Of a stretch of DNA of 64,000 nucleotides, positions 1 through 64,000 are shown in pieces; positions within the stretch are counted from its first letter, which is position 1, and the number at the start of each line of letters is the position of its first letter. The DNA lies in NCBI RefSeq assembly GCF_028728065.1, contig NZ_CP117812.1, forward strand, positions 558,001-622,000. Reading direction: 5' to 3'. The notes beneath the pieces were generated by a model that saw only the letters and a program-made list of their open reading frames with translations, was not told where the DNA came from and did no database searches. The position numbers were made by a program, and so were the translations under genes. The DNA comes from Lentisphaera profundi (GTDB lineage Bacteria > Verrucomicrobiota > Lentisphaeria > Lentisphaerales > Lentisphaeraceae).

Positions 1-122
1 AAGTGACCGACGCAAAGATCATCGGTGAAAACAGCGAGAACGCCGATATCGTCGTTTCCCCTTATCCCTCTGACCACCGCGCCGTGGTCGCGACTTTTAC
101 GCTAGCTAATCAAGGAAAATAA
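1..122 (+). CDS. Endonuclease/exonuclease/phosphatase (EEP) family protein, C-terminal end only
   Basis: The gene runs in from before the window; only its last 39 codons are here, read from base 3 to a TAA at 120-122. The tail has the EEP-fold terminal pattern: a stretch reading VVSPYPSDHRAVVATF, where the SDH triplet is the conserved catalytic Asp-His near the C-terminus of this metal-dependent family (DNase I-like phosphodiesterases and phosphatases). A near-identical tail occurs at 2429-2674 and related complete genes lie at 16713 and 30645. The stop codon overlaps the ATG of the next gene (TAATG), so the two are probably translationally coupled. Substrate cannot be told from this fragment. 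Confidence 0.8.
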   Translation, partial: VTDAKIIGENSENADIVVSPYPSDHRAVVATFTLANQGK

Positions 123-1633
123 TGAATAAAGTAAGTGAAACACTAATTATACTAATGCTTGCGGGTCTCTCAATAACTATCGCTAATGCAAAGCCCAATC
201 AGGAAAAGGCTCAAGAGAAAGCAAAGGCTGCGCCTTCAGCAGGCACATTGCGTTTACCAAAAATTATTGGGTCAAATATGGTTCTGCAACGAAACAGTAG
301 AATTAAGATCTGGGGTTGGGGTAAGGTCGGAAGCACGGTTTCTGTGAAAGGCAGCTGGTTGGATAAATCAGAAACAGGCAAAGTGGATAAGGATGGTTCA
401 TGGAACCTGTTTTTGCAAAGTGCAGGAGCGGGTGGTCCCCACAAGATTCAGATTACTGACAGCGTATCTAATGTTGTTCTGGACAATATACTATTCGGCG
501 AAGTCTGGATCGCTTCAGGGCAGTCAAATATGGAAATGACGGTGGGAAAAGTGAGTGGGGTTTACAAGGGCGTTATTGATTATGAGAATGAACTCAAAAA
601 TGCCGTCTATCCTGAGATTCGCCTGTTTCAGGTCGGTAATTTCAGCAGCAAGATCCCCATGAACGATGTCGAAAATGGTATCAGCATGTATAAAGTCCCT
701 GTTTCAAAGTCGACTTGGGGTTCTTGCACACCGGAGTCTGTCAGGGTTTTTGCCGCATCGGCATATTTCTTTGCCCGCGAGATCCATCGCGAACTGAAAG
801 TACCTGTCGGCATTATTGATTCTTCATGGGGTGGAACGCTTGCTGAAGCCTGGACGCCGCTTGAGACGCTAAAGGAACTGGGGTATACCAAAGAGGTAAA
901 TAAGGCGAAGACCGCCAAGCAAAACCCCCGTGCAAAGGTCCCGTCCCGACTTTACAATGGCATGATTCACCCACTTACTTCACTGAAGATTCGTGGCGTG
1001 ATTTGGTATCAGGGTGAGGGCAATACAGGTAGAGCAGCCGGTAAGTACAAAACATTATTCACAGCAATGATTGAATCATGGCGTAAGCAATTCGCTTATG
1101 AATTTCCTTTTTACTTTGCCCAGATTGCTCCCTGCAGAAGTTATGGGAAGAAAGAGTCGGCCTATCTCAGAGAGGCTCAGTTTCAGTCTTTGGAACTCAG
1201 CAAAACCGGGATGGTCGGAACCATGGATATTGCCACGGTCGAAGATATTCATCCCCCGAACAAGCAGGATGTCGGCCGACGCTTTGCGCTACTGGCATTG
1301 AAAAATGATTACGGCAAGTCCGTGGTTTCTATGGGACCGCGCTATAAAAGTTTTAAAATAGATGGGAATAAGATCTCCATTCAATTCGAGGACTCAGAAA
1401 GCCCCCTGGCAACACGTGACGGCAAAACACCGAGTCACTTTCTTGTCGCTGGTGAAGATAAAGTTTTTCATGCCGCTACGGAGGTTCTTATGAAGGATGA
1501 TGAGGTCGTCGTGCACTCGGAAAAAGTCTCTGCCCCAAAAGCTGTGCGTTTCGCTTTTGACAATATCAGTGTTTCAAACCTGATGAATAAGGAAGGCTTG
1601 CCTGCATTTTCATTTAGAACGGATCGTTGGTAG
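122..1633 (+). CDS. Secreted sialate O-acetylesterase-like SGNH esterase (SASA family)
   Basis: A 503-residue exported esterase predicted to remove O-acetyl groups from glycans such as acetylated sialic acid. Residues 1-23 form a signal peptide ending near ANA. The SASA/SGNH motifs are present: GQSN with the nucleophile Ser135, the block GVIWYQGEGN near residue 290, and the Asp375-x-His377 pair (DIHPPNK) that completes the triad. A lysine/alanine-rich linker follows the signal. Its ATG overlaps the stop of the upstream EEP gene, and no separate promoter is visible, so they form one operon. It lacks the second SGNH domain found in the paralogue at 55511. The exact acyl substrate is inferred from the family; xylan or other acetyl esters are possible. 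Confidence 0.85.
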   Translation: MNKVSETLIILMLAGLSITIANAKPNQEKAQEKAKAAPSAGTLRLPKIIGSNMVLQRNSRIKIWGWGKVGSTVSVKGSWLDKSETGKVDKDGSWNLFLQSAGAGGPHKIQITDSVSNVVLDNILFGEVWIASGQSNMEMTVGKVSGVYKGVIDYENELKNAVYPEIRLFQVGNFSSKIPMNDVENGISMYKVPVSKSTWGSCTPESVRVFAASAYFFAREIHRELKVPVGIIDSSWGGTLAEAWTPLETLKELGYTKEVNKAKTAKQNPRAKVPSRLYNGMIHPLTSLKIRGVIWYQGEGNTGRAAGKYKTLFTAMIESWRKQFAYEFPFYFAQIAPCRSYGKKESAYLREAQFQSLELSKTGMVGTMDIATVEDIHPPNKQDVGRRFALLALKNDYGKSVVSMGPRYKSFKIDGNKISIQFEDSESPLATRDGKTPSHFLVAGEDKVFHAATEVLMKDDEVVVHSEKVSAPKAVRFAFDNISVSNLMNKEGLPAFSFRTDRW

Positions 1634-1736
1634 CTTTGGTTTGTGTCAGCCCAAGCAGAATATTTCAGGACGGAATATTGATGTAGCGTGAGGTAAAGAA
1701 GCCGACTACTGGTGACGGCAAATAAAGGGGGGAAGT

Positions 1737-2425
1737 AATGGTAGGGAACTTAAGCACATGCCGAAGGTATGTAGTAGGGTAGCCACCGGATTTATCCGGT
1801 GGGTATTGTAAAAAAAATGATATTCATGCCGAAGGTATGAAGGAAACGCTTTGCCGCGTAGCTTCGGCACGCACGATGCTCTTATTCAAATACCACGGAC
1901 TTAGGTCCATGGCTACATTCCTAAGCTCTTCGAGCTCAAGTGTCTGCCAATATATCTTAAGCTCCCTAAGATTAGGAGCCCCGCGGGCGGGTGAAAAATC
2001 CTTTACGCCCATGTGGTATAAGCTGGGAGCTCCGCATTCCAATGCGGATGATAAAAATTAATGCCTTCGACGAGCGGGTAGTCTCCGCGATGGTAAGGGA
2101 AATTAAGAGCTTTTAAGGTGAGATTGGCCTCTGCCCCATATTAAATTAATGAGAATAAGCTTAATTCCCCTACCCTTAGCCCTCCACAGAGCTAATTTGA
2201 GTGAATCATTCTACTCTTAATGAAAAAAAAACGTAGCAGTGATAAAAAAACTGGGTTAAATACTTACAAATGCTTTTACAGCAATACACTTTAAAAGGCG
2301 GCGACCTTAGCTGCAAGCGTATTTTCGCGTGGAAGATGAAGTCGATCTACACAAAAGCTGATACGAGGCTATCTCAGGATGCCACTAAAGAATAAAAAGA
2401 AAAGGAAGTGATTTTATGATAAAAA
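1737..2425 (+). repeat. Long direct repeat, copy A (about 690 bp)
   Basis: This stretch is nearly identical to 10342-11026. It begins with TAATGGTAGGGAACTTAAGC, contains several short palindromic modules, and ends with the leader of the sulfatase at 11021, including that gene's ribosome site and first codons. Here the leader is joined to the tail of an EEP gene instead. Short GC-rich open frames on both strands inside it are not credible genes. Confidence 0.85.
2231..2295 (+). promoter_or_regulatory. Shared leader/promoter motif, copy 1
   Basis: Contains ACGTAGCAGTGAT, an A-run, CTGGGTTAAAT, then TTACAAATGCTTTTACA and ACACTTTAAAA. The same arrangement recurs upstream of genes at 11021, 16713, 29680 and 55511 and of several gene stubs. 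A TGGGTT ... TTTACA pair about 18 nt apart could be a sigma-70-like -35/-10, but this is inference. Here it drives only a gene remnant. Confidence 0.45.
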
Positions 2426-2674
2426 CCCGGCTTTACCTGGTCGCCCATTTACAAGGCCGATGACTCCAAGACCCACCATGATCGCATTGATTTTATCTAC
2501 TTCAAAGGCAAGGGAGTCAAAGTGACCGACGCAAAGATCATCGGTGAAAACAGCGAGAACGCCGATATTGTCGTTGCCCCTTATCCCTCTGACCACCGCG
2601 CGGTGGTCGCCACCTTCACGCTAGAAAAAGCATCAGACTCAAAGAAGCCGGATGCAGAAAATGAAAACAAATAG
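2416..2674 (+). pseudogene. EEP-family 3' fragment fused to a sulfatase leader
   Basis: The ATG at 2416 and its ribosome site are those of the sulfatase at 11021, but after about three codons the sequence changes to the last 82 codons of an EEP gene (2429-2674), in another frame. The tail carries HHDRIDFIYFKG and PYPSDHRAVVATF, the conserved HDRID and SDH parts of the fold, and matches the gene fragment at the window's left edge. The N-terminal two thirds of the enzyme are missing. It reads as the scar of a deletion between two genes. Confidence 0.75.
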
Positions 2675-2696
2675 AAAAAGGCAAAGGAAAACAATA

Positions 2697-3590
2697 ATGA
2701 TGAATTTTGGAAATAAGATGAAAATGAAGGGTTTTAAAAGTTCTTTTCTGTTAGGTGCTTTCTTATTAATGACAGTCTTGTTTCTTGGAATGTCTTCTTG
2801 CCTAGGGACTGTTCCTTCCCATGAAATACAGCGCCTGAATAGATTGAAGTCTGCACTGGCCCCCTACATACTTCCACCCAAATTTGACGAGGAACGGGTC
2901 AAGGACTTCAATCTAAAGAATGAGAACATCGGTAAGCTGGCAGAGATTTTAGAACCACACGACATCAAGATGCAGGTTTCGGAACAGGCCATGAAACAAT
3001 CATTTCCTGTGAATGGTCTGTCTGGTTTTACCATCCAGCGAACAGTTGATCAGAGCGTTCGTTTGATCAATGGGTGCTGGCTCTATGATGATAAGACTGT
3101 TTTTGTGGCTAAGGACCCCAGTGAATTTGATCAGGCACTTCAAAAAAAGTACGAGCACAAATTAGCCTTTAGCTTATTGGTTAGCCAACAAAAGTTTCAA
3201 ATAAGTCAAATAGAAATGGGACCTGCTAGGTTGCCGATGAAAGTATTGACCTACATCCGATTTGGAGGGCTTCCAGAAAATCTCAAACTCGATAATATTT
3301 CCTGGCAGGATACTCCCCTGAAAGAAATATTCAGCGACCTAGAAAGTGCAGTCCGAAAAAAATTGAAAAAGAATAGTAAAGATTCAGGAAAGCAGTCTGT
3401 CGAAAGTTTTAAGATTACACTTCTTTTGGACGAGAATGAAACCTATGAACAAAGGAGAAGTTACCATTTTAAAAACAGCTCTATTGAGTCAATAATATCT
3501 ACCATATGTAGAGAAAACCAACTTCACTCATCTGGCCATTCCGCTATGGACGAGCACCTGTACATCGTTCCCATGCACCCAAGTATTTAG
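2697..3590 (+). CDS. Putative lipoprotein of unknown function
   Basis: I do not recognise this family. The start is placed at 2697 rather than the earlier in-frame ATG at 2652 because AAAGGAAA lies just before it and the earlier one overlaps the EEP remnant. That gives about 297 residues: a basic N-terminus, a hydrophobic segment and a possible lipobox (MSSC), so it may be an envelope lipoprotein. The body has two stretches resembling short secretin/TonB N-terminal-type units (for example a segment reading NISWQDTPLKEIFSDLE), but this is weak. It is lysine-rich. A hydrophilic C-terminal part ends IVPMHPSI. Confidence 0.6.
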   Translation: MMNFGNKMKMKGFKSSFLLGAFLLMTVLFLGMSSCLGTVPSHEIQRLNRLKSALAPYILPPKFDEERVKDFNLKNENIGKLAEILEPHDIKMQVSEQAMKQSFPVNGLSGFTIQRTVDQSVRLINGCWLYDDKTVFVAKDPSEFDQALQKKYEHKLAFSLLVSQQKFQISQIEMGPARLPMKVLTYIRFGGLPENLKLDNISWQDTPLKEIFSDLESAVRKKLKKNSKDSGKQSVESFKITLLLDENETYEQRRSYHFKNSSIESIISTICRENQLHSSGHSAMDEHLYIVPMHPSI

Positions 3591-3594
3591 TTGT

Positions 3595-3640
3595 GCTAAA
3601 AAGTGTCCTGTCCCCTATGCTAAAAAGTGTCCTGTCCCCT
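3595..3640 (+). repeat. Tandem pair of GCTAAAAAGTGTCCTGTCCC
   Basis: Two copies, 24 bp apart, of a short motif. Variants occur at 18691-18705, 29262-29315 and 43575-43595, each time at the edge of a gene scrap or repeat block, so it marks rearrangement points or a small mobile repeat. Confidence 0.6.
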
Positions 3641-3660
3641 ACATCCCTCCTACATCCCCT

Positions 3661-3870
3661 CTGCCTTTTGCATTCAAGAGCGGCAAGGTGACCGGGCTCC
3701 GGGCAAGAGGCGGGTTAGCTGTCGATATCGAGTCGAAAAATGGCAAGCTGGTCTCTGCTACCATACTCAGTCTGGTAGGAACAGATTGTAGCGTTCTTTA
3801 CAAAGGGAAAACACGTCAACTATACCTAAAACAGGGTCAGACAATTCAGCTTGTTGAAAAAAATTTCTGA
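3661..3870 (+). pseudogene. GH95 alpha-L-fucosidase-like 3' fragment
   Basis: An open stretch of about 70 codons without a credible start. It reads LPFAFKSGKVTGLRARGG and continues with a beta-sandwich tail ending LVEKNF. The KVTGLRARGG...VDIE pattern is the usual C-terminal domain of GH95 fucosidases. The preceding 700 or so residues of the enzyme are absent. The stop lies 11 bp before an attC-like site, the position a cassette gene would have. It is not a copy of the tail of the complete GH95 gene at 60959, which differs clearly, so it comes from another paralogue. Confidence 0.65.
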
Positions 3871-3881
3871 CAGACATAGAT

Positions 3882-3945
3882 GTCTAACAAAGCTTTGCAC
3901 AGCGGTCCCAACGTACGTCGGGACGCGTGAACGCAGGCGTTAAGC
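3882..3945 (+). other. attC-like recombination site 1
   Basis: Begins GTCTAAC (fits R'' RYYYAAC) at 3882 and ends GTTAAGC (fits R' GTTRRRY) at 3939. Between them AAAGC, TTGCACAGCG and GCGTGAACGC form imperfectly paired L boxes: TTGCACAGC against TTCACGC leaves a G and an A unpaired on one arm, like the extrahelical bases of attC. The centre is a GTCCC/GGGAC stem. No integrase is in the window. Confidence 0.65.
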
Positions 3946-3986
3946 AGGTAAGTATCGGAGCATTTATTATTAATAATGGAGTTTTT

Positions 3987-6900
3987 ATGAAACGGATTTC
4001 ACTTGCAACAGGTATTGTTTTATTTTGTTTACTAAGATTGACAGGCGTGGCTCAGGCGGCGCAGATTAACTGGGGCCCGGCGACGGATGTTTTCTTGGCT
4101 TCGGAAGTGATTAACAGCGGAACGCTGATTGAGGCCTTTAATGCGGGCGGAAAAAAGTCCGGTAGCGATCAAACGGTAAACGGCGTGCTGTTTACCGGCA
4201 CCGACACGCTCCTGCCTTTGGACAAGAATGTAAACTTCTTTTCCGGAGATACAGGCGACGTGGCCTACAATGCGCTGCTCAGTTCCGCTGATTCCGGCGA
4301 CGGCAAGGATCTCGTTTCTCTAGAGGTCGGCGGCGGAAAACTGACTGTCGGCACCGAATATACGATTCAGTTGTGGTATGTTGATAATCGCGACAATCTC
4401 CAGATATCTGTCGGTGACAGAGAGACCCCTCCAAACGTGGTTACGCTGAAGAGTAAGCCCGAGAAGAGTACCCCCGAGAAGAGTACCCCCGAGAAGAAGA
4501 TTACCACCGGGCAGTTTGTGGTCGGCACCTTTGTTGCCGACGCAAGTACACAGACGATTACACTCAAGTCAGAAGGTTCGAACAATGTGCACATCTCAGC
4601 CTATCAGATTCGTGACCGCATTAGTGCTAAAGAGATGAAGGCTAATTTACCTAAGCAGCTGTCTGCGTTCCCATTTTCCTGGGATAAAGTAACGCGCTGG
4701 GCATATGCCCGAAAAGGCATAAATAAAAAATGGAAAAAAGAAGAGATAGATATAATGGGTACTAGGTGTAAGTACATCTGGATTCAGGAAGACAGCGAGG
4801 AATGCAACAACTTTAAGAAAGCCTACCCTAATAAGATGTATTGTTTTTCCTACATCAACCTGGAAAAGGTTTCTTATAAGCCGAATCCTTTCGAACCTAG
4901 GTATTTTCTGTATGGCAAAAATGGCGGAATATCCCTTTACTCAAGCGGGCAGATGAAATATAATCATGCAAACCCCGATTGTCGTAAATGGTGGCTGAAG
5001 ACTATCACAGAGATAGCCAACTCTTCTCCTAAGTCAGATGTTATTTTCATAGATAGTCTGCAGAAAGCATTGAGAATAGCCCACGGTGATTATTATGACT
5101 GTTGGCGTGGTCGCGTATCCCCTGATTTTTTTGGAAAAGCCCTGATCCCCTTACTCAAGTCCCTAAGAGACGAGCTTTCTAAAGATTTTATCATCCAAGG
5201 TAATTTCTTAAGAGCCGCCGGCGGCTATACCAAGGACGGCAACTTCTCTTATGTTAGAGATTATATCGACAGTGCATACATGGAAGGATTTGAGGGAAAG
5301 GGCTATATACATCACACCATTGAAATTGTCCAAAAGGCCGCTGCCCAAGGGAAAATGATCGCACCCAATTTCCATGCTTCAAATAAGTGCGGGAATATCG
5401 AGGAAGCGACAAAAAAAGCAAGCCAGGCTATGCCAACTTTTTGGGCAAGGCTTGAAGCTAAGAAGCCAACACCTAAAGGTAAGAAGCTAAGGCCTAAAGA
5501 TCAGAATGTATTTAATAAAGCTCAGAAGGAACAAGATGCATTAGCCTGTATGTATTCCAACTTTGATTTCAAACTGGCATATTTCCTTATAATGGCCGGC
5601 GAGAATTCATATATGCGCATTTCAAATCAGGTTGTGGCGGAGCGTGCAGGGACAGACATGTTTGGGATTGTCCCGCCATTCCCGGAATTTGACAGAAAAC
5701 TGGGTAGGCCTATTTCTGCCGGTGTCAGGGTAAGCGCTACCACCTGGCAACGGAAATTTGAATATTGCAAGGTGACTCTGAATGTTGATCATGACATCGC
5801 AGATATCGACTGGAGTTATCGCAGTGATGATAAATATGGAACAGAAAATATGGCTCTAGGCAAGCCGGCTACTCAGAGTAGCACTGTTGAGGGAGGTGTT
5901 GCTTCAAGAGCGGTTGATGGTAATACTGACGGGGATATGTCTAAGGGGTCTGTCAATCAGACTGGTAGTGGACCGGCCTGGTGGCAAGTCGATCTGGAAG
6001 CAATTAGGGAAATCGGCAAGATAGACGTCTGGAACCGGACAGGTAAGGAATCATCTCGTACTGCTGACTTTTATGTTATGGTCTCAATGGATCCTTTTTT
6101 ATCAAAAGACCTAAAAGAGACCCTGGCTCAGCCGGGTGTAACCGCTGTCAAGGTCGACGGCAAATGCGGTACTCCGTCTTCTCTACCGTTCAATATCGCA
6201 GGCCGGTATGTCCGGGTTCAGTTAACCGCTACCGCCGGGATTATAAATATGGCTGAAGTCCAAGTCTGGTCGGCGCTGGCGCGGAAGAATAATCCACCTG
6301 TCGCCACCGGGCAGAGCGTGAAAATGGCTATCAATAACGCCCTTGACATTACGCTCAGCGGAAGTGATGTTGAACTGGACACCTTGACGGCATCGCTCGA
6401 TACCATGCCGAGTCATGGAAAGGTAACTCTGGTTGGCAATGTGGCAACCTATCAGCCGGACAAGGATTACTCCGGTCCGGACAGCTTCACCTTCAAGGTG
6501 AAGGATGCAGACTTAACCAGCAAGGCGACGGCCACTGTCTCTATCGCGGTCGAATCATTGCTGTACGCTCATTGGGCGTTTGATGAGACCACCGGATCGG
6601 TCGCTAAGGATTCGTCTGGATACGGACGGGACGGCACCATAGTCAATGGGAAATGGGTAAAAGGGGTCAAAGGCAATGCGCTCAACTTTAATGGCACCAG
6701 CACGACCGTGAAATTGCCCGCGTCAACCTTCGCTTCGATCAGTGACGAAATCACGATTGCGATGTGGGTTAATGGGGGTGACGAGTCGACGAAGGGTTGC
6801 AATATCTTCAGTGCTCCGGCTGGGTCTGGCAAAAAGGAGGGGTTAGGTATTCTTCTGCCGTTTTCCTCCGGCTTTGTTTATTGGGATGCCGGAAAAGGCG

Positions 6901-7189
6901 AAAAGGGGCTTGATCGCATTAGGAAGCGGGCGAAGCCGGATCAGTATAAAGGCGCGTGGAACCATTGGGTCTTTACCAAAGATGCGAAGACTGGTGTGAT
7001 GAGCATCTATCACAATGGAGCGTTATTTATGACTGGTACCGGCAAAATAGGCTCGATCGGAACGATCTCTGGCGCCTCCATAGGGGGGGCGGGAAGTTGA
7101 TCTATAATGGCGCGATCGATAATGTCCGAGTGTACAAAAAAGCTCTAAGTGCTGATGAAGTCAATGAGTTATACCTGAAGAAGAAATAA
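3987..7189 (+). CDS. Large secreted putative glycoside hydrolase with F5/8C, Ig-like and LamG domains (frameshifted)
   Basis: The start at 3987 has GGAG 8 bp upstream and opens on a signal peptide (MKRISLATGIVLFCLLRL); an in-frame upstream start at 3927 lies in the attC-like site. Order after the signal: a beta-rich domain to about residue 200 with a KSTPE repeat linker; a region to about 640 resembling the GHL15-type putative glycosidase barrel (VIFIDSLQ, YMEGFEG); an F5/8 type C carbohydrate-binding domain (ALGKPATQSS ... YVRVQLTA); a bacterial Ig-like domain (YQPDKDYSGPDSFTFKV); and a LamG domain. A run of seven G at 7083-7089 puts the frame into a TGA at 7098. One more G would restore the LamG end to the TAA at 7187, so the gene is frameshifted, phase-variable or has a sequencing error. 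It lies between two attC-like sites. Confidence 0.75.
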
Positions 7190-7218
7190 TTAAGATCAAG
7201 AGTGGCTGAGAAACAGAA

Positions 7219-7282
7219 ATCGAACAAAGCATTGCACAGCGATCCCGACGTACGTCGGGATGCGTGAACGCAGGCGTTGGCA
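7219..7282 (+). other. attC-like recombination site 2
   Basis: Same length (64 bp) and layout as the site at 3882-3945: AACAAAGC, TTGCACAGCG, a central stem and GCGTGAACGCAGGCGTT. The central stem has changed from GTCCC/GGGAC to ATCCC/GGGAT, a compensatory pair change. The outer R'' box (ATCGAAC) and the R' end (GTTGGCA) are off-consensus, so it may be a decayed site. Confidence 0.6.
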
Positions 7283-7305
7283 CCATAGAGGGAATATATA
7301 AAAAG

Positions 7306-7470
7306 ATGAAAGCAGAGCTAAGTGTATTGATCGCCCCGATGGTTATTACCCTCCCATTTGCCGGCATGGCCGATGTGCGGCCTGCGGGATTGTTTGCCGA
7401 TGGCATGGTGATTCAGCGTGAAACAAAAGCACCCCTCAATAAGTCTTTGGATAGACCATTAATCATCTAA
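7306..7470 (+). pseudogene. Sialate O-acetylesterase 5' fragment
   Basis: The ATG at 7306 opens a signal peptide followed by MADVRPAGLFADGMVIQRET, clearly related to the start of the intact esterase at 55511. After about 44 codons (at APL) the similarity stops and ten unrelated residues lead to a TAA. The whole catalytic part, including GQSN, is missing. The fragment begins right after attC-like site 2. Confidence 0.75.
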
Positions 7471-7526
7471 ACTGTGAATTATTTGCACTTTTTTACAATC
7501 ACGTACTTTCTCATTAAGTATTAATT

Positions 7527-7574
7527 CCATCGCGGCTTCAAAACCGAAAATTTTCGGTTTTGAAGCCGCGATGG
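7527..7574. repeat. Perfect 48-bp palindrome
   Basis: The left arm CCATCGCGGCTTCAAAACCG plus AAAA is followed at once by its exact complement, giving a 24-bp stem with no loop. The octamer CGTACTTT occurs at 7502-7509 and again at 7575-7582, so the palindrome may be part of a small insertion. There is no T-run typical of a terminator. The rest of 7471-7841 is AT-rich without a convincing gene. Confidence 0.8.
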
Positions 7575-7706
7575 CGTACTTTATAAAATAAAAAAAGTGA
7601 AATCATCAAATAATTTATAACGTAATCAATAGCTCACTCTCTGCATTTTTTTATTCAAAAAAATTACGCATTAGATAAACAATCTTTTAAATTTGTTCCC
7701 ATTCTG

Positions 7707-7843
7707 TATCATCTGGAGAGCGATGGCAAAGAAATATCAATTTCTTCTTGCAATTCTAAGGCCAGTTTTTTTAGTTTGGCTGGAGAATTCCTCTGAGTAA
7801 AAAGTTCAGCTCTCTTGGACAGGTCATGAGCTGGAGGCACCAT
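7707..7843 (-). pseudogene. Degenerate minus-strand coding remnant, unrecognised
   Basis: On the minus strand an ATG at 7843 opens about 45 codons (RAELFTQRNSPAKL, then LALELQEEIDISLPSL) to a TGA; shifting the frame by one just before the stop would continue PDDTEWEQI and then stop. The charged helical composition looks protein-like and the frame break suggests decay. I cannot name the family. Confidence 0.3.
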
Positions 7844-8681
7844 GATGATAGCTTTCGGCCCAAAGAATCAGGAGATCGTCACGGATTCACACAACAATCG
7901 TTTCCTCTACCGTGCCAGCGCTGATGAGCCCTTTCAAATTACTCCAATAGCGGTGAAAGGTCAACACTCACTTGTCTACAACCCAGCAGACAAGCTCTAC
8001 TACGCAAACGATACCGCAAATCATCGCATCATCTCTTTCTCTGACCTCAGCACTAGCAAGATCACTGCTGAAACCAAAACCATTGCCGGCATAAAGCTGA
8101 ATCGCCCGCACGATATTGTGGTCGATCCTGCGTCGGCTTGGATCTATGCAATCAATCCAAACTCTGGGCAGGTCTTTCGCTTCACCGCGATCGGCGAAAA
8201 CGAGTCGGTGCTATCGGTACCTGTGAAGGGCTACGCGCGGGCACTGACGTTTGCCAATGGCAAACTCTATGTCATTGGATCGTCGAGGGGCCGGATCGTA
8301 GAAATTGTGGATTGGGAGACGCCCACGTTCAAGATTTACGATAGTTTCGCTCCCACAAAGAAGAATGGCCCTGCGGGTTCCTGGAGTACGACTGGGCTCG
8401 TTCTCAATGATGCCGAGTTCTTTGACGGCTTCTGGTATGCCACTAGCTACTTTACCAAGTCATTTGCCAAGGGCTCCAACTTCGATGAGAATAAATTCAT
8501 CAGCTTCAAAACTATGGATGACTTCGTCAAGGGCAATTGGACTGATCTAAGCAATCTCGTTCCCACGGGAATGACCCCCTATTACCTCACGGTAAATAGG
8601 GGCAAACTTTACCTAGCCATCTTCCATCATGAGTCGCATGGAAACGGCGACTCCATCCTTCAGTTCACGCCATTGAAATAG
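7842..8681 (+). CDS. NHL-like beta-propeller protein, truncated duplicate
   Basis: A 279-residue open frame made only of propeller-type repeats (HSLVYNPADKLYYANDTANH, RPHDIVVDPAS, YARALTFANGKLYVIGS). It is a close copy of residues about 62-338 of the 647-residue protein at 51381. The signal peptide and first 60 residues of that protein are missing here, and it stops where that protein continues into an esterase domain. GGAGG lies 4 bp before the ATG, but the upstream bases belong to an unrelated minus-strand remnant, so this start may be accidental. Without a signal peptide it would stay in the cytoplasm. It is probably a non-functional partial duplication, though the frame is intact. Confidence 0.6.
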   Translation: MMIAFGPKNQEIVTDSHNNRFLYRASADEPFQITPIAVKGQHSLVYNPADKLYYANDTANHRIISFSDLSTSKITAETKTIAGIKLNRPHDIVVDPASAWIYAINPNSGQVFRFTAIGENESVLSVPVKGYARALTFANGKLYVIGSSRGRIVEIVDWETPTFKIYDSFAPTKKNGPAGSWSTTGLVLNDAEFFDGFWYATSYFTKSFAKGSNFDENKFISFKTMDDFVKGNWTDLSNLVPTGMTPYYLTVNRGKLYLAIFHHESHGNGDSILQFTPLK

Positions 8682-8828
8682 CCCCCAATGAAAGACAAAT
8701 AAACGAATAGGGGGTCTGAAAGAGACGCGGTAATGCACCTCAGTCGAACAAGACCAAAAGATGAAGTATCTACCGATACAGCCCAGAAAGCCTTCGTCTA
8801 AATTTTTAAATTATATTAAATAAAAAAA

Positions 8829-8874
8829 ACGAAGCAGTCATAAAAAATCCGTGTTAATTAATTACAAATACTTT
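8829..8874 (+). promoter_or_regulatory. Shared leader/promoter motif split by IS1595
   Basis: ACGAAGCAGTCATAAAAAAT followed by CCGTGTTAATT and ACAAATACTTT, the left part of the shared leader. The rest (AATACTTTTATAGCAACAC) resumes at 9914 after the insertion sequence. Confidence 0.5.
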
Positions 8875-9913
8875 CACGATTAACCAGTTAAGAGTGTAAA
8901 ACTTGATATAGCTATTTTTTAGTAGCATATTAATTACATCTAATAAGGAGATGTATTATGCCTAAGAATAAAGTTCAGTTTCAAGTTGGAGTTAGCTTTC
9001 CAGAATTCATCAAAACTTTTGGAACCGAAGAACAATGTAGTGCTTACCTGGAAAGCTGTAAGTGGCCTAATGGCTTTAAATGTGACACATGCGATAGTGA
9101 TAAGTATTATCGCTATAAATCAGGAAGCCGCACAATCTTTCAATGTAAAGCCTGCCGTAAAAACCATCGCTTAACAGCGGGTACTTTATTTCATCGAACG
9201 AAAGTTCCTCTCCAGAAATGGTTCTTAGCTCTCCATCAAATAAGTCAATCAAAGAACAGTGTTTCAGCATTAGAATTACACCGTCACATTGATGTGAACT
9301 ATAAAACTGCTTGGTTAATAAAGCAGAAAATTATGCAGATGATGTATGAGCAGGACAGTAAGTATAAACTTAAAGGCTTGGTTGAAATAGACGATGCTTA
9401 CCTAGGCGGTCGACTGGAAGAAGGTAAACGAGGTAGAGGTTCAGAAAATAAGTCTCCATTTATAGCTGCCGTAGAAACTAACGAAAATCGGAATCCAGTT
9501 TTTGTTAAACTGAGTCCTGTATCGGGTTTTTCTTATGAAGTTATTAAACAATGGGCTATAGATAATCTTGAGGAGAACTGTGATACAATTTCAGATGGAC
9601 TTAGAGGTTTCAGTGTCTTAAAAGAAGTAAGTAATCATAGCGTTTTAGTTACTAGTAAAGCAAAAAAAGAAGAAATAGAAAGTACTTTTAAATGGGTCAA
9701 TACAATTTTAAGTAACATCAAAACCTCAATTTCGGGGACTTTCCACTCTTTAAAATTCGATAAATATGGTTTCAGGTACCTTGCGGATTTACAGTTTAGG
9801 CTCAATAGAAGATTTGACCTCAGGAAAATGTTTTTTGGCTTAATATCTAAAGCTATGGCTACATCACAGAAACCTGTTAAATATCTTAATACATCGTTAA
9901 CTGGTTAATCGTG
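8875..9913 (+). mobile_element. Complete IS1595-family insertion sequence
   Basis: The element is 1039 bp with perfect 17-bp inverted ends: CACGATTAACCAGTTAA at 8875 and its complement ending at 9913. The octamer AATACTTT is present on both sides (8867-8874 and 9914-9921), the 8-bp target duplication expected for this family. It contains one transposase gene. Removing it and one octamer restores a copy of the shared leader motif, so the insertion is recent. Confidence 0.9.
8958..9908 (+). CDS. IS1595-family (ISXO2-like) transposase
   Basis: A 316-residue transposase, full length for the family, with AAGGAG 9 bp before its ATG. The N-terminus has a zinc ribbon (CDTCDSDKYY ... CKACRKNH). The catalytic domain has the family signature VEIDDAYLGG with the first acidic residues near 143, followed by the usual basic glycine-rich segment (GKRGRGSENKS). 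The C-terminal part ends with the pattern HSLKFDKYGFRYLADLQFRLNRR, shortened here to its key residues His, Arg, Tyr, Phe and Asn. It cuts and pastes the surrounding element. No interruption is seen, so it may be active. Confidence 0.9.
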   Translation: MPKNKVQFQVGVSFPEFIKTFGTEEQCSAYLESCKWPNGFKCDTCDSDKYYRYKSGSRTIFQCKACRKNHRLTAGTLFHRTKVPLQKWFLALHQISQSKNSVSALELHRHIDVNYKTAWLIKQKIMQMMYEQDSKYKLKGLVEIDDAYLGGRLEEGKRGRGSENKSPFIAAVETNENRNPVFVKLSPVSGFSYEVIKQWAIDNLEENCDTISDGLRGFSVLKEVSNHSVLVTSKAKKEEIESTFKWVNTILSNIKTSISGTFHSLKFDKYGFRYLADLQFRLNRRFDLRKMFFGLISKAMATSQKPVKYLNTSLTG

Positions 9914-9948
9914 AATACTTTTATAGCAACACACTTTGAAACGAAGGG

Positions 9949-10089
9949 ATGCCCAAGTTGCCCACGTTTAATATCGCTAATGATCTCGCTGAAAAAAATG
10001 AGCTATCCAAGCAATATCCGGAACTTGTCAAAGGCCTTGCTGACAAACTGGAGAAGCCAGGCCAATCAGGCAGGAGCCTTGCTCCTTAG
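9949..10089 (+). pseudogene. Sulfatase 3' fragment behind a shared leader
   Basis: A 46-codon frame starting MPKLPTFNIAND and continuing LAEKNELSKQYPELV, KGLADKLEK. This is the usual sulfatase ending, in which the product's final helix follows an 'LFDL..DP.E..NL' segment. The initiating ATG sits at the normal place after the shared leader (ACACTTTGAAACGAAGGG), so a leader has been joined to the last part of a sulfatase gene, with all catalytic sequence lost. The leader itself was later split by IS1595. Confidence 0.65.
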
Positions 10090-10244
10090 GAGCAGCGAAA
10101 GCAAAAAATCAATTAACTATAAGGCAACACTCAGGAATCACTTGATTTTAATATACCTTTTATCTCATTAGATTAGCATAAAATGTAGATGTCTACTACA
10201 TAAACAAATGTTAATAAGCATATTATAACTAATTCAAGCCCTGT

Positions 10245-10343
10245 AAGTTACTATACTTTGCGGTTCAAGCGGCGAAGATCGTGCTCAATGGAGATAGCAT
10301 TACTAAAGGGGGGGTGGGCAAGTGGTGTCACGGGGGCCTTTAA
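10245..10343 (+). pseudogene. Possible SGNH hydrolase 5' remnant
   Basis: One frame reads LLYFAVQAAKIVLNGDSITK, with the block I motif GDSIT of SGNH/GDSL esterases after a hydrophobic leader-like stretch, then runs out at a TAA where the long repeat begins. There is no ATG in the right place. The rest of 10090-10244 is AT-rich without a gene. Confidence 0.35.
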
Positions 10344-11020
10344 TGGTAGGGAACTTAAGCACATGCCGAAGGTATGTAGTAGGGTAGCCACCGGATTTAT
10401 CCGGTGGGTATTGTAAAAAAAATGATATTCATGCCGAAGGTATGAAGGAAACGCTTTGCCGCGTAGCTTCGGCACGAAGGATGCTCTTATTCAAATACCG
10501 CGGACTTACGTCCATGGCTACATTTCTAAGCTCTTCGAGCTAAAGTGTCGGTCAATATATCTTAAGTTCCCTGACATTAGGAGCCCCGCGGGCGGGTGGA
10601 AAATCCTTTCCGCCCATGTGGCAAAAGCTAGGAGCTCCTCATTCCAATGCGGATGATAAAAAATAATGCCTTCGACGAGCGGGCAGCCTCCGCGATGGTA
10701 AGGGAAATCAAGAGCTTTTAAAGTGAGATTGGCCTCTGCCCCATATTAAATTAATGAGAATACCCTTAATTTCCCTACCATTAGCCCACCACAGAGCTAA
10801 TTTGAGTGAATCACTCTAATCTCAATGAAAAAAAAACGTAGCAGTCATAAAAAAACTGGGTTAAATACTTACAAATACTTTTACAGCAACACACTTTAAA
10901 AGGCGGCGACCTTAGCTGCAAGCCTATCTCCGCGTGGAAGATGAAGTCGATCTACACAAAAGCTGATACGAGGCTATCTCAGGATGCCACTAAAGAATAA
11001 AAAGAAAAGGAAGTGATTTT
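10342..11020 (+). repeat. Long direct repeat, copy B (about 690 bp)
   Basis: Partner of 1737-2425. Starts ATGGTAGGGAACTTAAGC, shares palindromic modules (CACCGGATTTATCCGGTGGG) and runs without a break into the first codons of the sulfatase at 11021. Here the leader is joined to an intact gene, so this is the likely parental arrangement. Confidence 0.85.
10836..10900 (+). promoter_or_regulatory. Shared leader/promoter motif upstream of sulfatase operon
   Basis: ACGTAGCAGTCATAAAAAAA, CTGGGTTAAAT, TTACAAATACTTTTACAG and ACACACTTTAAAA in the same order as at 2231, 16529, 29599 and 55406. It lies about 120 bp before the first of three tandem sulfatase genes and is the best candidate for their promoter or operator. 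Confidence 0.5.
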
Positions 11021-12499
11021 ATGATAAAAAACAAATGGATATGGCTGGCTCTCGCGCTCATCACTTGCGTGTCGTTTACACATGCTTCGGCGAAGACTAC
11101 GGTGCGCCCTAATGTGTTGTTGATTGCGATTGACGATCTTAACGACTGGATTGCTTGCATGGGTGGGCACCCGCAGGCAAAGACACCGAATATGGATCGG
11201 CTCGCCGCGCGCGGGGTGCTTTTCAAGAATGCGCACTGCCAAGCACCGGTGTGTAACCCGTCACGCGCCAGTATGATGACCTCGCTCTATCCAAGTACAA
11301 GCGGGGTTTACTTTCTGACTCCTGATCTTAGCCGATCGCCGGTCGCAAGAAAAAACACCTTGTTGCCCAAGCGTTTTCAAGATGATGGCTATTACGTGAC
11401 GGGTGCCGGCAAGCTCTTTCATGGGAATCATAACAAAACACACATGCCCAATTATGCAGGATCATTTGGTGGGTTTGGGCCTTTGCCCAAGAAAAAAATC
11501 ACTTCTTTTCCCGGCGGAAGGATATGGGACTGGGGCGTGTTTCCGGCAAAAGATGACTTGATGACGGATCATAAAATAGCCGCCTGGGGCGTCGAGCAAT
11601 TGGCTACGCAATATGATAAACCACTATTTCTGGCGACGGGTTTTTACACTCCGCACGTTCCGCAATATGCACCGCAGAAGTGGTTCGACCTCTATCCCCT
11701 TGAAACATTGCAACTACCTAAGGTGGCAGAAAATGATTTGCAGGATATTTCTGAGTACGGGATCAATCTGACTCGCCTCAAGCATGTGGCACCGAGCATG
11801 GAGTGGGTTAAAAAGAATAATCAATGGAAGTCGCTAGTTCAGTCTTATCTTGCCTGCATTAGTTTTACCGACCATCAGGTGGGGAAACTACTCGATGCAT
11901 TGGATAAGAGCCCGTACAAAGACAATACATATATTGTGCTCTACACCGACCACGGTTTTCACCAAGGCGAGAAGGAGCGATTTGCCAAGCGCAGTTTGTG
12001 GGAAGACGGAACCCGTACGCCGATGATCATTGCCGGGCCGGGCATTGTTAAAGGTGAGCTGTGTTCAAAGCCGGCACAGTTGCTCGATATCTATCCGACG
12101 CTGCTGGAGCTGACCGGCTTGAAAGCCGACCCCAAATTAGAGGGGAATTCACTCGTTCCACTTCTGAAAAATCCACAGACAGATTGGCCGCATATGGCGC
12201 GTACAAGTTTCGGTCCTGGTAACTATTCAATCGTTTCCGAGCACTACCGCTACATCCAGTACAATGATGGCTCGGAAGAGTTCTACGACCGCGCAAAAGA
12301 CACGCACGAATGGGATAACGTGATCACCAATCCGGAATACGCAGCGATGATCAAAAAGCACCGCGCGCAGATCCCGCAGCAGCGTCACGAAATTCTGGGT
12401 CAAAGCTCAACCGGGCACAAATCATTTGAGGCTAGTGAAGCGCTTAGTCGCGGCGAAGCCGTCCCGGTGGACAAAAAGGTAAAGAAGAAGAAGAGATAG
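11021..12499 (+). CDS. Secreted Cys-type sulfatase (iduronate-2-sulfatase-like)
   Basis: A 492-residue S1-family sulfatase that should hydrolyse sulfate esters outside the cytoplasm. Signal peptide 1-24 (ending ASA). Metal-binding Asp38-Asp39 (AIDDLND) and the active-site motif C78-N-P-S-R82, in which Cys78 must be turned into formylglycine. Later blocks YTDHGFHQGEKERFAKRSLW and EDGTRTPMIIAGPG are characteristic of iduronate-2-sulfatase-like members, so a 2-O-sulfated or similar sugar is a plausible substrate (inference). AAGGAAGTG precedes the ATG. First gene of a three-sulfatase run, 16 bp before the next one. The basic C-terminus (KKVKKKKR) is unusual. Confidence 0.9.
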   Translation: MIKNKWIWLALALITCVSFTHASAKTTVRPNVLLIAIDDLNDWIACMGGHPQAKTPNMDRLAARGVLFKNAHCQAPVCNPSRASMMTSLYPSTSGVYFLTPDLSRSPVARKNTLLPKRFQDDGYYVTGAGKLFHGNHNKTHMPNYAGSFGGFGPLPKKKITSFPGGRIWDWGVFPAKDDLMTDHKIAAWGVEQLATQYDKPLFLATGFYTPHVPQYAPQKWFDLYPLETLQLPKVAENDLQDISEYGINLTRLKHVAPSMEWVKKNNQWKSLVQSYLACISFTDHQVGKLLDALDKSPYKDNTYIVLYTDHGFHQGEKERFAKRSLWEDGTRTPMIIAGPGIVKGELCSKPAQLLDIYPTLLELTGLKADPKLEGNSLVPLLKNPQTDWPHMARTSFGPGNYSIVSEHYRYIQYNDGSEEFYDRAKDTHEWDNVITNPEYAAMIKKHRAQIPQQRHEILGQSSTGHKSFEASEALSRGEAVPVDKKVKKKKR

Positions 12500-12515
12500 A
12501 GGAGATTATCTGATT

Positions 12516-14069
12516 ATGATATATACAAGAATAATGGCTTTGCTTTTGATCGTGACGACCGTATCGGCGACCGAACTTGATACAAGTAAATCGCCCAATA
12601 TTCTTCTCGTTCTGGTCGATGATATGGGGTATTCCGACCTAGGATGTTACGGTGGAGAGATCAATACACCGACTATTGATAGTTTAGCGTCAAAGGGTTT
12701 GCGCTACTCGCAGTTCTATAACAGTGCTCGTTGCACGCCAACACGAGCAGCGATTCTGTCAGGTTATTACGCTCAGCAAATCAACCGCGATTCCGTTCTT
12801 GACTTAAAGGGAAAAGGTGTGCGCCCAAAGTGGGCGCGCTTGTTGCCGAAATATCTGAAACCTGCCGGATACCGCTCCTATCACTCCGGCAAGTGGCACA
12901 TTGATGGCAAGCCAATGGGGAATGGATTCGATCGTTCGTTATATATTGATAATCATGGTGAATTCAGTCCCAAGGTGCTTTTAAAAAACGGCAAAAGAAT
13001 AGAACCCAAGGATGGATTTTATGCAACGATCGCGGTGGCGGATCATGCAATAGAAGTGCTCAAGGAGCATCAGGCCCATCATGCGGACAAACCTTTCTTT
13101 TCCTATGTTGCATTTACCGCCCCCCATTTCCCCTTGCAAGCCTTGCCTGAGGATATTGCACGGGTAGGGGACCGCTACAAAGTCGGGTGGGATGTCATTC
13201 GCAATCAGCGCTGGGAAGGTTTGCAGAAACGGGGATTGATCAAGGGATCGCTCTCGAAGGTGGAGTACAATCAAGGCCCTCCGCTCGATTTTTCTGAACA
13301 GCTCAAAGTCCTTGGTGAGGGCGAGGTAACTCGTCCCATTCCTTGGAATGATCTCACTGAGAAACAGAAAGAGTTCCAGCAAGTCAAGATGACGATTCAT
13401 GCCGCAATGATCGAACGGATCGACATCGAACTTGCCCGCATTATCAAACAAGTCAAAGCAATGAATTCCTTTGAGGATACCGTGATATTCTTTTTGTCCG
13501 ATAATGGTGCCAGTGCGGAAATGATGGTGCGTGGTAATGGCCATGACCCTGAAGCTGCACCAGGTTCGGCAGGCAGTTATTTATGCCTGGGGCCGGCTTG
13601 GTCGACGGTAGCCAACACGCCATTTAGAAAGCATAAAATCTGGGCACATGAAGGCGGTAGCTGTACCCCCTTTATTGTTCACTGGCCAAAACATATTTCG
13701 CAATCTGGAGCGATCCGGGAAACAAGCGGGCATGTAATTGACCTGGTTCCCACCATTCTCGATTTAGCCGGCCTAAAGATGGCAAAGCAACGGGTCCCAT
13801 TCCCGGGCAAAAGCCTGCTCCCCTCATTTCGGAAGGACACGGAGGACGATCGAGTGCTCTGGTGGTCCCACCGAGGGAATCACGCCGTCAGAAATGGAAA
13901 CTGGAAGCTGGTCAAAAGCAAAGATGGCTCTTGGGAACTTTATGATCTAAAAGAAGACCGCGCAGAAACGAATGACCTAGCCGCTCAATATCCAGAAAAA
14001 GTCAAAGCGCTCACGAAGCAATGGGAAGCCCAAGTTGAGCAGATTCGGCAAATAAAGAAGCTGAAGTAA
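12516..14069 (+). CDS. Secreted Cys-type arylsulfatase-like sulfatase
   Basis: A 517-residue S1 sulfatase. Hydrophobic signal sequence 1-19 (ending VSA), metal ligands Asp35-Asp36 (LVDDMGY), active-site motif C73-T-P-T-R77 followed by AAILSGYYAQQ. SYHSGKWHID carries the conserved lysine/histidine region and FFLSDNGAS the second metal site. The tail has the family ending LYDLKEDRAETNDLAAQYPE. GGAGA lies 10 bp upstream of the ATG and the gene follows the previous one closely, so they are co-transcribed. It belongs to a different subfamily from its neighbours, which suggests complementary activities on one polysulfated glycan. Substrate unknown. Confidence 0.9.
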   Translation: MIYTRIMALLLIVTTVSATELDTSKSPNILLVLVDDMGYSDLGCYGGEINTPTIDSLASKGLRYSQFYNSARCTPTRAAILSGYYAQQINRDSVLDLKGKGVRPKWARLLPKYLKPAGYRSYHSGKWHIDGKPMGNGFDRSLYIDNHGEFSPKVLLKNGKRIEPKDGFYATIAVADHAIEVLKEHQAHHADKPFFSYVAFTAPHFPLQALPEDIARVGDRYKVGWDVIRNQRWEGLQKRGLIKGSLSKVEYNQGPPLDFSEQLKVLGEGEVTRPIPWNDLTEKQKEFQQVKMTIHAAMIERIDIELARIIKQVKAMNSFEDTVIFFLSDNGASAEMMVRGNGHDPEAAPGSAGSYLCLGPAWSTVANTPFRKHKIWAHEGGSCTPFIVHWPKHISQSGAIRETSGHVIDLVPTILDLAGLKMAKQRVPFPGKSLLPSFRKDTEDDRVLWWSHRGNHAVRNGNWKLVKSKDGSWELYDLKEDRAETNDLAAQYPEKVKALTKQWEAQVEQIRQIKKLK

Positions 14070-14136
14070 GGCTACTTAATGCATCATCAAGAAGAGGTAA
14101 AGCCAAAATGAATACTAAAACTAAGAGGTGAGTCAT

Positions 14137-15993
14137 ATGAAAAAAATATTCCTAATGGGATTGCTGACGGCAGCTTGCTGTTTTGCAGACCGCCCAAGCA
14201 AACCTAATGTAATCCTGCTCTTGACTGATGACCTCGGCTGGCAAGATGTAAAATGCTACGATATTGATGCACCATCTCCGATGGAGACACCCAATATTGA
14301 TGAGCTGGCGAAAAAGGGTGTGCAGTTCTGGCAAGGCTATTCACCCGCACCGAGCTGTGCGCCGTCGCGAGCTGCGATCCTGAGCGGAACCCACCCCGCT
14401 CGAGCCCAACAAACACATGTCTCCGGAGGCACCCCTCCAGCACCATATCGCAAGACGCTGCACCGTATGATGCCACCCTGGTATAGAGCAAGTATGCCCA
14501 TAGAAACCTTCACACTTGCCCAAGCACTACGAGACAATGGCTACATCACCGGACATAGTGGCAAGTGGCATTTATCTAAAGTTTATGGTGGCTATCCGCA
14601 ACCGCAGGATCATGGCTTTGATTGGAGCCGTAATAACCATGGCATTCTCACTGCAATGAAACCTCATCGCTTAAGCGGATTTGCCACAAATCAGGCCGAC
14701 GACCCCTATCGCCTCGACGAAAAGGGCTTCTGTACTGACCAAAATAGTGAAGACGCCCTCACTTTTGTTCGCGAAAACAAAGACAAAGCCTTCTTCCTCT
14801 ATTACGCCACCTTTCTCGTTCATACCCCGGTTCAAACACGCAGTGAACGACTGCTGAAAAAATATTGCGATAAATTGGGAGTAAAACTCCCTAAAAACCC
14901 GAAGGAGTGGAAGGGAGAGGGACAAACAAACCCATTTTACTGTGCCATGGTTGAGGAACTCGACTATTATGTAGGCGAGCTCTTCGATTACCTCGATACC
15001 ACCGAGGATCCGCGCTGGCCGGGGCATAAACTCAGCGAAAACACCTATATCATTTTTACCTCCGATAATGGCGGCATGGAAAAAATCCCTGGCGAGATCA
15101 TTACCGATAACTACCCCCTGCATCGCGGCAAAATTTCGGCCATGGAGGGCGGCGTCCGTGTCCCCCTCATTATCACCGGTCCGGGAATTACAGCCGGTCA
15201 GCAATCAGACGTCATGATTAATGGCCTCGATTTTTATCCCACGATTCTTTCTTGGACGGGAACTCAAAAACCCAAAGATAAAACCTTGGATGGTTGCGAT
15301 ATTTCCAAGCTACTCGTAAAAAACCCAGCTGACCCAGCACTTATACGAGAGCAAGATGGCTCGGTTCGCGACACCATGCTCTGGCACTTTCCCAACAGTG
15401 TGGCCTTGGAAAGTACAATCCGCATCGGCGATTATAAACTGATCCGTAATTATGATCACGTCAATAATATAAATGCGCCCGAGTTAGAGCTCTATCGTTT
15501 ATACGAAACTCGCGAGGGCAAACAAGTCCGCGATGACATCGAAGAATCAAAAAACCTCGTAAACAGCATGGCGGAAAAAGCCCAATCAATGAATCAAAAA
15601 CTCACAGAAGCTCTAACAGGCATGAAGGCTAGCTATCCCTATTACAACCCCCATTACAAAAACCCACTTCCGGGCAAAGAGAAAGTGCCTGTGGTGCTAT
15701 CCCACAAGCAGCAAGGCTCGGTGGTGGAATGTCGCTATCGGGAGAATGGAGGCAAAGTGATACGAGCCAATCTGCTGTATACCCTGAATGGTGGCGAGCC
15801 TGCAGAAGAATGGTTCCGGATGCCAGCCGAGGTGATGCCCGGGATGAAGGTGAGGGCCTCACTGCCTAAAGGGACGAGTCATTATCTTATCAACCTCATT
15901 GATGAAAACAATTTCCTCGTCAGCTATCCTGATATGGATAAGCCTACACCTAACAAGCCGGCTTCAGCTAAAGCGCTTAGCGCCGTAAGATGA
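14137..15993 (+). CDS. Secreted Cys-type sulfatase with C-terminal extension
   Basis: A 618-residue S1 sulfatase. The ATG at 14137 is chosen over the GTG at 14128 because GAGG sits 8 bp upstream. Signal peptide 1-18; metal ligands Asp31-Asp32 (LTDDLGW); active-site motif C74-A-P-S-R78; HSGKWHLSK and FTSDNGGMEK further on. After the core, a roughly 110-residue tail (from about 510, with SHKQQGSVVECRYRENGG) looks like an extra beta-rich domain, making it longer than its neighbours. Third gene of the tandem sulfatase operon, 67 bp after the second. Substrate unknown; no formylglycine-generating enzyme is nearby. Confidence 0.88.
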   Translation: MKKIFLMGLLTAACCFADRPSKPNVILLLTDDLGWQDVKCYDIDAPSPMETPNIDELAKKGVQFWQGYSPAPSCAPSRAAILSGTHPARAQQTHVSGGTPPAPYRKTLHRMMPPWYRASMPIETFTLAQALRDNGYITGHSGKWHLSKVYGGYPQPQDHGFDWSRNNHGILTAMKPHRLSGFATNQADDPYRLDEKGFCTDQNSEDALTFVRENKDKAFFLYYATFLVHTPVQTRSERLLKKYCDKLGVKLPKNPKEWKGEGQTNPFYCAMVEELDYYVGELFDYLDTTEDPRWPGHKLSENTYIIFTSDNGGMEKIPGEIITDNYPLHRGKISAMEGGVRVPLIITGPGITAGQQSDVMINGLDFYPTILSWTGTQKPKDKTLDGCDISKLLVKNPADPALIREQDGSVRDTMLWHFPNSVALESTIRIGDYKLIRNYDHVNNINAPELELYRLYETREGKQVRDDIEESKNLVNSMAEKAQSMNQKLTEALTGMKASYPYYNPHYKNPLPGKEKVPVVLSHKQQGSVVECRYRENGGKVIRANLLYTLNGGEPAEEWFRMPAEVMPGMKVRASLPKGTSHYLINLIDENNFLVSYPDMDKPTPNKPASAKALSAVR

Positions 15994-16044
15994 AAATTTG
16001 CCGTATCAAAGGCTGGCAAATCTTTGCGAGCTTAGGGGCTCTGC

Positions 16045-16490
16045 CTAATGGATAGGAACTTAAGCAAAATTTTATTAAATTTAATATGGAGCTCTGCCCC
16101 AAACCCTGCAAGGAGCGGCCACTCCTTAACCAGGCGGATGGATTGAATACAGCACTCTGTTTAACTAAGATTAAGCATAGGAGCGCAGCGACTAGCGTCG
16201 GGATTCTTGCCGTACGGGCAATAAAATTTTGCCTGTGTGGCAGCACCCTCCGGTGGCCGAGGAGCCCTCGTAATGAAAGGGAACTTAAGCAAATCTAAGG
16301 TTAAAATTAAGCGCGGGCGCGCAGCGATTAGCGTCGGGATTCTTAAGGGGTACTTGCCGTACGGGCAACTAAAAAACATTTGCCTGTGTGGCAGCACCCT
16401 CCGGCGAGCGGGGAGCCCCCGCGGGCGTAATATTTTTCATGAATCTGTGCTTAAAATACCCTTAATTTCCCTACACTTAGCCCACCACAG
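16045..16490. repeat. Composite intergenic palindromic repeat block
   Basis: Made of two related units, each opening like TAATGGTAGGGAACTTAAGC and carrying GCGCAGCGAYTAGCGTCGGG, a GCCTGTGTGGCAGCACCCTC hairpin and a CCGGTGGCCGAGGAGCCCTC stem. It ends CTTAATTTCCCTACACTTAG, roughly the inverse of the opening. Related blocks occur at 27030, 29335, 48431 and 54750. Nothing else is seen between 15994 and 16490. Confidence 0.7.
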
Positions 16491-16528
16491 AGCTAATTTG
16501 GGTGAATACTTATAAATTCGATAAAAAA

Positions 16529-16580
16529 ACGTAGCAGTCATAAAAAATCCGTGTTAATCACTTACAAACACTTTTATATG
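16529..16580 (+). promoter_or_regulatory. Shared leader/promoter motif upstream of EEP gene
   Basis: ACGTAGCAGTCATAAAAAAT, CCGTGTTAATC and ACTTACAAACACTTTTATA, about 130 bp before the EEP gene at 16713. Same order and spacing as at 10836 and 29599. Confidence 0.5.
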
Positions 16581-16712
16581 AAGAGCGTTTCTTCATGGCA
16601 GATGAAGTCAATTTACAAAAAGGCTACTGCCAGTGATTGACCCTCGGGCACACATGAACCAGTATATTATGAATAGAAAAACTCATAAAAAAAACTTAAA
16701 GGAAAAACAACA

Positions 16713-17606
16713 ATGAATAAAGCTCACTTTATAAAATCCATCCTATTCGCGGGATTAATCATTCCCGGATTTACTTTCAGCCTCTTTGCGGAGCCCGCAA
16801 AAAAAGATCAAAGCAGTACGACTAAACTCCGAGTTATCGCATATAATGTCGCTTGTGGCCAATGGGCTAGCCCTGAACGAATCGCCGAAGAACTCAAATC
16901 TCTCAAGCCCGATATCGTCTTGCTTAGTGAAGTTCCCATAGCTAATCGCGGCAAAAAGGTAAAGGACTGGTCACAACGTATGGCAGATGCTCTCGGCTTG
17001 CCTCACGTACAAGTGGGAAACTCTTCCTCCGCGGGGCATAAGGACTCAGATTTATCGGGTGATTATAATGGCAAATACAAGTCCATTCTCAGCCGAACTC
17101 CCCTAAGTAAAGGCAAGAATTTCTTGCCAGAAGGGAGTGGTTGGGCACGCGCTAGCGCTCTTCGTGTCGAGACCAAAATCGCTGGTCGGAAGTTCGCCCT
17201 CTATTCTCTGCACTTGCCAGGCTACGCGCACAACAAGCGTCAGCCAAGTAAAATCGAGGCTTGGCAGGGGTCAAAACATAAAAGTTTGGCGGATCAAATC
17301 AATTCAGAAGATGCCTCATACGACATCATTGTCGGCGGTGATTTTAATGAATGGACCGATGGCCTCGTTATGAAATCTTTTGCAGAATCCACTCAGCTTA
17401 AAAATAGCGTGACGCCACACTCCATTGACCATATCCTCTACAGTACAAAAAGGCCCATCACTCTTCTTGACGTTAAACGCGATTGGGGACCCAAGAACCA
17501 AAACGATAAGAACCTAAAATCCGATGGCTGCCTCTCCGATCATCCTTGGATCTATTGTGAGTTCGAAATCCCTGTCGCCACGGCTTCCAAATCACGCAAA
17601 AAATAA
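16713..17606 (+). CDS. Secreted endonuclease/exonuclease/phosphatase family protein
   Basis: A 297-residue EEP-fold metal-dependent hydrolase, predicted exported (signal peptide about 1-27, ending FAEP). The fold's landmarks are in order: VIAYNVACG (metal-binding Asn), LLSEVP (metal Glu), YSLHLPG, VGGDFNEW (catalytic Asp-x-Asn), SIDHILY and CLSDHPWIY (terminal Asp-His). Such secreted PVC proteins may be phosphodiesterases, phosphatases or nucleases; the substrate cannot be read. AAAGGAAA precedes the ATG. Its upstream region carries the shared leader, so it may be co-regulated with the sulfatases. It is followed by an ATTAAAAAGAGCTTTTTTTA near-palindrome that could end transcription. Confidence 0.85.
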   Translation: MNKAHFIKSILFAGLIIPGFTFSLFAEPAKKDQSSTTKLRVIAYNVACGQWASPERIAEELKSLKPDIVLLSEVPIANRGKKVKDWSQRMADALGLPHVQVGNSSSAGHKDSDLSGDYNGKYKSILSRTPLSKGKNFLPEGSGWARASALRVETKIAGRKFALYSLHLPGYAHNKRQPSKIEAWQGSKHKSLADQINSEDASYDIIVGGDFNEWTDGLVMKSFAESTQLKNSVTPHSIDHILYSTKRPITLLDVKRDWGPKNQNDKNLKSDGCLSDHPWIYCEFEIPVATASKSRKK

Positions 17607-17660
17607 GCATTAAAAAGAGCTTTTTTTAATATTTTCTCGATTAGCTAGAGCATTTCAACC

Positions 17661-17851
17661 CCTGGGTACGCCAAGCACCTGCTTGGCATTTGCTAACACC
17701 CTTCAAAACCTGGGTACGCCAAGCACCTGCTTGGCATTTGCTAACACCCTTCAAAACCTAGGTACGCCAAGCACCTGCTTGGCATTTGCTAACACCCTTC
17801 AAAACCTAGGTACGCCAAGCACCTGCTTGGCATTTGCTAACACCCTTCAAA
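17661..17851 (+). repeat. Four tandem 48-bp REP-like units
   Basis: Units start at 17661, 17709, 17757 and 17805. Each holds GGTACGCCAAGCACCTGCTT and GGCATTTGCTAACACCC, with CCAAGCACCTGCTTGG as an imperfect palindrome. They sit at the 3' end of the REP-associated transposase gene, and the last unit supplies its stop codon. There are no variable spacers, so this is not CRISPR. Confidence 0.9.
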
Positions 17852-18512
17852 CCCCATCTGCATAAGCACTTGACCACTTCCACTTTTTAGCTTCTTGACA
17901 CAGGCCTGCCTTCACCGGATTCTGATGAATGTAGTCAATGGCTGTATAATAATGCTTTTCACTTCGAATATAGCGATCCCAATAATCTCTCATCCAAAAA
18001 CGTTTAGCATCAAGTGCTAAGCCCAAATTAAATTCTTCATTATTTTGGAAGGCCCATTTACCTGTATATGAGCGCCAAGACTGAATGATTTTTGCTAGGC
18101 TAACTTTTGGTTTTATTAGGACATGAACATGATTTGGCATAATGCACCAGGCTATCAATTGATAACGTTCATCATCAAAGCGTATTAATGACTCTTTCAT
18201 GACCTTTGCCATATGTTGATTATTCAACGCACAACAACCATATCCTGCATCCAGGTATTGATCGATCAGCTTTCTTCGCTTAATATCTAAATCGTCTTCT
18301 CCAAGAATACTTAAATCCACTTCTAAAACGCGCAAAACCTTCTGGGGTAAACTATCTGCTAAGCGAAATGTAAGCGATTGATACACGTCCGAATTATCAT
18401 AGTGAGGTAAATAACCACGACTATGCCAATTTTTTGAATCTTTTTCCATACCTAAGTCCTTCTTTACTCTGAAAAATAACTTAGCGATCCCCCAATAGCA
18501 ATTTTTTGACAT
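17847..18512 (-). CDS. REP-associated tyrosine transposase (RAYT, Y1/HUH family)
   Basis: A 221-residue single-strand DNA transposase-like protein of the Y1 family. The HUH metal site is IMPNHVHVLIKP near residue 133; the nucleophilic tyrosine region is WDRYIRSEKHYYTAIDYIHQ, followed by NPVKAGL and WKWSSA, the standard RAYT ending. It is longer than IS200 TnpA and lies between inverted sets of a shared palindrome (17661-17851 and 18520-18614), the classic arrangement of RAYT genes with their REP sequences. RAYTs are thought to spread REP elements rather than themselves. The frame is intact; the stop codon lies within the last flanking repeat. Confidence 0.88.
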   Translation of the reverse strand: MSKNCYWGIAKLFFRVKKDLGMEKDSKNWHSRGYLPHYDNSDVYQSLTFRLADSLPQKVLRVLEVDLSILGEDDLDIKRRKLIDQYLDAGYGCCALNNQHMAKVMKESLIRFDDERYQLIAWCIMPNHVHVLIKPKVSLAKIIQSWRSYTGKWAFQNNEEFNLGLALDAKRFWMRDYWDRYIRSEKHYYTAIDYIHQNPVKAGLCQEAKKWKWSSAYADGV

Positions 18513-18519
18513 GTGAGAT

Positions 18520-18614
18520 TGCTTGGTTTGTCAGCTATTGCCAAGCAGGTGCTTGGCGTACCCAAGTGGTGCTTGGTTTGTCAGCTATTGCCAAGCAGGT
18601 ACTTGGCGTACCCA
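18520..18614 (-). repeat. Two REP-like units in opposite orientation
   Basis: Two 50-bp units, each with GCCAAGCAGGTGCTTGGCGT (second copy with one change), the reverse complement of the core in the units at 17661-17851. They border the 5' side of the RAYT gene. Confidence 0.85.
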
Positions 18615-18654
18615 CGTCCTATCTTTTGCGGAAGAAAGGGTGAAATCACTCTTT

Positions 18655-18776
18655 TACAGCAACACACTTTGAAACGAAAGGATGCCCAAAAAAAGTATCC
18701 TGTCCCCAAAGCTCCCGTTCCCAAAGCTCCTAGTCGCTTTTATGTCGTCGCTAATCGTGTAAAAGTCCAAAACTAG
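18655..18776 (+). pseudogene. Shared-leader end with a gene stub
   Basis: TTTTACAGCAACACACTTTG followed by AAACGAAAGG and an ATG at 18682. It opens a 26-codon frame (MPKKSILSPKLPFPK) that includes the AAAGTATCCTGTCCCC motif. A second frame ends SRFYVVANRVKVQN at 18776 and looks like a different gene's tail. This is a leader joined to scrap. From 18777 to 18951 the sequence is AT-rich with no gene. Confidence 0.45.
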
Positions 18777-18951
18777 CCAAAGGAAATACAAAAATTCTCG
18801 TCCTTTTTTTTTAAAATCCTGTCCCAAACTTATGATTTTTAGTAGTTTACGTCATATATTAATTTAATATAAGAAAAATTTATTTTGGATGTTGCGCTAG
18901 TCAAAATTCTTTGTTTAATAATTTATAACACAATTTAACAGGAGTTGAAAC

Positions 18952-19692
18952 ATGAGAAAATTTACTTTGATAGAGCTTTTAGTGGTCGTTGCCATTATTG
19001 GTATTTTGTCTTCTCTTTTATTACCTACTTTGGGTAAAGCAAGAGATAAAGGGAAAGCAGCAGTTTGTCTAAGTAACCTAAAACAACTTGGCTTTGCATT
19101 TAATATGTATGCCGAAAACAATAATTTCTTTGCTCCTTTCACTAGTCGGGATGGCGGTGGGCGAAATACCTGGGATGATTACTTATCCGGCTATGATGGA
19201 CGTGATGCTGTGGCTAATTTGAATGATGGAGCCTACGCTAAATCCGTCCTTGGTGAATCCTATGCTGCTGTATATAGGTGCCCATCAGATGATGTCAAAC
19301 GTGACCTTTGGGGTAACACAGATGTTGTAGGAAGAAGCTATTCAATAACTCAAATGGTTCCGGGCGATGGAAACCCTCGTTTTCTAGGCATGTCCTCAGG
19401 TACTGAAACAAGAAATTTTGGTGATTTAAGCAAACCTAGTAAAACGATTACCCTCATCGAATATCATGATACACTGAATGCTTTGAGTCAAGGGGCTGGA
19501 GATGATAGACGCGTTATTCAATATAAAGGTAAAGATGACATAGGTGAAACACCTCATGATGGCAAGGCGAATTTCCTCATGGCAGATGGTCATGTTGCGA
19601 AGTATACATTTCTTCAAACCTTACAAAAATCTGACGGCTCCATAGCGAGCACTTCTGATATTAGAAACACTATCTGGGATGCTTCAAAATAA
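18952..19692 (+). CDS. Pseudopilin, prepilin-type leader, H-X9-DG tail
   Basis: A 246-residue protein with a class III prepilin signal: short basic [17 protein letters not shown], processing expected before Phe4 (non-canonical position, no Gly before FTLIE in this copy), then a hydrophobic helix to about residue 25. The C-terminal part has [16 protein letters not shown], the H-X9-DG signature common in Planctomycetes and Lentisphaerae. The family is exported by a type II/IV pilus-like machinery, but no assembly genes are nearby. Well-placed AGGAG. Closest relative in the window is the protein at 42258. Role unknown; a surface or secretion-linked function is inferred. Confidence 0.85.
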   Translation: MRKFTLIELLVVVAIIGILSSLLLPTLGKARDKGKAAVCLSNLKQLGFAFNMYAENNNFFAPFTSRDGGGRNTWDDYLSGYDGRDAVANLNDGAYAKSVLGESYAAVYRCPSDDVKRDLWGNTDVVGRSYSITQMVPGDGNPRFLGMSSGTETRNFGDLSKPSKTITLIEYHDTLNALSQGAGDDRRVIQYKGKDDIGETPHDGKANFLMADGHVAKYTFLQTLQKSDGSIASTSDIRNTIWDASK

Positions 19693-19808
19693 GTGTTAAA
19701 AGCACGTAAATTGACTTAAGATCTAACTAATAAAATCGAAGGACAGGCCGTAGAAAAAGGCTGATCGAAAGGAGTCTCAAAACGAGAAAATTAAAGGGCA
19801 GGCCTTGG

Positions 19809-20030
19809 TCAAATTGTTTGAGAAGTCGTGGGGATTTTAATTAAAAGGTGAAAGTGGTTATCCATGAAAACATAATCAATCACCTGATAACTGAGTTTAG
19901 CGGAGCCCGTAAAAAATAGTTCCTTGAGTTTATATTTCTCAATATCTTTAAATAACATGCGACCGCCAGCAATACGATTAGTCACAAGATAATAAACAAG
20001 CCTAATCCTTCTTCTATCCTCCCCTCTATT
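19809..20030 (-). pseudogene. Broken Y1 (IS200-like/RAYT) transposase fragment
   Basis: On the minus strand one frame reads RLVYYLVTNRIAGGRMLFKD, then VIDYVFMDNHFHLLIKIPTT and a TGA at 19811-19809. MDNHFHLLIK is the HUH metal site of Y1 transposases. No start codon is evident upstream, and the C-terminal half with the catalytic tyrosine is absent. AAAGGGCAGGCCTTGG at its end recurs in part at 33400. It is a different subfamily from the RAYT at 17847. Confidence 0.7.
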
Positions 20031-20067
20031 TTGGGTAAACGTATTGAATTATAAGCTAGGAAACCCA

Positions 20068-21492
20068 ATGCATAAAAAATCTATCTTTAAGAAAAAAATC
20101 ATTGTGGGAATGATGCTTTGTTTCTCCATGGGTATGACCTTTGCCGCTGACCATTCGAAACCCAACATCGTGCTCATGTTCATTGACGATATGGGCTATG
20201 GCGATATCGGGCCCTTTGGCAACAAGGTCAATAAGACCCCCAACTTGGATCGGATGGCGGAGGAGGGCATCAAGCTCACTCAATTCTACGTCGCCAATAC
20301 CGCATGCACCCCATCGAGGGCCGCCTTACTCACTGGAAGCTACGCCCACCGCATCGGCATGGACGGGGGGAACGGAAACTTGGTGGTCACTTTTCCCGGA
20401 GACAAACGGGGATTAAACCCGAGCGAAATTACTATCGCCGAAATGCTACGGGAAAACGGCTACGCCACCGCTTGCTTTGGCAAGTGGCATCTTGGTGACC
20501 AACCGGAGTTTATGCCTCTTAAACAAGGCTTCGATACTTACTTTGGCATTCCCTATTCCAATGACATGTGGCCGCTGCACACGCGGCGCAATCCCATCAC
20601 CAATAGGAAGTATGACCCCCTCCCGGTGATGAAACAGGACAAGGTGGTGGCTCATGTTGCGGATGAGTTTGATCAGTCACTGCTGGCGGAAGTCATCACC
20701 AACGAAGCGATTGCGTTCATTGAGAAAAATCAGCACCAGCCGTTCTTTTGTTATATACCGCACGCCCATGTCCATCACCCACGCTATGCCCGTCCCGAGT
20801 ACCTCGAACGTGCAGAGGGCAACGTTGACCGTGCCCATGTCGAGGAAGTGGACGACAGCATCGGGCGCGTTCTCCAGACCTTGAGGGATCTCAAGCTGGA
20901 TCATAATACCCTGGTGATTTTCACCTCCGACAACGGCCCCGCCAGCGGTATGAGCAGTGGTCCCTTGCGTGGTGCAAAAGGTGGGGCAAAATACGAAGGA
21001 CACATGCGGGTGCCCACGCTCGCCTGGTGGCCCAGAACCATACCGGGGGGCATCACCAGCAAAGAAATTGGAGTCACCACCGACCTGCTCCCCACTTTTG
21101 CAAAGCTTAGCAACTCTATCGTTCCAAGCGACCGGATCATTGATGGCAAAGACATCACCAATATCCTGCTTGGTAAACAGGATGCCCGATCCCCCCACCA
21201 ATTGCACTTCTATGAGAACGAAGGAATTCGCAGGGGAGACTGGAAACTGGTCAAAAAAGCGAGAAGAAATAAAGTTACGCTCGAGCTCTATGATCTATCC
21301 ACAGATCTCGCGGAAAGAAAAGACCTGTCTGATGCACACCCGGAAATAGTCCGGGAATTGGACCGTCTTTTAAAAGAACACGCTTCCAGCATTGCCGCCA
21401 ATTTGCGCCCCGCTGGTTTTGCCCAAAAACCAAAGCCCATTCTCACTAAGTCGGGGAATCTACCCACCCTGAAGCAATATCTCGGAAAATAA
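20068..21492 (+). CDS. Secreted Cys-type sulfatase (arylsulfatase A-like)
   Basis: A 474-residue S1 sulfatase. The ATG at 20068 is preferred to the TTG at 20044 because AGGA lies about 8 bp upstream. Signal peptide 1-27 (ending FAA), metal ligands Asp40-Asp41 (FIDDMGYGD), active-site motif C80-T-P-S-R84, then FGKWHLGDQPEF and FTSDNGPAS. The C-terminus has the usual LYDLSTDLAERKDLSDAHPE ending. GC-richer than the flanking intergenic DNA. Followed after 49 bp by the gene at 21542 and then GH32, probably one transcription unit. Substrate unknown. Confidence 0.9.
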   Translation: MHKKSIFKKKIIVGMMLCFSMGMTFAADHSKPNIVLMFIDDMGYGDIGPFGNKVNKTPNLDRMAEEGIKLTQFYVANTACTPSRAALLTGSYAHRIGMDGGNGNLVVTFPGDKRGLNPSEITIAEMLRENGYATACFGKWHLGDQPEFMPLKQGFDTYFGIPYSNDMWPLHTRRNPITNRKYDPLPVMKQDKVVAHVADEFDQSLLAEVITNEAIAFIEKNQHQPFFCYIPHAHVHHPRYARPEYLERAEGNVDRAHVEEVDDSIGRVLQTLRDLKLDHNTLVIFTSDNGPASGMSSGPLRGAKGGAKYEGHMRVPTLAWWPRTIPGGITSKEIGVTTDLLPTFAKLSNSIVPSDRIIDGKDITNILLGKQDARSPHQLHFYENEGIRRGDWKLVKKARRNKVTLELYDLSTDLAERKDLSDAHPEIVRELDRLLKEHASSIAANLRPAGFAQKPKPILTKSGNLPTLKQYLGK

Positions 21493-21541
21493 TATAACCA
21501 TCAACGCCACACTCAATCATTCAAAAAACAGGTCGCCTGAA

Positions 21542-22720
21542 ATGAAAATGTCTATCAATGGCAAAATCGCCCTCGGTCTCCTCTTACTCTTTATAGTCGT
21601 TCCGACGATCCTCTACTGGACAGCGAGCTACCCGTCCGTCGCCATGGAGCGCGACTTGGACGGGTCTTTCCAAACCGTGGAGGGAGGGAGTTACCGTAAC
21701 TGGGATTTAACAGCTGGCTTCCAGCACAGCAAAAAACCTGAGGGTGGCAAAAATGTACGTACATACAAGTTCCCTGAAATCCCCCTGCGACTCTCTTCGG
21801 CCACAATCGTCGATCTCTCCGGAACTAGACTGTCACGTCGGGTCGCATACGAGTTCATGAACGAGCTTATGGAGGCACCCGAGATACAGCGTGTGGACTT
21901 GCAGACAGCAGGAGACCTCCTCGAGTCACCGCGTCTGGGTGAATTGATCTTCGTCATCGAGGAACTTGAGCACAAAGCACTGGGTATCGGGGTCATCGAG
22001 CATGCGAGCGCAAGCTACCGAGTTGACGCGGGCTACATCCCTGATCGCAATTGGGATCAGCTCAGAGGCACTCGCACATCAGCGCGTATCAACATGAGTG
22101 TCAAGGCAAGCACAACTTACATTGGAACTCCTTTCGGTGCCACCCAAAAGCTTGCAAAAGCAATCGCCGCTCAGCTGGACGCATCCAAGACTCTCGCAAC
22201 TTTTCGAGAGAAAGAGGAGCCGGTGCCAAATCCTCCGGTCTTTATGATTCCGGAGCAGGCCGACCTCGCTGGATTCTCACGGATCGCCGAGGCGACGGGT
22301 CTTGGGCCGGTGCCAATCTTCGCGGGCTCTAGAATTGGCCGTGAGGGGGAAGCATTCTGGCGCTACGTGGGCAACAATGCCCATGACCGGATCGACCGCG
22401 CGCTCGAGACCTTGGTCAAGGAGGGGTGGATTAATCTACACTGCGGCAATCGGGGTGTCAGCGGACGAACTGAGCGCGCCTTCCTCCAGAAAGGAGATGT
22501 GATCGCCGAGTGGATCTATGAAAAGGGCAAGACGTCCCCTAATATACTCTGGGTGCACGTCTGGAGGGATACCCCGGAGGATAAGCTACGCGCCCAGTGG
22601 GAGGAAGCGCAGCGAGGCGGCCCCGAAGTCGTCAGTGCGTTCCTTGCGAACCTTGCCCTGCCTCAACGCCATCTTATCGAAGGCCCTGATAAATCTGATT
22701 CCAACCAAGCACAGGAATAA
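21542..22720 (+). CDS. Unknown membrane-anchored protein
   Basis: I do not recognise this 392-residue protein. Residues 8-27 (IALGLLLLFIVVPTILYWTA) form one membrane anchor, leaving about 365 residues outside the cytoplasm. The first half is beta-rich and ends in a region with conserved-looking VDLSGTRLSRRVAYEFMNEL; a flexible EEPVPNPPVF linker near 225 separates a second, more acidic half with HDRIDRALETLVKEGWINLH, which looks helical and winged-helix-like by eye only. No enzyme motif is seen. It lies between a sulfatase and a GH32 gene, with 1 bp separating its stop from the GH32 start, so it is probably co-translated with them. Confidence 0.65.
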   Translation: MKMSINGKIALGLLLLFIVVPTILYWTASYPSVAMERDLDGSFQTVEGGSYRNWDLTAGFQHSKKPEGGKNVRTYKFPEIPLRLSSATIVDLSGTRLSRRVAYEFMNELMEAPEIQRVDLQTAGDLLESPRLGELIFVIEELEHKALGIGVIEHASASYRVDAGYIPDRNWDQLRGTRTSARINMSVKASTTYIGTPFGATQKLAKAIAAQLDASKTLATFREKEEPVPNPPVFMIPEQADLAGFSRIAEATGLGPVPIFAGSRIGREGEAFWRYVGNNAHDRIDRALETLVKEGWINLHCGNRGVSGRTERAFLQKGDVIAEWIYEKGKTSPNILWVHVWRDTPEDKLRAQWEEAQRGGPEVVSAFLANLALPQRHLIEGPDKSDSNQAQE

Positions 22721-22721
22721 A

Positions 22722-24974
22722 ATGAACTGTGTAACACCTCATGCAATGACCCGGAAAATTCCATTTCGTACATTATTAAAATCGCTTGCTATCGGAACAC
22801 TCTTGATAGCGATTCCCTCATGGGCTGAAGAACGAGTCTTGCTCGACTTCAATATGAAAACTCCTCCACCTGCGGACTGGGCTATAGAAGGCTATGCCTT
22901 TGGCACGCACAAGCCTACCCCTGCCGAGCGACAGAAACAGGCACTCGGCACGCGCAACCAGCGCTATGTTCAGAAAGGGAGCATGACCTCGCCCGCATTC
23001 ACGATCGAGTCGGACTACCTGAAGATTGAATGCGCCGGAACGTACCACCCCACGAAAATTGCGGTGGTGTTGATGGTGGACGGCAAGGAGCTGCGCACCT
23101 GCTCGCCCGAACCTGGATACGGCTTTCTAGGTGCCAAGCTGCCGAGTCCGCGGATGTTTATAGCACCAGATCCCGCCAAATATTTTTTCGATGTCCGCAC
23201 TTTGCGCGGCAAGCAGGCCGTGCTAGAAATCCGCGACCAACATTACGACGGCCTGTTCTTTGACGTAAAGATCACCGCGACTGACCAGGGACCGGCCAAG
23301 GGGCAGGCTATTATCACTAAGGCAGTCAACTGGGTAGAGGCTCATTTTGAAACAAAAATCAAAGGGGATTACCTTCTGGTGCCGGTTGGCCCATTGGACG
23401 GCACACCTTTACAGATGGTCACAGTGGAGATTGAAGGTGAACAGAAACTCTCGGTCAATCTGCCACTTGCTTTTGGGGACATCGATACTGCAGGCTACCA
23501 AGCCGTTTACGATCTGGCTAACTACCAAGGAAGACCTCTCAAGGTCACCTACCATCGCTTCGGCGAGAGTGGGCCCGCGAAGTTACTTACGCAACGCCAT
23601 ATCCCCGGCAGGGACGTGTCCGACAAGAAGCCGGCTTTCCATGTCTACAACCGGATCGGAATGCTTAATGACCCCAACGGCCTGGTCTACTACAAGGACG
23701 AGTGGCATCTCTTTCACCAATTTAATTACAATGTCTCACACCTTGATTGGAAACACTATGTGAGTAAGGATCTGATGCACTGGCAAGAACGTCCCATTGC
23801 CCTGTTTCACGATGCACAAGGATCCATGCATTCTGGGTCGGCGACCGTGGATGTTTTTAACAGTTCTGGCTGGGGATCAGAAAAGCGACCTCCCTTAGTG
23901 CTCGCCTACACGGCCTCCTCTGGGAATGGTGGCTGGAAGGAGAACGACCAGATTCAGACCCAGTGTCTTGCCTACAGCACAGATGGTGGGCGGAACTTCA
24001 TCAAATATGAGGGCAGCCCAGTTTTGGGGCACGAGCAGCATATCATCAAGAAACGCCCCAAGGATCAAGATGCCCGTGACCCGAAAATTTTCTGGTTCTC
24101 GCCTACTAAAGGCCGCGACGCAAATGCAAAAGACGGACATTGGGTGATGGTGCTCTTTGAACAGACCGGCCACAACATTTACACCTCATCAGATATCAAG
24201 ACATGGGAGAAGACGGGGGCTATCAATGGCTTCCACGAGTGCCCGGAGCTATTCCCGCTTGCCGTGGATGGCGATTCGGAGAAGGTCAAATGGGTCATGT
24301 ACGGGGCCAAAGGTCGCTACCATATCGGTTCCTTCGACGGCAAAATGTTCAAGCCAGAAACGAAAAATCAAACTCCAATGTTTTATGGCGACAAGTGCTA
24401 CGCATCCCAAACCTTCAATAACACCGAGAAGGGCGCGGACGGCCAGCCACGTCGCATTCAAGTTACTTGGCAGGGCGGACGCTTCGGCCAAATCTCTTTG
24501 CCACTGGAGTTGACCTTAAAAACGACTCCACTCGGAGAGCGCGTTTGTATGCTTCCGGTAGCAGAGATCTCCAAGCTTCAGAGCAAGTCGGTCGAGCTAG
24601 ATGGCTTAAGGCTTGATTCATCATCAGCTAATCCGCTAAGCGAGCATAAGAGCGGACTTTACGACATCGAGATCGAGGCTGACATGACAAAAGCTAAGCA
24701 AGTCGAACTAAACATCCGAGGGAATAAGCTCGTCATCACTTCGCAGGGGAACGGTTTAAAACTGGGTAAAATGACGATCCCCGGTAGCAAGAAACTCTTT
24801 TTGCGCATTGTCGTCGATAATACCTCGCAGGATATTTTCTTCGGCGAGCACGGGGCCTTTTATTCACCACGCACACTTCCACCACGCGCCAACAAAAGCT
24901 TGAGCCTCTCTGTAAAGGGTGGCAGCGTCACTTTCAGCAAGCTCCGAGTCCACCAACTGAAACCCATTTGGTAA
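22722..24974 (+). CDS. Secreted GH32 fructan/sucrose hydrolase
   Basis: A 750-residue glycoside hydrolase family 32 enzyme (levanase, inulinase or invertase type), hydrolysing beta-fructosides outside the cell. Start taken at 22722 (AGGA 8 bp before; only 1 bp after the previous stop), although the frame is open back to 22518 inside the upstream gene. Signal-like segment to about residue 37. A 230-residue N-terminal beta domain precedes the five-bladed catalytic domain, where the three acidic residues are visible: nucleophile Asp317 in MLNDPNG, Asp453 in ARDPK and acid/base Glu506 in HECPE. A C-terminal beta-sandwich of about 150 residues follows. Fructan-type substrate is inferred from the family. 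Confidence 0.9.
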   Translation: MNCVTPHAMTRKIPFRTLLKSLAIGTLLIAIPSWAEERVLLDFNMKTPPPADWAIEGYAFGTHKPTPAERQKQALGTRNQRYVQKGSMTSPAFTIESDYLKIECAGTYHPTKIAVVLMVDGKELRTCSPEPGYGFLGAKLPSPRMFIAPDPAKYFFDVRTLRGKQAVLEIRDQHYDGLFFDVKITATDQGPAKGQAIITKAVNWVEAHFETKIKGDYLLVPVGPLDGTPLQMVTVEIEGEQKLSVNLPLAFGDIDTAGYQAVYDLANYQGRPLKVTYHRFGESGPAKLLTQRHIPGRDVSDKKPAFHVYNRIGMLNDPNGLVYYKDEWHLFHQFNYNVSHLDWKHYVSKDLMHWQERPIALFHDAQGSMHSGSATVDVFNSSGWGSEKRPPLVLAYTASSGNGGWKENDQIQTQCLAYSTDGGRNFIKYEGSPVLGHEQHIIKKRPKDQDARDPKIFWFSPTKGRDANAKDGHWVMVLFEQTGHNIYTSSDIKTWEKTGAINGFHECPELFPLAVDGDSEKVKWVMYGAKGRYHIGSFDGKMFKPETKNQTPMFYGDKCYASQTFNNTEKGADGQPRRIQVTWQGGRFGQISLPLELTLKTTPLGERVCMLPVAEISKLQSKSVELDGLRLDSSSANPLSEHKSGLYDIEIEADMTKAKQVELNIRGNKLVITSQGNGLKLGKMTIPGSKKLFLRIVVDNTSQDIFFGEHGAFYSPRTLPPRANKSLSLSVKGGSVTFSKLRVHQLKPIW

Positions 24975-25112
24975 GATAAAGCATGAGTAAGCGTAAAATA
25001 CTCTTTATCCTTAGTAATTTTTTATATCCCCACGAAAGCAAAGTGAACTTCAGAGAATAGTTCGTAAGCGTCAATTGAGCTGAATATTTGAATGCCTATT
25101 TCGAAAAAAAGT

Positions 25113-26600
25113 CTATTTCTTCCAGTTTTGTGGTAGGAGTTCCATTAAATTTTCTTTTGGGTGATCAATGATTCTCCTGAGCACATCCTCTAAGTATTCT
25201 TTTGGATTGATACCCAGCTTACGACAAGTCTGGATTAAGGAGATGATATTGGCAGCCGCTTGGCCGCCTTTTTCACTGCCGAAGAAAAGCCAGTTTTTTC
25301 TACCAATAGTAAGCGGACGAATAGCGCGTTCACTCACATTGTTATCTATGCGAGCATCCGGATAAGCAAGAAAAGCTTTAAATGCTTCTTGCCGTTTAAG
25401 TAGGTACTCCATTGCCGTTTTGAGTTTGCCTTTGGGCTCACATGCTTTGTAGTAATGATCTTGAATCGTCTTTAATAGAGCTTCAACAAAAGGCTTTGTT
25501 TTCCTATTGCGAAAGCTCTGTCGCTTTGCCGAAGTACCAAGCGCCCAAGCATCCTGTTCGAGTTCAAAGAGCTTATCCATCAAAATAAGCACTTGTTTAC
25601 AGAATTCGTTTGGATTGGGTGTGTCAAAAAACTTACGCCTGGCATGAGCCCAGCAAGCCTGCCAATCGATACCATCAAGCTTATCCATTTTTTCATACGC
25701 AGCAAAAGCATCGGCATGAAAAACTCCTTGAAAGTCTTTCATTCGATCTAATGTATGGGAGTGTGAACGGTCTTTGGTGAATTCGAACCAAACGAGAGGA
25801 GGGTCTGGACCATCGCCGCCGACATAAACCCAAATCCGACCTTCTTGAAGCTTACCTTTACCTTTTGTTTGAAGCTTAACAGGGCTGTCATCTGTAAAAA
25901 CTCTTGATGAGTTTAAAATTTGATCTCGTAATAAATCACCTAAAGGTTGGAGAGTTTTTCCTAACTGGAGAACCCAGTTGGAAAGCGTTTGTCGCGCAAT
26001 AGTAAGTCCATCTCGTTTGAATTGCTCTTCGATACGATAAAGAGGTAAATGGTCGGCATATTTTGAAATGAGTATATGTGACAACAAGCTCACATCAGCA
26101 CGACAGCCTGTTATCGGATGGCTGGGAACTAGAGCGGAGATAACTCCTGCCTTGGGCTTATTTGGAATATTGTATTTACGTACACGAGTCTCTATGACTT
26201 TGTAACGACCATGAACATAAACAAGTTTTTCTGATGTATCGAATCCCATGAGTTTCAGTTCTACACCAGTTATGGGATCAACTTTTTCATCTTCGGGCAA
26301 ATCAATGATTTTAATTTCGCGTTCAGCATTCTCAGGGAAATTGAAATGCGTAAAGGGCTTGCGTTTCTTCTTCTTTTTTAGGGTATTTACTTTGGGTTCT
26401 TCATCTCTTTCTGGTGAATTTGAATCGCCCAGATCCTTAAGGTATTCAGTCCACTCAGGAAAAGTATCTGAGTTATCAAAGACTACAGTCTCTTTTTTAC
26501 GACCATACAGCTGGGCTTTTAGATAGGTGTTTTCCTCTTCTAAAAACACAACTTTTTTGGTGAGGTCTGAGATAGTTTTAGTCATGAAATAATATAGCAT
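25113..26600 (-). CDS. tnpC: IS66-family transposase TnpC
   Basis: A 495-residue (490 if started at the second methionine, 26585) DDE transposase. The N-terminus has a leucine-zipper-like coiled coil (LTKKVVFLEEENTYLKAQLY) as in this family. Catalytic acids are visible in FTDDSPVKL and FHADAFAAY, and the Glu in NNVSERAIRPLTIGRKNWLF; the segment WQACWAHARRKF between them is also typical. The C-terminal SLIQTCRKLGINPKEYL is conserved. It lies 31 bp after tnpB on the same strand. Frame intact, so the element could be active. Confidence 0.92.
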   Translation of the reverse strand: MLYYFMTKTISDLTKKVVFLEEENTYLKAQLYGRKKETVVFDNSDTFPEWTEYLKDLGDSNSPERDEEPKVNTLKKKKKRKPFTHFNFPENAEREIKIIDLPEDEKVDPITGVELKLMGFDTSEKLVYVHGRYKVIETRVRKYNIPNKPKAGVISALVPSHPITGCRADVSLLSHILISKYADHLPLYRIEEQFKRDGLTIARQTLSNWVLQLGKTLQPLGDLLRDQILNSSRVFTDDSPVKLQTKGKGKLQEGRIWVYVGGDGPDPPLVWFEFTKDRSHSHTLDRMKDFQGVFHADAFAAYEKMDKLDGIDWQACWAHARRKFFDTPNPNEFCKQVLILMDKLFELEQDAWALGTSAKRQSFRNRKTKPFVEALLKTIQDHYYKACEPKGKLKTAMEYLLKRQEAFKAFLAYPDARIDNNVSERAIRPLTIGRKNWLFFGSEKGGQAAANIISLIQTCRKLGINPKEYLEDVLRRIIDHPKENLMELLPQNWKK

Positions 26601-26631
26601 AACCCCATGATTTTTCAGCTATAAAACCAGG

Positions 26632-26943
26632 CTATTTGATCTTAAAATAGGCCCCTTTACAGCAGTGGATCATTAGCAGAAATTCCCGAAAACTAAGCTC
26701 AGTTTTAGCTTCGGACATGTCGCTAAAAGTTCCGCGCTCCAACTGTTTATTGAAAATACAAAAACCACCTTCATCCCAGTAGAGACCTTTCAATAAATTA
26801 CGCCGTCGATTTATGAAAAGGTAGACATCTCCTGCAAAGAGATTTTCCAGATTACTTAACGCGGTTAAGCCATTGAAGCCTTTGCGGAGGTTCACGGGTT
26901 CGGGATGTAGTTTTAACTTACGATCTTTAAAATATTCTAACAT
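26632..26943 (-). CDS. tnpB: IS66-family accessory protein TnpB
   Basis: A 103-residue protein of the IS66 Orf2/TnpB family, needed for transposition by an unknown mechanism. Typical features: PEPVNLRKGFNGLTALS near residue 20, FLFI-like motif here as VYLFINRRRNLLKGLYWDEG, and GGFCIFNKQLERGTF. Length is normal for the family (about 110). First gene of the element, followed by tnpC. Confidence 0.9.
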   Translation of the reverse strand: MLEYFKDRKLKLHPEPVNLRKGFNGLTALSNLENLFAGDVYLFINRRRNLLKGLYWDEGGFCIFNKQLERGTFSDMSEAKTELSFREFLLMIHCCKGAYFKIK

Positions 26944-27029
26944 TGTATCTCCTGGGGTAAGCCCAGACTCTAATTCAACTACTCTCCCTCGGGATATGGT
27001 TCAAATTGCCCTTTACAATAGTTCAATAT

Positions 27030-27160
27030 TACGCACTGGCGCGCAGCGACTAGCCTTGGGATTCCTAAGGGGTCCTTGCCGTACGGGCAATAAAATTTTT
27101 GCCTGTGTGGCAGCACCCTCCGGTGGCCGAGGAGCCCTCGGGGCCATACTAAAAAAGTTA
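27030..27160. repeat. Composite intergenic repeat, truncated by IS66
   Basis: CGCGCAGCGACTAGCCTTGG, then a GCCTGTGTGGCAGCACCCTC hairpin and a CGGTGGCCGAGGAGCCCTCG stem, as at 16045 and 29335. The opening part present in other copies is absent; IS66 occupies that side. Confidence 0.65.
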
Positions 27161-27245
27161 GCCGCACGTACAAAACCCTTAAATTCTCTACCCTTAACCC
27201 ACCACAGAGCTAATTTGAGTGAATCATTATAAAGTCAATGAAAAA

Positions 27246-27295
27246 ATGTAGCAGTTATAAAAATTCCATGTTAATAACTTACAAACACTTTTATA
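27246..27295 (+). promoter_or_regulatory. Shared leader/promoter motif split by a MITE
   Basis: ATGTAGCAGTTATAAAAATT, CCATGTTAATAACTTACAAA, CACTTTTATA. The expected continuation (GTAACACACTTTAAAACG) is at 27461 after the 160-bp insertion. Confidence 0.5.
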
Positions 27296-27455
27296 CCTGA
27301 ATCCGTGAGCTGGCATTTGTAGAATCTCGTAGGAGTTTTATTTTCAGAGCTTTGCAACTTTTTACAGGAATACCCGTAGGTCTTTTGAGAAAAGTTGTAA
27401 GTCAATAAAGGTGAAAGACCAAGACGATTAACATAATGTAGTTCACGGATCCAGG
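27296..27455. mobile_element. 160-bp MITE (non-autonomous element)
   Basis: Ends are inverted: CCTGAATCCGTGA at 27296 and, on the other strand from 27455, CCTGGATCCGTGA. The pentamer TTATA is on both sides (27291-27295 and 27456-27460). Removing element and one pentamer restores the shared leader. The CCT-starting ends with a short TATA-type duplication resemble IS1380-family ends (inference). An open frame crosses it on the minus strand but is not a convincing gene. Confidence 0.8.
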
Positions 27456-27492
27456 TTATAGTAACACACTTTAAAACGAAAGGAAAACTGAG

Positions 27493-27672
27493 ATGCCCAT
27501 CACTCTTCCGCCAATCACGCGTCGTCAATTCGTCAAACATTCGCTCGCCCTGGGTGGCACAGAAATCATGGCACCAGAAGCCTTTAGGCATGGCACACTG
27601 CCTGTAATTGTAGTAGCTCTTTGTCCTATCGGCGAAAAAGCAATTTTTTATCAGTTAAACTGCTTCTCGTAG
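27493..27672 (+). pseudogene. Metallophosphoesterase 5' stub (Tat-like signal only)
   Basis: A 59-codon frame whose leader, start and first 24 codons (MPITLPPITRRQFVKHSLAL, GGT) match the metallophosphoesterase at 29680. Similarity fades through the end of the Tat-like signal (EIMAPEAF against AFIAPNAL) and then the sequence is unrelated (RHGTLPVIVVALCP) up to a TAG. The catalytic part is missing. It ends 37 bp before the unknown gene at 27710. Confidence 0.7.
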
Positions 27673-27709
27673 ATCAACAATTAAATTATGATATAGTGAA
27701 AAATAAACT

Positions 27710-29230
27710 ATGAGTACATACGATAACCCAAGTAATAAATTATCTTCTCTGCAAAAAGAACTGAATGAATGGCAGGGAGAACTTCGTCGGGAAATAGACA
27801 ATATCCCTGATTTAGAAGAGCAACTTGATGAATATAAGCAAGTGACTACTTATTTACAGGATAAATCAGGCGAAATGGAGGATAACTTTCGGGTACTTGT
27901 TCAGTGTCGATTGAAGTTCGAAAAAAGCCGCACTTCACCCGGCTTGATAGCTGTACTTTTTTCTTATCTCTTGATGCCTTTCTGTTTGGGTGTTTCTTTC
28001 ATTAACCATTTCACCAAAGGTACGCAGCGTGCCTATGATGAGGCATGTAAGTATTTCGAAAGTTTGAATGAGAAAGCCCTTGTGAATACAAATGTATACG
28101 CTAAGGAGAGTCTTTATATTTCGATAATTAAACGCCTTAATCCTGACTTGAGCAAGTTAATAGTTCCAAAGGGGAATAAGGTTTTGGAAGAAAAAGACTG
28201 TTGGGCAGGATGGAGTACTCCAAGTCGCAATATAGCAACATGGCCGTTCTCAGTTTCTTACTTAACGGTGCTGTCGATATTACTTTTTTCAGTAGCGGAT
28301 CTTATCTATGCATGCTTTCCATCCTGGCTTGTGCCATCGGAATCCATCCTGGCAGCTCTACAGGCCCTTTCATTCGCACCTTCTAAATCAATGTTTTATG
28401 CTCTTCTCGTCTTATTATTACCATACTTTTGGGGAAGATTCAGTACTTCAAATTTTGCAAACGGGAAGTTGGTTTTTTTATTTTTAGCACCTCTGCTAGG
28501 ATTGCTTTTGTTACATGCCTTACATTACTTAGCTTTTGGCGTAAATGCAGTTTACTACTTCATTCCAAGCTTATACCTAGTGGCCTTTTTAATTTATTAC
28601 AGCATATCTTCGTCTGACACCCCGTTCGGAATATGGCGCGCCAATCGAAGTGCAATAAAGATCAAATCCATATGCGGTTCCGAAGATGAAATCTATGGGC
28701 GTATTCGCGGTGCGCTGACTGCAGAAGTAAATTGGTGGAATGTTGAGATTGAGGATACAAAGAGTTTGATCGAATCAAGTCAGCACATGGATATACCGAG
28801 GATACAAAATAAGGTCGATAAACTGCAAAGTGAAATTGATTTAGAAAATGCTCGATGGGAAGATCTGAGCGAGGCTGATAAATTGACTGAAATTAAAGTG
28901 CTAGAAGAAATAAAGACTCTGAAAAATAAGCAAAAAAATGACGACTTAGTCGCTAAAGAATTATTGACTTCAGCTAGGCGTCAGGCTAATGCAGCTGAGC
29001 GTCAGGCTAATGCAGCTGAGGCGGCTGCGAAAAATAAGCAAAAAAATGACGACTTAGTCGCTCAAGAATTATTAAATTCAGCTCAGCGTCAGGCTAATGC
29101 AGCTGAGGCGTCTGCTAAGGCCTCTGCTAAGGCTCGCGAATTGAGATGTATTTACTGTCTTATCAGTGAGACAGGAGCCGCCAAAGGTAGTTGCTATAAA
29201 AGCCCGCATGGCAATCACGAGTGGCGCTAA
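27710..29230 (+). CDS. Unknown membrane protein with coiled-coil repeats and Cys/His tail
   Basis: I do not recognise this 506-residue protein. An N-terminal coiled coil (about 8-55) is followed by a hydrophobic segment near 80-100, then four more in 175-300 (for example LVFLFLAPLLGLLLLHALHY). From about 345 a long charged coiled coil begins and includes a near-perfect duplication of about 30 residues (KNKQKNDDLVAKELLTSARR / KNKQKNDDLVAQELLNSAQR) with RQANAAE repeats. The last 28 residues carry CIYC...GSCYKSPHGNHEWR, a possible zinc knuckle. No clear ribosome site. The gene lies between two direct copies of the repeat-leader-Tat signal unit (27035-27562 and 29340-29750), so it seems to have arrived by insertion or duplication. 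Envelope stress or defence roles are possible but unproven. Confidence 0.65.
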   Translation: MSTYDNPSNKLSSLQKELNEWQGELRREIDNIPDLEEQLDEYKQVTTYLQDKSGEMEDNFRVLVQCRLKFEKSRTSPGLIAVLFSYLLMPFCLGVSFINHFTKGTQRAYDEACKYFESLNEKALVNTNVYAKESLYISIIKRLNPDLSKLIVPKGNKVLEEKDCWAGWSTPSRNIATWPFSVSYLTVLSILLFSVADLIYACFPSWLVPSESILAALQALSFAPSKSMFYALLVLLLPYFWGRFSTSNFANGKLVFLFLAPLLGLLLLHALHYLAFGVNAVYYFIPSLYLVAFLIYYSISSSDTPFGIWRANRSAIKIKSICGSEDEIYGRIRGALTAEVNWWNVEIEDTKSLIESSQHMDIPRIQNKVDKLQSEIDLENARWEDLSEADKLTEIKVLEEIKTLKNKQKNDDLVAKELLTSARRQANAAERQANAAEAAAKNKQKNDDLVAQELLNSAQRQANAAEASAKASAKARELRCIYCLISETGAAKGSCYKSPHGNHEWR

Positions 29231-29334
29231 ATTCATTTTATCATGACGCATCTCTATTAAAAGTACCCTGTCCCCAACACTCGTTCATCCTTTTAAAAGT
29301 ACCCTGTCGGCAACATTCGCTAACAAATCTAAGA

Positions 29335-29560
29335 TTAAAATTAAGCGCGGGCGCGCAGCGACTAGCCTTGGGATTCTTAAGGGTCTTCGCCAGACAAGCA
29401 ACTAAAAAACATTTGCCTGTACGGCAGTACCTTGAGCGGGGTGTGGGGCGGAGCCCCAGTATAAATACCTCCGGTGGCCGAGGAGCCCTCGGGGCCATAC
29501 TAAAAAAGTTAGCCGCACGTACAAACACCCTTAATTTCCCTACCCTTAGCCCACCACAGA
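29335..29560. repeat. Composite intergenic palindromic repeat block
   Basis: Holds GCGGGCGCGCAGCGACTAGC, a GTACGGCAGTACCTTGAGCG module, GTGGGGCGGAGCCCC and CCGGTGGCCGAGGAGCCCTC, and ends CTTAATTTCCCTACCCTTAG. Just before it (29262-29315) are two copies of the AAAAGTACCCTGTC motif. Confidence 0.7.
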
Positions 29561-29598
29561 GCTAATTTGAGTGAATTATTATAAAGTCTACGAAAAAA

Positions 29599-29663
29599 AC
29601 GTAGCAGTCATAAAAAAAATTGGTTTAGTAGTTTAAAGACATTTGTGTAAACACACTTTAAAA
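29599..29663 (+). promoter_or_regulatory. Shared leader/promoter motif upstream of metallophosphoesterase
   Basis: ACGTAGCAGTCATAAAAAAA, ATTGGTTTAGTAGTTTAAAG and ACACACTTTAAAACGAAAGG, ending at the ribosome site of the gene at 29680. The middle is more diverged than in the other copies. Confidence 0.45.
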
Positions 29664-29679
29664 CGAAAGGAAAACCGAG

Positions 29680-30627
29680 ATGCCCATCACTCTTCCTCCA
29701 ATCACGCGTCGTCAATTCGTCAAACACTCGCTCGCTCTGGGTGGCACGGCTTTTATAGCGCCTAATGCCTTGGCTTCTGTAGAAGCTGAAACCATTCCCT
29801 TGGATCCCAACCGCGTCGCTTTGTTTTCGGATACTCACATCAGTGCCAATCCCAAGCAATCCTACCCAGGAACCAAGTGGCCAGGCTCACCCGTTGCGGA
29901 ATCTGATCATGAATGGGTCAACATGGCGGATGCTTTTACTCAGGCAGCCAATAGCGTCATTGCACTCAATCCGCGGCCAGCTCACCTCATCATCAATGGT
30001 GATTGCGCTCTCAGCAATGGCAAAGAAGGCGAGTACAAAGAACTTGTTAGGCTTCTTGAGCCACTTCGTCTTGCGGGCATCACGATTCATGTAACCATTG
30101 GCAATCACGATAATCGCGAAAGACTGTGGGAATTGCTCCCCTTCCTAAAGAAACAGCAAATGGGTATTCATGCAGATGTGATTGAACTGCCGCACGCAAA
30201 TATCATACTTTTAGATTCAAAGACCCGTTCCTTAGGTGGCAAGCAGTTGACCTGGCTCAGCAATCAACTCGACCAACGAGCGGATAAACCAGCCCTCATT
30301 TTCAGTCACTATAATCCCTATGCTAACCGCGGCGTGCGTCCCATTCCGGGCCTGCGCGATGGCAAAGCACTCTTAAACCTCCTTTCCAAACGAAAGCACG
30401 CAAGGGCCTACATTTATGGCCATACTCATGAGTGGCAACACGATCAACAGGATCATCTCCATATCGTAAATCTCCCCGCGGTCGCCTACTACTTTGGCAA
30501 AGGTCACGCCAATGCTTGGGTTGATATGAAGCTTACAGAAACTTCCGCTGATCTAGAGTTACAATGCATCAATGCCAAACACAAGCAGCATGGTGATCGA
30601 AGACAGCTCATTTTAAAAGACATCTAG
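29680..30627 (+). CDS. Exported calcineurin-like metallophosphoesterase
   Basis: A 315-residue metallophosphoesterase. The N-terminus is Tat-like (TRRQFVKHSLALGG), so it is probably exported folded. The five metal-binding blocks are present in order: FSDTHIS, NGDCAL, TIGNHDNRE, FSHYNPY and YGHTHEW. Substrates in the family range from phosphodiesters to phosphoproteins and cannot be read here. AAAGGAAAA lies before the ATG, and the shared leader is just upstream. The EEP gene follows after 17 bp, so two phosphoester hydrolases form an operon. A stub of a second copy lies at 27493. Confidence 0.88.
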   Translation: MPITLPPITRRQFVKHSLALGGTAFIAPNALASVEAETIPLDPNRVALFSDTHISANPKQSYPGTKWPGSPVAESDHEWVNMADAFTQAANSVIALNPRPAHLIINGDCALSNGKEGEYKELVRLLEPLRLAGITIHVTIGNHDNRERLWELLPFLKKQQMGIHADVIELPHANIILLDSKTRSLGGKQLTWLSNQLDQRADKPALIFSHYNPYANRGVRPIPGLRDGKALLNLLSKRKHARAYIYGHTHEWQHDQQDHLHIVNLPAVAYYFGKGHANAWVDMKLTETSADLELQCINAKHKQHGDRRQLILKDI

Positions 30628-30644
30628 AATCCAAGGAACTTAGA

Positions 30645-31460
30645 ATGAAAGCCATTAAATTATTAGCCCTTACTTTTGCCTACTTGTGCATATTCACAAG
30701 CAATCTCACCGCTTCAGAGCCTGATAAATCCCTTACCGTACGTATTGCTTCTTATAACGTGGAATTCGGCAAAAGCGCCACCCCGGAACAAATTGGCGAA
30801 ATGTTTAAACCCTACAAGCTAGATATCATTGGTTTTGACGAAGCACCCGATGGTGATTGGACCGCTCGTGTCGGTAAAGTCCTAGGGATGAAGTATAGCT
30901 TTGTGGGTAAAATATCTTCGGCCAATCACAAGGATAAATACAAGACGATTCTCAGCCGGACAGCCCTAGAAGGAAAAGTCGAGCATGATCTAAGTGTTGA
31001 GCGTCGACGCTGCTGGAATCCCGCGTCGGCAGTGAGAGCGGTGACTAAAATTGATGGTGTTACCATCGCATTTTACTCGCTGCATATCTGTAGTACGCGC
31101 GATCGCGAAAAGATTGGTCATGCCTACAAGCTTGCCAGCGAGGTCTTGCCAAAAGAAACGACGGAGAGGGTGATCGTCGTTGGAGATTTCAACAACAATA
31201 GCGGCGATATTGCCATGAACACGATCGAGAAGGCAGGCTTCAAAGCAACGTGGAAAGAGCTGAAGATTGATGTCTCCAAGGAATACACCTACAATGCCTT
31301 CGACCCAAAAAAGAATCTCGGGGTAATCGATCACATCCTCTACAAGACCTCGGCTGGAGCGAAGACAACAGATGGCGGCATCATCGAACTCAAGAAGTCT
31401 CTATCGGATCACAAACCCATCTGGGCAGAGATCTCATTCCCACGAAAACTCAAGAAATAA
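30645..31460 (+). CDS. Secreted endonuclease/exonuclease/phosphatase family protein
   Basis: A 271-residue EEP-fold protein with a signal peptide (about 1-24, ending TAS). Landmarks: RIASYNVEFG, GFDEAPDG (here an Asp-Glu at the metal site), YSLHICS, VVGDFNNN, GVIDHILY and SLSDHKPIW. About 17 bp after the metallophosphoesterase stop, with AAGGAA before the ATG, so co-transcribed with it. Overall related to the protein at 16713 but clearly diverged. The products of the two genes may act on the same phosphorylated substrate (inference). Confidence 0.87.
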   Translation: MKAIKLLALTFAYLCIFTSNLTASEPDKSLTVRIASYNVEFGKSATPEQIGEMFKPYKLDIIGFDEAPDGDWTARVGKVLGMKYSFVGKISSANHKDKYKTILSRTALEGKVEHDLSVERRRCWNPASAVRAVTKIDGVTIAFYSLHICSTRDREKIGHAYKLASEVLPKETTERVIVVGDFNNNSGDIAMNTIEKAGFKATWKELKIDVSKEYTYNAFDPKKNLGVIDHILYKTSAGAKTTDGGIIELKKSLSDHKPIWAEISFPRKLKK

Positions 31461-31544
31461 TACACCCCTGAAAAAACAATTCTGCAGCCTTAGAAGCCAT
31501 GAAGACCAACAAGATCTAAGTCAATGAAAGTAAAATATTTCTGA

Positions 31545-31739
31545 TCAACACAAGAAGAAAAATATTTGACCAAATTCGATAGCTACACATCTAAACTAAA
31601 AACGTGGCGCACTCGCCTCATCCAGCGACTGAAAAATAGACTGGAAAATTTTGTTCAAAAAATCAAGCTCATTAATGGTCGCTCCTACGGCCCTTTGAAC
31701 GCAGATAGCAGAGTCAGAAAATTGAGCGGTCATAATTAG
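31545..31739 (+). other. Open stretch without a start codon, unrecognised
   Basis: About 64 codons read KFDSYTSKLKTWRTRLIQRL, KNRLENFVQKIKL and SYGPLNADSRVRKLSGHN before a TAG. The basic, helical composition is protein-like and could be a transposase tail, but no ATG or homologue is evident in the window. The remainder of 31461-31959 is AT-rich and holds the operator at 31891-31940. Confidence 0.25.
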
Positions 31740-31890
31740 TAACAACCCTCAAATGTAGTCATTTAGTGAAACCCATACAGTTACTGATTCAACTTTTAAT
31801 GATTGATTCTAAATAATTATTCTTCGTACTTCATTTAGATAAATACTGGCCACTTTTATAAGATATAATGCCATAGCATCACACATAACT

Positions 31891-31940
31891 TGTTATAATT
31901 AAAACTATATATATAATTAAATATAGTAATTATTATAACA
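31891..31940 (+). promoter_or_regulatory. Inverted repeat, likely AbiEi operator
   Basis: TGTTATAAT at 31891-31899 and its exact complement ATTATAACA at 31932-31940, 32 bp apart with TATATAATTAAATATAG in between, ending 19 bp before the AbiEi-like start. AbiEi proteins are known to repress their own promoter by binding inverted repeats, so this is a natural operator candidate. Confidence 0.5.
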
Positions 31941-31959
31941 TGCGTGAGTAAATAAATAA

Positions 31960-32553
31960 ATGAATCAAGAGCAAGCACTAGAATTTCTTCGTTCAAACAA
32001 TGGGGTTCATAGAACACGTGATATCCTTAATGCTGGGATTGCACCTAAAACTCTTTATAGACTAAGAGACCGAGGTCACATCTACTCTCTTTCTCGTGGT
32101 CTCTATCGAATTAATGAAGAAAGTACAGATGCTCACTCTAGCTACGTAGAACTTGCTCATAAGATCCCTAAAGCAGTTTTCTGCCTTATATCAGCTCTCC
32201 ACTTCCATGAAATAGGTACGCAACTACCTTACGACCATTGGATATCACTCCCTCAAGGAGTCAAAGAAGCTAAGCTTGATGAATACGACATTCAGTATAT
32301 CCACCCAAATAAAGAGCTTTATCAATTGGAAATTGAAGAACACAATATTTCAGGTGCTACTATAAAAGTTTACAGCCCTACTAAAACAGTAGTTGACTGT
32401 TTTAAACATCGAAATAAAGTTGGCATCGATGTCGCCTTGGAAGCTCTAAGAGAAGCTATACAACTGAAAAAGACATCACGTAAAGAACTTATTGAACTTG
32501 CCACTAAATGCCGTATGAGAAACGTAATGATGCCATATATCGAGTCCCTATAA
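31960..32553 (+). CDS. AbiEi-family antitoxin / transcriptional repressor
   Basis: A 197-residue protein of the type IV toxin-antitoxin AbiEi family. It starts with a winged-helix domain (VHRTRDILNAGIAPKTLYRL, then GHIYSLSRGLYRI), followed by the antitoxin domain (FCLISALHFHEIGTQLPYDH, YSPTKTVVDCFKHR). It should repress its own operon and counter the downstream nucleotidyltransferase toxin. Its stop overlaps the toxin ATG (TAATG at 32551-32555), giving tight coupling. An inverted repeat lies just upstream. No strong ribosome site is visible. AT-rich compared with the glycan genes, in keeping with acquisition. Confidence 0.85.
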   Translation: MNQEQALEFLRSNNGVHRTRDILNAGIAPKTLYRLRDRGHIYSLSRGLYRINEESTDAHSSYVELAHKIPKAVFCLISALHFHEIGTQLPYDHWISLPQGVKEAKLDEYDIQYIHPNKELYQLEIEEHNISGATIKVYSPTKTVVDCFKHRNKVGIDVALEALREAIQLKKTSRKELIELATKCRMRNVMMPYIESL

Positions 32554-33392
32554 TGAGTAAAGCAGCATCAGTTCAACAGCTTTTACGCAATCAAGCTAAA
32601 GCTCAGGATATCAATCCTAACATCCTCCAGGTCCGTTATTCCTTAGAACGCTTTCTTTATCGACTTGGTTTAAGTGAACATAAAGATCGAATCACTTTAA
32701 AAGGTGCTATGCTCTTTATATTGTGGAGTGATAAATCTTTTCGACCAACCAAAGATGCTGATTTTCTTATCACAGGTGACATTTCTCCTAACAATATCAA
32801 ACAAGTTGTCATCGACATTTGTAATATCGAAGTAGCGAACGATGATGCCATGGTCTACGATGCTGAAAGTATCAAAATTGTCCCTATTAAAGAAGACCAA
32901 GAGTATCAAGGGCTTCGAGTAACTCTCAAGTCTAAGCTTGGACATATACCTATACCTGTGCAGCTTGATATGGGAACAGGCGACGTCGTAACACCCCGTG
33001 CAACAGAAGCCGACTTCAAAGTCCTTATAGACACTCTTCCAGCTCCTCGACTTAAGGTATATAATCGTGAAACTGTAATAGCTGAGAAACTTCAAGCTAT
33101 GGTTTTATTAGACTTGACGAATAGTAGAATGAAGGACTTCTACGATGTCTGGATCATCTGTACTCAATTTGGTTTTGATAAAGAGATACTTAAAGAGGCT
33201 ATTGTATCTACTTTTAAGCGGCGTGGCACAAACTTTCCTTCTGAAGGCATTAGTTCACTCACTGAATACTTCTACGATGACCCTGCTATTAAAACTCGAT
33301 GGAAAGCTTTTACTAAAAAGCTAAAGCTTGACCTTAGTTTAAAACAAGTCTGTATTGATATTAAAGAATACTTAGAAGCTGTTCTTAAGTAA
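32553..33392 (+). CDS. AbiEii-family nucleotidyltransferase toxin
   Basis: A 279-residue protein of the AbiEii/AbiGii toxin family (nucleotidyltransferase fold; characterised members such as MenT act on tRNA). The ATG at 32553 overlaps the antitoxin stop; an earlier in-frame ATG at 32508 lies inside the antitoxin gene. The active-site pattern is visible: LKGAMLFILW around residue 50, then RPTKDADF (Arg64, Asp68, Asp70). Later ETVIAEKLQAMVLLDLTNSR, RMKDFYDVW is the usual C-terminal block. With the upstream gene it forms a complete type IV module, with roles in phage abortive infection or element maintenance. Confidence 0.87.
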   Translation: MSKAASVQQLLRNQAKAQDINPNILQVRYSLERFLYRLGLSEHKDRITLKGAMLFILWSDKSFRPTKDADFLITGDISPNNIKQVVIDICNIEVANDDAMVYDAESIKIVPIKEDQEYQGLRVTLKSKLGHIPIPVQLDMGTGDVVTPRATEADFKVLIDTLPAPRLKVYNRETVIAEKLQAMVLLDLTNSRMKDFYDVWIICTQFGFDKEILKEAIVSTFKRRGTNFPSEGISSLTEYFYDDPAIKTRWKAFTKKLKLDLSLKQVCIDIKEYLEAVLK

Positions 33393-33399
33393 CGAGAAA

Positions 33400-33600
33400 T
33401 TAAAGGGTAGGACTTAGAAAAAAAGTGAATTTTGTATGTAGCCCAAGCTTTAGAGACTGAGTGAAATACACTTCTAGGTGCAAGGCACCGACATGGAATA
33501 GCCTGTGACGTGAGTCACAGGATGTTCGTGAATATATTAACGAGGGCTCACTTGTGAGTCCGGCATAAAGTACCGAACCCAAAGGAGTCAAAAACTTGAA
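33400..33600. other. Intergenic stretch with several hairpins
   Basis: Contains AAAGGGTAGGACTTAG, AGCCTGTGACGTGAGTCACA (with GTGAC/GTCAC arms) and GGCTCACTTGTGAGTCC, several stems in 150 bp. It may be the end of an IS200-type element or an RNA; neither is proven. 33601-33826 is AT-rich and has TTAATTGTATTTTTTCTTCA, also found before the genes at 37622 and 43984. Confidence 0.3.
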
Positions 33601-33826
33601 ATTAATTGTATTTTTTCTTCAAAAGTATCAGCACGACTCAAAAATTTAGTCGTACGAGGGCAGTTATTTACTTGGCTACTGATGATAAGAATAGACTTAA
33701 TTACACAAAAATATGAACATTAAACACCGAAATATCAATATTATACAGCAATATATATATATTACTGTATCAAGTATAAGCAATCAGGGTTTAGAATATT
33801 AATACTAAAATAAGCCTGAGGTATTT

Positions 33827-34528
33827 ATGAAAAGAATATTAGATCAAAAAACTTGTAAGTTTCGACGCCATTTTACTTTGATTGAATTACTAGTTGTGAT
33901 CGCGATCATTGCCATTCTTGCAAGCCTACTTATACCAATCTTGGGAAAAGCCAGGGAAAAAGCTATTTCTGTGGATTGTCAAAATCGACTGAGACAAATG
34001 CATATTGCGGAAACTATGTGGGGCGATGATAACGATAACCTTATGATACAAGTAAATGGCACTGCTGATCCAAATCATAATATCTGGCTTGGACAAATTT
34101 CGACATACTTGGGTTATCCAGGAGATGAATGGGGTCCAGGTATTTCCCCAGACCTTAAAAATACCAGTAGCAATGCTTACCGCTGTCCAAAGGCGGACTT
34201 GAGTGGATTACGATGGTGGGAATGGACGTGGTATGGCTACAGCCTTTATGCGGGGGCCCGTAGTCGTCCTAGTCGTTGGGATCCTGTACAACGTAATAAT
34301 GTCTCTAAACCAGTGGGAGCGGTAATGTTTATAGATTCAATAAGTTTCCAAACAAGAAGTGACCAATACTTTTTAATAATGAACAGTGAAAATTTACATA
34401 GTGGCAAGTATAGAAATATGATTTTTGTGGATGGCCATGTCCGAGCAAATGTAACAATGGAGCAACAGATTGTTGACCCCAATGACCCCACTTATTTTTA
34501 TGAATGGGCATTTTATACTGGAAAATAA
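33827..34528 (+). CDS. Pseudopilin with prepilin-type leader
   Basis: A 233-residue protein with a longer basic leader ([15 protein letters not shown]) before [20 protein letters not shown], the class III prepilin motif and hydrophobic helix. The C-terminal part has [15 protein letters not shown], a one-residue-longer version of the H-X9-DG signature. The middle contains many Trp and Tyr ([20 protein letters not shown]), possibly a ligand-binding surface. GAGG precedes the ATG. It stands alone between the two AbiE modules; no pilus assembly genes are near. Less related to the other three pseudopilins here than those are to each other. Confidence 0.82.
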
Positions 34529-34618
34529 GCTTTTCAGAAAGAATTTATAATTTTTCTAACATTTTACAGCTATAATGTAGTTGATTGATCATGACCCCGA
34601 TGGAATGATAAAATATAT

Positions 34619-34716
34619 CTGTGGTCATCGATATCTGGAAAAAAACGTCACCGGGTAAGAAGAAGGAAAAGAAGGGCGGAAAAAATAGAAAAAAAGGAAA
34701 AACCGAAAATGAATAA
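34619..34716 (+). pseudogene. Lysine-rich 3' gene fragment
   Basis: A frame reading VIDIWKKTSPGKKKEKKGGK and then NRKKGKTENE with a TAA at 34714-34716. A lysine-rich end like this closes the sulfatase at 11021, so it may be the tail of a similar exported protein. The stop overlaps the ATG at 34709 (ATGAATAA). Confidence 0.4.
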
Positions 34717-34907
34717 AATAAATACAAGCGGATATTTGTGCTCCGTGTTAGTGGCGGGATTGACGGTGTTGGGCGGGGTAACTTCTGCTCTTCAACCTTG
34801 CGAAGGATGAAGCCGAACGCAACAAGATATCCTCACATTACCCAGAGAAGGTATCGGCTATGGAAGCCAGGATTTTAGAGATCGAGCAGTCTGAATCCAC
34901 GCGCTAA
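34709..34907 (+). pseudogene. Internally deleted sulfatase: signal peptide plus tail
   Basis: The ATG at 34709 opens a signal peptide (MNKINTSGYLCSVLVAGLTV, LGGVTSALQ) and reaches a TGA at 34808. In another frame, from 34794 to 34907, the sequence is a sulfatase ending (NLAKDEAERNKISSHYPEKV, EIEQSESTR) close to that of the gene at 57752. The 450 or so residues in between, including the CxPxR site, are gone. It is the clearest head-to-tail deletion scar in the window. Confidence 0.7.
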
Positions 34908-34964
34908 ACCGGGAAATCAAGGATGAAGGCTGTTCTTCACAAATATATTAAACTGATGATTTTA

Positions 34965-35100
34965 TCACCCTCTACGAGGGAGTTAAATCCTGAAGTGCTA
35001 ATAATAGACCTCAAACGTCGTTGAAGATGGCGCATGTCATAAGCTCTGGGATTCATCCCAGAGGCCATATAACACAGGTATGCGGTCGTCGAAGATGGCC
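34965..35100 (+). repeat. 136-bp direct repeat, copy 1 (flanks AbiE module 2)
   Basis: Begins TCACCCTCTACGAGGGAGTT and ends GGTATGCGGTCGTCGAAGAT plus GGCC. The second copy is at 37242-37377 in the same orientation, with about a tenth of positions changed. The pair brackets the minus-strand toxin-antitoxin genes. Confidence 0.8.
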
Positions 35101-35226
35101 TCGAGTTCGCTCTCTTCAGCTGCTTCAAGGCACGGTCCTCAGCTTTCTGTTATTCATTAGACTCAATACCATGCACCCACCCACCCTCATAATAATTTAC
35201 CACAGTTCAAAAAATCATCTAGGGAT

Positions 35227-36240
35227 TCAGTGATTATTAAAGTTATCGTCTATCTGTTGTAAGGTATCCAAAAGTTCTTCAAAACTAGGTTTCTCACCTC
35301 GGTAAAACATGTCGGTCATTTTTTCATAGTCCTTTGCCATTGCGTCACGAATCTCATCAGTTAGAGCCACTTTTAATGTAGGCTTACATGCTTCATCATA
35401 TTTTGCCGCTGCTTTTATAAACATCCTGCCTTTATGTTTTGCCACGTCTGCTAATAAATCAGTATTTTTTATAGCCTTTACTCCAATTTCACTTCTGTAT
35501 ATTTGATGAATATCATATATGTGACGGCTAAACCTATCTTTAACTCGTCCTGGATCATTGATATTGTTTTCTGCATGGAGGATCGTAATTTTCTCCCAGA
35601 ATGTTCTTTGGGGACTTAAGACTTTTACCTTCACAGCATCAAGCAACCCCTTAACGCACATCGCATCTATTTCCGTGATAGTATAAGGGTTATGCATTGC
35701 TTTCGTGCCAGTTTCTATGAGCACTCGTGGCGTCACATAATTATTGACTGGATATTCTATATCCCGTAATACTCTAGGGTACTCAAAGTATATATCTGCA
35801 CCATTATCACCTATATAAAGACTGTAAGCCCTTACATCATCCTCTTTCAATTTAGAATCTATTCCTGGAAGCAATTTATCACGTACAAAATCAGTTCCTG
35901 CTTTCTCCAGATCTTTTCTAATTTTATCAAGTTTAGCCCTACTCGGTTTAGGGTCAGCCATTGGATTCTTCTCACCTTCTCCAAAACCTAAATCTCCCAT
36001 ATTTAAGGAAAGATCAATATCTTCTGAAAAACGCTCAATTAGATTAAAACATTTAGATAATGAAGTCCCACCTTTAAAGGTATAATCATGATTGAGGTCT
36101 AGACGATTAAAAACCACATCTAATAAATAAGTAACCCAAAAGTCTTTTTCAATTGTCAATGCACTTAAATTGAAGGTCGCTGATGCTTTCCTAATAAGGG
36201 CAACTTGTTCAACCTTTAATAATTCAATGAATTTTTTCAT
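35227..36240 (-). CDS. AbiEii/AbiGii-family nucleotidyltransferase toxin, second module
   Basis: A 337-residue member of the AbiEii/AbiGii toxin family, from a different branch than the one at 32553. N-terminal IEKDFWVTYLLDVVF (Glu31-Lys-Asp-Phe-Trp) precedes FKGGTSLSKCF (Gly57-Gly58-Thr59-Ser60) and RFSEDIDLSL (Asp74, Asp76), the nucleotide- and metal-binding pattern. RTFWEKITILHAE near residue 220 is the family's second conserved block. Its ATG overlaps the antitoxin gene by 17 bp, so translation is coupled. The module sits between 136-bp direct repeats and faces the opposite way to the first AbiE module. Confidence 0.85.
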   Translation of the reverse strand: MKKFIELLKVEQVALIRKASATFNLSALTIEKDFWVTYLLDVVFNRLDLNHDYTFKGGTSLSKCFNLIERFSEDIDLSLNMGDLGFGEGEKNPMADPKPSRAKLDKIRKDLEKAGTDFVRDKLLPGIDSKLKEDDVRAYSLYIGDNGADIYFEYPRVLRDIEYPVNNYVTPRVLIETGTKAMHNPYTITEIDAMCVKGLLDAVKVKVLSPQRTFWEKITILHAENNINDPGRVKDRFSRHIYDIHQIYRSEIGVKAIKNTDLLADVAKHKGRMFIKAAAKYDEACKPTLKVALTDEIRDAMAKDYEKMTDMFYRGEKPSFEELLDTLQQIDDNFNNH

Positions 36241-36844
36241 ATTGTTCCTTTATTAGTACTACAAAATTTTGTAGCTTTTGACTTCTATTTTTTGCACATT
36301 TCTCTAACCTTATCATATCAACTTTCTTCAATTTTTTGGCAATTAAGGAAAGTTGCTCTTGATTCAATTCATTTTGTAAATACTCAAGTGCCGAAAAAAT
36401 CGTTGCCGTTACTGTTCCGGCACCTTCCATTTTACTATGAGACACCTTTTTGATCTCAATAAGTTGATTAGCAATCTCTTCTTTGTAACTATTTTTTTTA
36501 GATAGATAAACCTTGTGCTGTGGCACTTGTGTTGTTAGGCCTAGAGCATGTGCTGCGAAAGGGCCACTTGGCACAAATTTTGTCTTCCAAGTCCTACTGA
36601 TTGCATTTACGATTTCTGAATGAGACGGTGGTACATCAATCAATTTATTAAATATCTCACGCTGTTCAGGTATATGGTACATACCTTTACGCAATCTATT
36701 TAATCTTCCTTCCTTAGTCATTCTCGAAAGATGTTTTCGTATTGCTTCCGATTCAGAGTGCTCCTGAACAAGATCTTCAAGTATAAACACATGCCCTTTA
36801 CGCTTTGATAACCAGCTATTTAATCTATTTTTCCATTTCACCAT
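36224..36844 (-). CDS. AbiEi-type antitoxin (DUF6088-like), second module
   Basis: A 206-residue protein resembling the DUF6088 antitoxins that pair with AbiEii toxins. The N-terminal winged helix is visible (KGHVFILEDLVQEHSESEAI, KHLSRMTKEGRLNRLRKGMY), followed by FVPSGPFAAHALGLTTQVPQ, the conserved middle of the family. It should repress its operon and neutralise the toxin at 35227, whose start it overlaps. GTCACAA/TTGTGAC arms just upstream suit autoregulation. It is not a close copy of the antitoxin at 31960. Confidence 0.8.
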   Translation of the reverse strand: MVKWKNRLNSWLSKRKGHVFILEDLVQEHSESEAIRKHLSRMTKEGRLNRLRKGMYHIPEQREIFNKLIDVPPSHSEIVNAISRTWKTKFVPSGPFAAHALGLTTQVPQHKVYLSKKNSYKEEIANQLIEIKKVSHSKMEGAGTVTATIFSALEYLQNELNQEQLSLIAKKLKKVDMIRLEKCAKNRSQKLQNFVVLIKEQYEKIH

Positions 36845-36846
36845 AC

Positions 36847-36874
36847 GTCACAATAAAGTTAATTAGTTTGTGAC
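36847..36874 (-). promoter_or_regulatory. Inverted repeat upstream of AbiE module 2, likely operator
   Basis: GTCACAA (36847-36853) and TTGTGAC (36868-36874) are perfect complements 14 bp apart, ending 2 bp from the antitoxin start codon. Sequence differs from the operator candidate of module 1, in line with two independent repressors. Confidence 0.5.
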
Positions 36875-37241
36875 ATAATATATCCTTAATAATCTTAATT
36901 ATCAATAGTTTATGTAAAATTAATTTCAAAATCAAACTTTATTTATTTTTGCCACAAACCGAATTAAACTTTAAATCTTTTTGTAAAAACTTCACTACAT
37001 TTAATCATATTTGCAGTCAGTATGTATCTTCCTTGCTTGATTTAAGGCGTTTTTTATTATGGTACATATATCTGTAGAGACTAAGCATAAGCTTGTTTGG
37101 GCCGAGCTCAGTGATTAATTGCTGATACTAGGTTTCAAATGTCGTCGAAGATAGCCAATTGAGTTCGCCCTCTACGAGGACGCATTTATAGACTTAGGCG
37201 ATATCTCGGGGTTCGCTTTGCTCACCCCAAGTTAATCAAAT

Positions 37242-37377
37242 TCACCCTCTACGAGGGAGTTAAATTCTGAAGTGCTAATAATAGATCTCAAATGTCGTTG
37301 AAGATGGCACATGTGATTAGCTCTAAGATTCATCCCAGAGGCCAGATAACACAGGTATGCGGTCGTCGGAGACGGCC
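37242..37377 (+). repeat. 136-bp direct repeat, copy 2
   Basis: Partner of 34965-35100. A further partial unit with GTCGTCGAAGATAGCC and CGCCCTCTACGAGG lies at 37140-37180. Between 36875 and 37240 the sequence is otherwise AT-rich with no gene. Confidence 0.8.
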
Positions 37378-37399
37378 AATAAAGTTGGCTATCCTCCAA

Positions 37400-37621
37400 T
37401 ACTTAAAAATTAATTGTATTTTTTCTTCAAAAGTATCAACACGCTTCAAAAAAGCGGGTTTAGTCATTTATAGGGATTCATCCGCAATTCCTTAATGATT
37501 ACGTAAACTCGAACTGATAGCACATGGCTTATACAATGATTGATCTACAACAATCCTATGATGATAGATTTTTTGTAGATGACCTGTGCCCCTCTTTTAA
37601 ATCCAATAGGGGTCATTTAAA
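37400..37621 (+). repeat. Upstream segment shared by the duplicated module, copy A
   Basis: TTAATTGTATTTTTTCTTCA, AAAGTATCAACACGCTTCAA and the stretch down to the GTG at 37622 reappear at 43771-43983. At its end, ATGACC (37579) and AGGGGTCAT (37608-37616) can pair around CCCCT, placing the presumed ribosome site AGGGG in a stem. Confidence 0.7.
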
Positions 37622-40600
37622 GTGAATTGTGTTTTTTGTTCAAATGAGCTTCAATGGGAGAATGGTCATCCAAAGTGTGACTGTGGCGGAAATTATTTCA
37701 TCGCGCCTCAAGGAAGTTCTGAAGTTAAAATTGCCTGCCCCTGCTGTAGCCGCAATATTTTGTTAGATAATTCGACATACGGTCATAAAATTGCCTGTTC
37801 CTGCGACACCTACCTTGCTGTCATAGAAGCTCCTGCCTCAAGTCTATCATCGTCAGAACCACCACTCCACCTAGATTTAGTCAATGATACAGAGAATCAA
37901 AGTGAAGCCATTGTAGAAAACCCCGTATTCACAAAAAAGACCCCAAGCAAGACTAAGCCTAATTTTGGACAAAAGAAGCGTAAACTAAGGCAGACGACTG
38001 AGACCAAGCGTAAGCTAAGGCAGACGACTGCGATCAAGCGTGATCGAAACAAAACTTCAAGTAAACAAGACCGTCCGAGCAATAAAAAGAAAAAATCTAT
38101 AGTATTCATTTCCGCAATAGTCACTATCTCACTGATTGCTGGATATTTTTTATATAGCCCCTTGCTAGGAGAAAAGGGTGTTTTTGCTAATTTCGCAAAT
38201 ACTGATGCTGAGGACAATCATCATCCTCTAGAGGACTCAAATGGGGTTCACCTTAATCCTGACATACTCAATCGCTTTCTCTCCAGTCATTGCACTGAAT
38301 GCCATGGCACTGATAAACAAAAAGGAGACACTAGGCTAGACACCCTAACACTAGCGATCTCCAATAGCGACACCGCTCAACATTGGCAAGAAGTACTCGA
38401 TGCTCTTAACCTCGGTGAAATGCCTCCGGAAGACGAGCCGCAACCAAGCAAGGAAGAACTTGAAAGCATCATCGAGCACCTCACCATTGCACTGCAGACC
38501 TCAAAAAAACGCCTCTCTGAAGACGGCGGAAATATCGCACTGCGCAGAATTAATCGACGTGAATATAGATACAGCATTGAACACTTACTCGGAATGAATG
38601 TCCCCGAAAAGATCCTACCACCAGACGCCATCACAGAAGGGTATGATACCGTAGGACAAGACCAACATTTTTCCAGCCATCACTTTGACGACTATTTTGA
38701 AACGGCTAAGTCCGTCGCCACCGTCGCCCTTAAATGGGTAGACAAAGAGAAATCGGCTCCAACATCGCGTACATACCCAGCGGAAGGCCAACATAAACAC
38801 ATGTATAAAAAGTTCAAAAGTTTGAGCGCATATGTCACTATGGCAAAAGCTAGAGGCGGGTACATAGACAGACGCAAAAAAAATATGCATACCGCACTAG
38901 AGAATTACATCAAGGTGCCCTATAATGATAAGGGCGTTTTTGTACTTGAAGGCTCTCATTATGGGTCTCATCCTGGTGATAATTTCTTAGTAGATCCGAG
39001 AGCGAGCTATAAGTTGACGGTGAAAGCAGGGCTCGTAGCTGAGTCCCCCGCAATTCGCCATTTTTTAAAGGTCACTGTTGGGCCTAGAATCCTCGGGTAT
39101 CTCAAAGCCTCCGGCTCACTGGAGTCACCACAAGAAACGCAAACTCTGGAATACCAAGCGCAATTTTTTGAATCACCATATGCCAGATTCGGGCTCTCGG
39201 AAAACAAAGCAGGCGCTCCGATCAAAAAGTACCTTGAACAGATAGGAGATAAAACAGGTAAAGCGGCTATCTGGCTAGATGAAATGACTATAAAAGGACC
39301 ATTCTATAAGCAAGCCTCAGCGATCGAAACCATCTACAAGCAAACGATTGCCACCGTAGATGCAAGCAAGGGTGATCCGGAACTAGACCTACAAGCCAAA
39401 CAGTTTTTGAAAGGATTCATGAACAAGGCCTTTCGAGGTAGAGATCCCGCACCTGAGTATGAGCAGCTCGTCCTTAAAATATACAGTCTCGATCGCAAGC
39501 AGGGCAAAGAGCTCAAAGAATCTCTCATCACCCCTCTAGCGATGATCCTCAGCTCTCCCAGCTTTCTCTACCTCATGGAAGACGCCCCCGCCACAAAAGA
39601 AGGTGTCGTCAATGAGGTGGAATTCGCCAATCGAATCTCACACTTCCTCTGGAGTCACTCAGCATCAGAGGAGCTTCTCGCAGACGCTAAAGCCGGCAAG
39701 CTAAAGGACAAGGCAGTGCTAAAAAAACACATCAACTGGATGCTCAAGCAAAAAAACAGCTTTGCACTCTCGGAAGGTTTTTTCGATCAATGGGTAGATA
39801 TGGAGCGATTTGAATCCATTGGTATTGATGAAAACTCCCACGTAAAATTCAACAACGGCGTGCAGCATTCTGCTAAACTCGAAGTGCAACATTTCTTTCA
39901 TACCTTGCTAAAGGAAAACCTCAGCCTTACTCAACTCATAGACTCAGACTTTGTCGTCATCAATGACTTGTTAGCCTTACATTACGGGCTGAACGCGCCC
40001 AATAAAGGAAATGAATTCCACAAAGTCAAACTCCCCGCAGACTCACCACGTGGAGGGCTACTCGGAACCGTAGCATTCCTCTCGATGGGCTCAAATGGCG
40101 AACGCGCATCACCCATTATCCGTGGTGCATTGATTCAGGAAAAATTCTTTAACAGAAAACCTCCGCAACCGCCTCCTAACGTCCCTGAACTAGAAGATGT
40201 CAGTGACAAAGTCTTAAGCGTAAGAGAAAGTATTGCCCTTCACCGTCAGCAGGCTCAATGCGCATCCTGCCATCGTAGTTTCGATCCCTTGGGATACGGC
40301 TTAGAAAACTTTGACTTGATAGGACTCTGGCGCGACCAGGAGATAATAGAAAATATGAGTGAGGAAAACAAAAAAATCACCTCTGTTCCGATAAAAGCTG
40401 AAGGGGTATTCCCGAACAAAAAACCCTTTCATAATCTGGATGAATTCCGCACGGGGCTCATGGCACACAAGCACCTGCTGACGCGCTCTATCACTGAAGG
40501 CCTCTTATCCTACGGACTAGGTAGACACATCGAATTTGCCGACCAGCAAGCACTCGATGAGATCTGCCAGAAAGCCAGCCAAAACAATGAACAAATCGGC

Positions 40601-40696
40601 GATATTATCTACTCCATTATCAGCCATCCCCTTTTCAGAAGAGCTGATCAAGCTTCCGCCACCGCAAGTTCCAAAATGAGGACAAGTAAATTATGA
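37622..40696 (+). CDS. Zinc-ribbon, planctomycete cytochrome-c, DUF1592-type protein (copy A)
   Basis: A 1024-residue membrane protein of the PVC-specific DUF1587/DUF1592/DUF1588/DUF1585 architecture. It starts at a GTG (MNCVFC...). The N-terminus has Cys pairs typical of zinc ribbons (CVFC, CDCGG, CPCC, CSC) and a basic repeated linker (KRKLRQTTETKRKLRQTTAI), then one membrane helix at about 160-178. Outside lies a cytochrome-c motif C224-TECH followed by KGDTRLDTL, then the DUF blocks, with CASCH at 880 in DUF1588 (CASCHRSFDPLGYGLENFD). Function of this class is unknown; redox or polymer oxidation is proposed. The stop overlaps the DUF1552 start (ATGA). A near-identical copy is at 43984. 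Confidence 0.88.
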   Translation: MNCVFCSNELQWENGHPKCDCGGNYFIAPQGSSEVKIACPCCSRNILLDNSTYGHKIACSCDTYLAVIEAPASSLSSSEPPLHLDLVNDTENQSEAIVENPVFTKKTPSKTKPNFGQKKRKLRQTTETKRKLRQTTAIKRDRNKTSSKQDRPSNKKKKSIVFISAIVTISLIAGYFLYSPLLGEKGVFANFANTDAEDNHHPLEDSNGVHLNPDILNRFLSSHCTECHGTDKQKGDTRLDTLTLAISNSDTAQHWQEVLDALNLGEMPPEDEPQPSKEELESIIEHLTIALQTSKKRLSEDGGNIALRRINRREYRYSIEHLLGMNVPEKILPPDAITEGYDTVGQDQHFSSHHFDDYFETAKSVATVALKWVDKEKSAPTSRTYPAEGQHKHMYKKFKSLSAYVTMAKARGGYIDRRKKNMHTALENYIKVPYNDKGVFVLEGSHYGSHPGDNFLVDPRASYKLTVKAGLVAESPAIRHFLKVTVGPRILGYLKASGSLESPQETQTLEYQAQFFESPYARFGLSENKAGAPIKKYLEQIGDKTGKAAIWLDEMTIKGPFYKQASAIETIYKQTIATVDASKGDPELDLQAKQFLKGFMNKAFRGRDPAPEYEQLVLKIYSLDRKQGKELKESLITPLAMILSSPSFLYLMEDAPATKEGVVNEVEFANRISHFLWSHSASEELLADAKAGKLKDKAVLKKHINWMLKQKNSFALSEGFFDQWVDMERFESIGIDENSHVKFNNGVQHSAKLEVQHFFHTLLKENLSLTQLIDSDFVVINDLLALHYGLNAPNKGNEFHKVKLPADSPRGGLLGTVAFLSMGSNGERASPIIRGALIQEKFFNRKPPQPPPNVPELEDVSDKVLSVRESIALHRQQAQCASCHRSFDPLGYGLENFDLIGLWRDQEIIENMSEENKKITSVPIKAEGVFPNKKPFHNLDEFRTGLMAHKHLLTRSITEGLLSYGLGRHIEFADQQALDEICQKASQNNEQIGDIIYSIISHPLFRRADQASATASSKMRTSKL

Positions 40697-41976
40697 GTCT
40701 ACACTTATATAATCGACGCACCATGCTCAAAGCAGGATTTACCGCCCTCGCGCTGCCCTTCATGGAGTCGCTCGCTATGGGAAAATCGGCTAACACAGTA
40801 GCGCCAAAACGCTTCCTTTTCATCGGCTGTGGCTACGGATTCAGTAAAAAGAATTTCTTCCCTACAAAAGCAGGGAAATTCTCAAAAATAGGACTCACTC
40901 CAGGACTCAAGCCGCTAGAACGCCACAAAGATGATATTACCATGGTTTCGAACCTCACCAACCTGGGTGCCAGAAATCCTCACGCTGGTAGTACTACATA
41001 CCTCACCGGAGCTGACGTTGGAGGTACAAGAGGGCGGAAATTTATTAATGGCATCTCACTCGACCAAGTCATTGCTCAGAAAATCGGTCAAGACACCCGC
41101 TTCGCCAGCCTCTCACTCAGTGGTGAAGGAGAAGGAAATGATGGCCATGGACCGGGACTCTCACTCTCCTGGTCGGATAAAGGGCATCCCATTCCAGGCA
41201 TCAAAAATCCCCTCGCCCTCTATCACGAACTCTTCGGTCAAAGCAAAGAAAGCAATGCCGAACGCGAGTACCGCCTCTCGCAAAAACGTAGCATCCTCGA
41301 TGCCGTCGTCGCGGACCTGAAATACTCCCGAAGGAAACTCAGTAAGACCGATCAAGATAAATTAGAAGACTACCTGCAATCGATTCGTCAGATAGAGCAA
41401 ACTATTAGCCGTGAAGTTCAATGGGCAGACACAGCAAAAGCAAAGGCTCCACTGCAAAAACCAGGAGCCACCATGGACGGTCTCCAATCACTCATGACTC
41501 TCCAGCGTCTTATGGTAGCCGCCTTTCAAACCGACTCCACTAGGGTAATTACCTACAAACAGCCCGTAAGCCCCTTGCTCGCAAGCTGGGAAATTAATGT
41601 CGGCGCACACACACTCTCCCACCAAAATCATTCTCACCAAGGCGCTTCCAATTTAAAAGACTTTAAATCCATGGAACTCTTCTCAGGCCTCATCGACCTA
41701 TTTAAAAATACCCAGGACCTCAATGGCAAAAGTCTCTTTGACTCCACCCTCATCAGCTATGGCACAAACATCCGCCAAACTCATAGTCTCAGAGGCTGCC
41801 CCGCCATCTACACCGGTGGCGCCGCAAGTAAACTCAAAACCGGCGAGCACATCATCCTGCCAGAAGAAGACACGCCACTAGCCAACTATTGGCTCACCCT
41901 CTGCCAACAATCAGGCGTAGAGATGGATAGCTTCAGTCACAGCACGGGAACTCTCAATAAACTTATTCGCTCTTAA
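40693..41976 (+). CDS. DUF1552 exported protein (copy A)
   Basis: A 427-residue DUF1552 protein, the usual partner of DUF1592/DUF1588 proteins in Planctomycetes and relatives. A Tat-like leader ([20 protein letters not shown]) suggests export in folded form. DUF1552 is related to the DUF1501/sulfatase-like alkaline phosphatase fold, but no clear catalytic set is visible; conserved-looking blocks are [26 protein letters not shown] and [12 protein letters not shown]. It overlaps the preceding gene by 4 bp, so the two proteins are probably made in equal amounts. Function unknown. A near-identical copy lies at 47055, and a 72-residue piece of a third copy is embedded in the ORF at 43123. Confidence 0.88.
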
Positions 41977-42188
41977 TCCAAGCAATGAAAATGAAAAGAA
42001 GTGATTTTGTGAACTCCTCACGAGTAAAAGCAAAAACGAAGAATTCATCCTGTCTGGCAAGACCCTTGACCAGGCGAGTCAGGCTTTGCCGCGTTTTATG
42101 GATAAGCGTAATAATTTTGAATGAAAAGTCAAAATTACTTAGCATGTTCATATTTCCGAAAAATATACTTTACACTTTTTTCGTGAAA

Positions 42189-42230
42189 ATAGATAGCACC
42201 ACAAAAAATATTGGGTTTATCATTAATAAC
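42189..42230 (+). promoter_or_regulatory. Pseudopilin upstream motif, copy A
   Basis: TAGATAGCACCACAAAAAAT followed by ATTGGGTTTATCATTAATAA, preceded by CCGAAAAATATACTTTACAC. The same run precedes the pseudopilin at 49043 (48965-49000). The TAGCA...AAAAAAT..GGGTTTA core resembles the shared leader of the sulfatase and phosphatase genes. Confidence 0.45.
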
Positions 42231-42257
42231 AAGATTTTTTATAAAAGGAATATAAGT

Positions 42258-43004
42258 ATGAAAACAAAGAATTTTACTCTCATCGAATTACTTGTCGTTA
42301 TTGCCATTATCGGTATTTTGGCATCACTCCTTCTTCCCGCTCTAGGAAAAGCACGTAAGACCAGCCAGGCCGCGGTTTGCCTAAGCAATCTAAAACAAGT
42401 CGGCATTTCCTTAAATATGTATGCAGACGATAATGATTTTCACGCACCCTTGACGAGCTATCTTGCTGGGCGATATACTTGGGACGATTATTTAGCTGGT
42501 TATGATGGTCGTGACAGTTTAACCGAGGGCCAGTTCAATAGCGCTAGGTTCAACCTTAGTAGTAGTTATAGCGATAGCTACGGTGCTGTTTATCGTTGTC
42601 CAACAGATGCTGTAGAAAGACGTTATGGTGGTCCAGCTTTGGGAAGAAGTTATACAATAACTGCAATGAATAATGGTGATACAAATAAAGGATTCTTAGG
42701 TATGTCAAACCACGATGTAACAAGAAATTTCGGTGAGCTTTCTAAGCCTTCCAATACCATAACACTCTTTGAAAATCATGTTGCACGAAACCTTTTAGGT
42801 AATGGCTGGCAGGATGTCCAACCATCTCAAGTATACTATAATCAAGATCAATTAGGCGCTACACCTCATGGTGGCAAAGCTAATTTCCTTATGGCAGATG
42901 GCCATGTAGCAAAATTTACCCTGAATCAAACATTACAAAGATCTGATGGTTCTATGGCTAGCCCTGACGATGTTTCCACCACTTCTTGGGATGCTTCTAA
43001 TTAA
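42258..43004 (+). CDS. Pseudopilin, H-X9-DG type (module copy A)
   Basis: A 248-residue pseudopilin. The start at 42258 is chosen (AAAAGGA 8 bp upstream) instead of the first in-frame ATG at 41985, which would add 91 unrelated residues. [20 protein letters not shown] gives the prepilin site and hydrophobic helix; [19 protein letters not shown] has the exact H-X9-DG spacing. Related throughout to the protein at 18952 (shared NYADDN/YAENN region, [13 protein letters not shown]). It follows the DUF1592-DUF1552 pair, as the pseudopilin at 49043 follows the second pair. Confidence 0.85.
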
Positions 43005-43090
43005 AAGAATACACGCTTATTTGCGAGGCAATATGCACCCCAACCAGAGCTGAATACTATATAGGATTGTAATTAGAACTCAAGAATACA

Positions 43091-43110
43091 GCCAACAAAG
43101 CGTTCAACAG
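43091..43110 (+). other. Half-attC-like sequence before chimeric ORF
   Basis: GCCAACAAAGCGTTCAACAG resembles the left part (R'' and L'' boxes) of an attC site, but no right half follows. The same sequence, with one change, lies at 49940-49959 before the intact sialidase gene. Confidence 0.25.
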
Positions 43111-43122
43111 GAAAAGAAACAG

Positions 43123-43632
43123 ATGAAAACAAATAACAAAATGGCTTTTCTTGCCGTCAACGCAATACTTGCCTCGTGCGCAATAACGATCGCATGGGCT
43201 GCCCCTAAGAAGGCGGATATAGAGCCATGGGCCAAGTCTAAAACAGCATCTGCGGATCAGCTAAAAGCCGCGATAAACCAGCAAGCTCCGGCACTCGATA
43301 TTACGACGGGGGCAGAGATTCCCCTTCCGAGGGTTATGGTAGCCGCCTTTCAAACCGACTCCACTAGGGTAATTACCTACAAACAGCCCGTAAGCCCCTT
43401 GCTGGCAAGCTGGGAAATTAATGTCGGCGCACACACACTCTCCCACCAAAATCTTTCTCACCAAGGCGCTTCCAATTTAAAAGACTTTAAATCCATGGAG
43501 CTCTTCTCAGGCCTCATCGACCTCTTTAAAAATACCCCAGACGTGAAATTTTGCGGGGGACAGGTTAAATTTTGCGTTAAAAAGTATCCTGTCCGCTACA
43601 TCCCACTCATTACAAGGGGCAAAGTCTCTTAG
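43123..43632 (+). pseudogene. Chimeric ORF: sialidase head + DUF1552 piece + unrelated tail
   Basis: An unbroken 169-codon frame made of three parts. Residues 1-67, with signal peptide (MKTNNKMAFLAVNAILASCA), match the sialidase at 49972. Residues about 71-140 ([20 protein letters not shown] to [14 protein letters not shown]) match the C-terminal third of the DUF1552 proteins in their own frame. The last 29 residues (DVKFCGGQVKFCVKKYPVRY) come from a GGGGACAGG/AAAAGTATCCTGTCC repeat. Junction bases share TTAT with both parents. The signal and ribosome site are intact, so a short secreted product is possible, but it most likely marks the lost sialidase of module copy A. Confidence 0.8.
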
Positions 43633-43770
43633 TCGCCTGGTCAAGGGTCTTGCCAGACAGGCGGATAAAAAGCATGTGCCCATACGGCAGTATCTTGCTT
43701 GGTGAGCTCGAGGGGGAGGATCCCCTCTCGTACGGGTGCATCATGCCCTCTATTCTAACTGATCGAGTAA

Positions 43771-43983
43771 AATTAATTGTATTTTTTCTTCAAAAGTATC
43801 AACACGCTTCAAAAAAGCGGGTTTAGCAGTTTAATGGATTCATCCGTGATCTCTTAATGATTACGTAAACTCAACCCTGTAGAAGATGGCTTATACAATG
43901 ATTACCCTACGGCGATTCTATGATGGTAGATTTTTTGTAGATGACCTGTGCCCCTCTTTTAAATCCAATAGGGGTCATTTAAA
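43771..43983 (+). repeat. Upstream segment shared by the duplicated module, copy B
   Basis: Repeats 37400-37621, including the ATGACC/AGGGGTCAT arms (43941-43978) just before the GTG at 43984. Between 43633 and 43770 lies a repeat fragment with GTCTTGCCAGACAGGCGGAT and no gene. Confidence 0.7.
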
Positions 43984-46900
43984 GTGAATTGTGTTTTTTG
44001 TTCAAATGAGCTTCAATGGGAGAATGGTCATCCAAAGTGTGACTGTGGCGGAAATTATTTCATCGCGCCTCAAGGAAGTTCTGAAGTTAAAATCGCCTGC
44101 CCCTGCTGTAGCCGCAATATTTTGTTAGATAATTCGACATACGGTCATAAAATTGCCTGTTCCTGCGACACCTACCTTGCTGTCATAGAAGCTCCTGCCT
44201 CAATTCTATCGTCGTCAGAACCACCACTCCACCTAGATTTACTCAACGATACAGAGAATCAAAGTGAAGTCATTGTAAAAAATCCAGTACCCACTCCAAA
44301 GACCCAAAGCAAGACTAAGCCTAATTTCGGAAAAAAGAAGCGTAAACTAAGGCAGACGACTGAGACCAAGCGTAAGCTAAGGCAGACGACTGCGATCAAG
44401 CGTGATCGAAACAAAACTTCAAGTAAACAAGGCAGTCCCAGCAAGAAAAAGAAAAAATCTATAGTATTCATTTCCGCAATAGTCACTATCTCACTGATTG
44501 CTGGGTATTTTTTATATAGCCCCTTGCTAGGAGAAAAGGGTGTTTTTGCTAATTTCGCAAATACTGATGCTGAGGACAATAATCACCCGCGACAAGACTC
44601 AAATGGGGTTCACCTTAATCCTGACATACTCAATAGTTTCCTCTCCAGTCATTGCACAGAGTGCCATGGCACTGACAAACAAAAAGGAGACATCAGGCTA
44701 GACACCCTAACACTAGCGATCTCCAATAGCGACACCGCTCAACATTGGCAAGAAGTACTCGATGCACTTAACCTCGGTGAAATGCCTCCGGAAGACGAGC
44801 CGCAACCAAGCAAGGAAGAACTCGAAACCATCATCGAGCACCTCACTATTGCACTGCAGACCTCAAAAAAACGCCTCTCTGAAGACGGCGGAAATATAGC
44901 ACTACGCAGAATCAATCGACGTGAATATAGACACAGCATTGAGCAGTTATTGGGAATGCATATAAGCGAATCTATCCTACCAGCAGATGCCATCACCGAA
45001 GGGTACGATACCGTAGGACAAGACCAACACTTTTCTAGCCATCACTTTGACGACTACTTTGAAACGGCTAAGTCCGTCGCCACCGTCGCCCTTAAATGGG
45101 TAGACAAAGAGAAACCGGCGCCAAAATCACGTACATACCCAGCGGAAGGCCAACATAAACACATGTATAAAAAGTTCAAAAGTTTGAGCGCATATGTCAC
45201 TATGGCAAAAGCTAGAGGCGGGTACATAGACAGACGCAAAAAAAATATGCATACCGCACTAGAGAATTACATCAAGGTGCCCTATAATGATAAGGGCGTT
45301 TTTGTACTTGAAGGCTCTCATTATGGGTCTCATCCTGGTGATAATTTCTTAGTAGATCCGAGAGCGAGCTATAAGTTGACGGTGAAAGCAGGGCTCGTAG
45401 CTGAGTCCCCCGCAATTCGCCATTTTTTAAAGGTCACTATTGGGCCTAGAATTCTCGGCTATCTCAATGTCTCCGGCTCACTGGAGTCACCACAAGAAAC
45501 GCAAACTCTGGAATACCAAGCGCAATTTTTTGAATCACCATATGCCAGATTCGGGCTCTCGGAAAACAAAGCAGGTGCTCCGATCAAAAAGTACCTAGAA
45601 CAGATAGGAGATAAAACAGGTAAAGCGGCGATCTGGCTAGATGAAATGACTATAAAAGGACCATTCTATAAGCAAGCCTCAGCGATCGAAAGCATCTATA
45701 AACAAACCATTGCGACCGTAGATGCTAATAAGGGCGATCAAGAACTAGACCTACAAGCCAAACAGTTTTTGAAAGAATTCATGAACAAGGCCTTTCGAGG
45801 TAGAGATCCCGCACCTGAGTATGAGCAGCTCGTCCTTAAAATATACAGTCTCGATCGCAAGCAGGGCAAAGAGCTCAAAGAATCTCTCATCACCCCTCTA
45901 GCGATGATTCTCAGCTCTCCCAGCTTTCTCTACCTCATGGAAGACGCCCCTGCCACAAAAGAAGGTGTCGTTAATGAGGTCGAATTCGCCAATCGAATCT
46001 CACATTTCCTCTGGAGTCGCTCAGCATCAGATGAGCTTCTCGCAGATGCTAAAGCCGGCAAGCTAAAGGACAAGGCAGTGCTAAAAAAGCACATCAACTG
46101 GATGCTCAAGCAAAAAAATAGTTTTGCACTCTCGGAAGGCTTTTTTGATCAATGGGTAGATATGGAGCGATTTGAATCCATTGGTATTGATGAAAACTCC
46201 CACGTAAAATTCAACAAAGGCGTGCAACATTCTGCTAAACTCGAAGTGCAGCACTTCTTTCACACCCTGTTAAAGGAAAACCTCAGCCTCACTCAGCTCA
46301 TAGACTCAGACTTTGTCGTCATCAATGACTTGTTAGCCTTACATTACGGGCTGAACGCGCCCAATAAAGGAAATGAATTCCACAAAGTCAAACTCCCCGC
46401 AGACTCACCACGTGGAGGGCTACTCGGAACCGTAGCATTCCTCTCGATGGGCTCAAATGGCGAGCGCTCATCCCCCATTATTCGTGGCGCGCTCATCCAG
46501 GAAAAGTTTTTTAACAGAAAACCTCCGCAACCGCCTCCTAACGTCCCTGAACTAGAAGATGTCAGTGACAAAGTCTTAAGCGTAAGAGAAAGCATTGCCC
46601 TTCACCGTCAGCAAGCTCAATGCGCATCCTGCCATCGTAGTTTCGATCCCTTGGGATACGGCTTAGAAAACTTTGACTTGATAGGACTCTGGCGCGACCA
46701 GGAGATAATAGAAAATATGAGTGAGGAAAACAAAAAAATCACCTCTGTTCCGATAAAAGCTGAAGGGGTATTCCCGAACAAAGAACCCTTTCATAATCTG
46801 GATGAATTCCGAACGGGACTCATGGCACACAAGCACCTGCTGACGCGCTCTATCACTGAAGGCCTCTTATCCTACGGACTAGGTAGACACATCGAATTTG

Positions 46901-47058
46901 CCGACCAGCAAGCACTTGACGAGATCTGTGAAAAAGCCAGCCAAAACAATGAACAAATCGGCGATATCATCTACTCCATCATCAGCCATCCCCTTTTCAG
47001 AAGAGCTGATCAAGCTTCCGCCACCGCAAGTTCCAAAATGAGGATAAGTAAATTATGA
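43984..47058 (+). CDS. Zinc-ribbon, planctomycete cytochrome-c, DUF1592-type protein (copy B)
   Basis: A 1024-residue protein, same length and domain order as the one at 37622: N-terminal Cys pairs, a membrane helix at about 160-178, heme motif CTECH near 224, DUF1587/1592/1588/1585 blocks and CASCH near 880. Differences are scattered, densest in the linker (residues 75-115) and around 320-330 (HSIEQLLGMHISESILPAD against YSIEHLLGMNVPEKILPPD), where a short patch looks exchanged rather than drifted. GTG start, again behind the ATGACC/AGGGGTCAT stem. Overlaps the next gene by 4 bp. The duplication distance is 6362 bp. Confidence 0.88.
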   Translation: MNCVFCSNELQWENGHPKCDCGGNYFIAPQGSSEVKIACPCCSRNILLDNSTYGHKIACSCDTYLAVIEAPASILSSSEPPLHLDLLNDTENQSEVIVKNPVPTPKTQSKTKPNFGKKKRKLRQTTETKRKLRQTTAIKRDRNKTSSKQGSPSKKKKKSIVFISAIVTISLIAGYFLYSPLLGEKGVFANFANTDAEDNNHPRQDSNGVHLNPDILNSFLSSHCTECHGTDKQKGDIRLDTLTLAISNSDTAQHWQEVLDALNLGEMPPEDEPQPSKEELETIIEHLTIALQTSKKRLSEDGGNIALRRINRREYRHSIEQLLGMHISESILPADAITEGYDTVGQDQHFSSHHFDDYFETAKSVATVALKWVDKEKPAPKSRTYPAEGQHKHMYKKFKSLSAYVTMAKARGGYIDRRKKNMHTALENYIKVPYNDKGVFVLEGSHYGSHPGDNFLVDPRASYKLTVKAGLVAESPAIRHFLKVTIGPRILGYLNVSGSLESPQETQTLEYQAQFFESPYARFGLSENKAGAPIKKYLEQIGDKTGKAAIWLDEMTIKGPFYKQASAIESIYKQTIATVDANKGDQELDLQAKQFLKEFMNKAFRGRDPAPEYEQLVLKIYSLDRKQGKELKESLITPLAMILSSPSFLYLMEDAPATKEGVVNEVEFANRISHFLWSRSASDELLADAKAGKLKDKAVLKKHINWMLKQKNSFALSEGFFDQWVDMERFESIGIDENSHVKFNKGVQHSAKLEVQHFFHTLLKENLSLTQLIDSDFVVINDLLALHYGLNAPNKGNEFHKVKLPADSPRGGLLGTVAFLSMGSNGERSSPIIRGALIQEKFFNRKPPQPPPNVPELEDVSDKVLSVRESIALHRQQAQCASCHRSFDPLGYGLENFDLIGLWRDQEIIENMSEENKKITSVPIKAEGVFPNKEPFHNLDEFRTGLMAHKHLLTRSITEGLLSYGLGRHIEFADQQALDEICEKASQNNEQIGDIIYSIISHPLFRRADQASATASSKMRISKL

Positions 47059-48338
47059 GTCTACACTTATATAATCGACGCACCATGCTCAAAGCAGGAT
47101 TCACCGCTCTCGCGCTGCCCTTCATGGAGTCGCTCGCTATGGGGAAATCGGCTAGCACAGTAGCGCCAAAACGTTTCCTTTTTATCGGCTGTGGCTACGG
47201 ATTCAGTAAAAAGAATTTCTTCCCTACAAAAGCAGGGAAATTCTCAAAAATAGGACTCACTCCAGGACTCAAGCCGCTAGAACGCCACAAAGATGATATT
47301 ACCATGGTTTCGAACCTCACCAACCTGGGTGCCAGAAATCCTCACGCTGGTAGTACTACATACCTCACCGGAGCTGACGTTGGAGGTACAAGAGGGCGGA
47401 AATTTATTAATGGCATCTCACTCGACCAAGTCATCGCTCAGAAAATTGGTCAAGATACCCGCTTCGCCAGCCTCTCACTCAGTGGTGAAGGAGAAGGAAA
47501 TGATGGCCATGGCCCCGGACTCTCACTCTCCTGGTCGGATAAAGGGCATCCCATTCCAGGCATCAAAAATCCCCTCGCCCTCTATCACGAACTCTTCGGT
47601 CAAAGCAAAGAAAGCAATGCCGAACGCGAGTACCGCCTCTCGCAAAAACGTAGCATCCTCGATGCCGTCGTTGCGGACCTAAAATACTCCAGAAAGAAAC
47701 TCAGTAAGACCGATCAAGATAAATTAGAAGACTACCTGCAATCGATTCGTCAGATAGAGCAAACTATTAGCCGTGAAGTTCAATGGGCAGACACAGCAAA
47801 AGCAAAGGCTCCACTGCAAAAACCAGGAGCCACCATGGACGGTCTCCAATCACTCATGACTCTCCAGCGTCTTATGATAGCCGCCTTTCAAACCGACTCC
47901 ACTAGGGTAATTACCTACAGACAGCCCGTAAGCCCCTTGCTCGCAAGCTGGGAAATTAATGTCGGCGCACACACTCTCTCCCACCAAAATCATTCTCACC
48001 AAGGCGCTTCCAATTTAAAAGACTTTAAATCCATGGAACTCTTCTCAGGCCTCATCGACCTCTTTAAAAATACCCCAGACCTCAATGGCAAAAGCCTCTT
48101 TGACTCCACTCTCATCAGCTATGGCACAAACATCCGCCTAACTCATAGTCTCAGAGGCTGCCCCGCCATCTACACCGGTGGCGCCGCAGCCAAACTCAAA
48201 ACCGGCGAGCACATCATCTTGCCAGAAGAAGACACTCCACTAGCCAACTACTGGCTCACCCTCTGCCAACAATCAGGCGTAGAGATGGATAGCTTCAGTC
48301 ACAGCACGGGCACTCTCAAGAAGCTTATTCGCTCTTAA
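47055..48338 (+). CDS. DUF1552 exported protein (copy B)
   Basis: A 427-residue DUF1552 protein nearly identical to that at 40693 (for example MIAAF and YRQPV here, MVAAF and YKQPV there). Tat-like leader [18 protein letters not shown]. It overlaps the DUF1592-type gene by ATGA. The two pairs are therefore recent duplicates under similar constraint, both still open. Function unknown. Confidence 0.88.
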   Translation: MSLHLYNRRTMLKAGFTALALPFMESLAMGKSASTVAPKRFLFIGCGYGFSKKNFFPTKAGKFSKIGLTPGLKPLERHKDDITMVSNLTNLGARNPHAGSTTYLTGADVGGTRGRKFINGISLDQVIAQKIGQDTRFASLSLSGEGEGNDGHGPGLSLSWSDKGHPIPGIKNPLALYHELFGQSKESNAEREYRLSQKRSILDAVVADLKYSRKKLSKTDQDKLEDYLQSIRQIEQTISREVQWADTAKAKAPLQKPGATMDGLQSLMTLQRLMIAAFQTDSTRVITYRQPVSPLLASWEINVGAHTLSHQNHSHQGASNLKDFKSMELFSGLIDLFKNTPDLNGKSLFDSTLISYGTNIRLTHSLRGCPAIYTGGAAAKLKTGEHIILPEEDTPLANYWLTLCQQSGVEMDSFSHSTGTLKKLIRS

Positions 48339-48430
48339 TCCAACTTTTTTAGTATGGCCCCGAGGGATTAATGAGTGGGAACTTAAGGTTTTTTAAGCAT
48401 AGATTCACAAAAAATATTATGGCCGCGGGG

Positions 48431-48802
48431 GCTCCCCGACCTCCGGAGGAAGTAATAACTGGGGCTCCGCCCCACACCCCGATCAAGGTACTGCCGTACA
48501 GGCAAATATTTTTTAGTTGCCTGTCTGGCGAAGACCCTTAAGAATCCCAACGCTAGTCGCATCGCGCCCGCGCTTAATCTAAGCATGAATTTCTCTTAAG
48601 TTCCCATCCATTAAGGGCTCCCCGACCTCCGGAGGAAGTAATAGCTGGGGCTCCGCCCCACACCCCGCTCAAGGTACTGCCGTACAGGCAAATGTTTTTT
48701 AGTTGCCTGTCTGGCGAAGACTCTTAAGAATCTCAACGCTAGTCGCATCGCGCCCGCGCTTAATCTAAGCATGAATTTCTCTTAAGTTCCCATCCATTAA
48801 GG
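48431..48802 (-). repeat. Two tandem 186-bp composite repeat units
   Basis: Units begin at 48431 and 48617 (GCTCCCCGACCTCCGGAGGA) and a third starts at 48803 but soon diverges. Each carries GGGGCTCCGCCCCACACCCC, GTACTGCCGTACAGGCAAAT, TTGCCTGTCTGGCGAAGA and GTCGCATCGCGCCCGCGCTT. They are inverted copies of the intergenic blocks at 16045 and 29335. No gene is seen in 48339-49042. Confidence 0.8.
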
Positions 48803-48964
48803 GCTGCTCGGCCACCGGAGGGTGCTGCCACACAGGCGATAAAAATATCTGGGGCTTTGCTCCCTTGTGTGGGAAAATCGTTATATTTTTTTGACGGAAA
48901 AGTTATAGTTTTTTTACTTGCAAGTATTTCCGAAAAATAAACTTTGCACTTTTTTTTGTAAAAA

Positions 48965-49000
48965 TAGGTAGCACCATAAAAAATATTGGGTTTATCATTA
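48965..49000 (+). promoter_or_regulatory. Pseudopilin upstream motif, copy B
   Basis: TAGGTAGCACCATAAAAAAT followed by ATTGGGTTTATCATTATAAG, preceded by CCGAAAAATAAACTTTGCAC. Matches the run before the pseudopilin at 42258, though the proteins are only distantly alike. Confidence 0.45.
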
Positions 49001-49042
49001 TAAGAGCAATCATAACAAGATTAAGTAAATAGGAATAAAAGC

Positions 49043-49768
49043 ATGGAAACAAAAAAATTTACTCTCATCGAATTACTTGTTGTCGTGGCCATAATAGGAA
49101 TTTTAGCGAGTTTATTATTACCCGTTTTAGGTAAAGCCAGAGAAAAAGGCAAAGCAGCAGTATGTAAGAGTAACCAAAAACAATTAGCTATCGCATTCTA
49201 TATGTATATGGATGATAATGATGGTATGGCTCCGCTCTGCGGCACGCGATATCAGTGGAATGATTATCTAGCTCTATACGACGGCAGAGATCATGTACCC
49301 CATGCGGCCAAATATACAGCCGCTCCAATATCGTCAGACCAATATGGAGAAGCAAAAATATACGGCTGTCCTAGCTCTGACGTAGGCACTCCTACAAACG
49401 CAAGTATACTCTCATATACCTATTTTAGATATGATGGTGGCGGTATGAATAGAGGTGCCGCAACATGGAGCCAGAGCAATATGGGCACGTACAGTGTACA
49501 ACTATCTACGGTAACTGACGCTAGTAGTTCTATATTATTACATGAATACTGGGATTTCGGAAATAGAGTAGGCCGCAATTGGGGCAGCGCTATCGATTTT
49601 CGATATATCTTTGATAACCCTAATAAAAGAGGCCACTTCCAAGATACTGGGAAATCTACATACCTAATGGCAGATGGTAGTGTACATTCACTGACATTTG
49701 GAAGCACACTAATGGGTATAGGTGCTCGAAATGATACCCGAGAAACTATGTGGGATCTCCATAAATAA
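49043..49768 (+). CDS. Pseudopilin (module copy B)
   Basis: A 241-residue pseudopilin: [20 protein letters not shown] leader and helix, then KAREKGKAAVCKSNQKQLAI and a C-terminal part with HFQDTGKSTYLMADGSVH, a longer-spaced form of the H-X9-DG motif. AGGA precedes the ATG. Its upstream region is closely shared with the gene at 42258 but the protein has diverged well beyond the neighbouring duplicated genes. This points to replacement, recombination or strong diversification of the pilin within the module. Confidence 0.84.
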   Translation: METKKFTLIELLVVVAIIGILASLLLPVLGKAREKGKAAVCKSNQKQLAIAFYMYMDDNDGMAPLCGTRYQWNDYLALYDGRDHVPHAAKYTAAPISSDQYGEAKIYGCPSSDVGTPTNASILSYTYFRYDGGGMNRGAATWSQSNMGTYSVQLSTVTDASSSILLHEYWDFGNRVGRNWGSAIDFRYIFDNPNKRGHFQDTGKSTYLMADGSVHSLTFGSTLMGIGARNDTRETMWDLHK

Positions 49769-49939
49769 TGGAAACTAGAAATCATATAAAATAGCAAGGC
49801 AACAAAACTAAAATTGCCCGATCTAATAAAGAGTATTATCAGCTCTACGCTTTCAAGTTCGATGAATAATCGAGACGACAGTCCAAGTTTAGAGCACGAT
49901 AGGCTTCGATATCACGGAAGACTGAACAAAGAGAGGTTG

Positions 49940-49960
49940 GCCAACAAAGCGTTCAGCAGG
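49940..49960 (+). other. Half-attC-like sequence before sialidase
   Basis: GCCAACAAAGCGTTCAGCAG ahead of the ribosome site of the gene at 49972; compare 43091-43110. Only a left-half resemblance to attC; no right half. Confidence 0.25.
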
Positions 49961-49971
49961 AAAAGAAACAG

Positions 49972-51315
49972 ATGAAAACAAATAACAAAATGGCTTTTCT
50001 TGCCGTCAACGCAATACTTGCCTCGTGCGCAATAACGATCGCATGGGCGGCCCCTAAGAAGGCGGATATAGAGCCATGGGCCAAGTCTAAAACAGTATCT
50101 GCGGATCAGCTAAAAGCTGCGATAAACCAGCAAGCTCCGGGACTCGACATTACGACGGGGGCAGAGATTCCTTCCGAGGGTTATTGTGATCAGCCTTACG
50201 TCGTGAAACTGCCGGACGGCACTTGGTTATGCGTCATGACTACCGGCAAGGGGCACGAAGGTTCAGGCGGCCAACACATTGTATCCTGTCGGAGCTCCGA
50301 CCAAGGAGCAACGTGGAAAGCTCTCGTCGATATCGAACCTGCCGACGGCCCCTTAGCCTCTTGGGCCATGCCTTACTTGACCGACTATGGCCGTGTCTAC
50401 GTTTTCTACACCTACAACGCTAAGGACATGAAGAGAGTGCGTGCCTCCACTAACTACGCGCGGAAGCGGGTGGACACGCTTGGAGAGTATGCGTTCAAGT
50501 TTTCTGATGATGGGGGCAAAACCTGGTCGAAGCAGCGCTGGTTCATTCCGGTTCGCGAGACCGCTATCGACAGGCGCAATCCTTACAAGGGCGAAGTCCG
50601 GTTCTTCTGGGGTGTTGGCAAACCCATACAGCATAAAAATTCAATGTACCTCGGTTTTACAAAGGTCGAAACATTCGGACTTAACTTCATCGAGAAAACC
50701 GAGGCGTTCTTCCTACGTAGCTCCAACATCGACACAGAGCGTGATCCAGACAAACTCCAATGGAAGACGCTTCCCGACGGAGATGATGGACTCAAGTCGC
50801 CCAAAGGTCCGATTGCCTCCGAAGTGAACCTGACAAGCCTGTCCGATGGCAGCCTATTCTGCACCTACCGAACCGTTGCCGGGCATCCCTGTCACGCCTA
50901 TTCAAGGGACGAGGGCAAGACCTGGACGGAAGCAGCCTTCATGACCTATGGTCCAGGAGGCCCGCTGGTCAATCATCCCCGGGCAGCCAACTTTGTGCGC
51001 AAGTTAACGGAAGGTCCCTACAAGGGGCGTTACATCTATTGGTTTCACAACAACAAGACGAAGGGCTGGGGCGGGCGCAATCCCGCCTATCTCTTGGGAG
51101 GAACGGAAGTGGATGGCCCGGGTGGAAAGCACATTCAATGGGGTGAACCTGTCGCAGTGCTCTATGACCGGAACCCAGAGACACGTATCAGCTACCCCGA
51201 CTTTGTGTGGGACAACGGCCTCTACATCACGGAAACCCAGAAATTAATCGCCCGCGTTCATCGCATTCCGGATGGACTCCTGCGAAGTCTGTGGAAAGAA
51301 AACAAAGCCGAATAA
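49972..51315 (+). CDS. Secreted sialidase-like BNR/Asp-box protein
   Basis: A 447-residue exported six-bladed-propeller protein of the sialidase (GH33-like) superfamily, probably cleaving sialic acid or a related sugar. Signal peptide 1-26 (ending AWA). Three Asp boxes (S-x-D-x-G-x-T-W) are visible: SSDQGATWKAL, SDDGGKTWSKQ and SRDEGKTWTEA. No clear N-terminal RIP motif of classical sialidases is seen; CDQPYVVKLPDGTWL occupies that place, so the specificity is uncertain. AGGAAAAG precedes the ATG. It is the intact version of the head found at 43123, and precedes the propeller-esterase gene by 65 bp. Confidence 0.8.
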   Translation: MKTNNKMAFLAVNAILASCAITIAWAAPKKADIEPWAKSKTVSADQLKAAINQQAPGLDITTGAEIPSEGYCDQPYVVKLPDGTWLCVMTTGKGHEGSGGQHIVSCRSSDQGATWKALVDIEPADGPLASWAMPYLTDYGRVYVFYTYNAKDMKRVRASTNYARKRVDTLGEYAFKFSDDGGKTWSKQRWFIPVRETAIDRRNPYKGEVRFFWGVGKPIQHKNSMYLGFTKVETFGLNFIEKTEAFFLRSSNIDTERDPDKLQWKTLPDGDDGLKSPKGPIASEVNLTSLSDGSLFCTYRTVAGHPCHAYSRDEGKTWTEAAFMTYGPGGPLVNHPRAANFVRKLTEGPYKGRYIYWFHNNKTKGWGGRNPAYLLGGTEVDGPGGKHIQWGEPVAVLYDRNPETRISYPDFVWDNGLYITETQKLIARVHRIPDGLLRSLWKENKAE

Positions 51316-51380
51316 ACTCCGCAGGCGACGCCCTAAAGGCCGCAGCTGAGGAGTAAGGTACGAGGAGATAGAGAATAATA

Positions 51381-53324
51381 ATGAAGAAAATATTACTATG
51401 TGTAGGGGCCTTAAGCCTTTGGGCTATGGCGGCGATAGCGGAAAATGGACCTCTGGAACCCCAACTTATCAGCAGCGAGCATCTGAGTGGTCCGGCGAGT
51501 TTGGGTCTGGAGCTAAGGACTTACGCCTCCAATAGTGATCAGATCAAACTCAATGGCACCCTTCATATCGCTTTCGGCCCAAAGAATCAGGAGATCGTCA
51601 CGGATTCACACAACAATCGTTTCCTCTACCGTGCCAGCGCTGATGAGCCCTTTCAAATTTCTCCCATCCCGGTGAAAGGTCAGCACTCGCTTGTCTACAA
51701 CCCGGCCGACAAGCTCTACTACGCAAACGATACCGCAAATCACCGCATCATCTCCTTCTCTGATCTCAGCACTAGCAAGATCACTGCTGAGACTAAAAAT
51801 ATTGCCGGCATAGAGCTGAAGCGCCCGCACGATATCGTTGTCGATCCCGCGACGGCTTGGATCTATACGATCAATCCAAACTCTGGGCAGGTTTTTCGCT
51901 TCACCGCGATAGGCGAAAACGAGTCTGTGCTCTCGGTACCTGTAAAAGGCTATGCGCGGGCACTGACTTTTGCCAAGGGCAAACTCTATGTCATTGGATC
52001 GTCGAGAGGACGGATCGTAGAAGTCGTGGATTGGGACACTGAGAAATTCAAGATTTACGATAGTTTCGCTCCCACAAAGAAAAATGGCCCTGCGGGTTCC
52101 TGGACTAAGACCGGGCTCGTTCTCAATGATGCCGAATTCTTTGACGGCTTCTGGTATGCAACAAGCTACTTTACCAAGTCATTTGCTAAGGGCTCCAACT
52201 TCGATGAGAATAAATTCATCCGCTTCAAAACGCTGGATGACTTCGTCAAGGGCAATTGGACTGATCTAAGCAGTCTGATTCCGACAGGCATGACCCCCTA
52301 TTACCTCACGGTAAATAAAGGCAAACTTTACCTAGCCATCTTCCACCATGAGTCGCATGGAAACGGCGACTCCATCCTTCAATTATCTCCAGTTAAACCG
52401 TCATCTTCTCGTGTGAAAAAGAATCAGCGGAAGACGAGCACCAAGGCAGCAAAATACGCGGACTCTGTACCGCAGCCCACCTTGAGCGAGATTGCCTACG
52501 GCGATCATGCACGGCATGTCTTGGATTTCTGGCAAGCACCGTCCGACAAGCCGACTCCGCTCGTTTTCGTCATTCACGGCGGAGGATGGAAAAACGGCAG
52601 TAAAGAACGTCTCAATCGCTTTGTCGATGCCTCAGCTTTGCTCCAACAAGGAATATCAGTAGTTGCCATTAATTATCGATTGATTAGAAAAGACACAGAT
52701 ATCAAACCACCCGTCAAAGCTCCCTTATATGATGCGGCTCGTGCTTTGCAGTTCGTCCGCAGCAAAGCCAAAGAATGGAATATCGACAAGAGACGCATTG
52801 CGGCCGCAGGGGCTTCCGCGGGCGCCTGCTCAAGCCTTTGGCTAGCCTTTCATAAGGACCTCGCCGATCCGGAGAATGCTGATCCCATTGCCCGTGAATC
52901 AACACGCCTTTATTGCGCCGCAGTGAATAATGCTCAAACCAGCCTAGACCCCAAGCAAATGAAGCAATGGACCCCCAATAGTAAATACGGCGGTCATGCG
53001 TTTGGCCTCCAAAATTTCGATGAGTTCCTCGCCGAACGAGACAAGATACTGCCGTGGATTGCCGAGTACTCTCCCTATGCGCTGCTTAGCCCAGATGACC
53101 CGCCGGTCTACCTGCATTATTCCAAAGACTCTCCCGCCATCGGCAAACCGCAGAAAGACCCCACCCACACCGCCAACTTTGGTATGAAGCTTCAGGAGCG
53201 CTGTCTGGAACTGGGTGTTAAATGTGAGCTCGTGTATCCCGGCGCTAAAAAGGTGAAATACAAAGACTCAAGCGCCTACCTGATCGCAACTCTCAAGTCG
53301 CCCGCTGAAGAATCAGGAAAGTGA
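51381..53324 (+). CDS. Secreted beta-propeller / alpha-beta hydrolase fusion
   Basis: A 647-residue exported two-domain protein. After the signal peptide (1-20) come NHL-like propeller repeats to about residue 338 (HSLVYNPADKLYYANDTANH, RPHDIVVDPAT). A lysine-rich linker leads to an esterase/lipase-type alpha/beta hydrolase: oxyanion motif HGGGWKNGS near 396, nucleophile elbow GASAGA near 478, and probably His in THTANFG. The esterase may remove acyl groups from glycans that the propeller binds (inference). GGAG precedes the ATG. The propeller alone is duplicated at 7842. It probably shares a transcript with the sialidase. Confidence 0.82.
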   Translation: MKKILLCVGALSLWAMAAIAENGPLEPQLISSEHLSGPASLGLELRTYASNSDQIKLNGTLHIAFGPKNQEIVTDSHNNRFLYRASADEPFQISPIPVKGQHSLVYNPADKLYYANDTANHRIISFSDLSTSKITAETKNIAGIELKRPHDIVVDPATAWIYTINPNSGQVFRFTAIGENESVLSVPVKGYARALTFAKGKLYVIGSSRGRIVEVVDWDTEKFKIYDSFAPTKKNGPAGSWTKTGLVLNDAEFFDGFWYATSYFTKSFAKGSNFDENKFIRFKTLDDFVKGNWTDLSSLIPTGMTPYYLTVNKGKLYLAIFHHESHGNGDSILQLSPVKPSSSRVKKNQRKTSTKAAKYADSVPQPTLSEIAYGDHARHVLDFWQAPSDKPTPLVFVIHGGGWKNGSKERLNRFVDASALLQQGISVVAINYRLIRKDTDIKPPVKAPLYDAARALQFVRSKAKEWNIDKRRIAAAGASAGACSSLWLAFHKDLADPENADPIARESTRLYCAAVNNAQTSLDPKQMKQWTPNSKYGGHAFGLQNFDEFLAERDKILPWIAEYSPYALLSPDDPPVYLHYSKDSPAIGKPQKDPTHTANFGMKLQERCLELGVKCELVYPGAKKVKYKDSSAYLIATLKSPAEESGK

Positions 53325-53385
53325 GTCCGGTATTGTAAGATAAGGAAAAGATAAGATGATGAATGACAAAAATAGAAAGACCTGC

Positions 53386-54499
53386 ATTCGTATAATAAGT
53401 GCAACACTTCTGTTAATTGCTTATAGCATAAACATCTATTGAGAATAACAAGACTCAGATGTACTCTGCTATAAGCGACCAAACCTAAAACAGAGGAGTC
53501 AGAAATGACATATGAACATCTGAGTCTTGAAGAAAGACACTACCTTGAAATTGAATTAAAGGCAGGCACATCGATCACTAAAATAGCAAAAAACTTAAAT
53601 CGTAGTACAAGCACACTTTCACGAGAACTTAAACGTAATAAAGGTCTCCGTGGTTATCGAAACAAGCAAGCCAATGACTTTGCTCAAGAAAGACACAAAG
53701 TGAAACCAAAGGCTATTAAACTAACTGAAGAAGTTAAGGACTATATAGATGAGCATTTACTCAAGGATTGGAGCCCCGAACAAATTGTAGGTCGACTAAA
53801 AGATGACCAATCCATCTTACTTCATCATGAAACAGTTTATCAATATATTCTTAGAGATAAAGAATCAGGAGGTGAGCTATATAAGCTTCTACGTCATCAG
53901 AATAAAACTTATCGCAAACGTTATGGCAACCAGCATAGTCGTAATGGGATTCCCAATCGTGTGGATATAGACGAACGACCTGAGGCAGCTAATAAGCGAG
54001 AGCGTGTAGGCGACTGGGAGATGGATACTATTATAGGAAAAGCTCATAAAGGAGCCATTGTAACTATGGATGATCGAAAATCAAAACTGCGTCTAGCATT
54101 GCCTGTGTCTCATAAGAAAGCCACGCTTGTGAAAGATGCAATAATCTCTTTGCTAACACCGATCAAAGATTTGGTTCATACTCTTACATTTGATAATGGA
54201 AAAGAATTTACTCAGCATGAGACTATCTCCAAGGAATTGGAATGTAATAGTTATTTTGCTAAACCATATCACTCATGGGAACGAGGCCAAAACGAGAATG
54301 CTAATGGATTGTTACGGCAATACTTTCCTAAGTCTATGGCGCTTGATGGTATCAGTGAAAATGAAGTCATTATTGCGGTTGATAAACTTAATAGTAGACC
54401 TCGAAAATGTCTGAAATTTAAGACGCCATATGAAGTTTTTGAAAATTTAACTGGAATTAACTTAAGAAAATCAGTAGGTGTTGCACTTACTACTTGAAT
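53386..54499 (+). mobile_element. IS30-family insertion sequence
   Basis: Imperfect inverted ends: ATTCGTATAATAAGTGCAAC at 53386 and, from 54499 on the other strand, ATTCAAGTAGTAAGTGCAAC, both continuing AC. The exact ends and a short target duplication could not be fixed by eye. One transposase gene; its last codons lie in the right end. Confidence 0.75.
53505..54497 (+). CDS. IS30-family transposase
   Basis: A 330-residue DDE transposase, full length for the family. N-terminal helix-turn-helix (LSLEERHYLEIELKAGTSIT, KIAKNLNRSTSTLSRELKRN), then WSPEQIVGRL and the catalytic core: Asp in GDWEMDTIIG, Asp in LTFDNGKEF and Glu in RGQNENANGLLRQYFPKS. The terminal RPRKCLKFKTPYEVF is standard. GAGGAG precedes the ATG. 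Frame intact, so the element could be active. Confidence 0.92.
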   Translation: MTYEHLSLEERHYLEIELKAGTSITKIAKNLNRSTSTLSRELKRNKGLRGYRNKQANDFAQERHKVKPKAIKLTEEVKDYIDEHLLKDWSPEQIVGRLKDDQSILLHHETVYQYILRDKESGGELYKLLRHQNKTYRKRYGNQHSRNGIPNRVDIDERPEAANKRERVGDWEMDTIIGKAHKGAIVTMDDRKSKLRLALPVSHKKATLVKDAIISLLTPIKDLVHTLTFDNGKEFTQHETISKELECNSYFAKPYHSWERGQNENANGLLRQYFPKSMALDGISENEVIIAVDKLNSRPRKCLKFKTPYEVFENLTGINLRKSVGVALTT

Positions 54500-54539
54500 T
54501 CAGGAGATTTGTATCTGCGCTTAATATTAAATAATCTGG

Positions 54540-55320
54540 ACTTAAGAGCTGTTTGAGCTCGAAGAGCTTAGGAAAGTAGCTATGGACGTAAGTCCGTGGT
54601 GTTTGAATAACAGAATCGTGCGTGCCGAAGGTACGCTGCAGAGGGGGCTCAAACTACGGGTAAAAATCCTCTACGCCCGTGTGGCAGTACCTGGAAGCTC
54701 CGCATTCCAATGCGGATGGTGAAAATTAATGCCTTCGGCGAGCGGAGAGCCCCCGTAATGGTAGGGAACTTAAGCTTATTTAAATTAAATTTAATATGGG
54801 GCTCTGCCCCAAACCCTGTAAGGAGTTGCCACTCCTTAACCAGGCGAATGGTTTAAGTATGAATTTCATTACATCTACAATTAAGCGCGGGCGCGCAGCG
54901 ACTAGCGTCGGGATTCCTAAGGGGTCTTCACCAGACGGGCAATAAATTTTTGCCTGTGTGGCAGCACCTTGAGTAGGGTTAGGGACAAAGTCCCTGGCTA
55001 TAAATGCCTCCGGCGAGCGGAGAGCCCCCGTAATGGTAGGGAACTTAAGCTTATTTAAATTTAATATGGGGCTCTGCCCCAAACCCTGTAAGATACTGCC
55101 GTATAGGTACATGCTTTTTATTCGCCTGTCTGGCAAGACCCTTAACCAGGCGAATGGTTTAAGTATGAATTTCATTACATCTACAATTAAGCGCGGGCGC
55201 GCAGCGACTAGCGTCGGGATTCCTAAGGGGTCTTCACCAGACGGGCAATAACTTTTTTGCCTGTGTGGCAGCACCCTTCGGCGAGCGGGGAGCCTCCGCG
55301 GGCCAATTAAAAATCTTGTA
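54540..55320. repeat. Composite intergenic repeat array
   Basis: First a unit with GAGCTCGAAGAGCTTAGGAA and GGACGTAAGTCCGTGG, an inverted relative of part of 1737-2100. Then two direct units about 275 bp apart (54737 and 55012), each opening GGCGAGCGGAGAGCCCCCGT and AATGGTAGGGAACTTAAGC, with GGGGCTCTGCCCCAAACCCT and the GCGCAGCGACTAGCGTCGGG module. Their middles differ by swapped modules. Open frames through it are repeat artefacts. Confidence 0.75.
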
Positions 55321-55405
55321 CACAAGCTTAAAAACTCTTAAATCCCCTTCCATCGCTGCCACTAAGCAGATTTGAATCGATAATTATGCAATAAAGAACC
55401 AAATA

Positions 55406-55471
55406 ATAGTATCACTCACGAAAAATTAGGGTTAATCAGTTTCAAACACTTTTATATAAACACACTGTAAA
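55406..55471 (+). promoter_or_regulatory. Shared leader/promoter motif upstream of acetylesterase gene
   Basis: ATAGTATCACTCACGAAAAA, TTAGGGTTAATCAGTTTCAA and ACACTTTTATATAAACACAC. Diverged but in the same order and spacing as at 10836 and 16529; it lies 40 bp before the start at 55511. Confidence 0.45.
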
Positions 55472-55510
55472 CTCAAATTGGCTCCAGAAGAAAAAAATAG
55501 GGATGAAAAA

Positions 55511-57727
55511 ATGAAGCGTAAATCAATCATATTAATCTTGGGAATGGCACTTGCGATTCCATTTATCGGCATGGCCGAGGTACGGCCCGTGGCATTGTTT
55601 GCCGATGGCATGGTGATCCAGCGTGAGACGCAGGCACCCGTATGGGGAACTGCTGAAGCGGGTGAAAAAGTGACCGTGACCGGCAGCTGGGGTGAAAGTG
55701 CTGAGACCACTGCCGATGCATCCGGAAAATGGAGCGTGAAGCTGAAGACGCCGAAGGCCGGTGGTCCGTACAGCTTGACGATCAAAGGCAACAACAGGCT
55801 TGAAATTAAAGACGTGCTCTCGGGGGAAGTCTGGTTCTGCTCCGGTCAGTCGAATATGGACTTCACCATGAATCAGTTGTCTAAAGTATCTCGCAAACGC
55901 ACCACGCCAGAACATGTCCCTGCTGCTCATTATGTAAAAAAAGAGATGGAAAGCGCGAAGGACAATCTTTTAAGACAGTTCATTGTGAAGAAAAGTAAAT
56001 CACCCCTTAAACCACTCACAACTCTCCAAGGCAATTGGTTGGACTCTTCACCTCAAAACAATCCCGATTTTTCAGCCACCGCCTACTTCTTTGCTCGCGA
56101 ATTGCGCAAAGAACTAAAGGTTCCGATTGGTCTGATCAAGTGTGCCTGGGGTGGAACCAAGATCGAGCCCTGGATGCCAGCTACAGCTTTTCAGCAGGAT
56201 GAAGAAATGCTTGCCTACTACAAAGCGAAGCAAAGCCAGGTATCTACCATCTTCAATGCCATGGTCAACCCCGTAATCCCCTACTCGATCCGTGGCGTTA
56301 TCTGGTATCAAGGTGAATCCAATCGCGATTTTAATACCCTCCGCTATGAACGCCATTTCAGTGCCATGATCAGCTCTTGGCGCGCGCAATGGGGACAAGG
56401 TGACTTCCCCTTCTACTTCGCCCAGCTGGCCAACTACCAGGGACGCTCGCGTTCGAACTACGAGCCTCCCGCCATGAAGCCCGTTGAGTATGACGGCTGG
56501 CCCTCGATCTGCGATCAGCAGCGCCGCACACTCGGTCTAAAAAACACCGGCATGGCGGTTTTGAGTGATATCGGCGAAGCTCACGACGTTCATGCACATA
56601 ACAAGATGGATGTGGGCAAGCGGCTGGCACTTTGGGCCTTGAAGCACGATTATAAAAAGCAAGTTCCAGTGTGCAGTGGGCCACTCTATAAGAGTCATGA
56701 AATCAAAGACGATCAAGTGATCATTTCATTCGACCATGCTGGTTCCGGGCTAATGAGCGCTTCAAAAGTCGGGATGGAAGCCACCCAGGAAACGAAGGCA
56801 GCGTTGAAATATTTTCAGATTTGTGGCGAAGATCGTCAGTGGCAGTGGGCGAATGTTGAGATTACGGGTAAAGACACCATCGCGGTTTCTCACCCGGACC
56901 TAACGAATCCAACGGTGGTGCGCTATGCCTGGTCGACGAATGCAAAATCAGCCAATCTCTATAACAAAGAGGGACTTCCTGCCTCTATCTTCACCACCGA
57001 GACGGTGATCCCTGCGAAGGCGAGCGTTGTGGTTCCTTCGAAAACGAAACCAAGCAAGAAAAATCCCCTTTCCGGTGTGTCACTGAAGAAGGACGATCGG
57101 ATTGTCTTTCTCGGAGATTCGATTACTGCGGTGGGAGTCAAGCCGAATGGCTATGTCACCTTGACCTCACAGGCCATTGTAAAAGCCTTTCCCGAACTAG
57201 GAATTAAAGTTATTGGTGCTGGCAAAAGTGGCCATAAAGTGCCGGACTGTCAGAAGCGCCTCGACCGCGATGTACTACAGAAAAAGCCCACGATCGTCGT
57301 GATCTACATCGGCATCAACGATGTCTGGCACTGGAGCCTGCCTAAGAGAGGTGGAAAAGGCTTTCATAAAGGGACCACGCCCAAAAACTTCGAAAGCGGC
57401 TTAAAGGATATGATCGCAAAAATCAATGCGGTCGGTGCGCGGGTGATCCTCTGTACCCCCACCGTTATCGGCGAAAAATCTGACGGCACGAATCCCCAAG
57501 ACAAGATGCTTGATGAGTATGCGGACATCAGCCGCAAGGTTGCGCGGGATACCGGCTCTCAGCTACTGGATCTCAGAGTGGCGGTTATTGACTACCTCAA
57601 AAAACACAACCCAGAAAACGCCAAACGAGGTGTTTTGACCAAAGATCGTGTTCATATGAACGAAAAAGGTAACCGTTTTCTCTCTACGCATGTACTCAGT
57701 GCTTTAAACCTCCCCGAATCGGATTAA
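55511..57727 (+). CDS. Secreted sialate O-acetylesterase fused to a second SGNH esterase
   Basis: A 738-residue exported protein with two esterase domains. The ATG at 55511 is preferred to the TTG at 55478 (AGGGA 8 bp upstream). After the signal peptide (1-22) the SASA-type domain has SGQSNMDF (Ser114) and GVIWYQGESN, with HDVHAHNK for the triad Asp/His. A lysine/serine linker (PSKTKPSKKNP) near 515-525 leads to a GDSL/SGNH domain with FLGDSIT (Ser537), GAGKSGHK, YIGINDVW and DRVHMNEKGN near 712, all four SGNH blocks. Two deacylating activities in one chain suggest action on a multiply acylated glycan (inference). The fragment at 7306 is the head of a relative. Confidence 0.87.
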   Translation: MKRKSIILILGMALAIPFIGMAEVRPVALFADGMVIQRETQAPVWGTAEAGEKVTVTGSWGESAETTADASGKWSVKLKTPKAGGPYSLTIKGNNRLEIKDVLSGEVWFCSGQSNMDFTMNQLSKVSRKRTTPEHVPAAHYVKKEMESAKDNLLRQFIVKKSKSPLKPLTTLQGNWLDSSPQNNPDFSATAYFFARELRKELKVPIGLIKCAWGGTKIEPWMPATAFQQDEEMLAYYKAKQSQVSTIFNAMVNPVIPYSIRGVIWYQGESNRDFNTLRYERHFSAMISSWRAQWGQGDFPFYFAQLANYQGRSRSNYEPPAMKPVEYDGWPSICDQQRRTLGLKNTGMAVLSDIGEAHDVHAHNKMDVGKRLALWALKHDYKKQVPVCSGPLYKSHEIKDDQVIISFDHAGSGLMSASKVGMEATQETKAALKYFQICGEDRQWQWANVEITGKDTIAVSHPDLTNPTVVRYAWSTNAKSANLYNKEGLPASIFTTETVIPAKASVVVPSKTKPSKKNPLSGVSLKKDDRIVFLGDSITAVGVKPNGYVTLTSQAIVKAFPELGIKVIGAGKSGHKVPDCQKRLDRDVLQKKPTIVVIYIGINDVWHWSLPKRGGKGFHKGTTPKNFESGLKDMIAKINAVGARVILCTPTVIGEKSDGTNPQDKMLDEYADISRKVARDTGSQLLDLRVAVIDYLKKHNPENAKRGVLTKDRVHMNEKGNRFLSTHVLSALNLPESD

Positions 57728-57751
57728 TTGAAAAATATCAGGAGACTAAAT

Positions 57752-59302
57752 ATGATTTTTTCACCACTCGTACGCTCTAACTTATTTGTCTTCTTCTGCG
57801 TCAGCACGCAATCACTCATGCCCTCAAATGCTCATGAAGGTGAAAGCACACTAGGCCACGGCAAGCCCAATATTGTCATCGTTTTGACTGATGATCTGGG
57901 CTACGGCGACGTCTCTTTCCTGAATCCTGAATCTAAGGTTCAAACTCCGCACATGGATGCGCTTGCCAGAGCAGGCGTCTGGGCCACCGATGCCCATGCT
58001 CCAAGTACCGTATGCAGTCCCAGTCGCTATGCTTTGCTCACGGGACGCTACGCTTGGCGGGGAACCTTGCGTGCTGGTCGCTTGAACCCATGGAAAGAAT
58101 CCGCAATTGAAAAAGATCGCGTCACGCTACCGAAAATTTTAAAAAGCAAAGGCTACTTCACCGCTTTGGTCGGCAAATGGCACCTGGGCTTCGACTGGCC
58201 CTGGAAGGGTGGAGAAAAACCGCCAGAATCCATCATTGGCAAAGGAACGAGCAAGGCGACATGTGAGATGTTTGATTGGTCAAAGCCCATAGAGGGTGGA
58301 CCTTTGGGAGCTGGTTTTGACACCTACTTTGGTGACGATGTACCCAATATGCCTCCTTACGCCTTCATCGAAAATCAGCACTTAACTTGTGATCCCGTTA
58401 ATATCGACGGACGAAAACTCATGAAGCAACAAACAATGAAGGGCGGCTATATTCACGGCGTCGGTCCCGGAGAAAAGGGCTGGCAACTAAAGAATGTCAT
58501 GCCGACGATTACCGCCAAAGCAGTCGAAACCATTGAGCAGCGGAGCAAAAGCTCCAAACCCTTCTTTCTCATGTTCGCCACTACCACACCTCATTCACCC
58601 ATTGTTCCTTTAGAAAAATTTAAAGATAGTAGTGCAGCCGGTCCCTACGGCGACTCTATTGTCCAGACAGATGACGCTGTCGGACAGGTTGTGGCCGCCT
58701 TAAAAAGCGCGGGGGTTTATGATAATACGCTATTAATTATATCTAGCGATAATGGCCCAGCACCCTTTATGCGCGAACGCATTCAAACACATCAGCACAA
58801 TCCCTCTGGTCTCCTGCGTGGCCTCAAACGCGATCTCTTCGAAGGCGGTCATCGCGTCCCCTTTATAGCGTCCTGGCCCAAAGGCGGAATCAAGGGTGGT
58901 CGACAAATTGATGCCCTGATCTCCCAAACTGACCTTTTTGCCACGATCGCTGAAATCATCGATTACAAGCTCGAAGACGGTATCGCAGAAGATAGCCTAG
59001 ATATTTTAGCTACACTACGTTCAAACAAAACTGTACGCCAAGAACTCGTTTACCATGCCTCCAATGGCAAGCTGGGACTTCGCCAAGGACCCTGGGCCTA
59101 CTTACGTCGAGGTGGAATCAGCTCGGAGCCCGAATGGTATAAGAATATATGGCAGGGTGACTCTAGTGATGCACCGGGCTTATTGTTCGATCTTTCCAAT
59201 GATCTCGGCCAACGAAGTAATTTATATGATAAATCACCAGAACGCATCCAGAAAATGGAAGCGCACCTGGCTGAAATTCAAAAAGGTAAATCCACGCGCT
59301 AA
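57752..59302 (+). CDS. Secreted Cys-type sulfatase
   Basis: A 516-residue S1 sulfatase. The ATG at 57752 has CAGGAG 9 bp upstream; the TTG at 57728 directly abuts the previous stop and is less likely. Signal-like segment to about residue 27. Metal ligands Asp47-Asp48 (LTDDLGYGD), active-site motif C88-S-P-S-R92 followed by YALLTGRYAWRG, then VGKWHLGF and ISSDNGPAP. The ending SNLYDKSPERIQKMEAHLAE is like the deleted sulfatase at 34709. Same subfamily as the next gene (both have SRY/TRY-GLLTGRYSWR pattern). Co-transcribed with the acetylesterase gene. Confidence 0.9.
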   Translation: MIFSPLVRSNLFVFFCVSTQSLMPSNAHEGESTLGHGKPNIVIVLTDDLGYGDVSFLNPESKVQTPHMDALARAGVWATDAHAPSTVCSPSRYALLTGRYAWRGTLRAGRLNPWKESAIEKDRVTLPKILKSKGYFTALVGKWHLGFDWPWKGGEKPPESIIGKGTSKATCEMFDWSKPIEGGPLGAGFDTYFGDDVPNMPPYAFIENQHLTCDPVNIDGRKLMKQQTMKGGYIHGVGPGEKGWQLKNVMPTITAKAVETIEQRSKSSKPFFLMFATTTPHSPIVPLEKFKDSSAAGPYGDSIVQTDDAVGQVVAALKSAGVYDNTLLIISSDNGPAPFMRERIQTHQHNPSGLLRGLKRDLFEGGHRVPFIASWPKGGIKGGRQIDALISQTDLFATIAEIIDYKLEDGIAEDSLDILATLRSNKTVRQELVYHASNGKLGLRQGPWAYLRRGGISSEPEWYKNIWQGDSSDAPGLLFDLSNDLGQRSNLYDKSPERIQKMEAHLAEIQKGKSTR

Positions 59303-59357
59303 GCCAAGAATTCAAAAACTTATGTACAACAATTTCAAAAATGATAATCTGGAAACC

Positions 59358-60854
59358 ATGAAAAATAAAAGACTAAAAACTGCCCTGTTTGCCGCGCTAT
59401 CGCTCATGGCCTTCAACACATTCGCGGCGACAAGCCGCCCCAACATCGTCTTGATCCTGTGCGATGATCTCGGCTATGGAGATGTGCAATGCCTCAACCC
59501 GGAGAAGGGCAAGATCAAAACGCCGCATATCGACAAGATCGCTGAGCAAGGTATGACCTTCACCGATGCCCATTCCGGCTCGTCAGTCTGCACGCCGACG
59601 CGCTACGGACTGCTGACTGGCCGCTACAGCTGGAGGACACGGCTACAGAGCGGTGTGGTGGCGGGGTACAAGCCCTGCCTGATCACGCCCGACCGGCTCA
59701 CGGTGGCCGGCTTGCTGAAGAAGCAGGGCTACACGACAGCAATACTCGGCAAATGGCATCTCGACTTCCAATATCAGGATCCGGTCAGCGGCAAAATACT
59801 GAAACGGCTTAATAGAAAAACTCAGCCACCGGTCGGAAGCAAAATCCCGGATGGACCGCTTAGCCGGGGCTTTGACAGCTATCACGGTTTCCATCATGCC
59901 GGAAATATGAAGGCGGTAATTGAGAACGATACCGTTATTCTTCATGAAGATGAAATCAACATGCTGCCGCGCTTAAGCGAAAAAGCGGTGACTTATATTG
60001 AAGAGCGCGCCAAGTCGCCCGATCAGCCCTTTTTTCTCTACGTGCCGCTGGGCTCACCGCACACACCGATAGTGCCCTCCAAGGAGTGGCAGGGGAAAAG
60101 TGAGCTGGGGCCGTATGGCGATTTTGTGATGCAGACCGACGCCACCGTCGGGATCATCACCGACGCGCTCGCGAAAAATGGCTTTACGGACAACACAGTA
60201 GTGATCTTTACGAGTGACAATGGCTGTTCAAAGTCCGCCGATATCCGAGACCTCCGCAAGCAGGGGCACCATGTAAGTGCCCAATACCGCGGTTCTAAGG
60301 CCGACATCTGGGAGGGTGGTCACCGCGTACCCTTTATCGTCCGTTGGCCAGGCAAGACTGAAGCAGGATCTAAAAGTGAGCAGTTAATCACCTTGGTCGA
60401 CTTCTTCGCGACGGTTTCGGACATCACTGGAGAGAAAGCACCGAACATGGCCGAAGATAGCGTAAGCTTCCTGCCGGCATTATCAGGCAAGACCATCCAG
60501 TCCACCCGCAAAGGTGTGATTCACCATTCGATTTCAGGTCACTTCGCCTATCGACAGGGAAAATGGAAACTCTGCTTGGCCAAGGAATCCGGTGGGTGGA
60601 CTGCCCCCAAGGAAAGTCAGGCCGGGGCCGATGCACCCAAGGCGCAGCTTTACGACATGGAAAAAGATCCTGGTGAACAGAACAACCTCTATCTCGCTCA
60701 CCCCGAAGTCGCCGAGCGCTTACTTGCGGATCTCACTGCCGATATTTACAATGGTCGCAGCACCGATGGGCCGAAAGCTAAAAATGATCATAAGAATATT
60801 GTGCTCTGGAAGAACCAAGAGGCAAAAACGAGCACAAGAAAAAATCGCAAGTAA
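59358..60854 (+). CDS. Secreted Cys-type sulfatase
   Basis: A 498-residue S1 sulfatase. The frame is open from 59055, but that part overlaps the preceding gene in another frame; the signal peptide (MKNKRLKTALFAALSLMAFN, cut near FAA) fixes the start at 59358. Metal ligands Asp36-Asp37 (LCDDLGYGD), active-site motif C78-T-P-T-R82 followed by YGLLTGRYSWRT, then LGKWHLDF and FTSDNGCS. The C-terminus (LYDMEKDPGEQNNLYLAHPE) is typical. It follows the previous sulfatase after 55 bp and precedes GH95 by 104 bp, suggesting a desulfation-then-defucosylation series. Confidence 0.9.
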   Translation: MKNKRLKTALFAALSLMAFNTFAATSRPNIVLILCDDLGYGDVQCLNPEKGKIKTPHIDKIAEQGMTFTDAHSGSSVCTPTRYGLLTGRYSWRTRLQSGVVAGYKPCLITPDRLTVAGLLKKQGYTTAILGKWHLDFQYQDPVSGKILKRLNRKTQPPVGSKIPDGPLSRGFDSYHGFHHAGNMKAVIENDTVILHEDEINMLPRLSEKAVTYIEERAKSPDQPFFLYVPLGSPHTPIVPSKEWQGKSELGPYGDFVMQTDATVGIITDALAKNGFTDNTVVIFTSDNGCSKSADIRDLRKQGHHVSAQYRGSKADIWEGGHRVPFIVRWPGKTEAGSKSEQLITLVDFFATVSDITGEKAPNMAEDSVSFLPALSGKTIQSTRKGVIHHSISGHFAYRQGKWKLCLAKESGGWTAPKESQAGADAPKAQLYDMEKDPGEQNNLYLAHPEVAERLLADLTADIYNGRSTDGPKAKNDHKNIVLWKNQEAKTSTRKNRK

Positions 60855-60958
60855 TAGCAGCTCGCTAAAGATCGTGAGAACAGCTTAAAGAAAGAATTTC
60901 ACCCACTTAACAAAAAATTTAAAACAATGATTAGCTAAATATTTAGGAGACTATAAAA

Positions 60959-63355
60959 ATGAAAACCATACTCATGCTGACTTTCTGTCTGGCACTATCT
61001 TCCTTCGGCGATACTGCGCCGAGAAACTACGAACTCTGGGAACCGCAAGCAGCTCCGAATAATGGGCGCAGCAAGTGGGAGAGTACAAAATCGAGTAAAA
61101 GACCAAAGTCTTATGACCATGACTGGGAACGCTGGTCGTATCCTATCGGCAACGGTTATACAGGCGTCAGTATCTTTGGGCGGACGGATACCGAGCGTAT
61201 TCAGCTTACCGATAAAACACTTCATAATCGGGGCATTTACGGGAAGGGCGGATTAACTAGCTTTGCCGAAGTATTGCTCGATTTTAATCAGCAAAAGGTG
61301 AGTAATTACCGTCGCTCGCTCAATCTGAATGAAGCCATCGCCCATGTTTCCTACATGCACAAAAAAGTGAGCTTTAAGCGTGAGTATTTTGCTTCTTACC
61401 CGGACAATATAGTGGTCATTCGACTCACTGCGGATAAAAAGGGATCGCTTTCTTTTACTGTACGTCCTGAAATCCCCTACCTTGCGATGAAGCAGCGCAC
61501 GGGTTCTATTACTGCTGTGGACAATCTTCTAACACTCAAAGGAACGATGCCTTTGTTTAGCTGTAATTATGAGGGTCAGATCAAGGTACTGAACGAAGGT
61601 GGCTCCGTGAGCGCCAATGCTAAAGACGGCACTATCAAGGTCAGTGAGGCCGATTCAGTCACGCTACTGATTGCGACGGGAACCAACTACCGCATCAGCG
61701 CCAAGACTTTCCGTAATGCTTCGGCAAAAAAGCTCGACCCCAAGCAATTTCCACATGAGCAAGTTTCTGCTCGTATTCAATTAGCTCAAGATATGGGCTA
61801 TGCGGCGCTCAAAGAGAATCACTTCAAGGATTACCAAAACCTGTTCGGCCGTGTTTCAGTGAACTTAAATTCAAAGCCTTCAGTCGATCCGACGCACATC
61901 CTTCTGCAGAAGTACCAAAAAGGCAAAACCAATACCTGGCTTGAAGAACTCATGTTTCAGTATGGTCGCTACCTACTCATTTCCAGCTCGCGCGAGAAGA
62001 GCCTGCCCGCCAACCTACAGGGTGTATGGAGCCAGGATTATTACACTCCATGGTCGGGAGGATTTTGGCATAATATCAATGTGCAGATGAATTATTGGGG
62101 CTCCATGAGCACCAATCTGGGCGAGTGTTTCCAGGCTTACACCAACTTTTACAAAGCCTACCTACCCATAGCACGAGGGCATGCCGCCGACTACGTTCGC
62201 AAGTACAATCCAAAGCAGTTGACGAAGGGAGGCGATAATGGCTGGATCATTGGCACCGGAGCCAATGCCTACTATATACCCAGCGCTGGCGGACATTCTG
62301 GCCCGGGAACGGGAGGCTTTACGGCGAAACTTCTCGTCGATTATTATAAGTTTACACAGGACAAAAAATATCTCGAAGAAGTCGCCTACCCGGCAATGCT
62401 CTCCTTGAGTAAATTTTATTCAAAAGTACTGATTCCCCATGGCAATAAACTTTTAGTAGAACCTTCTGCTTCGCCAGAACAGACTTCTAGTGCCGAGCAA
62501 GTGAAGGGCATGCCGGGCCATCTGAAAGGAGGGAGAAACTACATTACTGCCGGCTGTACTTTCGATCAGGGCTTTGTCTGGGAAAGCTATTCCGACACAC
62601 TGTCACTCGCCAATGAACTCGGTAACAAAGACCCCTTCCTCGATACCATCCGCGAGCAGATTACCAAGCTCGATCCTATTTTGGTCGGGGCCGATGGTCA
62701 GATTAAGGAATACCGTGAGGAAAACCATTACAGCGATATCGGTCAGCCAAGACACCGCCACATTTCTCATCTTTGCCCGCTCTATCCGGGAACCCTCATT
62801 AATTCTAAACCAGAATGGATGCAGGCCGCAAGTAAAACACTGGATCTGCGCGGCGACAGAACCACCGGATGGGCCCTGGCTCACCGCATGAATAGCCGTG
62901 CCCGCCTCGGCGAGGGCGATAAGGCACATGAAGCCTATAAGCGTTTTATTCGCGAACGTACCGCGACCAACCTCTGGGCTCTTCACCCTCCCTTTCAGAT
63001 TGACGGCAGCCTCGGCACCATGGCAGGAGTCGCAGAAATGCTGCTGCAGAGTCACGATAATTCTATAAGAGTGCTCCCAGCGCTGCCAAAAGTGTGGAAA
63101 ACCGGACACTTTGACGGCCTGGTGGCGCGAGGCAATTTTGTGGTCTCCGCAAAATGGCAAGAGGGAAAAGCAAGTTTGATTTCTATCCAGTCCAGAAGCG
63201 GTGGCGTATGTCGCGTCAACTACCCCGGAATCGCCAAGGCCACGATTGCAGACAGCAATGGCAATGCAGTAGAAGTCACGCGTGAAGGAACAGATCAGAT
63301 CCACTTTTCTTCCACTCTTGGAGAGACTTATTTAATTAAACAAATTCAACAATAA
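60959..63355 (+). CDS. Secreted GH95 alpha-L-fucosidase-like enzyme
   Basis: A 798-residue glycoside hydrolase family 95 protein, length normal for the family. Signal peptide 1-17; N-terminal beta domain (WSYPIGNGYTGVSIFGRTDT, IQLTDKTLHNRG), then the (alpha/alpha)6 barrel with LPANLQGVWSQDYYTPWSGG, NINVQMNYWGSMSTNL (the two Asn that hold the water in known members), LLVEPSASPEQT (catalytic Glu region) and DLRGDRTTGWALAHRM (Asp region). The C-terminal sandwich differs from the usual RARGG form (FDGLVARGNFVVSAKW). AGGAG precedes the ATG. Removal of terminal alpha-L-fucose or L-galactose is inferred from the family. Confidence 0.87.
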   Translation: MKTILMLTFCLALSSFGDTAPRNYELWEPQAAPNNGRSKWESTKSSKRPKSYDHDWERWSYPIGNGYTGVSIFGRTDTERIQLTDKTLHNRGIYGKGGLTSFAEVLLDFNQQKVSNYRRSLNLNEAIAHVSYMHKKVSFKREYFASYPDNIVVIRLTADKKGSLSFTVRPEIPYLAMKQRTGSITAVDNLLTLKGTMPLFSCNYEGQIKVLNEGGSVSANAKDGTIKVSEADSVTLLIATGTNYRISAKTFRNASAKKLDPKQFPHEQVSARIQLAQDMGYAALKENHFKDYQNLFGRVSVNLNSKPSVDPTHILLQKYQKGKTNTWLEELMFQYGRYLLISSSREKSLPANLQGVWSQDYYTPWSGGFWHNINVQMNYWGSMSTNLGECFQAYTNFYKAYLPIARGHAADYVRKYNPKQLTKGGDNGWIIGTGANAYYIPSAGGHSGPGTGGFTAKLLVDYYKFTQDKKYLEEVAYPAMLSLSKFYSKVLIPHGNKLLVEPSASPEQTSSAEQVKGMPGHLKGGRNYITAGCTFDQGFVWESYSDTLSLANELGNKDPFLDTIREQITKLDPILVGADGQIKEYREENHYSDIGQPRHRHISHLCPLYPGTLINSKPEWMQAASKTLDLRGDRTTGWALAHRMNSRARLGEGDKAHEAYKRFIRERTATNLWALHPPFQIDGSLGTMAGVAEMLLQSHDNSIRVLPALPKVWKTGHFDGLVARGNFVVSAKWQEGKASLISIQSRSGGVCRVNYPGIAKATIADSNGNAVEVTREGTDQIHFSSTLGETYLIKQIQQ

Positions 63356-63380
63356 AAGAATGATATACAGGACTAAGGTG

Positions 63381-64000
63381 ATGAACAAACGATTGATGAC
63401 AGCCATGATGCTTTCTTTCAGTATTGTCACTGCCTTTGCGGCTGAGAGCATTGAGCTTTCGGCTGGAAAAGAGCTCGGTGCGATCTGGTTCATTGGCGAT
63501 TCGATCACCCAGAGCAACGCCGACGGCGATGCCAAGGGCTCGCCACGTAAATCGCTTTACGACCTGCTGAACGCGAAGGGCTATTCGTTCAGTTATACCG
63601 GGCATCACACCAGGAATGTCGATGGTCTTCCCATGTCTGGAAACTCTCCGCTAGACAATCTCTATCACTATCACACGGGGATATCGGGCTATCTAATCAC
63701 CAAGGGAAGCATCCAAAAACGGAAACGCCCATTAAGGGGAATTGGCTCGGGGCTTTCGCAATATTGGAAAAGCGGCCGTCTGACCTTGGTAAAGCCGGAT
63801 ATAATTTTGATTATGATCGGAACCAACGATATCGGGCATGCTTATGAGCTCGCCGGCGCTCCGGCGCGTTTAGCGACCTTGCTGGACGATATCTACGCAT
63901 TGCCCGGTGCAGGCAAGCCGACCATCTTTTTGGCGTCAATTCCGCCGAATCGCCGCAATGAAGCCGATCGAAGCAGGGTGGTCCTCTTTAATGAATCCAT
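63381..64000 (+). CDS. Secreted SGNH/GDSL esterase, partial (runs off the window)
   Basis: The first 206 codons of an exported SGNH hydrolase. Signal peptide about 1-20 (ending AFA). Block I FIGDSITQS gives the nucleophile Ser, and the middle has IILIMIGTNDIGH, block III with the oxyanion Asn (GTND). The Asp-x-x-His block must lie beyond the window. AAGGTG just upstream of the ATG and only 25 bp from the GH95 stop, so it is part of the same transcription unit. Likely another carbohydrate deacylase, substrate unknown. Confidence 0.8.
   Translation, partial: MNKRLMTAMMLSFSIVTAFAAESIELSAGKELGAIWFIGDSITQSNADGDAKGSPRKSLYDLLNAKGYSFSYTGHHTRNVDGLPMSGNSPLDNLYHYHTGISGYLITKGSIQKRKRPLRGIGSGLSQYWKSGRLTLVKPDIILIMIGTNDIGHAYELAGAPARLATLLDDIYALPGAGKPTIFLASIPPNRRNEADRSRVVLFNES

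Follow-up and report, generated by a model that had tools for sequence, protein, structure and literature searches.

Probable stranded attC sites of a minority type flank a GHL15 gene in Lentisphaera profundi

Judged by their structure, two 64-bp sequences in the window (the whole 64,000-nucleotide stretch that was analysed, C2:558001-622000 of a genome of two contigs and 5.46 Mb) are attC sites. We assign a probability of about three in four to the reading that they are genuine sites of a minority type, forming a small relic CALIN on one replicon while the integrase-bearing arrays lie on the other. The ends of the two sites have lost the match that a mobile cassette shows, so the pair looks like the stranded relic of a gene capture by the integrons that this genome retains elsewhere. 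In its present form the interval between them, 3940-7276, probably does not amount to an intact, reusable cassette.

Structure of the two sites

The original prediction had described two sequences on the attC plan, 3337 bp apart, and both were found as described (Table 1). Site 1 does have perfect RYYYAAC/GTTRRRY ends, with R boxes GTCTAAC and GTTAAGC, and its predicted crossover falls at the boundary between G3939 and T3940. In site 2 the R boxes are ATCGAAC and GTTGGCA; AAC and GTT are kept, the departures from the consensus (one in the first box and two in the second) are confined to three outer positions, and both sites carry R boxes of the attC kind. AAAGC follows AAC in each site, as had been noted. 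The L boxes are also as predicted, with two unpaired bases on one arm: TT(G)CAC(A)GC pairs with GCGTGAA, leaving the G and A bulged, and site 1 has an extra third bulge, a G at column 23. In both sites, then, the L arms pair and the extrahelical bases are confined to one arm, as expected of an attC, and double changes conserve the pairing in other genomes.

The compensatory stem change reported between the sites, from GTCCC/GGGAC to ATCCC/GGGAT, is real. Otherwise the two differ little: the changes fall at a few positions of the stem and spacers and among the outer bases of the R boxes, and the resident attCs vary in the same places. Sites 1 and 2 may be descendants of one duplicated copy. Their L arms are pristine, which is an odd fit with an old relic.

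The pattern shared by the two sites had 0 expected matches in shuffled sequence. A simple rule describing attC ranked site 1 first and site 2 second of 672 candidates on both strands of 255 kb. It asked for AAC and GTT suitably spaced, an L stem with bulges, R bases that follow the consensus and an interior that folds. The rule was not fitted to these sequences, but it was written with attC in mind after the sites had been seen, and its weights too were chosen then. A site in a sister species (G002) came near the top of the same untrained scan. A covariance model was built from sites 1 and 2 and a third copy on contig C1, and is therefore not independent of them; it gave site 1, one of its own sources, 89 bits and found ten sites in five Lentisphaeria genomes. 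Across these ten related sites paired cells made up 90.7%, compared with 14-44% when the partners were slid, and six cells had changed on both sides against 1.5 in shuffles. As the alignment of the ten sites was fitted to the structure, this covariation is supportive rather than independent. The folding z-scores were modest (-0.6 to -2.1), with thermodynamics alone separating the sites poorly from shuffles, so the evidence for the sites is the attC pattern and not stability. An Rfam search of the window gave no match to an attC-like family.

Table 1. Positions of the two sites, neighbouring genes, related attC copies and arrays. Plain numbers are window positions; C1 and C2 are the contigs of this genome (G000).
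Feature	Position	Strand	Details
attC-like site 1	3882..3945	+	R'' 3882-3888, L'' 3895-3903, L' 3925-3931, R' 3939-3945
attC-like site 2	7219..7282	+	R'' 7219-7225, L'' 7232-7240, L' 7262-7268, R' 7276-7282
GH95 C-terminal scrap	3643..3870	+	Pfam PF21307 (Glyco_hydro_95_C), E 1.5e-12
GHL15 (PF14885) gene	3987..7189	+	secreted; F5/8 type C, Ig-like/cadherin-like and LamG domains
Acetylesterase-type gene, truncated start	7306..7470	+	similarity to full paralogue L017:11929-14874
Type-B clean copy	C1:2779737-2779797		closes array 2, after gene with GH141-type domain and beta helix
Type-B decayed copies	C2:547765 and C2:557104		upstream of window sites, same contig
Array 1	C1:1893019-1915174		beside tandem integrase pair
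Array 2	C1:2782269-2807788		meets integrase at C1:560 if C1 is circular
IS91-transposase cassettes (L142-L147)	G000:C1:1896746, 1899687, 2787077, 2800303, 2802948, 2807406

Integrases, arrays and related sites

The genome encodes four full-length integron integrases above the TIGR02249 curated cut-off, all on contig C1 (at 560, 652492, 1889559 and 1890850), and contig C2 has none above that cut-off. Those of the proteins that were read directly have what we take to be the IntI-type segment ahead of the HTLRHSFATHLLE motif. The original prediction had called the arrangement integrase-less and had proposed a genome-wide search for an IntI gene and more sites. The description stands locally, as no integrase lies near the sites, but not for the genome, where that search returned the four integrases, two arrays on C1 and further sites of the same type. 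A complete integron has intI and attI beside its array; no intI above the cut-off lies beside the window sites.

The attCs of the two arrays, type A (AACCATGAGCTGCAG...CTAATCTCGGTCGTT), differ from those of the window, type B. Type B comprises sites 1 and 2, one clean copy on C1 and two decayed copies on C2. The last type-A attC of array 2 (G000:C1:2782220-2782000 region; L018 about 14000-14330) is cut after CTCTAACCATG, and the GH141-type gene and the clean type-B attC directly follow; an integrase therefore did not make this join cleanly. R' of site 2, GTTGGCA, is complementary to R'' of this C1 site, TGCCAAC, which may be chance given the many comparisons. A generic scan of integrase-bearing loci showed attC types to be species-specific within the genus and gave no clear source of the window's type in other Lentisphaeria.

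Across the class, 20 attCs of type B or a related type were counted, and for 14 of them a gene on the same strand ends within 60 bp; of positions taken at random in this genome, 8% do so (p about 1e-11). By Pfam, eight of the 18 upstream genes are glycosidases, sulfatases or sialidase-like, a count that includes one GH67 C-terminal match below the curated cut-off; among 66 ORFs drawn at random from this genome, at least seven have such domains (Fisher p 0.003, rising to 0.03 with a background of 12). Because this comparison mixes genomes, takes possibly duplicated sites as independent and uses a lower-bound background, the tendency of related attCs in the class to follow polysaccharide genes is suggestive only. 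A search of the literature for integron cassettes with sulfatase and glycoside hydrolase returned nothing relevant by title.

The interval between the sites

In a circular cassette, folding of the attC brings together R' from the start of the cassette and R'' from its end, and the two pair. Of the 57 intervals in the resident arrays, 43 had R' and R'' as exact complements, where about 4 would be expected: the four outer bases matched fully in 24/31 and 19/26 consecutive intervals of the two arrays, against about 2 each after shuffling. Seven of the 14 exceptions have the predicted partner heptamers about 60 bp apart inside the interval, bounding an unseen attC of another type. Since hidden attCs resolve these exceptions, the rule is strong in this genome, and it holds too in a type-B-like array of another genome (G066).

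The window interval fails this test. Its R' (GTTAAGC) and R'' (ATCGAAC) match at 0/4 outer bases and share the GTT/AAC core only, and in the stretches of 3.9 to 5 kb each that were searched upstream and downstream, all four R boxes lacked a partner heptamer. The interval is therefore probably no intact cassette, though the sites look real, and both results weaken the earlier claim that 3939-7276 is one intact cassette. In two sister species, represented by one genome each, the flanks are not syntenic and no empty site was found.

The GHL15 gene starts 47 bp past the expected crossover and stops 29 bp ahead of site 2. Its open frame is 3927-7100, with a frameshift at a run of seven Gs near 7086-7092, and its last 30 or so codons lie in another frame, to the TAA at 7187-7189. 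The run thus ends the frame early and leaves the LamG part at the C terminus out of frame in the assembly, which may reflect a sequencing error, phase variation or a pseudogene. No homologue of the gene was found in the other 197 of 198 Lentisphaeria genomes (E <= 1e-10), which is consistent with acquisition.

The neighbouring genes bore out the original description. The GH95 scrap ends 11 bp before site 1, with its stop codon at 3868-3870, and the acetylesterase scrap starts just after site 2, its similarity to the paralogue spanning 7306-7434 and the scrap diverging after about 7434. As a Pfam search of this 43-aa scrap gave no match, the acetylesterase label rests on the full-length paralogue on the same contig.

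Several repeats lie around these genes. Tandem GCTAAAAAGTGTCCTGTCCCC units are found at 3595-3640, directly ahead of the GH95 scrap, and the sister species G002 (L070) has similar AAAAAGTATCCTGTCCC repeats. Downstream of the acetylesterase scrap, a 48-bp perfect palindrome at 7527-7574 matches its own opposite strand. Repeated C-terminal scraps of an endonuclease/exonuclease/phosphatase-like family occur at window positions 1-118 and about 2413-2675, with two full copies of the family at L017:9843-11916; the locus has undergone much duplication and rearrangement.

Discussion

A CALIN has been defined as at least two attC sites with no integrase nearby (IntegronFinder 2.0, PMC9024848). The window sites, 3337 bp apart with no integrase near, fit this working definition, so the CALIN arrangement first proposed holds locally. 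About half of Xanthomonas genomes have CALINs away from the main locus (PMC12444791), and the window likewise has two close attC sites and no near integrase in a genome with complete integrons elsewhere. It differs from a CALIN in having only two clean sites, a 3.3-kb interval, an attC type other than that of the resident arrays, and R' and R'' boxes without partners. Cambray et al. 2011 (PMC3108266) included L. araneosa in their integrase set, and the integrases and large arrays of near-identical attCs on contig C1 are like the sedentary chromosomal integrons of Lentisphaera, whereas the window sites are of another type and on the other contig. Single-cassette insertion at secondary or attG sites is discussed in PMC2426708 and PMC12444791, the latter citing Loot et al. 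2024. Single attCs after genes outside arrays, seen for the window's type, resemble such insertion; however, insertion of this kind should keep R' and R'' complementary, and those of the window are not.

The missing R'/R'' partners, the decay of two type-B copies and the truncation of the genes on both sides are signs of a relic. It seems probable that integrons of this lineage captured large cassettes with a second attC type, which were then stranded on the C2 replicon. The sites would have arrived as the 3' ends of large cassettes with secreted polysaccharide enzymes, and, by analogy with known integron biology, the joining at G|TT would have been the work of an IntI with the folded single strand as its substrate. 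Later rearrangements would have cut the GH95 and acetylesterase genes and removed the cassette boundaries. Secondary-site insertion, rearrangement between replicons or movement within a duplicated locus are candidate routes of the sites onto C2. An IntI from the other replicon might still act on them in trans.

Could 3940-7276 instead be an intact mobile 3.3-kb cassette that an integrase working in trans placed at site 1? The close fit of a single gene between crossover and site 2, the uniqueness of the GHL15 gene to this genome within the class, and the presence of integrases in the genome are all what such a cassette would show. We nevertheless consider it unlikely, because no outer base matches where 43 of 57 resident intervals match fully and seven more contain hidden attCs, and because no partner heptamer is nearby. 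The absent partner boxes would also suit sequences that are not attCs at all but intergenic palindromic repeats, or hairpins of a terminator- or stability-like kind at 3' ends, that were carried along as polysaccharide loci duplicated; the sites do lie at gene 3' ends, in a region with many duplicated gene scraps. Such repeats would not be expected to have one-sided bulges, R boxes and variable outer R bases, or L arms that covary across families of the class. One copy closes an integrase-bearing array, and no T run follows the hairpin, all of which makes this origin very unlikely.

We might also be seeing cassettes in formation, in which resident polysaccharide genes gained an attC at their 3' end while still without a 5' boundary. 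This would explain why single attCs at gene 3' ends in several Lentisphaeria genomes have no upstream R' partner in the flanks examined. We give it scarcely any weight, since the flanks of many loci are short (1.5 kb) and partners may lie outside them, the decay of old cassettes explains the same pattern, and the GHL15 gene looks acquired rather than resident. Cassettes in formation are the extreme case of a broader idea, that across Lentisphaeria type-B cassettes have on repeated occasions carried genes for large secreted enzymes of polysaccharide use (sulfatases, glycosidases, lyases and sialidases) and left them outside arrays. We regard repeated carriage as doubtful, though less so than its extreme case; if true, integrons would be one route of assembling polysaccharide utilisation loci.

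Integrons are chiefly associated with antibiotic resistance and with cassettes of small size. In a phylum of marine sugar degraders, the presence of stranded attCs next to large polysaccharide genes suggests a possible metabolic role for integrons. Exact R'/R'' complementarity is a simple sequence test for a true attC-bounded cassette, and here it located unrecognised attC types.

Additional observations

Tandem same-strand integrases, one typical and one divergent (about 275 bits), are found at G000:C1:1889559-1891779 and, in the sister species, at G002:C47:7870-10089. Six near-identical copies of a gene cassette of about 1.57 kb encode an IS91-family transposase (PF04986 and PF14319), and a search of this genome found them confined to the two arrays. 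The cassette has R' GTTGTAC and its own attC, GTACAACCAATCGTTGGAACTGATC...CTCGAACGTT. We had considered these 1.6-kb transposase insertions at GTT|GTAC as an attC-targeting IS91 element, and rejected this when the R'/R'' test gave a cassette with its own attC.

Elsewhere in the window, two gene pairs at 37622-41976 and 43984-48338, spaced about 6.4 kb apart and with ORFs of the same lengths (1024 and 427 aa), apparently arose by duplication. Planctomycete-type cytochrome domains occur in the first of the 1024-aa proteins. Positions 31960-33392 hold an AbiEi/AbiEii type IV toxin-antitoxin pair, another AbiEii gene is at 35227-36240, and an Acido-Lenti-1 RNA above the Rfam gathering score lies on the minus strand at 33476-33521.
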